A stretch of DNA of 35,679 bases. It comes from Chrysophaeum taylorii. Taxonomy: Eukaryota > Sar > Pelagophyceae > Pelagomonadales > Pelagomonadaceae. Location of the stretch: positions 1 to 35,679 of the forward strand of contig JAQMWT010000371.1 in the NCBI GenBank assembly GCA_029834535.1. Reading direction: 5' to 3'. The position numbers and the translations under genes were made by a program. Under the pieces are notes generated by a model. The model did not search any database. It saw nothing but the letters and a program-made list of their open reading frames with translations, and had not been told where the DNA came from. This document shows, piece after piece, positions 1 through 35,679 of the stretch. The stretch's first letter is position 1. Each line of letters starts with the position of its first letter.

Positions 1-105
1 CCCCCGGCGGGGGGTTTGGGGGGCAGAGCCCCCCAATTCCCGGGGGGTTCGGGGGGCTTGCCCCCCGAGAAAAAGGCCGAAAAAAACCCGACTTGGCCTT
101 ACTAG
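1..105 (+). mobile_element. 3' terminus of an upstream Helitron
   Basis: This is the tail of a Helitron whose body lies outside the window. It closely matches the ends of elements A, B and C. It holds two G-rich inverted repeats (16-36 with an AGA loop, 49-68 with a TT loop). A third short stem, AAGGCC/GGCCTT (73-78 with 95-100), lies one base before the terminal CTAG at 102-105. Helitrons end in CTRR preceded by a hairpin. The next base starts element A without any spacer. Confidence 0.75.
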
Positions 106-302
106 TCCACAATAATTAATTGGGAAATGTCAGTGTGTCCGTCACAACAGATTAACGGAACTCTACTTTCTGTTCAAATCCCTATGTATGCTCGAAACGG
201 GCCGACAAAATCTGCGTTTTGTAAAGCCGATTTATTTCAAAACGCTTCACCCGCGGCCTACTTTCTGTTCTTTGCTAAATGTATGAGCCAAAAGCAAAGC
301 TA

Positions 303-311
303 TTTATAAAA
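303..311 (+). promoter_or_regulatory. TATA-like box of Helitron A
   Basis: The TTTATAAAA motif is conserved at the same distance from the 5' end in A (303), B (6675) and C (8783), inside a well conserved block. That suggests a retained promoter for the Helitron transcript. The first convincing coding ATG is at 687. Transcription from it is an inference. Confidence 0.45.
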
Positions 312-686
312 TGTTTTCTTCTTGCCATCTGCGGCGAGAGCCTTGTAGTATGGAGAGAGCGAAGAAGTTTGAGCGAGAATCTGGGGTGGTTGCTGTACGT
401 ACGTCTCGAGTTCGGATCCTGTTAGTATTTCGAAGGAGAAAACCCTTAGTCGAGAGTATTTCGAAGAAGAAAACCCGTAGTATTCGTTTAAAAGAAAACC
501 CTCTCGGATGGTCGATTTGTATGCTGGTAGTCGTAGATCGAGACTATTCGAAGAAGAAAAGGAACGAATCTCTCTTAACACTGCCCTAGAAGATATAACG
601 ATCCTAGAACATAAAACGATCAGAATCCTGGCGTCACAGCGAACCGAGCACTGTGGATTATGCGCCACGCCCTCCTCCTCATTATC

Positions 687-1500
687 ATGGCAACGACCGA
701 CGCGCCGTCCTCCTCCGCCACCGCCGCCTACAGAGACCTCGCCGACGACGAAATTCTCGCGCTCTGGCGCGATCGCAACGAACGATGCGAACCCTGTTCG
801 GCCGAGGGATGCGACGCCTGCTGCCGGACCGGCCGCCGATTCTCGACCAAGCACGACGCCTACACGTATGTGTACGGCCGCCAACGACGAATCAACGCCG
901 CGCGCCTCCTCCGGACCGACGCGAACGACGCCGCGCCGAACGCGATTCCGGCGCCCGTCGGACAGGTACGGACCGTCGACGGTCCTCCACAGCCTCGCGT
1001 CGCCCCAACCGCGCTCGCTCCCGACGCGACCTTCCCCGCCGCCACCCGCGCAACCGCCGTCGACGACGCCGCGGGTACGTATCGAAGCTTCACCGATGCC
1101 GAGATCCTCGACTTCTGGCAACACCGCGAGGACGCGTGCGCGTCGTGCGCGGGACGCGGCTGCGACACGTGCTATCGAACGGGGTACCGTTTTACGTCCA
1201 AGCACGCCGGATACAGATACGTCCGCGACCGCCACCGCCGCATCGCCGCGCGCCACGCGGCTTCGCCCGAGGAGACCGCGGCGGTGCGAGACGCGAACGC
1301 GAACAGCCACCGGCAGTCGCGAGCGCGCGCGGACGCGCGGGGGGACCGCGACGCTCGCCTGGCGACCCATGCCGCCGAGCGGCGCGAATCGCGCCAGCGC
1401 GCCGACGAACGAGGGGACCGCGACGCCCGGCTCGCAACCAACGCCCAGGAACAACGCGAGTCGCGCCAACGAACCGACGACCACGGGCAGCGCGCCGCGC
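687..1500 (+). CDS. N-terminal region of the Helitron A protein with duplicated Cys4 module
   Basis: The frame opens at ATG 687 and reads well to about position 1490, where the sense continues in another frame. It contains two copies of a module of about 55 residues. Each has an EIL-x2-W segment, then C-x2-C-x4-C-x2-C (Cys 34/37/42/45 and 151/154/159/162), then a shared R-T-G-x-R-F-x2-K-H and a Y-x-Y-V-x2-R-x-R-R-I tail. The Cys4 spacing suggests a small zinc-binding fold. A linker rich in Ala and Pro separates the copies. An Arg/Asp-rich 24-residue repeat follows. I do not recognise the module from standard Helitron proteins. The role could be DNA or protein binding, but that is only inferred from the cysteines. 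Confidence 0.55.
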
Positions 1501-1541
1501 GCTCGCCGCCAACGCCGCCGAACAGCGACGCGCCCGCCAAA
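1326..1541 (+). repeat. Three 72-bp in-frame coding repeats
   Basis: Three successive 24-codon units (1326-1397, 1398-1469, 1470-1541) encode variants of R-A-D-x-R-G-D-R-D-A-R-L-A-T followed by an ERRESRQ-like end. The third unit changes frame part-way through. They form a highly charged, probably helical linker between the Cys4 modules and the Rep region. Confidence 0.6.
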
Positions 1542-3081
1542 ATGTCGTCAACGAAGTGCGGCGACGCCCGACCTTCGTCGCCCGCTGCGCCCTCGAGGAC
1601 TTCGACGACACAACCGTCCCCACGCACGACGCCGGCGCGATGGACAAAGTCTGTCCGTACTGCTACGCGCTTTACTGGCAGTCCGAGGAGACGACCAGAG
1701 GCACATACAACCGGTGCTGCTCGGGGGGCACGATCGTGCTTCCCGACCCTCCGAACCCGCCTCCGGAGTTCGTCCATCTCATCACGACACGCCACGCCAC
1801 CGGCCGCGCCTTCAGAGCCGACACCCGCAAGCTCAACAACGCTTTCACGTTCGCGAGCATGCAGGTCCACGACGAGCGCCCGTTCGCCAGAAGCAGCACG
1901 ACCTCGAGCAATCGGTGCCCCCTCAGCGCCCTGCGCATCTCGGGGCAAATACACCACCGCCTCGGCTCCTTGCGGCCGCGGGCCGGCGAGGCTCCGATGT
2001 TCGCGCAGACGTACCTGCTCGATCCCGGCACGCAACTCCAGCACCGCCTCCAGTCGACGCTCATGAACGATCACATGGTCCGCACGGTCCAGGACGTCAT
2101 CCTCGCCAACAACCGCTTCGTCCGAACGTTTCGACACGCCGACGCCTACATCAACAGCGCGAACGCCGACGCAACCAACGCCCGAATCGTCATCCATGCG
2201 GAACAAAGGCCCGCCGACCACCACGCGCGACGCGGAAACGCGCAGGTCGTCGACGAGGTCGCCATGATCGTCCTCGGCGACGAAGAGACCGCCGTGCCGA
2301 ACCGCGACATCGTCGTCCACTGCGAGGGCGCGCACGGGCGGCCCGAGCTCGAGCTCATCAGCATCTACAACGGGCAGCGCGATCCCCTTCACTTCACCCT
2401 CATGTTCCCACGGGCGGCCCAGCGGCTACAACATCGGAATCAACGGTTAACCCCGAGGACGGGACCGCCCGCCTCACCACCATCACGCCAAAGGAATATT
2501 ACGTTTATCGCGCGCACCTCCGCGCGCCAAAACCCGGACAAACCACCTGCCGGCCCCGAGGACGAGACCAACAGAGAGACCAAGAGCGAGACCAACAGAG
2601 ACGCAACAACAACACTTCGCCGGTACTGGCCCTCGCCCTCCACGTTTTTTCCCTCATCCACCGCCTCAACCACTTGAGCCACGAGTACTTCCTCGACGGC
2701 GCCGTCAAGATGGAGGTGTCGCGGATCGAGTGGTGCCGCCGGAACCAAAAGAAGCTGCGCGCCGATCTCTACTTCGGTCTCCAAGACGCCGTCGCGGATG
2801 GCGAGGCGGGCAACGCGGGCAAACGCAGCATCCTCCCGTCCACGTTCAAGGGGTCGCAGCGAGATGCGCGCCGCCTACCAGGACGCCATGGCCATCGTCA
2901 GAGTTTGCGGCAGGCCCTCATTCTTCATTACGTTCACGTGCAACCCGAAGTGGGACGAAATCATGGCCGAACTCTACGAGCACGAGGAGCCCCACATGCG
3001 ACCCGACCTCATCATCCGCGTCTTTCACATTAAGCTCGCCGAGCTCCTCCGCGACCTCACCGAGCGCCCGTCCTCGGCCGC
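1490..3081 (+). pseudogene. Helitron Rep N-terminal region, frameshifted
   Basis: This stretch carries the Helitron-like N domain that precedes the HUH nuclease. Recognisable parts are a CPYC and RCC cysteine pair (about 1645-1725), the NNAFTFASM segment (about 1836), the ISGQIHHRLGSLRP segment (about 1935), then DGTARLTTITPKEYYVYR (about 2458), LRADLYFGLQDAV (about 2755) and GRPSFFITFTCNPKW (about 2910). They lie in different frames, so indels must be assumed near 1490, 2420, 2447, 2860 and 3065. All shifts fall in the Rep half. The gene is probably decayed here, although clustered assembly indels could give the same picture. Long open frames in other phases over this region are chance consequences of high GC. 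Confidence 0.7.
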
Positions 3082-6000
3082 GTGCACGCGTACACGTACA
3101 CGATCGAGTACCAGAAGCGGGGCCTGCCCCACGCCCACATCCTCCTCATCCTCGACAGCCGAGACGACATCGCCGCCGACGACGTCGACAAGGTCGCCTG
3201 CGCAGAGCCCCCCGACCCGAACGACCCGAGACACAAGGAACTCCACCAAATCGTCGTCAACCACATGCTCCACGGGCCCTGCGGCCGCGACTACCCGTCG
3301 TGCCCCTGCATGCAGGACGGAGAATGCTCCAAGCGCTTTCCCAAAGAATTCCAACGGCACACGACCGTCCCGGAGGACAACTACGTCCAATACCGCCGCC
3401 GCTCGCCCCAAGACGGCGGCCGCACCTATACCAAGGTCATAAACGGCCGCCCCTGCGTCATCGACAACAGATGGATCGTCCCCTACAACCCCTGGCTCCT
3501 CAAGAAATACAAGACGCACCTCAACGTCGAGATCTGCTGCACCATCCACGTCTGCGCCTACCTGTACAAATATGTCTTCAAGGGCCCGGACAGCGCAACG
3601 ATCACGATCCGGCAAGACACGTCTCGCGGCCACCGCGACCCCCGCCTCCTGGACGAGATTTCGACGTACCAGACCGGCCGCTACATTTGCTCGACGGAGG
3701 CCCTCAACCGCATCTTCGGCAACGAAACCCACGCGAGGCACCCCGCCGTCTTCCACCTCGCCGTCCACCTCGAAAACGGCCAGCGGGTCTACTGGCAGGA
3801 TTCCGACGACCCCGCCCTCCGCGACTACTACGCCTCGCTCGCCGCCCAGACCCCCCCCGACACCACGCTCACTGCCATGTTCAACCTCAACGACGCCGCC
3901 AAGACCAACAAGGCAAACGGCATCCAGCACATCGAGCCCTACCAGGTCGACCCCCTCACGCTCCTCTACACCGACCTCCCCACACACTACACGTTCTCAG
4001 ACAAAACTTGGGTCCCACGAAGAAAAGGAGACACCAAACGCCGCGAGCGCCTCGGCCTCGACGAGAACGACTTCTCGACGGATACCGTGGCGCGCATGTA
4101 CGCCGTCTCTCCCAAGAACCAGGAGGCCTTCCACATGCGCGTCCTCCTGACAGTCGTCCGCGGGCCCACCTGCTACTCCGACTTGCGCATTGTGCCCGGG
4201 AAAAACAACGACAAGCCGTACGACACCTTCAAGGAAGCCTGCAAGGCGCGGAACCTCCTCCACGACGACGCCGAATGGACCAAGTGCCTCGAGGCCGCCG
4301 CGGTCTCCAACACCGCGTACGAGCAACGGTTGCTCTTCGCCATGCTCATCACTCACTGCGAGCTCACTAACCCCTTCGTCATCTGGGAAGCCACGAAGAA
4401 AACCCTACCACCGACATCCTCCGCCGGTACCGGACATCACCGCAACCAGGACCTCGACCTCAACGAGAGCATGGAGAACGAAGCCCTCCTCGACATCCAG
4501 GCCCACCTCGAAGGCGCCGGCATGACAATGCGCCAAGTCGGCTTGCCCGAGCCCACGCAGGCCGAGCAGCTCACGTCGCGGTTCGTCGCCGAGGAACTCC
4601 GCTTCGGCGACACCCGGGAGAAGCGCGCCGCCCTCGCCGAGATCCTGCGCCGCAACCTCGAAAGCATGCGCCAGCACAACCAGCCGCAGCTCGACGCCTT
4701 CAACGAGATCATGATCTTCGTCTACCCAGGTAGTCCCCCCATGCTCCTCGCGCCCGGCGCCGCCTTCTTCATACAGGCGGCCGCGGGAACCGGCAAGACT
4801 TTCCTCTGCCAGACGCTCCTCGCAGCCGTGCGCGAACGCCACCACGTTGCGCTCGCCACCGCGAGCTCCGGCATCGCCGCCACGCTCCTCCAGGGCGGCC
4901 GCACCGCGCACTCGCGTTTCAAGATCCCGCTCAACGTGTCCGACACGAGCGTCTGCAACGTCACGAGAAACAAGAAGGACCGCACCCGCGACGTCCTCAA
5001 GGCCAAGCTCATTTTGTGGGACGAAGCGCCCATGACGAACAAGGACACGCTCATGACCGTGGACCGCACGCTGCGCGACATCCTCATGACCGACGCGCCC
5101 TTCGGCGGCAAGGTCATCGTCTTCCTCGGCGACTTCCGCCAGACGCTGCCGATCGTCAAGCGCGGCCGCCGGTACGAAATCGTCGGCGCCTGCATCAAGA
5201 ACGCGCCCGTCTGGGCCCACGTTCGTGTCCGCGAGCTCACCGTCAACATGCGCGTCAAAATGTCTGGCGGCCAGGACCAAGTCGACCTCCAGGAGTTCGC
5301 CGACTTCCTCCTCCGCGTCGGAGACGGCACGCTGCCCACCGAGCCCGCCCTCGGCGACGACTGGATCAACCTCGGCACCCACGTGCCCCACGTCGACAGC
5401 CCCGCCGACTTGACCGCCCGCGTCTACGGCGAAGCCCGCTTCGACGACCCCGCGTGGCTTTTCGAACGCGCGGTTCTCACGCCCAAGAACTCGAACGTCG
5501 ACCATTACAACGCCGAGATGACCGCGACCTTCCCCGGCTCCACCGTCCACACCTTCCACTCGGCCAACGAAGTCGCATACGAGGACGACCCCGTCCTCTA
5601 CCCCATCGAATTCTTGAACTCCCTCACGCCCAGCGGCATGCCTCCCCACGAACTCAAACTCAAGGTCGGCATGCCCGTCATGCTCCTTCGAAACGCCACC
5701 CCCCTCCACTCCAACGGAACGCGCTACGTTGTCCTCCGCGTCGTAACCGACTGCCTCCTCGAACTCGCCACCTGGATCAAAGACGAAGCCGGCGTCCCCC
5801 AACGACACACGCTCCTGGTCCCCCGCTTCACGTTTACGACCACCGGCAACGACTACCCCTTCACATTGCGACGCCGCCAGTTCCCACTGCGCCCCGCTTT
5901 CGCGATGACCATCAACAAATCCCAAGGCCAAACCCTTAAAAAGGTTGGCCTCCTCCTCCTCCCCGAACCCGTCTTTTCCCACGGCCAACTATACGTCGCC

Positions 6001-6129
6001 CTTAGCCGCGTCGGCCGCCGTGATGACTTCGTCTTCTACGCCCAGAACAACACCTTCGTCCGCGACTACGCCCGCCGCCACCCCGGCGCCTACACCAAAA
6101 ACATTGTCTATAAGGAAATACTCCAATAA
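3082..6129 (+). CDS. Helitron Rep (HUH, Y2) and PIF1-like helicase
   Basis: An open frame of 1015 codons holds the Rep catalytic core and the helicase. The HUH motif is P-H-A-H-I at residues 16-20. The two nucleophile tyrosines are in AYLYKYVFKG (Tyr160, Tyr164). The SF1B/PIF1 motifs follow: Walker A GTGKT (569-573), Walker B ILWDEAP (about 643), GDFRQTLP (about 683), NKSQGQT (about 945) and HGQLYVALSRV (about 969). Rep nicks and joins the element's ends and the helicase unwinds DNA for rolling-circle transposition. The listed start is the point where the frame opens. The true protein must begin upstream, because FITFTCNPKW and earlier Rep segments lie in other frames. It ends at TAA 6127-6129. 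Confidence 0.9.
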   Translation: MHAYTYTIEYQKRGLPHAHILLILDSRDDIAADDVDKVACAEPPDPNDPRHKELHQIVVNHMLHGPCGRDYPSCPCMQDGECSKRFPKEFQRHTTVPEDNYVQYRRRSPQDGGRTYTKVINGRPCVIDNRWIVPYNPWLLKKYKTHLNVEICCTIHVCAYLYKYVFKGPDSATITIRQDTSRGHRDPRLLDEISTYQTGRYICSTEALNRIFGNETHARHPAVFHLAVHLENGQRVYWQDSDDPALRDYYASLAAQTPPDTTLTAMFNLNDAAKTNKANGIQHIEPYQVDPLTLLYTDLPTHYTFSDKTWVPRRKGDTKRRERLGLDENDFSTDTVARMYAVSPKNQEAFHMRVLLTVVRGPTCYSDLRIVPGKNNDKPYDTFKEACKARNLLHDDAEWTKCLEAAAVSNTAYEQRLLFAMLITHCELTNPFVIWEATKKTLPPTSSAGTGHHRNQDLDLNESMENEALLDIQAHLEGAGMTMRQVGLPEPTQAEQLTSRFVAEELRFGDTREKRAALAEILRRNLESMRQHNQPQLDAFNEIMIFVYPGSPPMLLAPGAAFFIQAAAGTGKTFLCQTLLAAVRERHHVALATASSGIAATLLQGGRTAHSRFKIPLNVSDTSVCNVTRNKKDRTRDVLKAKLILWDEAPMTNKDTLMTVDRTLRDILMTDAPFGGKVIVFLGDFRQTLPIVKRGRRYEIVGACIKNAPVWAHVRVRELTVNMRVKMSGGQDQVDLQEFADFLLRVGDGTLPTEPALGDDWINLGTHVPHVDSPADLTARVYGEARFDDPAWLFERAVLTPKNSNVDHYNAEMTATFPGSTVHTFHSANEVAYEDDPVLYPIEFLNSLTPSGMPPHELKLKVGMPVMLLRNATPLHSNGTRYVVLRVVTDCLLELATWIKDEAGVPQRHTLLVPRFTFTTTGNDYPFTLRRRQFPLRPAFAMTINKSQGQTLKKVGLLLLPEPVFSHGQLYVALSRVGRRDDFVFYAQNNTFVRDYARRHPGAYTKNIVYKEILQ

Positions 6130-6186
6130 AAACGGCCCTCGGCCATCACATAGTCCATCCGCAAAAAACGCAAAGCCGAAAATAAA
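6125..6186 (+). terminator. Polyadenylation signals of Helitron A
   Basis: AATAAA occurs at 6125-6130, overlapping the stop codon, and again at 6181-6186. Both are conserved at the equivalent places in B and C. Use as poly(A) signals is inferred from the motif only. Confidence 0.4.
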
Positions 6187-6419
6187 CAGGCATAATGCTA
6201 ACCCCCATAACGCCTCGCGCAACGGAAAGCAACGAAAACGGTGCACACCCTAACCCAAGAACGAAAAACTTACCAAGAAATCTTCAAGAACCGAAAACAC
6301 TCAATTTCCACGGCGTGCGACGGCGTTTTTGGTCGGCTCCCGAGACGCGGCGGCCGTCGAGGCGGTGGGGGGTCCGGGGGTGTCCCCGGGGGGTTTGGGG
6401 GGGCCCCAATCCCGGGGGT

Positions 6420-6477
6420 TCGGGGGGCTTGCCCCCCGAGAAAAAGGCCGCCGAAAAACCCGACTTGGCCTTACTAG
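6420..6477 (+). other. Helitron A 3' hairpins and CTAG end
   Basis: An inverted repeat of G and C runs with a TT loop spans 6420-6439. A second, AAGGCC/GGCCTT, spans 6444-6472. It is followed by one A and CTAG at 6474-6477. Upstream, 6366-6427 holds several runs of five or more G. The terminal hairpin is the known transposition terminator of Helitrons. Which of the two stems serves that role here is unclear. Confidence 0.65.
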
Positions 6478-6674
6478 TCCACAATAATTAATTGGGAAAT
6501 GTCAGTCAGTCAGTCACAGGACTCTAACGGGACTCTACTTTCTGTTCGAACGAGCATGTATGCTCGAAACGGGCCGACAAAATCTGCGTTTTGTAAAGCC
6601 GATTTATTTCAAAACGCTTCACCCGCGACCTACTTTCTGTTCTTTGCTAAATGTATGCGCCAAAAGCCTTGCTC

Positions 6675-6683
6675 TTTATAAAA
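6675..6683 (+). promoter_or_regulatory. TATA-like box of Helitron B
   Basis: TTTATAAAA in the conserved block corresponding to 303-311 of element A. It may drive a non-coding transcript. Confidence 0.35.
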
Positions 6684-6888
6684 TGTTTTCTTCTTGCCAT
6701 CTGTGAGAGTCTTGTGTTCTGGGAGAGACCGACGAACTTTGAGCGAGAATCTGGGGAGGGTGCGTTGCGTACGTCTCGAGTTCGGATCCTGGTGGTAAGA
6801 TTAATAAATCGAGAGTAATTCGAAGAAAAACAACCCTTACCCTTATTCGTTCTTTTTTGCTATTTGCTATGCAAACCCTCGGCCGATC

Positions 6889-8120
6889 TTTTTGAAGGTT
6901 GAAGGTCGACGACGGCGATGGAGCCTTCGCCCGCCAAACGGGACGACGCGCTCGAGCCAGGGACGCGAGCCTCGACGCCGGCATGGCATGCCGGCTGCTC
7001 CCTCTTATCTTTCGGGGTTCTTTCGGGGTTCTGGCGCGCGCAAAAATGCGACGCGATTTCGCCTTTTTTGCGCGCGAACTCTACGGTACGCGCGCGATGC
7101 GTGCCGCCGTCTTCGTCGCCGCTGCGACCGGCCACCAGGGACGCGAGCCTCGACGCCGGCATCGCATGCCGGCGTTTTACTTTCGATGTTCTTTCGGGGT
7201 TCTGGCGCGCGCAAAAATGCGACGCGATTTCGCCTTTTTTGCGCGCGAACTCTTCTGTACGCGCGCGATGCGTGCCAGCGTCTTCGTCGCCCCTGCGACC
7301 GGCCACCGAAATCGACAACGGCTTGCCGGTCAAAGCCCGCTTCCACGGCTACGACTCGCTCTTCCGACGGGCCGTCCTCGAGAACGCGCGCGACCGAACG
7401 AGACTCGACCGTCGACTCGGTGGATCGACCACCGTTTAACCTTCGTTACGATGCGTGCCGCCGGCTTCGTCGCCGCGAGCGGCCACCGCCGTCGCGACCG
7501 CGGACTCGGACTCGCCCGCGGGTTGACGTCCAGTCGACCAACCCGAAAAAAACTCGGCGGCGCTCGACGGGCGGCGCGCCGCGCTCGACGCGTCTGCCAG
7601 CGCTTCGATACGATGCGTGCCGGCGTCTTCGTCGCCGCTGCGAGCGGCCACCGCCGTCCCGACCGCGGCCTCGGACTCTCCCCCGCGGGCGACAACGGCT
7701 CGCCGTAAAGTCGCGGCCTTCGTCGAGGCGTCGTCGACCTCGACGCGTCCGCGACCGCGATTTCGCTTTGGTCGACGGTGGTCGCGCCACGTCCTGGGAC
7801 TGGCCGGGCTCTGGCCATCGCAAACCTCGCGACCTACTGCTGGAGCGCCTACGGATCGAAGACCACGAAAAACGCGGCGACGACGGCGACGAGCGTGCCG
7901 CGCGCACCCGCGCCGACGACCGGCCGCGCGCCCGCGCGCGCCCACGACGACCGCCCGTGGCCGCGCTCTGGCCATCGCCGACGGAGAAGAAGAAGACGAA
8001 GACCTCCCCTTTCGCGTCTACGGCGAAGTCCGCTTCCGCGGCCACGCCTCGCTCTTCCCGCAGCGGCCGTCCTCGCCGCGAGAACCTCTGGACCGTCGAC
8101 CGCGACGGCGCGTCCGCTAT
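6889..8120. other. GC-rich filler of Helitron B
   Basis: There is no convincing gene here. Many overlapping open frames exist in all phases, as expected from high GC. The region consists of repeated blocks, including a 178-bp tandem duplication and four copies of a 40-bp core. A short piece near 8017-8085 reads like the VYGE-x-RF segment of the PIF1 helicase, which hints at scrambled helicase-derived DNA. Similar sequence fills element C (about 9350-10420). Confidence 0.5.
6957..7306. repeat. Tandem duplication (178 and 172 bp) in Helitron B
   Basis: Units 6957-7134 and 7135-7306 match closely. Each begins with CCAGGGACGCGAGCC, contains a GCCGGCAT palindrome and ends at CGGCCAC. Element C holds a single copy (about 9411-9585). 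The first unit has a short internal repeat of TTTCGGGGTTC. Confidence 0.8.
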
Positions 8121-8215
8121 CTATGGATTATGCGCCACGCCCTCCTTCTCACTACGCCCGCCGCCACCCCGGCGCCTACACCAAAAACATTGTCTATAAG
8201 GAAATACTCCAATAA
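8121..8215 (+). pseudogene. Remnant of the Helitron ORF at the deletion joint in B
   Basis: 8121-8150 matches A 651-680, just before the A start codon. 8151-8215 matches A 6065-6129, the last codons of the helicase ending in PGAYTKNIVYKEILQ. The joint at 8150/8151 therefore marks a 5384-bp deletion relative to A. The same joint is present in C. Confidence 0.8.
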
Positions 8216-8782
8216 AAGCGGCCCTCGGCCATCACATAGTCCATCCGCAAAAAACGCAAAGCCGAAAATAAACAGGCATAACGCTAACCCCCAGAACGCT
8301 TCGCGCAACGGAAAGCAAGGAAAACGGTACCCACCCTAACCCAAGAACGAAAAATTGCGCAGAAATCTTCAAGAACCGAAAAGACAGAATTTCCACGGCG
8401 TGCGACGGCGTTTTTGTCGGCTCCGTGCCCCGGCGGCGGGGGCGAGCCCCCTTCGGGGTCGGGGGTGCCCGGGGGGTGTGTCCCCGGCGGGGGGTTTGGG
8501 GGGCAGAGCCCCCCAATTCCCGGGGGGTTCGGGGGGCTTGCCCCCCGAGAAAAAGGCCGGAAAAAACCCGACTTGGCCTTACTAGTCCACAATAATTAAT
8601 TGGGAAATGTCAGTCTGTCAGTGACGACACATTAACGGAACTCTACTTTCTGTTCAAACCAGCATGTATGCTCGAAACGGGCCGACAAAATCTGCGTTTT
8701 GTAAAGCCGATTTATTTCAAAACGCTTCACCTCCGGCCTACTTTCTGTTCTTTGCTAAATGTATGAGCCAAAAGCAAAGCTA

Positions 8783-8791
8783 TTTATAAAA
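8783..8791 (+). promoter_or_regulatory. TATA-like box of Helitron C
   Basis: TTTATAAAA at the position equivalent to 303-311 in A, within the same conserved block. Confidence 0.35.
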
Positions 8792-8974
8792 TGTTTTCTT
8801 CTTGCCATCTGCGGCGAGCCTTGTAGTATCGGAGAGAGCGTAGAAGTTTGAGCGAGAATCTGGGGTGGTTGCTGTACGTACGTCTCGAGTTCGGATCCTG
8901 GTGGTCGATTTGTAATGCTGAGAGTAGTAGCCTGGGGAGCGTGGGTGAAGACGATTTTCGGATACGTAGTGCGC

Positions 8975-9010
8975 CTAGGTCCCTGGTTTCGAGTTCGATT
9001 CCCGTAGTAG
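8975..9010 (+). other. tRNA B-box-like sequence inside Helitron C
   Basis: GAGTTCGATTCCCG resembles the T-arm / RNA polymerase III B box (GGTTCGANTCC) and lies in the block unique to C. The T stem would contain an A-C mismatch and I could not fold a full cloverleaf. It may be the remnant of a tRNA-derived SINE or chance. Confidence 0.25.
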
Positions 9011-9032
9011 TAAATTGGACGCTGGTGGTCGT

Positions 9033-9292
9033 AAAAATCGAGAGTATTTCGAAGAAGAAAACCCGTAGTATTTGTTAAGAAGACCATACCCCGTCCCACT
9101 GCGAACGTTCCGGCTGCCAACCGGCCCGCCCGGGAGGCGAATAGGTGCCAACCTACGCCGGGAGGGCGGATGCCCTCGCAAGGCTCAGGATTCGTGAGGC
9201 ACCGTCCTCCATCGCAACCGCAGTCAGCGATCAGGGTAAGGTTGTAGTCGTAAATCGAGAGTATTTCGAAGAAGAAAACCCTTAGTATTTCT
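9033..9292 (+). repeat. Pair of ~40-bp direct repeats in Helitron C
   Basis: AATCGAGAGTATTTCGAAG and the following AAGAAAACCC-TAGTATTT occur at about 9038-9078 and again at about 9251-9292, flanking about 170 bp that A and B lack. Single or partial copies occur in A (about 455-487) and B (about 6807-6846). Confidence 0.6.
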
Positions 9293-9430
9293 AAAAATCT
9301 TCCTCTTTTTTTGCTATGCAAACCCTCGGCCGATCTTTTTTGAAGTAAGGTTGACGCGTGCGACGGCGATGGAGCCTTCGCCCGGCAAACGGGACGACGC
9401 GCTCGAGCCAGGGACGCGACGCGAGCCTCG

Positions 9431-9453
9431 ACGCCGGCATGGCATGCCGGCGT
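9431..9453. repeat. 23-nt perfect palindrome with central G
   Basis: The left arm ACGCCGGCATG pairs perfectly with the right arm CATGCCGGCGT around G9442. Slightly degraded versions occur twice in B (around 6979 and 7150). Conservation in all units suggests it is part of the repeat's structure; function unknown. Confidence 0.7.
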
Positions 9454-9539
9454 TTTTCTTTCGATGTTCTTTCGGGGTTCTGGCGCGCGCAAAAATGCGA
9501 CGCGATTTCGCCTTTATTCCGCGCGAACTCTTCGGTACG

Positions 9540-9964
9540 CGCGCGATGCGTGCCGGCGTCTTCGTCGCCGCTGCGACCGGCCACCGAAATCGAGAACGGC
9601 TTGCCGCGCTCGCGTCTGCGGTCAAAGCCCGCTTCCACGGCCACGACTCGCTCTTCCGACGGGACGTCCTCGAGAACGCGCGAGAGCGAACGAGACTCGA
9701 CCCTCGACTCGGTGGATCGAACATCGTTTCACCTTCGATACGATGCGTGCCGCCGGCTTCGTCGCCGCTGCGAGCGGCCACCGCCGTCGCGACCGCGGAC
9801 TCGGACTCGCCCGCGGACTCGGACTCGCCCGCGGGTTGACGTCCAGTCGACAAACCCGAAAAAAAACTCGGCGGCGCGCTCGACGGGCGGCGCTCCGCGC
9901 CGCCGGGCCCGGCGCTTCGATACGATGCGTGCCGGCGTCTTCGTCGCCGCTGCCAGCGGCCACC
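9540..9964. repeat. 40-bp core repeats of the Helitron B/C filler
   Basis: A block beginning GATGCGTGCCG and ending CGGCCAC occurs at about 9545, 9742 and 9924 in C, and at about 7096, 7267, 7450 and 7612 in B. It gives seven similar copies with variable spacing of about 160-200 bp. Confidence 0.65.
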
Positions 9965-10423
9965 GCCGTCCCGACCGCGGCCTCGGACTCTCCGCCGCGG
10001 GCGACATCGGCTCGCCGCAAAGTCGCGGCCTTCGTCGAGGCGTCGTCGACCTCGACGCGTCCGCGACCGCGATTACGCTTTGGTCGACGGTGGTCGCGCC
10101 ACGACCTGGGACTGGCCGGGCTCTGGCCATCGCAAACCTCGCGACCTACTGCTGGAGCGCCTACGGATCGAAGACCACGAAAAACGCGGCGACGACCGCG
10201 ACGAGCGTGCCGCGCGCGCACGCGCCGACGACCCGGCCGCGCGCCCACGACGACCGCCCGTGGCCGCGCTCTGACCATCGCCGACGGGGAAGAAGAAGAC
10301 GAAGACCTCCCCGCTCGCGTCTACGGCGAAGTCCGCTTCCGCGGCCACGCCTCGCTCTTCCCGCAGCGGCCGTCCTCGCCGCGAGAACCACTGGACCGTC
10401 GACCGCGACGGCGCGTCCGCTAT

Positions 10424-10518
10424 CTATGGATTATGCGCCACGCCCTCCTTCTCACTACGCCCGCCGCCACCCCGGCGCCTACACCAAAAATATTGTCTAT
10501 AGGGAAATACTCCAATAA
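10424..10518 (+). pseudogene. Remnant of the Helitron ORF at the deletion joint in C
   Basis: It has the same joint as in B: sequence preceding the A start codon runs directly into the last codons of the helicase and a TAA at 10516-10518, with AATAAA overlapping the stop. Confidence 0.75.
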
Positions 10519-10870
10519 AGAAAGCGGCCATCCGCCATCACATAGTCCATCCGCAAAAAACGCAAAGCCGAAAATAAACAGGCATAACGCTAACCCCCAT
10601 AACGCTTCGCGCAACGGAAAGGAAGGAAAACGGTACCCACCCTAACCCAAGAACGAAAAATTGCGCAGAAATCTTCAAGAACCGAAAAGACAGAATTTCC
10701 ACGGCGTCGCGACGGCGTTTTTGGTCGGCTCCCAAGACGCGGCGGCCGTCGAGGCGGTGGGGGGTCCGGGGGTGTCCCCCGGCGGGGGGTTTGGGGGGCA
10801 GAGCCCGGGGGGTTCGGGGGGCTTGCCCCCCGAGAAAAAGGCCGGGAAAAACCCGACTTGGCTTTACTAG

Positions 10871-11575
10871 TCTTAACTACTAATCGACAGATGTTTGTCT
10901 GTCTGTCTGTCTGTTTGTCTGTCCCTCGATTTAGGGTAAGGATCAGGTAGGCGCGAGAGTAAGGATCAGGTAGGCGCGAGAGCCAGACAGTGAGCCTCCA
11001 AGCCGTCTACGGCGACCTCGCAGACTATTTCCACGACCCGCGGCGGCTCTTTCAGCGCGCCATTCTCACGCCCCGTCGAAACGATGTTGTCGATGCTGAC
11101 AACGCGCGCATGACCGCGGCCTTTTTTCCCGGAGACGAGGCGTCGGAGTTCTTTTCGGCCGACTAGGTTGGGTCGGAAGACGACGCCTCGCTCGAGTCGA
11201 GTTTTGAACTCCCTGACAACCAACGGCATGCTGACTTTGATCGCGAGCTTAAAGTCTTCGCAACCTCGACCCGTCGCACGGCCACTGCAACGGTACCAGA
11301 TACATGATCGATCGTGTCGTTGTCACCGAGGCTCCTCCAACCTGTATCCCTTAAGGCCCGCCGACGCCAAACGATCACCAAGAGCCAGGGCCAGACGCCC
11401 CGCGAGGTCGGCGTCCTCTTGGCGAAGCCCGTCTTCTGTCACGTCCAGCTCTACGTGGCTCTCTGTCGATCGGCAACCCCGAGAATATGCTCTTCTGAGT
11501 CGACGACTCCACCCTACCCCACACGTGCTCCGCAATACCGATAAGCCCCCTCCCGGCGTCTACACGCGCACTGTA
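10871..11575 (+). pseudogene. Degenerate Helitron of a second family (helicase C-terminal remnant)
   Basis: It starts TC directly after the CTAG of C. Pieces of the PIF1-like helicase C-terminal half can be read in changing frames: VYGDLADYFHDPRRLFQRAIL (about 11000), LNSLTTNGM (about 11212), NGTRYM (about 11290), TKSQGQTPREVGVLL (about 11377), VQLYVALCRS (about 11448) and a PPGVYTRTV end (about 11551). They match the corresponding parts of element A's helicase in order. Several stops and frameshifts are present, so it is not functional. A second copy lies at 28985-29641. Confidence 0.75.
10894..10923. repeat. (TCTG)n microsatellite
   Basis: A TTTG/TCTG tetranucleotide tract near the start of the degenerate Helitron. 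The other copy has a longer tract at 29006-29047. Confidence 0.8.
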
Positions 11576-11905
11576 GGTGAACTTACTGGGACCAGGTGAA
11601 CTTACTGGGGTTTGAGATTGGGACTAGGTGAATATAGTGACCAGGTGAACTTACTGGGACCAGGTGAACTTACTGGGGGTTTTAGAGTAAACTCAAAGAT
11701 TAGCGGCGTGTGCGGATCAAAGCACCTTAGATTGGCGGAGGCGAGAAGCGACGAGCTCGATGGAGTGGTGTGAGCACGAGTGGGCTTACGCCGAACTTAC
11801 TGGGGTTAGAGATTTGGACTAGATGAACTTACTGACCAGGTGAACTTAGTGGGACCAGATGAACTTACAGGGGTTAGAGATTGGGACTAGGTGAACTTAC
11901 TGGCC
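11573..11905. repeat. Minisatellite with ~19-bp unit
   Basis: About ten variants of ACCAGGTGAACTTACTGGG. Five units sit at 11573-11680 and five at about 11790-11905. A spacer of about 110 bp without units lies between them. GGGTTTGAGATTGGGACT-like sequence recurs after some units. No gene is seen here. Confidence 0.75.
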
Positions 11906-11924
11906 TGCACTTGTCGACTTTTAA

Positions 11925-13733
11925 AGACACCTACGGGACCGCGCTTGTCCTATATGCTCCAGCCCATGCTTTACCCGTTGCCAAGTCCGCTGCTGTCGCG
12001 TGGTCCTGCACCACGCCTGCGTTGGTCAGTGGGCGCTAAGCAACCTCGCCGGCGACCAAGGCGACCCTGACGTGGCGCCCACCAACCGCGCGCGCCTTCC
12101 GCCGTGCCCCAACTGCCGCAGTCCTATACGCATGGTCCGCCCTCATCAGCGCTGGGAGTCTGTGCACTCTCTCCCCCAGGTCCGCGATGCCGCACCCCAT
12201 CGCATTTTCCCACTTGCTGCAGCCCTTGCCGCCACCACCGCCCGATATCGCATTCGAGCGTTCGAGCGCGTATGCGCGACGCTGCCCTTGCCGCTCGCGC
12301 CGCTGCTGCTGCGGAACGCCATCTCACCGCTATGCACGCTGCTGCTGCCGCTGCGGCGGCACTCCAACTCGACGCGGGACGGGCCGCCGCCGCTGCTGCC
12401 AGCGCCGACGCTTACCTCGCCCATCGAGCTGCCGCCCACGCTGCCCAAGCTGCCCGTGCCGCCCGCCTCTCCCACATTGGCGCCCGCACGCGATCCACTG
12501 GCACCCGCAACACCCCTACCACCCCTCCCGCTGGCAACCGCCGCACCACTGCGTCTGGCAACCGCACTGCCCATGCAACAGGCAACCGCAACACCCCTAC
12601 CGCTCCCGCAACACCCCCACTACTAGCACCCCCTCCACCCCCGCCGCTGCCGCCGGCAACCGCCGCGCCCCTGCCCCTGCCACCAGCCACCGCAACACCC
12701 CTGTCACGGCTGCAGCCTCCTGAGCGCGTCGCCTGGCACTTCTCCCATTGGGCCACGGTCACATTCGGCGCCACCGTCTGTCGCCCCCGTCAACCCTACG
12801 TCATCCGGGCCAGCCCCCTCCCTCCCGACACGCCGTCCACGTGACCTGGGCGATTTGCGCTCTGCGATCCACGAGGTCTCCATAAAAGACCTCATTATAT
12901 CGCCGTGCTCGTGCATTCGCAACATTCCCGCCCAATTCCGCGAGGCATGGGCGTGCGCAATGGCCGAGGTGAGTTCGTGGTTTGAAGACGCCACTTCCGA
13001 TGACGCTCGTGACCGTGCCCTCCTTTGGTACATGAGCCTTCACAGCCTACTTCTTCGGCGAGCACCACGAGGCGGCGCCCGTCGGCCCGACGTGCTCACT
13101 GGCCGCTTTGCAGCCTTCGCCGCTGGGCGTTACGACCTCCTCATTGACGGCTACCTCCACGACGTGACTCGCGTGCGCTCCCATGTACGCTCACGGGCGG
13201 CCCCCGACGATGACGCGGACGCACTTCGTGCATTGCGACTCGCCGAATCTGGCGACCTCTCTCGGGCATGCCGTATCCTCACCAGCCTGGGCATCGCCGA
13301 CCCATGCCACCCAGACGTCATGCGCCAACTCGTATCCAAACATCCTGCTCGCAAGGAGGACCTTCACACTTCCCCCAACCACCCGCAAGGGCTCGCCACA
13401 ATCTCGGTCGCCTTGCGTGAAACTTACCGCACGCTCCGGCCGAAGGCTGGTGTGGGCCCCGACCAGTGCCGCAATGAATTCCTCTCCGTTTTCGCCCAGC
13501 CCTCCCCGAGCAACGTCAAGGCACGCTCGGCGATGGACAAAATCGACAACCTTAAGACCTTGTTCGTTCGTGGAGCCCTTCCTGACTGGTATTACTTCAT
13601 CACCACCACGGTAACCCTCATTCCGTTGGTGAAACGACACGCCGCTGACGCTAACCAAGCACCTGACGTTCGACCTATCGGCATTAGCACCGTCCGCCGC
13701 CGTGCCACTGGACGGTGCCTTGTGCGTCGCCTC
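11925..13733 (+). pseudogene. RING finger plus reverse transcriptase, 5' part (split gene)
   Basis: One frame is open from about 11925 to 13733 except for a TAG at 12624-12626. The N-terminus has a RING-like zinc finger: CPIC at 11946, a C-x-n-H-H-x-C-x3-W core near 11985-12030 and CPNCR near 12110. A region rich in Ala and Pro follows. It reads more protein-like in another phase at 12250-12600, so compensating frameshifts are likely. From 12720 there is a linker, then a domain with GVGPDQCRNEF (about 13450) and DVRPIGI (about 13665), typical of the fingers and palm entry of non-LTR-type reverse transcriptases. The frame stops being host sequence at 13734, where LTR element 1 begins. It continues in the same phase at 22831. 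A RING fused to RT suggests a LINE-like ORF; the family is not identified. Confidence 0.6.
13729..13733. repeat. Target-site duplication GCCTC, left
   Basis: GCCTC before the 5' LTR is repeated exactly at 22829-22833 after the 3' LTR. Five bases fits Ty3/gypsy-type integrase. Confidence 0.9.
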
Positions 13734-14044
13734 TGTGGCGGTAACCCTTACACCGCCATCCTTACCCCTAGTTCTATTGAGCTCTCTACCCCACTTCCCG
13801 TTTACTGGACTCTACTTCAACCCCTGACGTGCGTATTTGTAACGTCACCAGGCGTTTTCTCCTTTCAAATCGACTAATCTCAACCATAAATCATTTCACG
13901 AGTCTTCGGACTGAAGCTCGTGGGCAGTTTGAAGGTTGATCGACAGGAAGGAAGCGCTCCTCAACCCACTCGGCACCCTCGAGACGTCGAGGGCACAGTC
14001 GAAGCAGGGTAAGAAGTCAAGGCGCATAATCCTTTCCTGCCGCA
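13734..14044 (+). repeat. 5' LTR of element 1
   Basis: 311 bp, starting TGTGGCGGTAACCC and ending CCTGCCGCA (TG...CA). It aligns without gaps to 22518-22828 with about 13 mismatches counted by eye. Confidence 0.92.
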
Positions 14045-14062
14045 GGTGGTGGAGGATACGAG
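14045..14062 (+). promoter_or_regulatory. Putative primer-binding site of element 1
   Basis: GGTGGTGGAGGATACG follows the LTR end. TGG at 14047 is what complements a tRNA 3' CCA. I cannot identify the tRNA. Element 3 also has GGTGGT directly after its LTR. Confidence 0.5.
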
Positions 14063-14534
14063 ATCTTGCTACATCGGCGAGATCTCCGAACCTGCAACCG
14101 CAAGCCAAGCGTTGGGAACAGCACAAGCACCGCCGGTAGTTGCCGCGGGGATTGATCACCCCCGAAGCTCTTCAAGGCGCTCGAGAGAAGACTAGCACAC
14201 GTAACGTGCTCCGTACGGTCGTCGACGAGATCGTACGCCCGCGTGAAGACACGCACAACAACAAGAAGGGTACCCGGCCGAGACAACATCTCTCGGCATC
14301 ACCACCAGTTTGGGAACTGAGTGGCAAAGAAGCTTCCCGACGTGGTCCTGAGCGGAGCGTCGAACGCGGCATACGTGTGAAAACGTATATTTGCGCGAAA
14401 TCCGGAGACGAGCATCGACTCGCCCGACAAGCCCGAGGACAACCAAATAGCCGATCACCGGAAAAGAGTGAGCGGAGTCCGAGAAGACGGGCCAAGCCAA
14501 AACAGAGGCACTAGAAGAAACAGCGTCAGCAACA
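14063..14534 (+). other. Leader of element 1
   Basis: No convincing coding sequence. This is the untranslated leader between the primer site and the first candidate gag ATG (14535). Confidence 0.5.
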
Positions 14535-17500
14535 ATGCCGAAGCGACGCATCATACGAGATGAGGACGTCCCCCCCGACGCCGGATTAGAAGGGGCGGAA
14601 GAAAAGAGACCCCGCCGACGCAGCCACACGCGCCGGCGCCGGCCGCCGCACACGAGCCAGGCCGAGAAACCGAAAGACCGGCAGAAGCCGAAGAGAGAAA
14701 AGATGAAGAGTCGACGGGCGAGCAGCCAAGCGCCCCGACCACGACTCGAACCGAACCCGCCGATGAGCGCGCCGCCGAAAGCTCCCGAGCAGTTCGCGAG
14801 CTGCAGGAGATGGTATCGTTGCTCCAAGACCAGCTGCAGCAGCGCACCCGGCAAGATGAAGAAGTGCGAAGCCTGCTGCAAGAGCGGATCCGAATACAAG
14901 ACGAGGAGAGTCGAAAGCAAGCGCAAGAGCGCGAGGAGAAGCGCGATCGGTTTGCCCGAGAGATACAGAAGCAGGCGCGAGAGCGCGACGAAGAGCGCAC
15001 CTTGATCGCCCAAGAAATCGCGGCGCAGATCGAAGAGGCGGCGACGGCTCGACTCGAAACCGCGACCCGTGAGGAGAAGGAAGCCCTTCAGAACGAGCTC
15101 CGACGCGCTCGCGAGGACGCGGAGCACGCTCGCGAAGCTGCAGCGACCGAGATCCAAGATCTCCGGGAGGAAATGCGCTCGCTCAAGACGCGTCGAGAGC
15201 AGCGAGCGCGACCACCGCGACCCGAATCGCCTCGCGACTCGGACCACGACGAATCCGACTCCGAGCCGCCGAGCAGCGAACCGCCGGTCCGACGCGCGGA
15301 GCAGGCGAATCGCTCGCGAGCCCACGAGGAAGAGAAGGAACCCACGGAGGCCGACAAGATCGTCGCCGCGCTAGTGAGGGCCGCAACGGGCCAAGGGCCA
15401 TCCACCGCCCTGGCTTCCCGAAGATACGAGGACGCGGCCGCCCCGAGGCACCGACGCCTCAAGTTGGAGATGATCAAGTTGGACATCGAGGGCAAAGACC
15501 AGCGGCAGTTCGATCACGAGGCCGCCCTCATCGTCGGAGAGTTGTCGAAGGACCACTATTCCATCAGCTCGCTTTCGTTTGGCCTCGCGGACGACGTACG
15601 CCAGGCCGTGCTACCGACGTTGGAGGAAGGGCGAATGGCGGCCGAGGCACTGTGTACTTCGTTCGGCCACCCCGAGTCGTTCTATCTGCAATTCCACGCC
15701 GACAGCCAGACGCCGTACAAGGAGGAGATCCGACAGCTTCGCGACCTGAACCTCTCCCACGTCAAGCGTATCCTCCAGCAGCTCCGCCAAGCCTGCCGAC
15801 CCGCGCCTCGACCGGAGGAAGCCTTCCACAAGGTCCGGAACATCACGCAAGCCACCACGCCGAAGAAGGAGGGCGAATCTTGGGTCCTGACCTACCTCAA
15901 GTCGCTGCAGAAGGAGGCTACGGCCTATACAGCGCTGACGGGCACGTCGATGGATAGCATCGAGATGATTCACCAAATGATCGCCGGACTGGCATCGACG
16001 AAGCTGCAGCAAGAAATTCATATGGCGCGATGCGATCAGCCTAATCAGTACAACACCTTCGCTGAGGTGCAAAGCCTGATCCTCCGGCACGAGATCCAGT
16101 TCAACGCGTGGCAGAAGGCGCACCCCGGCAAGACCACCAACCCGCCGCCGCGCGACCCGCGCGACCGCAAGAAACCCGGCGCATACGCGACGCAACAGGA
16201 AGAGCCAGAGGTAGACGAGGACCCGAGGCCCAGTATGCGAAACAAGGACGCCTGGATGCAGAAGATGTGCGACCGCGGAAACTACAAGATCGACCATACG
16301 CGAAATGCCGATGGCTCCCTCCGATGCCCTCGCCCGAACGCGTATAAGCAAGCGATGAAAGCGCGACGACGGCAGGGACAAGAACCCATCCCTTACGGAG
16401 CCTGGAAGAGAGAACAGAAAGCAGCACGAGCCAACGGCGACCGACGACCGCCCGCGAATGCGAACGCCACCGCCTCACCGGGTGCTGGCGCCGTGCAGGT
16501 CAACCAGGTCGAAGCGATCGTCGAGCGCATGCTCGCAGCGCGAAACTCCTCGAGCTCGAGTACGCAATCCTCGATGGATTACGCGGGGTCTTTCTTTGGG
16601 CCTCAATCGAGGGACGGAGCAGCCGGATGCTCCATCACCGACGCCACGCCCCTCGGGTCGGCCAGCAGCACCGACGGAGAGTTTTTTGGAGCACTGCGGC
16701 CGTTCTCCGTGCACCCGGTGACACCACCGAGCGAACCGCCGCCGAAGCCGGGCGTGATGACCGCCCCGGCCGACTCGACGTTCGCCTCCCCGACTGCTCT
16801 CGACGTGGTCCCTGAGGACGAGCTAGACAAAACGCAAGCAGAGACCGCTATCGCACAGGCAAAGCTCGCCTTGCTAGGAGCCCCGCTCCGGAACGAAGAG
16901 AACGCCGGGCTCCCCGAGATCGACGTAGACCCCGAGCCGGTGGTCGACCCTCGATCACTCACCGCCCAGGCGCCTGATGACGGTCGGCCTGGTCAAGAGG
17001 AGAACGCGCTATCGTCTCTGGCTAAGCCAGGACGCCGAAACATCGAGGACATCCAGCGGGGACCGCACGAGTCGGACGCAACACCCTCGGACGTCAATGA
17101 CGACGCCGAAGACTCGAATTCGCGCGATCAGGAGGAAGATGTGGCCAGTCGCATCAGCGGCGCAACCGCAGAAGTCCCGCACGACTCGGACGCCGACGGC
17201 CCCGACCTCATCAAGAACACGTCCGACGGTGATGACGACGCCGACTCGGGAACGGAAGCGACCAATGAGCACCCGTCTGACTCCGACAGCGATGATGACA
17301 GCGACGACGTTTCCGACCCCGACGCTAACCGAACGGGATCACCGGAGGCAAATCCGCACGCCGTCAATTACGAACTCACCGCCCTCATCGATGATGACAC
17401 CGATTCGGACGGCGGCAGTTCGGACGAACGGGAAAGTCAACCCGGGGAATTGTTCCCTGCCCTATTCAGTCATCCGCGCGGACCCGCAACCGCCACAGCA

Positions 17501-18211
17501 ATAACAGATGCCCTTCTCCAAGCATTCGCGGACCCGCACCGACAAAACCCCACGGATGCGGACGGCGACGCGTCCGACAGAAACGACCATGACGACGACG
17601 GCAACACGCCCGAGAACGATATCAACCCTGATTCAACGTCGAGGGCGACGCCGCACTCTCCCCAAGGGGGTACCCGCCGCGGACCCGGCCGCGATATCGG
17701 CAGCGGAAACAGCGAGTCGCCACCAGTCGAGGAACCCGCCCAGGAACCGAACACGCCGGAACCGGAAGGATCGGAACAAACAGCCGAAACCGACAGGGGA
17801 CCCCCGCGCGAAGCTCGGGAAGAGAGAAGCCTCGAGGAAGTTCACGGATCGAAAGCGTCCCGCACGCGGTTAAGAAGCGCCAGATTAAGACCTCCGCGCC
17901 GAGGGTCGAGGAGGGGACGAGAGTCAAGCGGCTCTGGAACAAGAAGAGTCCCGAGCGAACCGACCCCCCGGCACGAAACCGAACTAAGACCCCAGACGGT
18001 GGCAGAGCCCTCCCTCTCCAAAACGAAGAGAAGGCAATCGACAAGGAGCCCGAGCCACCCGAAGAACGAAAAGAGCCTCGGAAAGACGAGGAACGAAGAT
18101 TTCCCGACTTTCCGGTTCGAGAGCGCGAAGAAAGAGGCCATCGGTTGCAGCGGAGAATCCAAGAGCTACCCGCCGATCCGCGAGCGAGCCGACAGAGCTG
18201 GTGGTCGATAG
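14535..18211 (+). CDS. gag: Gag polyprotein of LTR element 1
   Basis: The main frame is open from about 14563 to 18211, with its first ATG at 14810. A further ATG at 14535 opens a Lys/Arg-rich frame that would join by a -1 shift before 14810, as also seems to occur in element 3. Counting from 14810, residues 1-135 form a strongly charged coiled coil and about 218-440 a capsid-like helical domain containing GLASTKLQQEI. A nucleic-acid-binding Cys/His motif follows, C487-x8-H496-x9-C506, lacking the usual second Cys. The last 500 residues are very acidic and probably disordered. The protein (over 1100 residues) is much longer than most Ty3/gypsy Gags. The end of this frame (about 17850-18211) reads poorly, and the better protein sequence there lies in the protease frame. 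Confidence 0.75.
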
Positions 18212-19089
18212 CCCACCGATTCTTCGCGGGACGCGCGCACGTATCGATGCCGATGGCAGGGACGGAGGACGAAGCCATGCGCATGCACTCCTCTTTCGCC
18301 CCCATCAACGCCGAAACGATCGGCAGAGACCTGCGCGTCCTTAACTGCTGGGAAGCCGGTAGCCTGACGTTCATGCCCATCCACGTGTTCAATAAGCCGG
18401 GCGACTCATCGTATGCCACGGTGATCGGTGTGGACGGAATGGCCGACGTCACCTACGTCTGTCGCGACCCCGCCCGCCTAATGCGAAGGCGAGGGATGTT
18501 GATGGACAGCGGCAAGCTGCCTTTCGAGCGAACGCTCTTCGGATCGGGAAAGAATACGACCTCGACTTCAGAGTGGATCGCCCTGCGAGTATCCGTTTCG
18601 GACGAAATGGCCGTACCGGTAGTCGCAATCATAGCAGACACCAACAAACAATTTCTGCTGGGAGCCCGCGACATTCGAGCCTTGGGCGCGGTCGTGGATT
18701 ATCCCCGAGACCGAATTTCTTTCTTGCGAACCCAAACAGTCTTCCAGATGATGAAGCTCCTGTACGCTAGGGAGATCGTTCGGTCACCCGCCATCCTCTA
18801 TCGGGCAGCGCACGAAACACACCCCGTCGTAGCGCCAATTTGCGGTTTCCGAGGGCAAGCGCTGGCGCAGAGTCGGAGTCGAGGTGGCAAGAGAGCTCTG
18901 CCACCCCTGCTCACGGAAGAGGATCTACTCTCGCCGCCTCCTCAGCGAGCGTTGGCCGCCATCACCTTAGCCGAGGACCCATCTATGCCGAGCAACGACA
19001 CGAAAAGTCCGCGCCCGAGATCCGAGCGTTCGCGACCGGCTCCCAGCGCATCGACCCCGGTCGAACCCACAACATCCCGATCAAGCTGA
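18145..19089 (+). CDS. Retropepsin-like protease segment of element 1
   Basis: This frame lies -1 relative to Gag, and good protein sequence in it already begins near 17850. It carries a retropepsin-like core with ATVIGVDGMADVTYV (active-site Asp codon 18433-18435), a FGSGKNTT-type flap region and LLGARDIRALGAVVDY, the usual C-terminal hydrophobic-LLG signature. The active site is D-G-M instead of D-T/S-G. The homologous segment of element 3 has the same D-G-M-A-D, so this is a family trait. It should process the polyprotein if active. The last 60 codons overlap the next frame. Confidence 0.7.
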   Translation: MQRRIQELPADPRASRQSWWSIAHRFFAGRAHVSMPMAGTEDEAMRMHSSFAPINAETIGRDLRVLNCWEAGSLTFMPIHVFNKPGDSSYATVIGVDGMADVTYVCRDPARLMRRRGMLMDSGKLPFERTLFGSGKNTTSTSEWIALRVSVSDEMAVPVVAIIADTNKQFLLGARDIRALGAVVDYPRDRISFLRTQTVFQMMKLLYAREIVRSPAILYRAAHETHPVVAPICGFRGQALAQSRSRGGKRALPPLLTEEDLLSPPPQRALAAITLAEDPSMPSNDTKSPRPRSERSRPAPSASTPVEPTTSRSS

Positions 19090-20780
19090 GCCAAGCGCTG
19101 AAGCCCGGAGAAGCCTTCGTCGCCACCGCGCCAAGCGTGGAGCACCGCGTCGTCGCCGGAACCTGCTCGACACATGACCGCTCCGACCCAACCGCGGCCG
19201 CGGTGGCCATGTCGTCGATGGACGACACGCCGATGTCGATCATCCCAGGTCAAGAGCTCGCACGGGGGGAAATCGTCAACTGCCAAGAAGAAGTTCAGGT
19301 GACAACCCCATTGCCAAGCGCCGACCCGGGAAACTCACACGAAAGCGAGCACGAGGGCACGGCCTCCTTCACGGTCTCGGTCACCAGTTATCCAACTCCA
19401 GACCCCGGAGAACCAGACGGCCAAGCCTTTCGAACGTCTTCCATCGAGCCGCGCCTGCAAGCCCCGCAGGCGCAGCCGCAAGAACCGCCGAAGTCCCGGA
19501 CCGCCGACCAAGCGATCATCGACAAACACCAGGCGCTCTCCTGGATCCCGGAGAACGTAACGCCCGTCGTGATGTTCTTCGGCGGGATTGAAGGGGGCAC
19601 GCAGGGTATCTACCGGAGCAATGAGTGGTTCCGAACCGCGTACAAGGTCGTGCTCGTCATCGATGCATCCGACACCGCCAAAGAAGTCCACGAGAGAAAC
19701 TTTCCAGGGGTACCTGTCGTCCGGCACACCCTCGGCGGTCGGTACGACAGGGTCCTTTCTCTGGTCAAAGGTTACCTGCATGAAAGCCTATGGCCCACGG
19801 CACTTTTCGTAGGTACACCCCCATGCGTAGACTCCGACTTGTGCAACCTTACGGCCCGCGACGCCGGGAAAGGAGTCTCCGCGACCAATTGGACCATCAA
19901 GCTCTTCCAGCTTTCCGGAGTCGGACGATGGATCATCGAGCAGGAACCTTCAATCCGCTCGAAAATCACGTTGCGGCAAGGTTTCATCACCGTCGTCGAC
20001 CTATGGACGACGACGCCGGACCTCATGAGTACCCGTCGGCGCATGATCATCACGAGCTGGCCTCTTCAGCTCATCCGACGTCCCAAAACGTGCGGCACTA
20101 TTCAAGATACCTTCGCCGCCAAACTCGGACTCGACCCTGCGCAGCCTCTCATCCAGCGCAACAACTTTGGATGCACGCGAGAGGCCACGGCACCGATATA
20201 CACCATCACGCGGAACGGGGTGCGAACAGGACCCACGCCTTCGGACACCAAAGCGCTCAGACTAGAGATGCTCGCGGAGGCTCTCACAACGCCGAGCGAT
20301 CTCGCATGGGGTAACCTCACAGTCACGGACCGAATGAAGCATCTAGCGGCCGCGATACCCCCGTCTTCCATGGCGTACATAGTCCTCGACGCCCACAGCG
20401 CGCTGCCGCCCACGCTCCGCAACATCGAAATCGCGCGCCCGAACGTAGTCGGACCCACCGACGAACCCTCCGAAACATACATCAGCGAGCGCGCCCCCTC
20501 AAACCGCACCCGAGCCCCGGAGCGCCCTTGCGAACGTTTCGACTCGCGTACTTCACAGGGTGCCGAACCGCGACCTCCAGGACAAAGCGAAATGGCAACC
20601 GCCGGACCTCCCTTTGACCCCTCCGAAGCCCGCTGCATCAGGGACGATGCACTCATCTTCCCAAGAGGGTACCCGCGCGAGCAAAAACGACGCAACCTCG
20701 AAAGGCGAACCAAGGGACGAAAAACCAACCAAGAAACCAACTGGCGACAAGACCAAAGAGCCCGTCCGGTTCAAGTATGA
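18840..20780 (+). CDS. C5-cytosine methyltransferase-like domain of element 1 (between protease and RT)
   Basis: Open for 646 codons, with meaningful sequence from about 19000. The first part (19060-19290) is a beta-rich spacer of the kind that follows protease in Ty3/gypsy polyproteins, ending IIPGQELARGEIV. From about 19540 the class I methyltransferase order appears: motif I FFGGIEGG (19576-19599) followed by VVLVIDAS and NFPGVPVV; motif IV TPPC with the candidate nucleophile Cys at 19824-19826; motif VI position IIEQEPS (19935-19950), Gln replacing the Asn of ENV; motif VIII STRRRM (about 20031); a recognition-like region with TITRNGVRTGP (about 20200); and motif X position AAAIPPSSM (about 20349). 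Element 3 keeps the same series. It would methylate cytosine in DNA if active. The Gln variant could alter or abolish that. Confidence 0.72.
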   Translation: MRFPRASAGAESESRWQESSATPAHGRGSTLAASSASVGRHHLSRGPIYAEQRHEKSAPEIRAFATGSQRIDPGRTHNIPIKLSQALKPGEAFVATAPSVEHRVVAGTCSTHDRSDPTAAAVAMSSMDDTPMSIIPGQELARGEIVNCQEEVQVTTPLPSADPGNSHESEHEGTASFTVSVTSYPTPDPGEPDGQAFRTSSIEPRLQAPQAQPQEPPKSRTADQAIIDKHQALSWIPENVTPVVMFFGGIEGGTQGIYRSNEWFRTAYKVVLVIDASDTAKEVHERNFPGVPVVRHTLGGRYDRVLSLVKGYLHESLWPTALFVGTPPCVDSDLCNLTARDAGKGVSATNWTIKLFQLSGVGRWIIEQEPSIRSKITLRQGFITVVDLWTTTPDLMSTRRRMIITSWPLQLIRRPKTCGTIQDTFAAKLGLDPAQPLIQRNNFGCTREATAPIYTITRNGVRTGPTPSDTKALRLEMLAEALTTPSDLAWGNLTVTDRMKHLAAAIPPSSMAYIVLDAHSALPPTLRNIEIARPNVVGPTDEPSETYISERAPSNRTRAPERPCERFDSRTSQGAEPRPPGQSEMATAGPPFDPSEARCIRDDALIFPRGYPREQKRRNLERRTKGRKTNQETNWRQDQRARPVQV

Positions 20781-22302
20781 GGAACGGTTTGACGTACCAT
20801 GGAAAAACGCACCACGGGACGAAGACGGCGCGCCGCTACCGCAACAGCCCAACCATCTGAAAGAGAACGAGGCCATAATCGACAAGAACCCCACAAAAGA
20901 AGAAGTGGACAAGGTAGTCGACGAGCTAGGCATCCCGAAAAACTCACACTTGGACGAGGATGCCAAACTCATGTTGGCGCACTGCGTCCGATATTCTTGG
21001 GCCTCCTTCGATCCCATTATGATGACCGTGGACCCTCGACCGGTGTCCCTCCGATTCAAAGACGCGAACCCAAAGCCCATCGAGACGTCACCGTACCGCC
21101 TCGCTCCAGCCAAGATCGAATATCTTCGCAAGCAGATTTCCGAATGGCGCCGAGACGGAGTCGTAAGACCCGCCAACTCCCCTCGGGAGTTCCCGATCTT
21201 CATGCTTCCGAAGAAAGGGGCAGAGCTCGGGACATCTAACGCTCTCCGCGCGGCCGTCGACTTACGTCCGCTCAACGATCAGTTGGTTGCAGACAGAGGG
21301 CCGAACCAGCCGCAAGAGGACACCATAGAGTTCCGGGCCGGCCGAAAGCACAGGACGCCGAGACCATACCACGCCCAAGCGAACCCCGCGGAGCAAGTCA
21401 ATCGACTCCTCAAGGCGATCCTCCGGGCCCGCCGCCTCAAGAGTCGCAGCATCAACGACTGGCCGGCCCTCGCCCGGTACGTGTCGTTTTGCTACAACCG
21501 AAAGTTCATACCCGGCACGCAAATCTCGCCATTCATGTTGCGCCTGAACCGGAAGCCGATGTTGTCCACGGACTTCACCTTGTTGGTTCGGCCTGACCCC
21601 GTTTTGCCGCGACCACGAGCCGACGCGTTATTGAAAGTCAAGCAGAGCTTCCAGTATTACTCGAAAGTAGTCGCCGAAGCACAGGATCATGCCAAGATGA
21701 CGCAGAAACTCGCTTACGACGCCAAGCACGCGGATGTCGAATACAATGTCAATTCGCACGTATTACTGTACATTCCGCAGTCCCAAAACAAGTTGCGACC
21801 GGAGTGGCACGGCCCCTTTCTCGTCACCGAGCGCCTCTCACCCGCCTCGTACAAGATCCGATCGGTTTACGGAGCCGCCGATGAGCGAATCGTATCGGTC
21901 CAGCAGATCACCCCAGTGTCGATGCCTCCCACCCTCGATGCCACGATCCGTCGTCCGAGTCCCGGGTTCCGCGACGAGTACGAGCGCGGCAAGTTCGTCA
22001 TCTTCCGAATCCCGTCGGCCCGAGACCCCGATTGGCGCAAGAAGCTCTACGTCGCCGAGGTTTTCGAGGATTATGATGACGTTCAAGACCGAGTCGCCCT
22101 CCATTTTTACTCCTACCTGGGCCCGCGCGACGACCCATCGGATTTCGACCCGACCTCACCGCTTAAAGGTCGCACGCTGAGCCCGGAATTCAAGACGGCA
22201 CTCGGTCGCAGCTTCACCCGCACCGAGAAATTAACACCTCAGTGCACCCCTTGCGTGACCGACTTCGCCCCGGACGAGATCGACGTCCTGGTTCCCCGGT
22301 AA
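20560..22302 (+). CDS. pol: RT start fused to integrase end (internally deleted Pol of element 1)
   Basis: An open frame of 580 codons. The first 130 residues are a hydrophilic linker with VPWKNAPRDEDG, which matches element 3. The RT thumb/fingers entry follows: SPYRLAPAKIEYLRKQI, GVVRPANSPREFPIFMLPKK and AVDLRPLND (21090-21280). RT then stops abruptly and the frame runs into ADRGPNQ (the second integrase Asp), NPAEQVNR (integrase Glu), RYVSFCYNRKFIPGTQISP, and the C-terminal HGPFLVTERLSPASYKI fold. A terminal module GKFVIFR...YVAEVFEDYD...LGPRDDP ends the protein (21980-22180). The RT catalytic YxDD, RNase H and the first integrase Asp are absent. Confidence 0.85.
   Translation: MPNRDLQDKAKWQPPDLPLTPPKPAASGTMHSSSQEGTRASKNDATSKGEPRDEKPTKKPTGDKTKEPVRFKYEERFDVPWKNAPRDEDGAPLPQQPNHLKENEAIIDKNPTKEEVDKVVDELGIPKNSHLDEDAKLMLAHCVRYSWASFDPIMMTVDPRPVSLRFKDANPKPIETSPYRLAPAKIEYLRKQISEWRRDGVVRPANSPREFPIFMLPKKGAELGTSNALRAAVDLRPLNDQLVADRGPNQPQEDTIEFRAGRKHRTPRPYHAQANPAEQVNRLLKAILRARRLKSRSINDWPALARYVSFCYNRKFIPGTQISPFMLRLNRKPMLSTDFTLLVRPDPVLPRPRADALLKVKQSFQYYSKVVAEAQDHAKMTQKLAYDAKHADVEYNVNSHVLLYIPQSQNKLRPEWHGPFLVTERLSPASYKIRSVYGAADERIVSVQQITPVSMPPTLDATIRRPSPGFRDEYERGKFVIFRIPSARDPDWRKKLYVAEVFEDYDDVQDRVALHFYSYLGPRDDPSDFDPTSPLKGRTLSPEFKTALGRSFTRTEKLTPQCTPCVTDFAPDEIDVLVPR
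21280..21300 (+). other. Deletion joint between RT and integrase
   Basis: Reading frame passes from RPLNDQLV (RT) to ADRGPNQ (integrase) with no stop or frame change. Element 2 shows what normally follows RT: RNase H and a full integrase. The missing segment removes most of RT, all of RNase H and the integrase N-terminal half. Confidence 0.8.
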
Positions 22303-22502
22303 AAGCTCCAGGGTAAATCAGTTCCTCCTCCGATCGTCCAGCGAGTCAAAGATATTCTCGCGCATAGCGCGCGCCAAGAACAAGAACAACTCCAAGCTCA
22401 ACAACGCGCTCATCAGACGCGCACTCAAGTCCCGTCCACCGACGGTCCGCGCCGAAACTCTCGTCAGTCGCACCACCGCCGTCGCTGAGGACAGCTCCTA
22501 TC
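22303..22502 (+). other. Non-coding 3' region of element 1
   Basis: About 200 bp between the Pol stop and the purine tract. I see no gene or clear signal in it. Confidence 0.5.
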
Positions 22503-22517
22503 AAAGCAGGGGAGTCC
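22503..22517 (+). promoter_or_regulatory. Polypurine tract of element 1
   Basis: AAAGCAGGGGAGTCC lies immediately before the 3' LTR, the expected place for the plus-strand primer. Confidence 0.7.
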
Positions 22518-22828
22518 TGTGGCGGTAACCCTTACACCGCCATCCTTACCCCTAGTTCTATCGAGTTCTCTACCCCACTTCCCGTTTACTGGACTCTACT
22601 TCAACCCCTGACGTACGTATTTGTAACGCCACCAGGCGTTTACTCCTTTCAAATCGACTAATCTCAACCATAAATCATTTCACGAGTCTTCGGATTGAAG
22701 CTCGTGGGCAGTATGAAGGTTGATCGACAGGACGGAAGCGCTCCTCAACCCGCTCGGCACCCTCGAGACGTCGAGTGCACAGTCGAAGCAGGGTAAGAAG
22801 TCGGCGCGCATAATCCTTTCCTGCCGCA
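22518..22828 (+). repeat. 3' LTR of element 1
   Basis: 311 bp, TGTGGCGGTAACCC to CTGCCGCA, followed by the target duplication GCCTC (22829-22833). Confidence 0.92.
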
Positions 22829-23111
22829 GCCTCCACTCCGAGATCTCCGAGGCACTGTACCCGATCAACGTTGCCGTCGGGGTCAAGGGCGGCCCCTCGC
22901 GCCTCATCTTTGGCGTCCGCACCCACGCGGAGCAGTGCCCCGACCAGGTCATCATCAAGGTGGACAAACGCAGCGCCTTCGACGAGCCCAAGCGCCGGAC
23001 CGTCGTGGACAAACTCGCAAACCACGCCAACGCTAAGCTGCGTGCCTTTGGCCACTTTATGTTCAAGCAATTACGGCCGGCATCCTGGGTGGCCCTCCAT
23101 GGCCCCACCGG
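22829..23111 (+). pseudogene. RING-reverse transcriptase gene, 3' part
   Basis: This continues the frame interrupted at 13733 once the element and one copy of GCCTC are taken out. It reads LHSEISEALYPINVAVG, then GVRTHAEQC and QVIIKVDKRSAFDE, which has the shape of RT motif A (D-x4-F) of non-LTR elements. LRPASWVALHGPTG follows before the sequence is cut at 23112 by the end of LTR element 2. The YxDD motif and the rest of RT are not found in the window, so the gene is doubly interrupted and dead here. Confidence 0.75.
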
Positions 23112-23443
23112 TGTAGTGGTTTTTCTCAGATACCCGCCCCTCTTGGCCAGGCCAGAGGCCTCAACAACCCTTTCTCCCAACCCGAACCGCGGGTGAAACC
23201 ACCACACGCCCGATCTCAGCGCAAACACCTCACGCCATCACGAAATCGGACAATCAAATGAGGGTAATAGCAAGAAGACAGCAAGAAAGCAATACAAATG
23301 CCTGGTACATTGGGCTCAGTGGAAGCGCAGGTGAGGATGTCAAGATGACACCCCCCCCATAATTGCAAGGTCAGTACCAGGGCAACAATCAGGGTAAGTC
23401 AGGTGGCAGGCAGGTAAGTGGGGGGATGGGCGTTACTGCCACA
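23112..23443 (-). repeat. 3' LTR of element 2
   Basis: Minus strand, 332 bp, beginning TGTGGCAGTAACGCCC at 23443 and ending CCACTACA at 23112. It aligns with 29642-29974 of element 3 in inverse orientation, including the CCACCTGACTTACCCTGATT segment. Confidence 0.82.
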
Positions 23444-23457
23444 GGAGCCCCCTACTT
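23444..23457 (-). promoter_or_regulatory. Polypurine tract of element 2
   Basis: On the minus strand AAGTAGGGGGCTCC directly precedes the LTR. Confidence 0.65.
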
Positions 23458-23585
23458 GAGATGAAGTCGTCCGACTTCAAGGGTGACGAAGGTCACGCTC
23501 ACGAATGGTACGATAAGCTCGGTCAGCTACATCAGCAGGAACTTTGTTGCTGTGGAGGCTGAAGTTACTGACGAGGACATCGATT

Positions 23586-24545
23586 TCATCCGCCCTTGTA
23601 TTCTGGTCTTAAGCGTCGCTCGGCCAGAGGCTTAGTAGGATCAAAAACACGAGGATCATCGCGCGGTCCCAAATCGGTATAGTAGTGAAGCGCAACTGTA
23701 TCATTGTCGTGGTCATATTCTTCATAGACTTCGGCAACGTAGATACGCTTCTTCCACGCGTTGGATCGTCCTTTAACCCTGAAAATCACGAACTTACCGT
23801 GCTCGAAACGGTCGCGGTCTGAAGGTAAATGCAGCGGGGCTGAAGAAGTGTCGATGGTTGGCACTTTCAAATGCTCAATCTGTTGTACAGATACTACAAC
23901 CGAATCAGCATCATCGTCGTTGGCGTCTTGAATTTCGCAAACGACGGGAGAGATCTTTCTGGTAACTATGTACGGCCCGCGCCAAATGGGCCGTAGCTTG
24001 TGGCGCGTCTTAAGCACGACACGCAGAACATAATCACCTGGGGGAAACTGGATGTCAATTTGGTGGGCATCATAGTTGAGTTTTTGGCTCTCCTGTGCTT
24101 TGCGGTGAGCTCGTGTAAAGAGTCGACTATAAAATTCAACCTTGTTCTTAAAGTCCATCAAAATCTGATGACGCGATTGCGGTAGATCACGCTGTTCACA
24201 CAAAAGATTGTAATCGGGTGGTAACAGGGGTTGCTTGCCAGTACGCATCATGGAAGGTGAAATCTTCGTTCCCGGAATGTACATCCTATTGTACATGAAT
24301 GCCACATATGGGAGGAAATTCGACCAATCTGGCTGACGCTGTTCATCAATCGCAGCTCGCAAGAAGGCTTTGATAAATCGGTTGACACGTTCAATGTGGT
24401 TACTCTGAGGGTGATACGGAAGGGTAGTACGATAACGTACGTTGAATTGACGAACAAACGTGCGAAATAACCTGTTCGCGAACTCATTTCTATTATCCGT
24501 GACTATGCACCGTGGGAGACATCCCTCAAGTAAAATCTTGTCCAC
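23586..24545 (-). CDS. pol: Integrase, catalytic second half and C-terminus (element 2)
   Basis: A 319-codon frame. CIVTDNRNEF holds the second catalytic Asp and HPQSNHIERVNR the Glu, followed by YVAFMYNRMYIPGTKISPSMM. A C-terminal SH3-like segment, PGDYVLRVVLKTRHKLRPIW then GPYIVTRKISPVVCEI, comes next. The protein ends in the module GKFVIFRVKG...YVAEVYEEYD...LGPRDDPRVFDP, closely matching the end of element 1's Pol. The annotated ATG is internal; a -1-type break near 24555 separates it from the upstream integrase part. Confidence 0.85.
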   Translation of the reverse strand: MDKILLEGCLPRCIVTDNRNEFANRLFRTFVRQFNVRYRTTLPYHPQSNHIERVNRFIKAFLRAAIDEQRQPDWSNFLPYVAFMYNRMYIPGTKISPSMMRTGKQPLLPPDYNLLCEQRDLPQSRHQILMDFKNKVEFYSRLFTRAHRKAQESQKLNYDAHQIDIQFPPGDYVLRVVLKTRHKLRPIWRGPYIVTRKISPVVCEIQDANDDDADSVVVSVQQIEHLKVPTIDTSSAPLHLPSDRDRFEHGKFVIFRVKGRSNAWKKRIYVAEVYEEYDHDNDTVALHYYTDLGPRDDPRVFDPTKPLAERRLRPEYKGG

Positions 24546-24875
24546 AACGCGTTCAAAATTGAATAATCATGTTTGGTGTTGATCAGAGCCGTTTTCGAGA
24601 AATGCGACGCTGCATCGCACATCGCGAGTATGTACGTGTACAGGTCAGCGCCTCGCAGAGGTCCAATCCGACCCATACCTAGGACATGGCAATCTTCGAC
24701 GCGACTCGGTTGACAGAGCAAGCCATGGCGCTTAGGCATGGTGGGTCGAATCTTCTGGCAAATAATGCAGGCATCGACGAACTCATTACTGACGATGAGA
24801 CGTTTGGCCGCCAATACCGTTCTAAGATTTGATTCGCTGTGGAGTCTCGTCCTACATGGGCTCCGAACAATCCTC
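24503..24875 (-). pseudogene. Integrase N-terminal half (element 2), frameshifted
   Basis: On the minus strand it shows an H-x-G zinc-binding start, FGAHVGRDSTANQILERYW, then in another frame ACIICQK (Cys pair), CHVLGMGRIGPL and YILAMCDAASHFSKTALI. Frame breaks near 24805 and 24555 show decay. Where family members normally have the first catalytic Asp (x-M-D-x2-GP), this copy has Gly (codon at 24671-24673). Confidence 0.65.
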
Positions 24876-25240
24876 AGTGATGCATGGCGATTACACGCTG
24901 TCGCAACGACTGATGGACCACAATAAGACGTTGAGAATCCGAATCATCGACCTTATACAACACGTTGTTATCAACTTCATACGGCACGGATGACTGCTCG
25001 TCTTGATCTTTCTGTTCAGAATCGAGATTTCGTCCGATGCGCTTGCATGTGTCATCTTCAGCTTGTTCTTTCGCTATCTCATCGAGAGTGATCTCATCCT
25101 CAGCTTGATCCGCAAAAGGAAGACGTTCGACGGAGTCAGCTGGCTCGTACTCGTACGAGAATTGAGGCGGTTGTGCGTTCTGTCGGTACTAACTGCTGCC
25201 ATAGCTGCGGTGGGTCCGCTGTCTGTCGGTATAGGCATCG
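24876..25240 (-). other. Decayed Pol spacer of element 2
   Basis: This interval lies between RNase H and integrase on the minus strand. I can read no continuous domain. It presumably holds the linker upstream of the integrase zinc finger, with frameshifts. Confidence 0.4.
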
Positions 25241-25579
25241 TCACCGAAGAAAAGGCGAAGCAAGCTGTGCCAGGTACATCGGTGGGGATATCTTGGAAAT
25301 CAGAAAAGCTTCATTGATCGGTTCCCCGTCTTCGTCTTTCTCGATCAACTTGTCGATAGGGTTGCGCGACAGACAATCCGGGATACGCATGCCAGGGGAA
25401 TTTCCATACTTGTATCCGAGCTCCCGGTCGAACGCAGCAAGCCGCATAGCCCATCGCGCTAACTGTCCAGTGGCGCATCCTCTTGCTTCACACGCACAAT
25501 TCAACACGTTGTTCCCGAGTCCATACGCCGGATTCCCGAACACATCATACGTATGGGGAGAGGCACCTTGACCAGCCAT
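25241..25579 (-). CDS. pol: RNase H C-terminal fragment (element 2)
   Basis: 112 codons on the minus strand. GQLARWAMRLAAFDRELGYK followed by GNSPGMRIPDCLSRNP matches the conserved end of Ty3/gypsy RNase H (A-R-W ... Y-K-x-G-x ... A-D-x-L-S-R-x-P). The frame is open upstream to about 25655, but that part may belong to the neighbouring element. The catalytic N-terminal part of RNase H is missing. Confidence 0.7.
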   Translation of the reverse strand: MAGQGASPHTYDVFGNPAYGLGNNVLNCACEARGCATGQLARWAMRLAAFDRELGYKYGNSPGMRIPDCLSRNPIDKLIEKDEDGEPINEAFLISKISPPMYLAQLASPFLR

Positions 25580-26188
25580 TTCATCGGTGTCAAACCGCTG
25601 TACTTGCAGGCCGCATGTCTCTCCCCAAAGGATATCAAAGAGTCAACTGGTTACGCATTATACCTTGTATTTCTGGTCGTCCCGCAATTCCGCAAAGGTC
25701 TACAGGTTATCGCGACATCTCAGCTCAAAGCTCTGAATGTACAAGCAACAGACCCTCCATTGCCACACGATCCATACCTGCATGAACTAATGAGCACGTC
25801 GACAGCTGATCCCCACGATTACAAGACGCTCCTAGGAAAAACCGCGATAGTTCTCGCCAATCGCCAAACCAATGGCCTGTTGTCCCTAACACAGTTGAAA
25901 TTACTGTTCTCTATATATGTTATCAGCACATGGGACACCGAGACTCCTGTCTTGTCTCGATCCTGCCGTCTCATCCGAAACAAACCTTCCGCGCTGTGGT
26001 TAGTTTTCACACCGGAACATGCCTGCCTGTCACTCAAGGATGAACTCGCACACATCACGCAGCATGTCGCAAAGACACGCTCGCAATCTCACATGCTAGA
26101 TTTTGCTAAGCTACAGCATCACTCCATCTTCTTATCGGGCCTCATTCGCCTCCCGCGTACTGTCGTCCAATGTGCATTAACTACCTGA
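25553..26188 (+). CDS. Unrecognised ORF upstream of the methyltransferase
   Basis: About 200 codons in the same frame as the methyltransferase, separated from it by a single TGA (26186-26188). The first codons up to about 25600 may belong to element 2. The composition looks like real coding sequence (for example YALYLVFLVVPQFRKG, then LSLTQLKLLFSIYV), but I recognise no domain. It could be the N-terminal extension of the methyltransferase polyprotein. Confidence 0.4.
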   Translation: MGRGTLTSHFIGVKPLYLQAACLSPKDIKESTGYALYLVFLVVPQFRKGLQVIATSQLKALNVQATDPPLPHDPYLHELMSTSTADPHDYKTLLGKTAIVLANRQTNGLLSLTQLKLLFSIYVISTWDTETPVLSRSCRLIRNKPSALWLVFTPEHACLSLKDELAHITQHVAKTRSQSHMLDFAKLQHHSIFLSGLIRLPRTVVQCALTT

Positions 26189-26200
26189 GCGGATCTATTT

Positions 26201-27000
26201 GTGCAAGCACAACCCCCTCCGCTAAAAACAGCTATTATTGCAGGTGGACTTCACCAAGAAGGCTCTATTTCTTTTCGCAAACGCTTCGACCGTCGTATTA
26301 CTGTCGTGGTCACCTGTGAAATTCACCCCATTATGCGCGCTCGCGCGCAACAACTCTTCCCACACGCTCAGCATTATGCAGATCTCAGAAAGCTCAATGC
26401 CGCTCTGCAGGCCGGCAAAATTCGACTACCCCATTTCGACTTAGCGGCTTTCACACTGCCATGTCAACATTTGAGTGTCATGAAAGAATATGACGGCAAC
26501 GCCACTCCGGTGACCGCCGACGTTTTTGTCACAGAACAAATCCGCTTTGTTCGCTGCACGCTCCCGACCTACGCCGCTGTCGAGAACGTTCCTCCCAAAC
26601 CCCGAACTCATCACGAGTACACCCAACTCGCCAAATGCTATCAGCGCTTAGGCTACTTCCGACACTCCGGTGTCTACAATGCCTCCGCTTTTGGTGACGT
26701 CATCAGCAAGACCCGCTATCTCGCTGTCTATGCCCGGCACCCGCTCACCGAGTACAACCTCGAGAAAAACGCTTCTCCTTGGTTAACATCTCCTCCGAGC
26801 ATGGTCCCCCTTCTGGACCCCAGCAACACTATCCCCGACGATCTCTGGATCGCCAACCCCACCCTTCGTGGCACCGTGCCCCGCTCCACCTTGACCTACT
26901 ACCAACACAAGGCCATTTTCCCTACGCGCCCGCCAACGCCTCTAAACTGCCGATTTCCGAAAATGCCCGCATCTGCCAAATGCTCGCACGCTCCACCTAG
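26201..27000 (+). pseudogene. C5-cytosine methyltransferase, motifs I-VIII (copia-like element)
   Basis: It reads AIIAGGLHQEGSISF (motif I) and VVTCEIHPIMR (acidic end of strand 2). TLPCQHLS (motif IV) holds the PCQ nucleophile Cys, near 26461. AAVENVPP (motif VI) has an intact ENV, near 26578. NASAFGDVISKTRYLAVYA (motif VIII) lies near 26680-26735. This is the classical order of DNA cytosine methyltransferases. The frame then slips near 26930: the continuation PYAPANASKLPIS is in the next phase and meets a TAG at 26998-27000. So this copy cannot make the full enzyme. It differs from the EQEPS type in elements 1 and 3. Confidence 0.75.
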
Positions 27001-28090
27001 CCCTTCACGGATCTCGGTCTAGATGCCGACGGCACCCCCTACGCCACCATGGAGTACATTTCCCACCTACTGGTTTTCACATTGCTGCACTATAATTTGT
27101 CGCAACATCCCACTCTCGCCGCTTGGAACACCATCCGCTGTTTTTATGCCTCAGAGTCTCAATGTGCTTACCATTTGGATGGAGCCATCACCGGCACCGC
27201 CGCTACTGCCGTCGCATGTGGCTACTTCCAACGCGCCTCCCTCACCCTACATTCCAGGCCCCCTCGGATATTGGACTGTTCCCATCAACCCGCAGTCTTC
27301 TCCCCAACGCACGCCTTTTCCCTGGATGTTCCCAAGGGCACCGCCTTTCTGGTCGTCGCCTACACCACCTCCTTGGCCGCCGCTCACAGCTGCTCGCGCC
27401 CGTCCACTTGGGTCCACTACATGAATCGTTCGCATCCTGGCTTTGCCGCGATCGACTCACGAGGGCGAATTACTCTCGATGACCGCAAGGGACTCATAAT
27501 GTCCAAAGTACGTCCCACTTACGCGGACTATGTCGGCCACATCGGAGACACGCTTCAGAAAAGCACCGAATGTTACTCGGTCACTGGCTCGTACCCAACC
27601 AACACGAGCTACTCCAACGCCTTGCTGCTGATCCCCCCAGACCACATCCGCTATGTGACCCTCAACGAAATCGGAAAGTTTGGACACCACTCGGACCCGG
27701 AACTGCTCCGTCTGTTCCAACAGCACCCGCCATACTTCGCGTTTAAGGCACTGGCCAACGCCGTCCCGCACCACATGCTGCAGGCAGCAAAGTACAGCGC
27801 TGTACTCGCACTCCACGAATCGCACCACCACATGAACTTTCACATCGAATGGGCAACAATGCGCAATGGCATCCCCAGCCCCAGAGACATCAACTTGGTT
27901 GCAGAATTCTTCCTGAGCATCTCCAGCCGTCTCTTAGCAGAAGAGGACCTCAACCTCTCCACCCTCTTCAATGCCGTAGCAGATGCCCATTATGATGCGA
28001 TCTGCAAACCAAGCAAATCGAAAAACCTCTTGCTAAAGTCCGAGTCGACAAGCGACCCAGCCCCCCCAGCGCTTCGACTGCCGCTCTGCC
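27001..28090 (+). pseudogene. C5-cytosine methyltransferase, recognition region and motifs IX-X
   Basis: The frame is open from 27001 (ATG 27049) to 28209, with DNMT content to about 27830. After a long target-recognition-like region (27050-27560), IRYVTLNEIGKF (about 27649) resembles motif IX and ALANAVPHHMLQAA (about 27750) is motif X (G/A-N-A-V-P). A linker of about 250 bp leads to the integrase, which is in the -1 frame. The piece belongs with the motif I-VIII part upstream across a stop and a frameshift. Confidence 0.72.
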
Positions 28091-28856
28091 CCCCTTGCAC
28101 TCGCCCGGCACCATTCAGCACGCCAAAAGACTGCTTTTGGTCACTCGCTGGCACCGCATACATCACCAGCAACCAGAGATTCTTCGCCGCACGATTGCCG
28201 CCAATGTAACGAATATCCGTCCAGGTGATGATCGGTATCTGCAAGACTGCAGTGAATGCAAGCGCTGCCAATCGCACGTAGGCTTCAGTCACAAGAACAA
28301 TTCCTGGTCACAGGATGAACTGGCCTATGCTCCTGGCCAACACCTCCACATGGATGTCTCATACCCGAGCATCAGCAAATGCTATGGTTGCTTTCGCTAC
28401 ATCATGCATCTTGTGTGTATTATCTCAGCACACAAGTGGGTCTATTTCCTGCGGAAACTAGACGCACAGGACGTTCTGGCTGGCATCCTCTACGTGGTAA
28501 ATGTGATTAAGGTCGAATTCGATGTAAATGTGAAAATCATATCGTCTGATGCATTCTCAACTTTCCGCTCCGAAGCATTCCACCCGCTCAAGGTGCAACT
28601 CGGCATCCAGTTTCAAATCATTGGTCGCCACCTCCACCAGCGGAACTTTGTGGAAAACATCATCAAGGAAAACACCCGAGGCACTGTAGTTCGCCTCCTC
28701 AATCTGCGCAGTGTCCGCATCGAAGGAAAGTCCATTGCCGCCGAGTATTATCACCCATTTGCTCTGCTGCACAAGATCCAAGCCGACAATCAGCGCTCTC
28801 ATGGACGGCCCTCGCGCACAAACATGACTTGCACCGTCCCCCGGCGCATCATGTAG
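28085..28856 (+). CDS. Copia-like integrase, C-terminally short
   Basis: About 250 codons. A zinc-binding start WHRIHHQQPE ... CSECKRCQSH (H-x3-H, C-x2-C) resembles the GAG-pre-integrase region of Ty1/copia. The core shows HLHMDVSYP (first Asp), WVYFLRKLDAQDV, KIISSDAFSTF (second Asp) and RNFVENIIKENTRG (Glu). The spacing and the WVYFL segment point to copia rather than gypsy. The ORF stops at 28856 soon after the core and no RT follows, so the Pol is incomplete. The frame is -1 relative to the methyltransferase part. Confidence 0.7.
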
Positions 28857-28930
28857 AGACAGGGAAAATTCACTGTGCCTCTGGTAGATAATGGTGGCAG
28901 TGGTAGTGCTGCCCTGACGCCCTGTCTCTA
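28854..28930. repeat. 11-bp perfect inverted repeat
   Basis: TAGAGACAGGG (28854-28864) and CCCTGTCTCTA (28920-28930) flank 55 bp that itself contains a GGCAG/CTGCC stem. It could be a hairpin terminator, an element end or chance. Confidence 0.6.
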
Positions 28931-28984
28931 ACGACACAAAGAGCAGCACGGTGTTCGACACAGCGATTTGTGGGTGTTTGTGAG

Positions 28985-29009
28985 TCCTAACTACTAATCG
29001 ACAGATGTT

Positions 29010-29046
<37 letters not shown>

Positions 29047-29641
29047 TTAAATGTCGACTGCTAAGAGGGGGGGGTGTGTGTGGGGAGCATGAAGGATGTG
29101 GGTGGGTTTGTGGGGTATGAGGGATGTGCCTGACGGGCGGAGATAAGTACGCGGGACCTAGTCGGGGTCATCGCCGAGGCGTGGGGCAGGCGAAGAGAGG
29201 ACGGGCCCCGCCCGTAGGTCGTACGTTTGTCTGTCTGTCCCTCGATTTAGGGTAAGGATCAAAAAATCAGGTAGGCGCGCGAGCCAGGCAGTGATCCTCC
29301 AAGCCGTCTACGGCGACCTCGCAGACTGTTTCCACGACCCGCGGCGGCTCTTTCAGCGCGCCATTCTCACGCCCCGTCGAAACGATGTTGTCGATGCTGA
29401 CAACGCGCGCATGACCGCGGCCTTTGTTTCCCGAAGACGAGGCGTCGGAGTTCTTTTCGGCCGACTAGGTTGGGTCGGAAGACGACGCCTCGCTCTTTAC
29501 AGTCGAGTTTTCGACTCCCTGACAACCAACGGCATGCTGACTTTGATCGCGAGCTTAAAGTCTTCGCAACCTCGACCCGTCGCACGGCCACTGCAACGGT
29601 ACCAGATACATGATCGATCGTGTCGTGTCACCGAGGCTCCT
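28985..29641 (+). pseudogene. Second copy of the degenerate Helitron
   Basis: It begins TCCTAACTACTAATCGACAG like 10871 and repeats the helicase remnants (VYGDLADCFHDPRRLFQRAIL, DNARMTAAF, LTTNGM). It carries about 175 bp (29048-29223) that the first copy lacks, between two TCTG tracts. It is cut at GGCTCCT (29641) by the LTR of element 3. The first copy continues past the same point (11337). Confidence 0.75.
29006..29047. repeat. (TCTG)n microsatellite, longer copy
   Basis: A tetranucleotide tract interrupted by one TTTG. A short TCTG tract recurs at about 29226-29240. Confidence 0.8.
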
Positions 29642-29974
29642 TGTGGCAGTAATGCCCATTTCCCCCCACTTGCCTGCCTGCCACCTGACTTACCCTGATT
29701 GTTGCCCTGGTATTAACCTTGCATTTATGGGGGGGTGTCATGGTGACACCTTCACCTGCGCTTCCACTGGACCCAATGTACCGGGCATTTGTATTGCTTT
29801 CTTGTTGTTTCCTTGAAATTACCCGCAACTAAATGTTCGACAGCATGGCGTGAGCGGAGTGTGAGCGCTTGGTTGGACGTGTGGTGGAACCACCCGTGGT
29901 TCAGGACAGTTGAGCGGTCACGTTGTGACCGACGGTTAGGCGAAGAGGGGCGGGTGAGCTGAGTTTCCACCACA
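29642..29974 (+). repeat. 5' LTR of element 3
   Basis: 333 bp starting TGTGGCAGTAATGCCC and ending TTCCACCACA. Supported by the inverse match to the element 2 LTR and by abrupt interruption of the Helitron copy at 29641. Confidence 0.8.
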
Positions 29975-29992
29975 GGTGGTCTCAGAAACGGG
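29975..29992 (+). promoter_or_regulatory. Putative primer-binding site of element 3
   Basis: GGTGGTCTCAGAAACGGG follows the LTR; the TGG fits a tRNA CCA end. The tRNA is not identified. Confidence 0.5.
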
Positions 29993-30207
29993 AACTGATA
30001 GTTTCCGGGGTTGTTGTTACGCGAATCCCGGACTGTCAGTCTCCCGCGCCCGGCGGCGAATCGGTGTTCAGGCTTTGGGCGAGTGCAGAGCCGACGTGTT
30101 TGTGGGTGCGGTTCCGGCGAATCGAGGGTGTCACTCCGATACGCGAAGCGGAACAAGCGTTCGGCGTGTTCGAACGTGAGCGGACGTTGTCGTGAGTCTC
30201 GAAAAAC

Positions 30208-30392
30208 AATCGCCTGGGGAGCGGGGAGTAAGCCATCGCTCCCAGAACGGCAGACCGGGGAGGACAACCATATCCTCAAGACAACCCAAAAAAAAAAAAA
30301 AGAGTTCGCCTGGGGGAGACAGCCATCTCCCAGAACAGGTAGGCCGGGGAGGACGACCATATCCTCTAGCAAACCGGCTCAAGCGCGCAGTC
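30208..30392 (+). repeat. Tandem ~95-bp duplication with poly(A) tract in the leader
   Basis: TCGCCTGGGGAG... GCCATC ... CCGGGGAGGAC ... CCATATCCTC appears at about 30208-30278 and again at about 30307-30377. A run of about 14 A (30288-30302) sits between them. No gene is seen in the leader 29993-30444. Confidence 0.65.
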
Positions 30393-30444
30393 AAGCAGTA
30401 GCCGGCAAATTGCTGCTTTGACGACAAAAAAAAAACAAAATCAG

Positions 30445-30870
30445 ATGACGGCCCCGTGGTTTCGGGACGCCCAGGAACGTCTGCGGCGAGTCATCACCCC
30501 AGTGATGGAGTCATCCCTCCGAAGACGGCTAGATGTCGGGACGGGTGGCGAACGAGTGGAGATACCAGTGGAGAGTGCGGCGGATACGGCTGTCCGACCA
30601 GAAGTGCGCACTCCAGAAAGTGAAGAAGTGGGGACCATGACAGCCCCAGAACCTATGCCTGCAACGGTAGTCGGGGGCGAGCCAACGCCTATGCCCGTGC
30701 ACGTACGAGAAGACGAGACGATCCGTACGGAACGACTACGGTCCGACCCAAGAACTCCAGCTGCAATCCGGGAGCCGGTGACTCGAGCACCGCCGGCCCC
30801 ACCTTACTCTGCGATTGCTGGAGAAGAAAAGATAGAGGGGGATCCCGCGCTTATGCGCACCCTCCTCGAA
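30445..30870 (+). CDS. gag: Gag N-terminal segment of element 3
   Basis: Starts MTAPWFRDAQERLRRVITPV at ATG 30445 and reads as a Pro/Glu-rich N-terminal region to about 30870. There the coiled coil continues in the -1 frame (KVEEYRSKIHYLEG). No canonical slippery heptamer is evident (the local sequence is CTCGAAAAGTTG), so this may be a mutation or an unusual programmed shift. Confidence 0.5.
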
Positions 30871-33446
30871 AAGTTGAAGAATATCGCTCTAAGATCCACT
30901 ATCTCGAAGGGACGATGGAATACGAGCGAGCAGAGTCTCAACGCCAATACCGAGACGCTGAGCTTCAGCGTCGGACAGTTCAGCATGAACGAGCCGAGAA
31001 TGAACGGCTTCGACGAGAAATCGAAGACACGAGACGAGCTCGAGAAGAATATCCACCATCTCTCGATACTACCCTCGTCGAACAACATCGTCGAGAGGCC
31101 GAGTTTCAGCGGCACGAGGCCGAGAAGCTGCGGCGTGAGCTTAAAGAGGCCACACGAGTCCGAAACAAGCGACCACCATCACCTGACGTTGATCGCGCCA
31201 GACCGGAACTAGCGGACGACGCCGCGGCGACTCGTGCAGACGACCCCCCGCCTCGAAAGCATCCCGAACCAATACGGCGGAGGCCCTCTGCACCTGACTT
31301 CGATCCTTCTGGCGACGATGATGAGTTCGATGATACCATCAGTATCGATAGAGGTCCGACGGGGATGCACAGGTTGAACTTCCCGACACTCCAGGGCCCT
31401 ATTGTCAAGGCGCGTGACGAAGTACGGACGTGGTGGAACCAACTGATGCGGATCATCGAGCTAAGGCTCGACCGTCCTTCATGCGCCATGAACATGATCG
31501 GTGGCGAATATCAACTCGCTCCCATGACTGTTTATAACAAGTGGGAAGACGAGCACAAGCCACTATGGAAAGGGTATTTACGCGGACGTGTTTCGAAGGC
31601 GGAAATCCGTAAGCACGACGAGGAGTACTTGGCCAAAATCGAGGAAGCACTCCTATTGCCCTGCCCTCCTCGAGCTACTACAGAGCAACTGGAGTACGAG
31701 TGGTACACGATGACGCAAGGCAACCGTCCGCTCTCCAAGTACGTCAGCAAGTGGGTCCAAAAATTTGGACTATGGCGAGCTGCTTCTAAGAACCCGGTGG
31801 AGCCCGAAGCTTTTCGGATGCACTTTCTCCGAGGGTTATCGTCTGAAAAGCTCCGACACGACATTCACCTTGCGCGGATCTCGGCCCCGGACCAAACGCT
31901 AGACCAGACGTTCCAACTTGCCTTGCAATTGGACGCGATGCCAGAGGTGGGGACGTCCAGCGACAAGCATGAAGATCCAAAAAAGACCAAAGTCCCAAAA
32001 GACAAGCCCCACCGTACGCGTAAGGAATGGTATCAGCAGCAGCAGCTAGCAGGTTATGTCACCAGCTCTGACGCGTCAGGTCGGCTGCCGGAGAACCTCG
32101 ACTCTGAGTTACACTATGCGTTGATGACGTGCTTGAAATGTGGGAAGCATATTTATTACGGGCACGATGGTGGAGTGTGTCCTAAGTCTGGAAATTCTGA
32201 TCGGAAAGCTCGCGCTGCCCGTACGTTGAAGGCTGCAGGCTTCCCACCGACGGCAGAAGGACAGGCCCAATGTCGACAAACGGTCACGGCTAATCAAGCT
32301 GCCGTGACGCGGCGCGTTCAAGCACCATTTACGCCACCCCCACAGGTCGTCTACACTGCTGCGCAGGGCACAGGTGCCGGTCCCCAACAGGTAATCGCAG
32401 CCGCTCCGCAGCAGATGGTTCAGCAACCAGTGGTGCAGCAGCAGAGTGCATCGCGCACGCTGAGATCGGAGGACGTTGCGCAGGCACTAAACACCCTGTC
32501 GTTGCTACGACAAGCTACCCAGTCGACACAGCAGCAGGCCAACCCCAGCCAGTGCAGTGCCGGCGCCGCCTCCCAGTGGCTCGATGTGCTTGATGAAGAT
32601 CAGGGCGGCCCTAGGCGATTCAATGGATGCACGGTGCAGAATGCGGCGCTGATTGACGGCAATGTGATCAGCGGAGACGACGAGGATGAGAGCCGTGGTG
32701 ATGTAACACCAGAAGAGCACTCCTTTTGTGATGAACCCATGGAACCGCCCTCCCTTTTGGTGATCACCGAGGACGCATGGACGGCAGAAGAGAGTCGGAG
32801 TGCTGAGGTGCGCAAAGTCGCGTCTATCCTCTCCAGTCAGGACGGAAGGGCGATGTCGAAAGACGAGGACCCAAGCTGGTTTACTGGTCGAGACCAATCG
32901 ATGGCCATCACTGTGGAGCCGTCATCAGAGGAACTTGCCACTGGCTCCGCTGCATGCCCGAGCATTAGCTCTGATTTCGATGAGTTCTGCCCGCAGACAG
33001 CGATGAATACAGCTAGTCATCCCGATCATCGTGAGAACAAAGCAGTGACATACGACGGGACGAAGTTGACATGTTTGACGTATATCCCTGTCGCCGTTGT
33101 GTCTCAGGATGGTGCATCTTATTCGGTCCTTGCAGCTGGGCTGGATGGTATGGCTGACTCGCCATACATCGATCACGTGCTTTACAACAAGCTCAGACGT
33201 GAAAATAAGATCATTTATCGCCAGGCGCTGCCCTCTACTCGCACTCTTAGCGGATCAGGTGGTTCAGGAGCGGCTATTCGCGAATGGATTATCTTCTTAC
33301 GCGTTTCTATGACGCCTGGAACTTCCACTCTGCTGATGTTTTTCGTGGGGCAGACGAATGGGCAGCTACTACTAGGAGCGCGAGAATTACGACTTTGGGT
33401 TCTATCATGGATTACGCTTCCGAGTAGGCCATTTTCCTCGCTCTGA
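30870..33446 (+). CDS. gag-pro: Gag and protease of element 3
   Basis: An open frame; residue numbers count from ATG 30915. Residues 1-90 are a charged coiled coil. About 150-345 is a retrotransposon Gag capsid domain (YTMTQGNRPLSKYVSKWVQ, HFLRGLSSEKLRHDI). C406-x2-C409-x7-H417-x4-C422 is a zinc-knuckle variant with longer spacing. About 490-540 is Gln-rich. The protease segment follows with VLAAGLDGMADSPYI (Asp744), a SGSGGSGAA flap and LLLGARELR. Gag and protease are in one frame here, unlike element 1. A frameshift just after LLLGARELR and an in-frame stop end the reading. Confidence 0.78.
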   Translation, partial: KVEEYRSKIHYLEGTMEYERAESQRQYRDAELQRRTVQHERAENERLRREIEDTRRAREEYPPSLDTTLVEQHRREAEFQRHEAEKLRRELKEATRVRNKRPPSPDVDRARPELADDAAATRADDPPPRKHPEPIRRRPSAPDFDPSGDDDEFDDTISIDRGPTGMHRLNFPTLQGPIVKARDEVRTWWNQLMRIIELRLDRPSCAMNMIGGEYQLAPMTVYNKWEDEHKPLWKGYLRGRVSKAEIRKHDEEYLAKIEEALLLPCPPRATTEQLEYEWYTMTQGNRPLSKYVSKWVQKFGLWRAASKNPVEPEAFRMHFLRGLSSEKLRHDIHLARISAPDQTLDQTFQLALQLDAMPEVGTSSDKHEDPKKTKVPKDKPHRTRKEWYQQQQLAGYVTSSDASGRLPENLDSELHYALMTCLKCGKHIYYGHDGGVCPKSGNSDRKARAARTLKAAGFPPTAEGQAQCRQTVTANQAAVTRRVQAPFTPPPQVVYTAAQGTGAGPQQVIAAAPQQMVQQPVVQQQSASRTLRSEDVAQALNTLSLLRQATQSTQQQANPSQCSAGAASQWLDVLDEDQGGPRRFNGCTVQNAALIDGNVISGDDEDESRGDVTPEEHSFCDEPMEPPSLLVITEDAWTAEESRSAEVRKVASILSSQDGRAMSKDEDPSWFTGRDQSMAITVEPSSEELATGSAACPSISSDFDEFCPQTAMNTASHPDHRENKAVTYDGTKLTCLTYIPVAVVSQDGASYSVLAAGLDGMADSPYIDHVLYNKLRRENKIIYRQALPSTRTLSGSGGSGAAIREWIIFLRVSMTPGTSTLLMFFVGQTNGQLLLGARELRLWVLSWITLPSRPFSSL

Positions 33447-33454
33447 AGTTACCA

Positions 33455-34063
33455 TTGGAGTTCGGAAAAGTAAGATCCCCGATGCGCTTCAGACCACCAG
33501 GGTGTTGTCCTCTTCAACGAAGCCTTCGATGCGACTCCAACAGTGGTGCCGATGTTCCCGACGGCCAAGCTCGCCATACACGAGGGAACCAGAAGCAGTG
33601 GCAGCCATTTGCTACTCCTTGGCGGTACGATAGCTTGCTTCGGTCCATCCAGGCTAGAGCCGAGCACCATCGCACTGACCCAGAGCATCCTCCGCTAGAC
33701 GCGCATGGTTGTGAGATTTCTGCGGGTACGGGCGGACAAAGTCAGGTTTCCCGTGAGGATCCCACCGTCGTCCCTCACTTCGCGTTTGTGACTAAGACCC
33801 ACTATCTCGCACCCGGCCATCCGTATGTGCTGGAGCTTGTCTGTGACGCGCCACTGATGAGAGGTCAGGCCTACCGCCCTTATCGCTCGCTCTACCCTGA
33901 TTTGCGTGTGATACCAAACTCTTTGTCGTCATATTGCTTCCACGAGCCGAACGAAGTTTACGTGGCTGTGGAGCATGTTGGCACAGGACCTATTGGACCG
34001 AACCCTGAGGTACCCATGATCGAGGGGAGAGAGCATACCACAGAAGGTTGCGTCAAAGTATAG
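33455..34063 (+). pseudogene. Protease-to-methyltransferase spacer of element 3
   Basis: An open frame whose second half reads FVTKTHYLAPGHPYVLEL ... NEVYVAVEHVGTGPIG ... PEVPMIEGRE. It has the same layout as the spacer of element 1 (RTHNIPIKLSQ ... IIPGQELARG). No enzyme motif. The N-terminal half is poorly supported because the protease frame was lost just upstream. Confidence 0.45.
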
Positions 34064-34203
34064 CTGGAGGCCGCTGAAGAGGATACAAGAGTCTGTTTTG
34101 CGACTGCTTCAGCTGACGAAGATGAGACGGAAGTCGAGGAGGAGGTCTTAGCTGTGAGACCCCCTCCTGAACCTCCTCCAGAAGAAGGAACAAAAAAAAT
34201 GTC

Positions 34204-35130
34204 GAAGGAAGAAGCCACGACTCAGGAGCTGATTGCTAGGCATGCTTCTTTGGTTTGGATTCCAATCACCTATATCAGCGTCGTCGTTTATTTCGCCGGC
34301 GCTGGTGGATCGAGTTTGGGGATCCAACGATGCAATGAGATCTATGGAACCTCTTTTCGCATTGTGTTGGCTTTGGGACTCATGTCCACAAGCGCGAGCT
34401 GTTTTCCAGCTCAACTTTCCTAAGATCCCGTACGTGCTTCATGCCCTGGGAAATCTCATCGTCGTACGTACGATGTGGTCTTGTCATACCTACATAAGGA
34501 TCATTGGAGACATTCGTACTTCCACGCCAGTCCTCCTTGTATTTATGGCTCGACCGCGAACCTGCACTACAGGGACGCGCGCAAGGGTGCTGCCATCACC
34601 TCGTGGGTTCTGCGTCATTTCCGCAATGCACCTCACGTGATTGGACGATGGACGTTGGAGCAGGAGCCATCCGTGATTCCTTTTATCCATCACAAGTTCT
34701 ACATTCCGCGTGTGATTGACTTTTACAGTATCACCCCGGAATTGCTGTGTTCGCGCACGCGCCTACTTGGCAGCAATGTGCGCTTCATTGCCACTACTGA
34801 CGCGAGTGCCACCCAATTTGCAGGACCGTTTCGGGCCAGCGTTAGGCTTTCCGAGTGGTCACCCTCTGATTGTGGTGAACAGTTTTTCATCTACGCGACC
34901 AGCCATCGGCCCCACTTTCACGGTGACGCGCAACAAGTTGCAGATGGGCCCTCACTTTTCCAATGTGCGACCACTGTCCGTGGAAATGCATCAGGAGATC
35001 ATGACCGTCCCCACGACGTGGAAATGGGGTAGCATTTCGCAATCAGCGGCTATGAAGATGCTGGGGAGCATGGTACCTCCTGCGACTATGATGCGCATCG
35101 CACTCGCAGTGCATAACTCATTCAATCACG
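34204..35130 (+). pseudogene. C5-methyltransferase-like domain of element 3, frameshifted
   Basis: The motifs follow the order of element 1: SVVVYFAGAGGSSLGI (motif I, 34280-34320); VFQLNFPKIPYVLHALG in another frame (about 34400); SPPCIYG with Cys at 34538-34540 (motif IV); RDARKGAAITSW; RWTLEQEPS (motif VI position, about 34648-34672); LCSRTRL (motif VIII, about 34748); TVTRNKLQMGP (about 34910); and MLGSMVPPATMM (motif X position, about 35059). Breaks lie near 34375, 34450 and 34905. The shared EQEPS and R-D-A-x-K-G show that the domain was inherited as part of the element. Confidence 0.72.
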
Positions 35131-35679
35131 TGATTCGCAATCAGGGTCAACTACGGAATATCACTACCGCGACGATGGCCAATCCCGATTACCGTCTTCT
35201 ACGGTTTTCATCTTTTGCTATCGACTCGCGTATTCCCACGCTCGACCCTAACACCCGATGTGTGTCATGGATCCATCAAGACGACTTCTACTCCAGCCAA
35301 ACTTCAAACGTCACCGCTGTTCCCACCGCCACCCCACCACCACCGTTCGTTGTATCGCCTGGGACGGCTCAATCTTTTTCAGGGGGCACCGTCGCCACTG
35401 CTGTGATGCAGAGCAACCAAGTCTCTACGACCGCTGAAGAGGACGGCACATTGAAGGAGCGACCAGCGTATTTCAAGACGTACGCAGTTCCGTGGGCGGA
35501 CGCGCCTAACGACGAACATGGTTATCCTGTACCAGTGGTGCCTCCTCATTTAGCTGATCAAGAGAGCATGCAAGTCATCCCTCCGACCGTCGCGCAGGTC
35601 GAAGAGGTGATGGCTGCGCTGGGCATTACAGACCATCCCGCTTTAAATGAGGATGACTGGATGATGCGATTTGCTTTCC
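34906..35679 (+). CDS. pol: End of methyltransferase, linker and start of RT polyprotein (element 3, partial)
   Basis: One frame is open from about 34906 to the end of the window. It carries the last methyltransferase motifs, then a Pro/Thr-rich linker (35300-35400). AVPWADAPNDEHGYPVPVV and LGITDHPALNEDDWM follow, matching the pre-RT region of element 1 (VPWKNAPRDEDG, LGIPKNSHLDED). RT itself would lie beyond 35679. Confidence 0.7.

What the first reader, a model, noticed from the sequence alone, without database searches (positions are those of the whole stretch)
18840..20780. A C5-methyltransferase-like domain between protease and RT of a Ty3/gypsy-like element
An open frame lying between the protease and RT segments carries, in order, motif I (FFGGIEGG), TPPC, EQEPS, STRRRM and a motif X-like IPPSSM. 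This position and motif set are not part of ordinary Ty3/gypsy Pol. Retrotransposon-borne cytosine methyltransferases are known from a few lineages (Klebsormidium gypsy-type and Symbiodinium copia-type elements, from memory). Self-methylation to modulate host silencing is one possible role, but that is inference.
Basis: partly seen in the sequence, partly recalled or inferred. Interest (0 to 1): 0.92.

Follow-up and report, generated by a model that had tools for sequence, protein, structure and literature searches.

The report
DNA methyltransferase inside algal LTR retrotransposons
An alga-like genome is full of jumping elements that carry a DNA-methylating-type enzyme next to their protease; such elements are known from only a few lineages, and they let one ask why selfish DNA would carry the kind of enzyme that hosts use to silence it.

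Summary
Window 19500-20444 encodes a divergent C5-cytosine-methyltransferase-like domain with motifs I, II, IV, VI, VIII and X in order, between the protease and RT parts of a Ty3/gypsy element with LTRs and a 5-bp target duplication (13734-22828). Pfam does not score this copy, but homologous families B (about 45% identical) and D include copies above the curated DNA_methylase cut-off. The same 70.8-Mb genome gives over 400 matches: families A, B, D (Ty3/gypsy) and C (Ty1/copia, domain also after the protease, no detectable similarity to A/B/D). The domain is under purifying selection. The window copy is frameshifted and belongs to a deletion subfamily that lost most of RT, RNase H and integrase but kept gag-PR-MTase, and that has recombined with full-domain relatives. 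Outside relatives found: an unnamed ENA protein and an Aureococcus anophagefferens protein. The host has a fucoxanthin/chlorophyll-type antenna gene, DNMT2 and a DNMT5-like gene. The gypsy copies show no clear CpG mutation footprint, which speaks against stable CpG self-methylation. Most likely mechanism (inferred): particle-borne methylation of the element's own cDNA or RNA. New variant of a known kind: DNMT-retrotransposons are published for Symbiodinium and Klebsormidium.

The parts
13734..14044 (+). 5' LTR of the family A Ty3/gypsy copy (TG...CA)
   Evidence: Direct repeat 13733-14045 / 22517-22829, 313 aligned bp, 95.8% identical; ends and flanks read
22518..22828 (+). 3' LTR; GCCTC flanks the element on both sides (5-bp target duplication)
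14564..18211 (+). gag-side open frame (1215 aa)
   Evidence: Open frame; no Pfam hit; placed as gag by alignment of the gag-PR-DNMT frame of L026 to family A relatives
18390..18770 (+). retropepsin-like protease segment (VIGVDGMAD at about 18421-18447)
   Evidence: Read by eye, conserved in families A, B and D; no Pfam hit
19500..20444 (+). C5-methyltransferase domain: motif I 19563-19610, II 19647-19670, IV 19809-19853 (Cys codon 19824-19826), VI 19926-19955, VIII 20019-20051, X 20343-20375
   Evidence: relatives match PF00145
20797..21346 (+). RT N-terminal remnant up to the deletion junction
   Evidence: tblastn and blastn against relatives
21347..21349 (+). junction of the internal deletion; L017 and L020 have about 2.0 kb more here (RT palm to integrase core)
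   Evidence: same junction in 6 of 9 family A loci
21350..22302 (+). integrase C-terminal part and a conserved C-terminal tail
   Evidence: Integrase_p58_C 19.1 bits, below its cut-off of 27; alignment to families A and B
25470..28854 (+). family C Ty1/copia copy, broken frames; methyltransferase frame 26189-27019
   Evidence: PF00145 2.2e-7, 31.1 bits; alignment to L031 at 81-88%; L031 carries PF00145, rve (below cut-off) and RVT_2
30624..35679 (+). family D Ty3/gypsy copy, broken frames, cut by the contig end; methyltransferase about 34223-35204
   Evidence: 32943-35679 is 97.9% identical to L041; L041 has PF00145 4.9e-8, 33.2 bits

Best explanation
Shown: an LTR retrotransposon of the Ty3/gypsy kind whose Pol carries a C5-cytosine-methyltransferase domain between protease and reverse transcriptase. 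The window holds a decayed, internally deleted copy of a family whose relatives are abundant and under purifying selection. Inferred: the domain is made as part of Gag-Pol, packaged in the particle and released by the protease; there it methylates cytosines of the element's own reverse-transcribed DNA (or of template RNA or hybrid). The mark would be transient, or not in CpG context, and would help the copy survive or enter chromatin between reverse transcription and integration. My odds: identity and architecture about 0.95; catalytic competence of intact relatives about 0.8; action on the element's own nucleic acid rather than elsewhere about 0.45. The figure below is for the whole statement.
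For: Domain order PF00145 - RVT_1 - RNase H - H2C2 - rve in one frame in L022 (PF00145 there 18.4 bits, below cut-off) and over two frames in L026; PF00145 above cut-off in L023 (25.3 bits) and L041 (33.2 bits); motif residues kept in 22 of 22 rows; dN/dS medians 0.23, 0.18 and 0.16 in families A, B, C, in the range of other Pol parts; P0001 and P0002 carry the domain in front of RT sequence; in the copia family the domain also follows the protease within pol (protease read by eye). CG methylation by two retrotransposon DIRS DNMTs expressed in yeast is published (PMC5890265).
Against: No enzyme assay. No confident structure model. No clear CpG depletion or CpG transition excess in the gypsy copies, so stable CpG methylation of inserted copies is unlikely. 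The published gypsy-borne domain gave no activity in yeast, called inconclusive by its authors. The window copy is broken.
Confidence: 0.6

Rival explanations
1. The domain is an RNA m5C methyltransferase that acts on the genomic RNA or a primer tRNA, in the manner of DNMT2.
For: The best sequence lead to a host enzyme is DNMT2 (profile E 4.8e-4, probability 32%), and the two best PDB rows for the A+B profile are DNMT2 chains (E 0.11 and 0.12). No clear CpG footprint on gypsy DNA. De Mendoza et al. raise RNA methylation for the LINE domain.
Against: The matches are weak and cover mainly motif I; with family D added the best PDB row is another cytosine methyltransferase (8yf3, E 0.041). No structural or biochemical test of the RNA preference.
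Confidence: 0.2
2. The enzyme acts in trans on the host genome or on other elements and changes the host methylome, rather than its own copy.
For: Over 400 matches in 70.8 Mb; deletion derivatives that lack most of RT to integrase keep the domain, which fits a product supplied in trans.
Against: Placement in Pol beside the protease points to the particle. Two host-gene stretches are CpG rich (o/e 1.30 and 1.47; only two were looked at). No methylome.
Confidence: 0.2
3. The domain is kept as a nucleic-acid- or SAM-binding part without catalysis.
For: Motif VI reads EQE rather than ENV, and motif I is degenerate in some copies (usual forms recalled).
Against: Motif IV Cys, motif VI Glu and motif VIII Arg are kept in 22 of 22 rows at down to about 30% identity.
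Confidence: 0.12
4. A chance insertion of a methyltransferase gene into one transposon copy, or an assembly artefact.
For: The window copy itself is broken.
Against: 102 family B matches, 87 of them without a stop inside; purifying selection; relatives in other sequence sources with the domain in front of RT sequence.
Confidence: 0.02

Closest known systems
KnitGypsy-Dnmt3 of Klebsormidium nitens (de Mendoza et al. 2018, PMC5890265; parts 1-4 of 7 of the text read)
   Same: C5-MTase inside the Pol frame of a Gypsy element, under purifying selection.
   Different: There the domain is Dnmt3-related and the repeats are arranged as in DIRS elements (figure legend). Here the window copy and L023 have plain LTRs with 5-bp duplications, and the domain found no named DNMT3 relative in three protein searches. 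The position of the published domain within Pol is in a figure that I could not see.
SymbioDIRS-Dnmt3 and SymbioLINE-Dnmt of Symbiodinium (PMC5890265)
   Same: High-copy retrotransposons with C5-MTase domains; two DIRS domains methylated CG in yeast.
   Different: LINE and DIRS elements, not LTR elements; SymbioLINE-Dnmt is CG depleted, whereas the gypsy copies here are not.
AURANDRAFT_67346 (P0002) of Aureococcus anophagefferens, and unnamed ENA protein P0001
   Same: Same domain at about 27-35% identity with RT sequence downstream.
   Different: P0002 is annotated as hypothetical, has only a weak RT match (15.9 bits) and no PF00145 hit; P0001 has RVT_1 and RNase H above cut-off but no PF00145 hit.
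Host DNMT2 (L037) and DNMT5-like gene (L038)
   Same: C5-MTases of the same genome; DNMT2 aligns to the A/B/D profile from motif I to VIII.
   Different: About 20% identity in that alignment; not shown to be the source. The DNMT5-like protein has a SNF2 domain.

Membership tests
C5-cytosine methyltransferases (PF00145) | Profile match above the curated cut-off | tested here: met
   Met by relatives, not by the window copy: L023 25.3 and L041 33.2 bits against 22; 5 of 10 rows of A1 match at E up to 1, all family B; window copy none; L022 18.4 bits, below cut-off
C5-cytosine methyltransferases (PF00145) | Ordered motifs with catalytic Cys, Glu and Arg | tested here: met
   22 of 22 rows
C5-cytosine methyltransferases (PF00145) | Rossmann-like SAM methyltransferase fold | tested here: inconclusive
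   pLDDT 37.1 and 38.9; no Foldseek match at E 0.001 or better; 20 of the 50 listed rows are DNMT3, DRM or DNMT2 entries
C5-cytosine methyltransferases (PF00145) | Methyl transfer to C5 of cytosine | not testable with these tools
   Needs an enzyme assay
Ty3/gypsy LTR retrotransposons | PR - RT - RNase H - INT order in Pol | tested here: met
   RVT_1, RT_RNaseH, Integrase_H2C2, rve in that order in L022 and L026; in the window copy the middle is deleted
Ty3/gypsy LTR retrotransposons | LTRs and short target duplication | tested here: met
   313-bp repeats with GCCTC flanks in the window; 337-bp repeats with GCACA flanks in L023
Ty1/copia with C5-MTase (family C, window 25470-28854) | Integrase before RVT_2, with PF00145 upstream | tested here: met
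   L031: PF00145 at 349-475, rve at 1016-1110 (17.2 bits, below its cut-off of 32.6), RVT_2 at 1686-1933; L033: PF00145 and RVT_2, no rve reported. Protease DGGAS by eye
DNMT3 (as in KnitGypsy-Dnmt3) | Grouping with named DNMT3 in a tree | not tested
   No named DNMT3 sequences at hand; no DNMT3 turned up in the protein searches, which have length limits

The most novel reading that the evidence does not exclude
In one algal lineage two apparently unrelated C5-MTases were captured independently by the two great LTR superfamilies, and both settled next to the protease as a particle-borne epigenetic module. Deletion derivatives that no longer encode a full polymerase or integrase keep gag-PR-MTase in frame and spread by borrowing those enzymes; the methyltransferase itself is then the shared good that lets such elements persist.
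Probability: 0.35. Interest if true: 0.88.

Novelty: new variant of a known kind. Interest (0 to 1): 0.76.

Why it matters
DNA methylation is a classic means of silencing transposons, so elements that carry the enzyme are a paradox, documented in what I read for dinoflagellates and a charophyte. A 71-Mb genome with over 400 matches, two LTR superfamilies, two seemingly unrelated enzymes and the same docking place turns a curiosity into a repeatable comparison, and it offers a contrast to test: many gypsy copies without a clear CpG footprint.

Tried and rejected
Pfam, NCBIfam and a protein search with the window domain alone gave no methylase hit; relatives were needed. Structure prediction failed twice, so the Foldseek list is weak support only. 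The pattern scans found no relatives in viral contigs for the A/B/D profile or family C, nor in genome contigs for A/B/D. A common origin of the gypsy and copia domains found no support in profile comparison, but the profiles are shallow. Host 18S, and a test of whether the host is Aureococcus anophagefferens, could not be run (service unreachable). Separate origins of the deletion copies are unlikely: same junction and one clade in the segment left of it; in the segment right of it they do not form one clade (C169, full-domain, groups with C114 at 0.888), which I read as exchange between copies. Evolution of each copy as one linked unit was rejected for the same reason.

Literature: the answered searches were made, in the held open-access library only. 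In their listings I saw no paper on these elements in a stramenopile and no clear report of a copia-borne C5-MTase. PMC12344493 (passages) speaks of DNMT3 in 'LTR Copia and DIRS' elements citing the 2018 paper, which describes Gypsy. PMC6338049 (passages) names Stramenopiles among hosts of DAM- or DCM-encoding Ty3/Gypsy and DIRS elements, without detail. Passages only were also seen of PMC9998398, PMC3145265, PMC12477816 and PMC12730594. Other listed papers were seen as listings. Subscription papers and Repbase were not searched.

Full report
WHAT WAS CHECKED. The open frame 18771-20780 exists and reads 669 aa. The part encoded by 19500-20444 carries FFGG (motif I region), VIDAS, TPPC, EQEPS, STRRRM and IPPSSM in that order. 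Motif names and their usual forms are recalled; their conservation is measured. In 22 rows (9 family A, 9 family B, 2 family D, P0001, P0002) the motif IV Cys, the first motif VI Glu, the motif II Asp and both motif VIII Arg are present in all 22; the motif X PP is complete in 20 of 22.

IS IT A METHYLTRANSFERASE. Pfam gives no methylase hit for the window copy. Relatives do better: PF00145 matches 5 of 10 rows of an A+B alignment (5 A, 5 B), best 3.9e-6; the first row, the window, is not among them, and family A's L002 had no NCBIfam hit either (that the five are the five family B rows is my reading, since the call names only the first row). L023 of family B scores 25.3 bits and L041 of family D 33.2 bits against a cut-off of 22; the best stretch of L041 covers profile positions 257-321 of 324, the motif X end. 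L022 of family B stays below the cut-off (18.4 bits), and P0001 and P0002 have no PF00145 hit. The window domain is 43-46% identical to five family B rows. A profile of D, A, B and P0001 aligns to the host's DNMT2 at E 4.8e-4 with a probability of only 32%, and weakly to the solved cytosine-specific methyltransferase 8yf3 at both ends (E 0.041). AlphaFold gave no confident model (pLDDT 37.1 alone; 38.9 with five rows). In Foldseek no match reached E 0.001; 20 of the 50 listed rows are DNMT3, DRM or DNMT2 entries.

THE ELEMENT. The window copy has direct repeats of 313 aligned bp at 95.8% identity. Read as TG...CA they bound 13734-22828 and are flanked by GCCTC on both sides. Family B copies show RVT_1, RNase H, Integrase_H2C2 and rve after the methylase, in one frame of 3005 aa (L022) or over two overlapping frames (L026). 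The window copy is not intact: against the frame of L018 it changes frame near 16.9, 17.9, 19.0 and 20.5 kb, while the methyltransferase stays in one frame.

A DELETION SUBFAMILY. In the window, L018, L019, L021, L006 and L007 (6 of 9 family A loci examined) the RT N-terminus is fused to the integrase C-terminus with the same junction; L017 and L020 have about 2 kb more at this place, and L003 does not show the junction. In L018 an open frame of 1885 aa runs through the junction. Left of the junction the deletion copies form one clade apart from C169, C95 and C451 (support 1.0). In the gag-PR and DNMT segments the window copy groups with full-domain C451 (0.997 and 0.985), and C169 sits with deletion copies. 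Right of the junction the deletion copies do not form one clade. So deleted and full-domain elements have exchanged sequence, as expected if their RNAs are packaged together (inference). Family B has a second, different deletion: L023 lacks about 2.16 kb against L022 and L026, keeps an open frame of 2393 aa, and has repeats 99.7% identical over 337 bp with GCACA on both sides. Both deletions keep gag-PR-MTase; with two cases this may be chance.

COPY NUMBER. The host assembly has 70.8 Mb in 697 contigs. With the window domain: 127 matches, 25 rows at 80% or more (24 places, one being split) and 102 at 44-47% (family B); 87 of these 102 and 15 of the 25 have no stop inside. With the family C domain: 146 matches. 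With a 124-aa family D piece: 153 matches, the list being cut; the last one listed is a family A copy. These are lower bounds, because only the best candidates are scored; on the other hand some contig pairs look like duplicates (C25/C521, C10/C297) and some copies are split over rows, so distinct loci are fewer than matches.

FAMILY C IS A TY1/COPIA ELEMENT. L031 gives PF00145 at residues 349-475 (1.1e-7), rve at 1016-1110 (below its cut-off) and RVT_2 at 1686-1933 (1.6e-38); L033 gives PF00145 and RVT_2. A protease-like DGGAS lies upstream (by eye). The gypsy and copia domains show no similarity in profile comparison; with such shallow profiles this is not proof of separate origin. Both nevertheless sit just after the protease.

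SELECTION. Nei-Gojobori dN/dS of the domain, over pairs with dS above 0.02: family A median 0.23 (9 copies, range 0.13-0.82, the high values between close pairs), family B 0.18 (9 copies), family C 0.16 (8 copies). Within family B, pooled ratios with L024 and L029 left out are DNMT 0.22 (6 copies), RT 0.32 (6), PR 0.46 (5), INT 0.15 (4) and gag 0.19 (one pair only). Between L026 and the more distant L024 the ratios are DNMT 0.16, RT 0.04, PR 0.25, gag 0.35, so the domain is constrained, though less than RT.

CPG FOOTPRINT. CpG observed/expected is 1.20-1.36 in the 14 loci L017-L030 with gypsy copies, 0.97-1.04 in six copia loci, and 1.30 and 1.47 in two host-gene stretches. The copia loci are thus lower than the host stretches and have TpG ratios of 1.10-1.18, so some CpG loss there is not excluded. 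C-to-T type transition rates at CpG and CHH are 0.0331 and 0.0306 in A, 0.0212 and 0.0196 in B, 0.0314 and 0.0297 in C, 0.0050 and 0.0032 in D (11 and 14 events): at most a slight excess. This counts against dense, stable CpG methylation of the gypsy copies, unlike the CG depletion reported for SymbioLINE-Dnmt (PMC5890265).

HOST AND SPREAD. The contig stretch with the host DNMT2 (1g55, E 3.9e-39) also holds, on the other strand, the start of a light-harvesting antenna protein of the fucoxanthin/chlorophyll a/c kind. The other clear host enzyme found by a six-frame search has PF00145 plus a SNF2 domain, as DNMT5 does; genes with many introns could have been missed. The host is probably an alga with a red-lineage complex plastid (inference); its name is not known to me. 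Three protein searches found P0001 (ENA, no name) and P0002 (Aureococcus anophagefferens, a pelagophyte) only.

MECHANISM. Shown: architecture, conservation, selection, abundance, exchange between copies. Inferred: packaging with Pol, release by the protease, and action on the element's own cDNA or RNA. The particle-borne model explains why two enzymes were placed in Pol beside the protease rather than in a frame of their own. The weak CpG footprint asks for a transient mark, another context or an RNA target. The 2018 paper found CG activity in yeast for two DIRS domains and none for its gypsy domain, which it called inconclusive.

NOVELTY. Retrotransposon-borne DNMTs are known (PMC5890265). 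New here, as far as the searches named under Tried and rejected show: the probably stramenopile-like host, plain-LTR gypsy families with a domain not close to a named DNMT, a copia-borne C5-MTase, and deletion derivatives that keep the domain.

Noticed in passing
window 3034-6129 (+): A 1031-aa open frame that by eye looks like a Helitron-type replication/helicase protein; not tested against any library.
   Followed up: no
window 6065-10906: Long near-identical repeats, e.g. 7140-8622 against 9418-10906 at 90%, of unknown kind.
   Followed up: no
window 12627-13733 and 22829-23196: The family A element seems to have landed in an open frame that by eye resembles a non-LTR reverse transcriptase; not tested.
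   Followed up: no
window 23586-24566 (-): An integrase-like open frame on the other strand, by eye related to the gypsy families here; whether its element carried a methyltransferase is unknown.
   Followed up: no
window 21950-22300; L022 and L026 after the integrase: A conserved C-terminal tail (GKFVIFRIP...VAEVFEDYDD) of unknown function in the gypsy families, kept in both kinds of deletion copy.
   Followed up: no
L029: gag-PR-DNMT is 92% identical to L026 while its RT-INT part is only 50-66% identical and has 5 stops in RT: a mosaic with a border just after the DNMT.
   Followed up: partly
L031 (family C), between motif VIII and an apparent motif X (ALANAVPHHM): A long stretch of roughly 300 residues, larger than a usual target-recognition region, with no Pfam match at E up to 0.1.
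   Followed up: no
window 18433-18447; families A, B and D: The protease active site reads DGMA (DGVA in L040) where DS/TGA is usual (usual form recalled).
   Followed up: no
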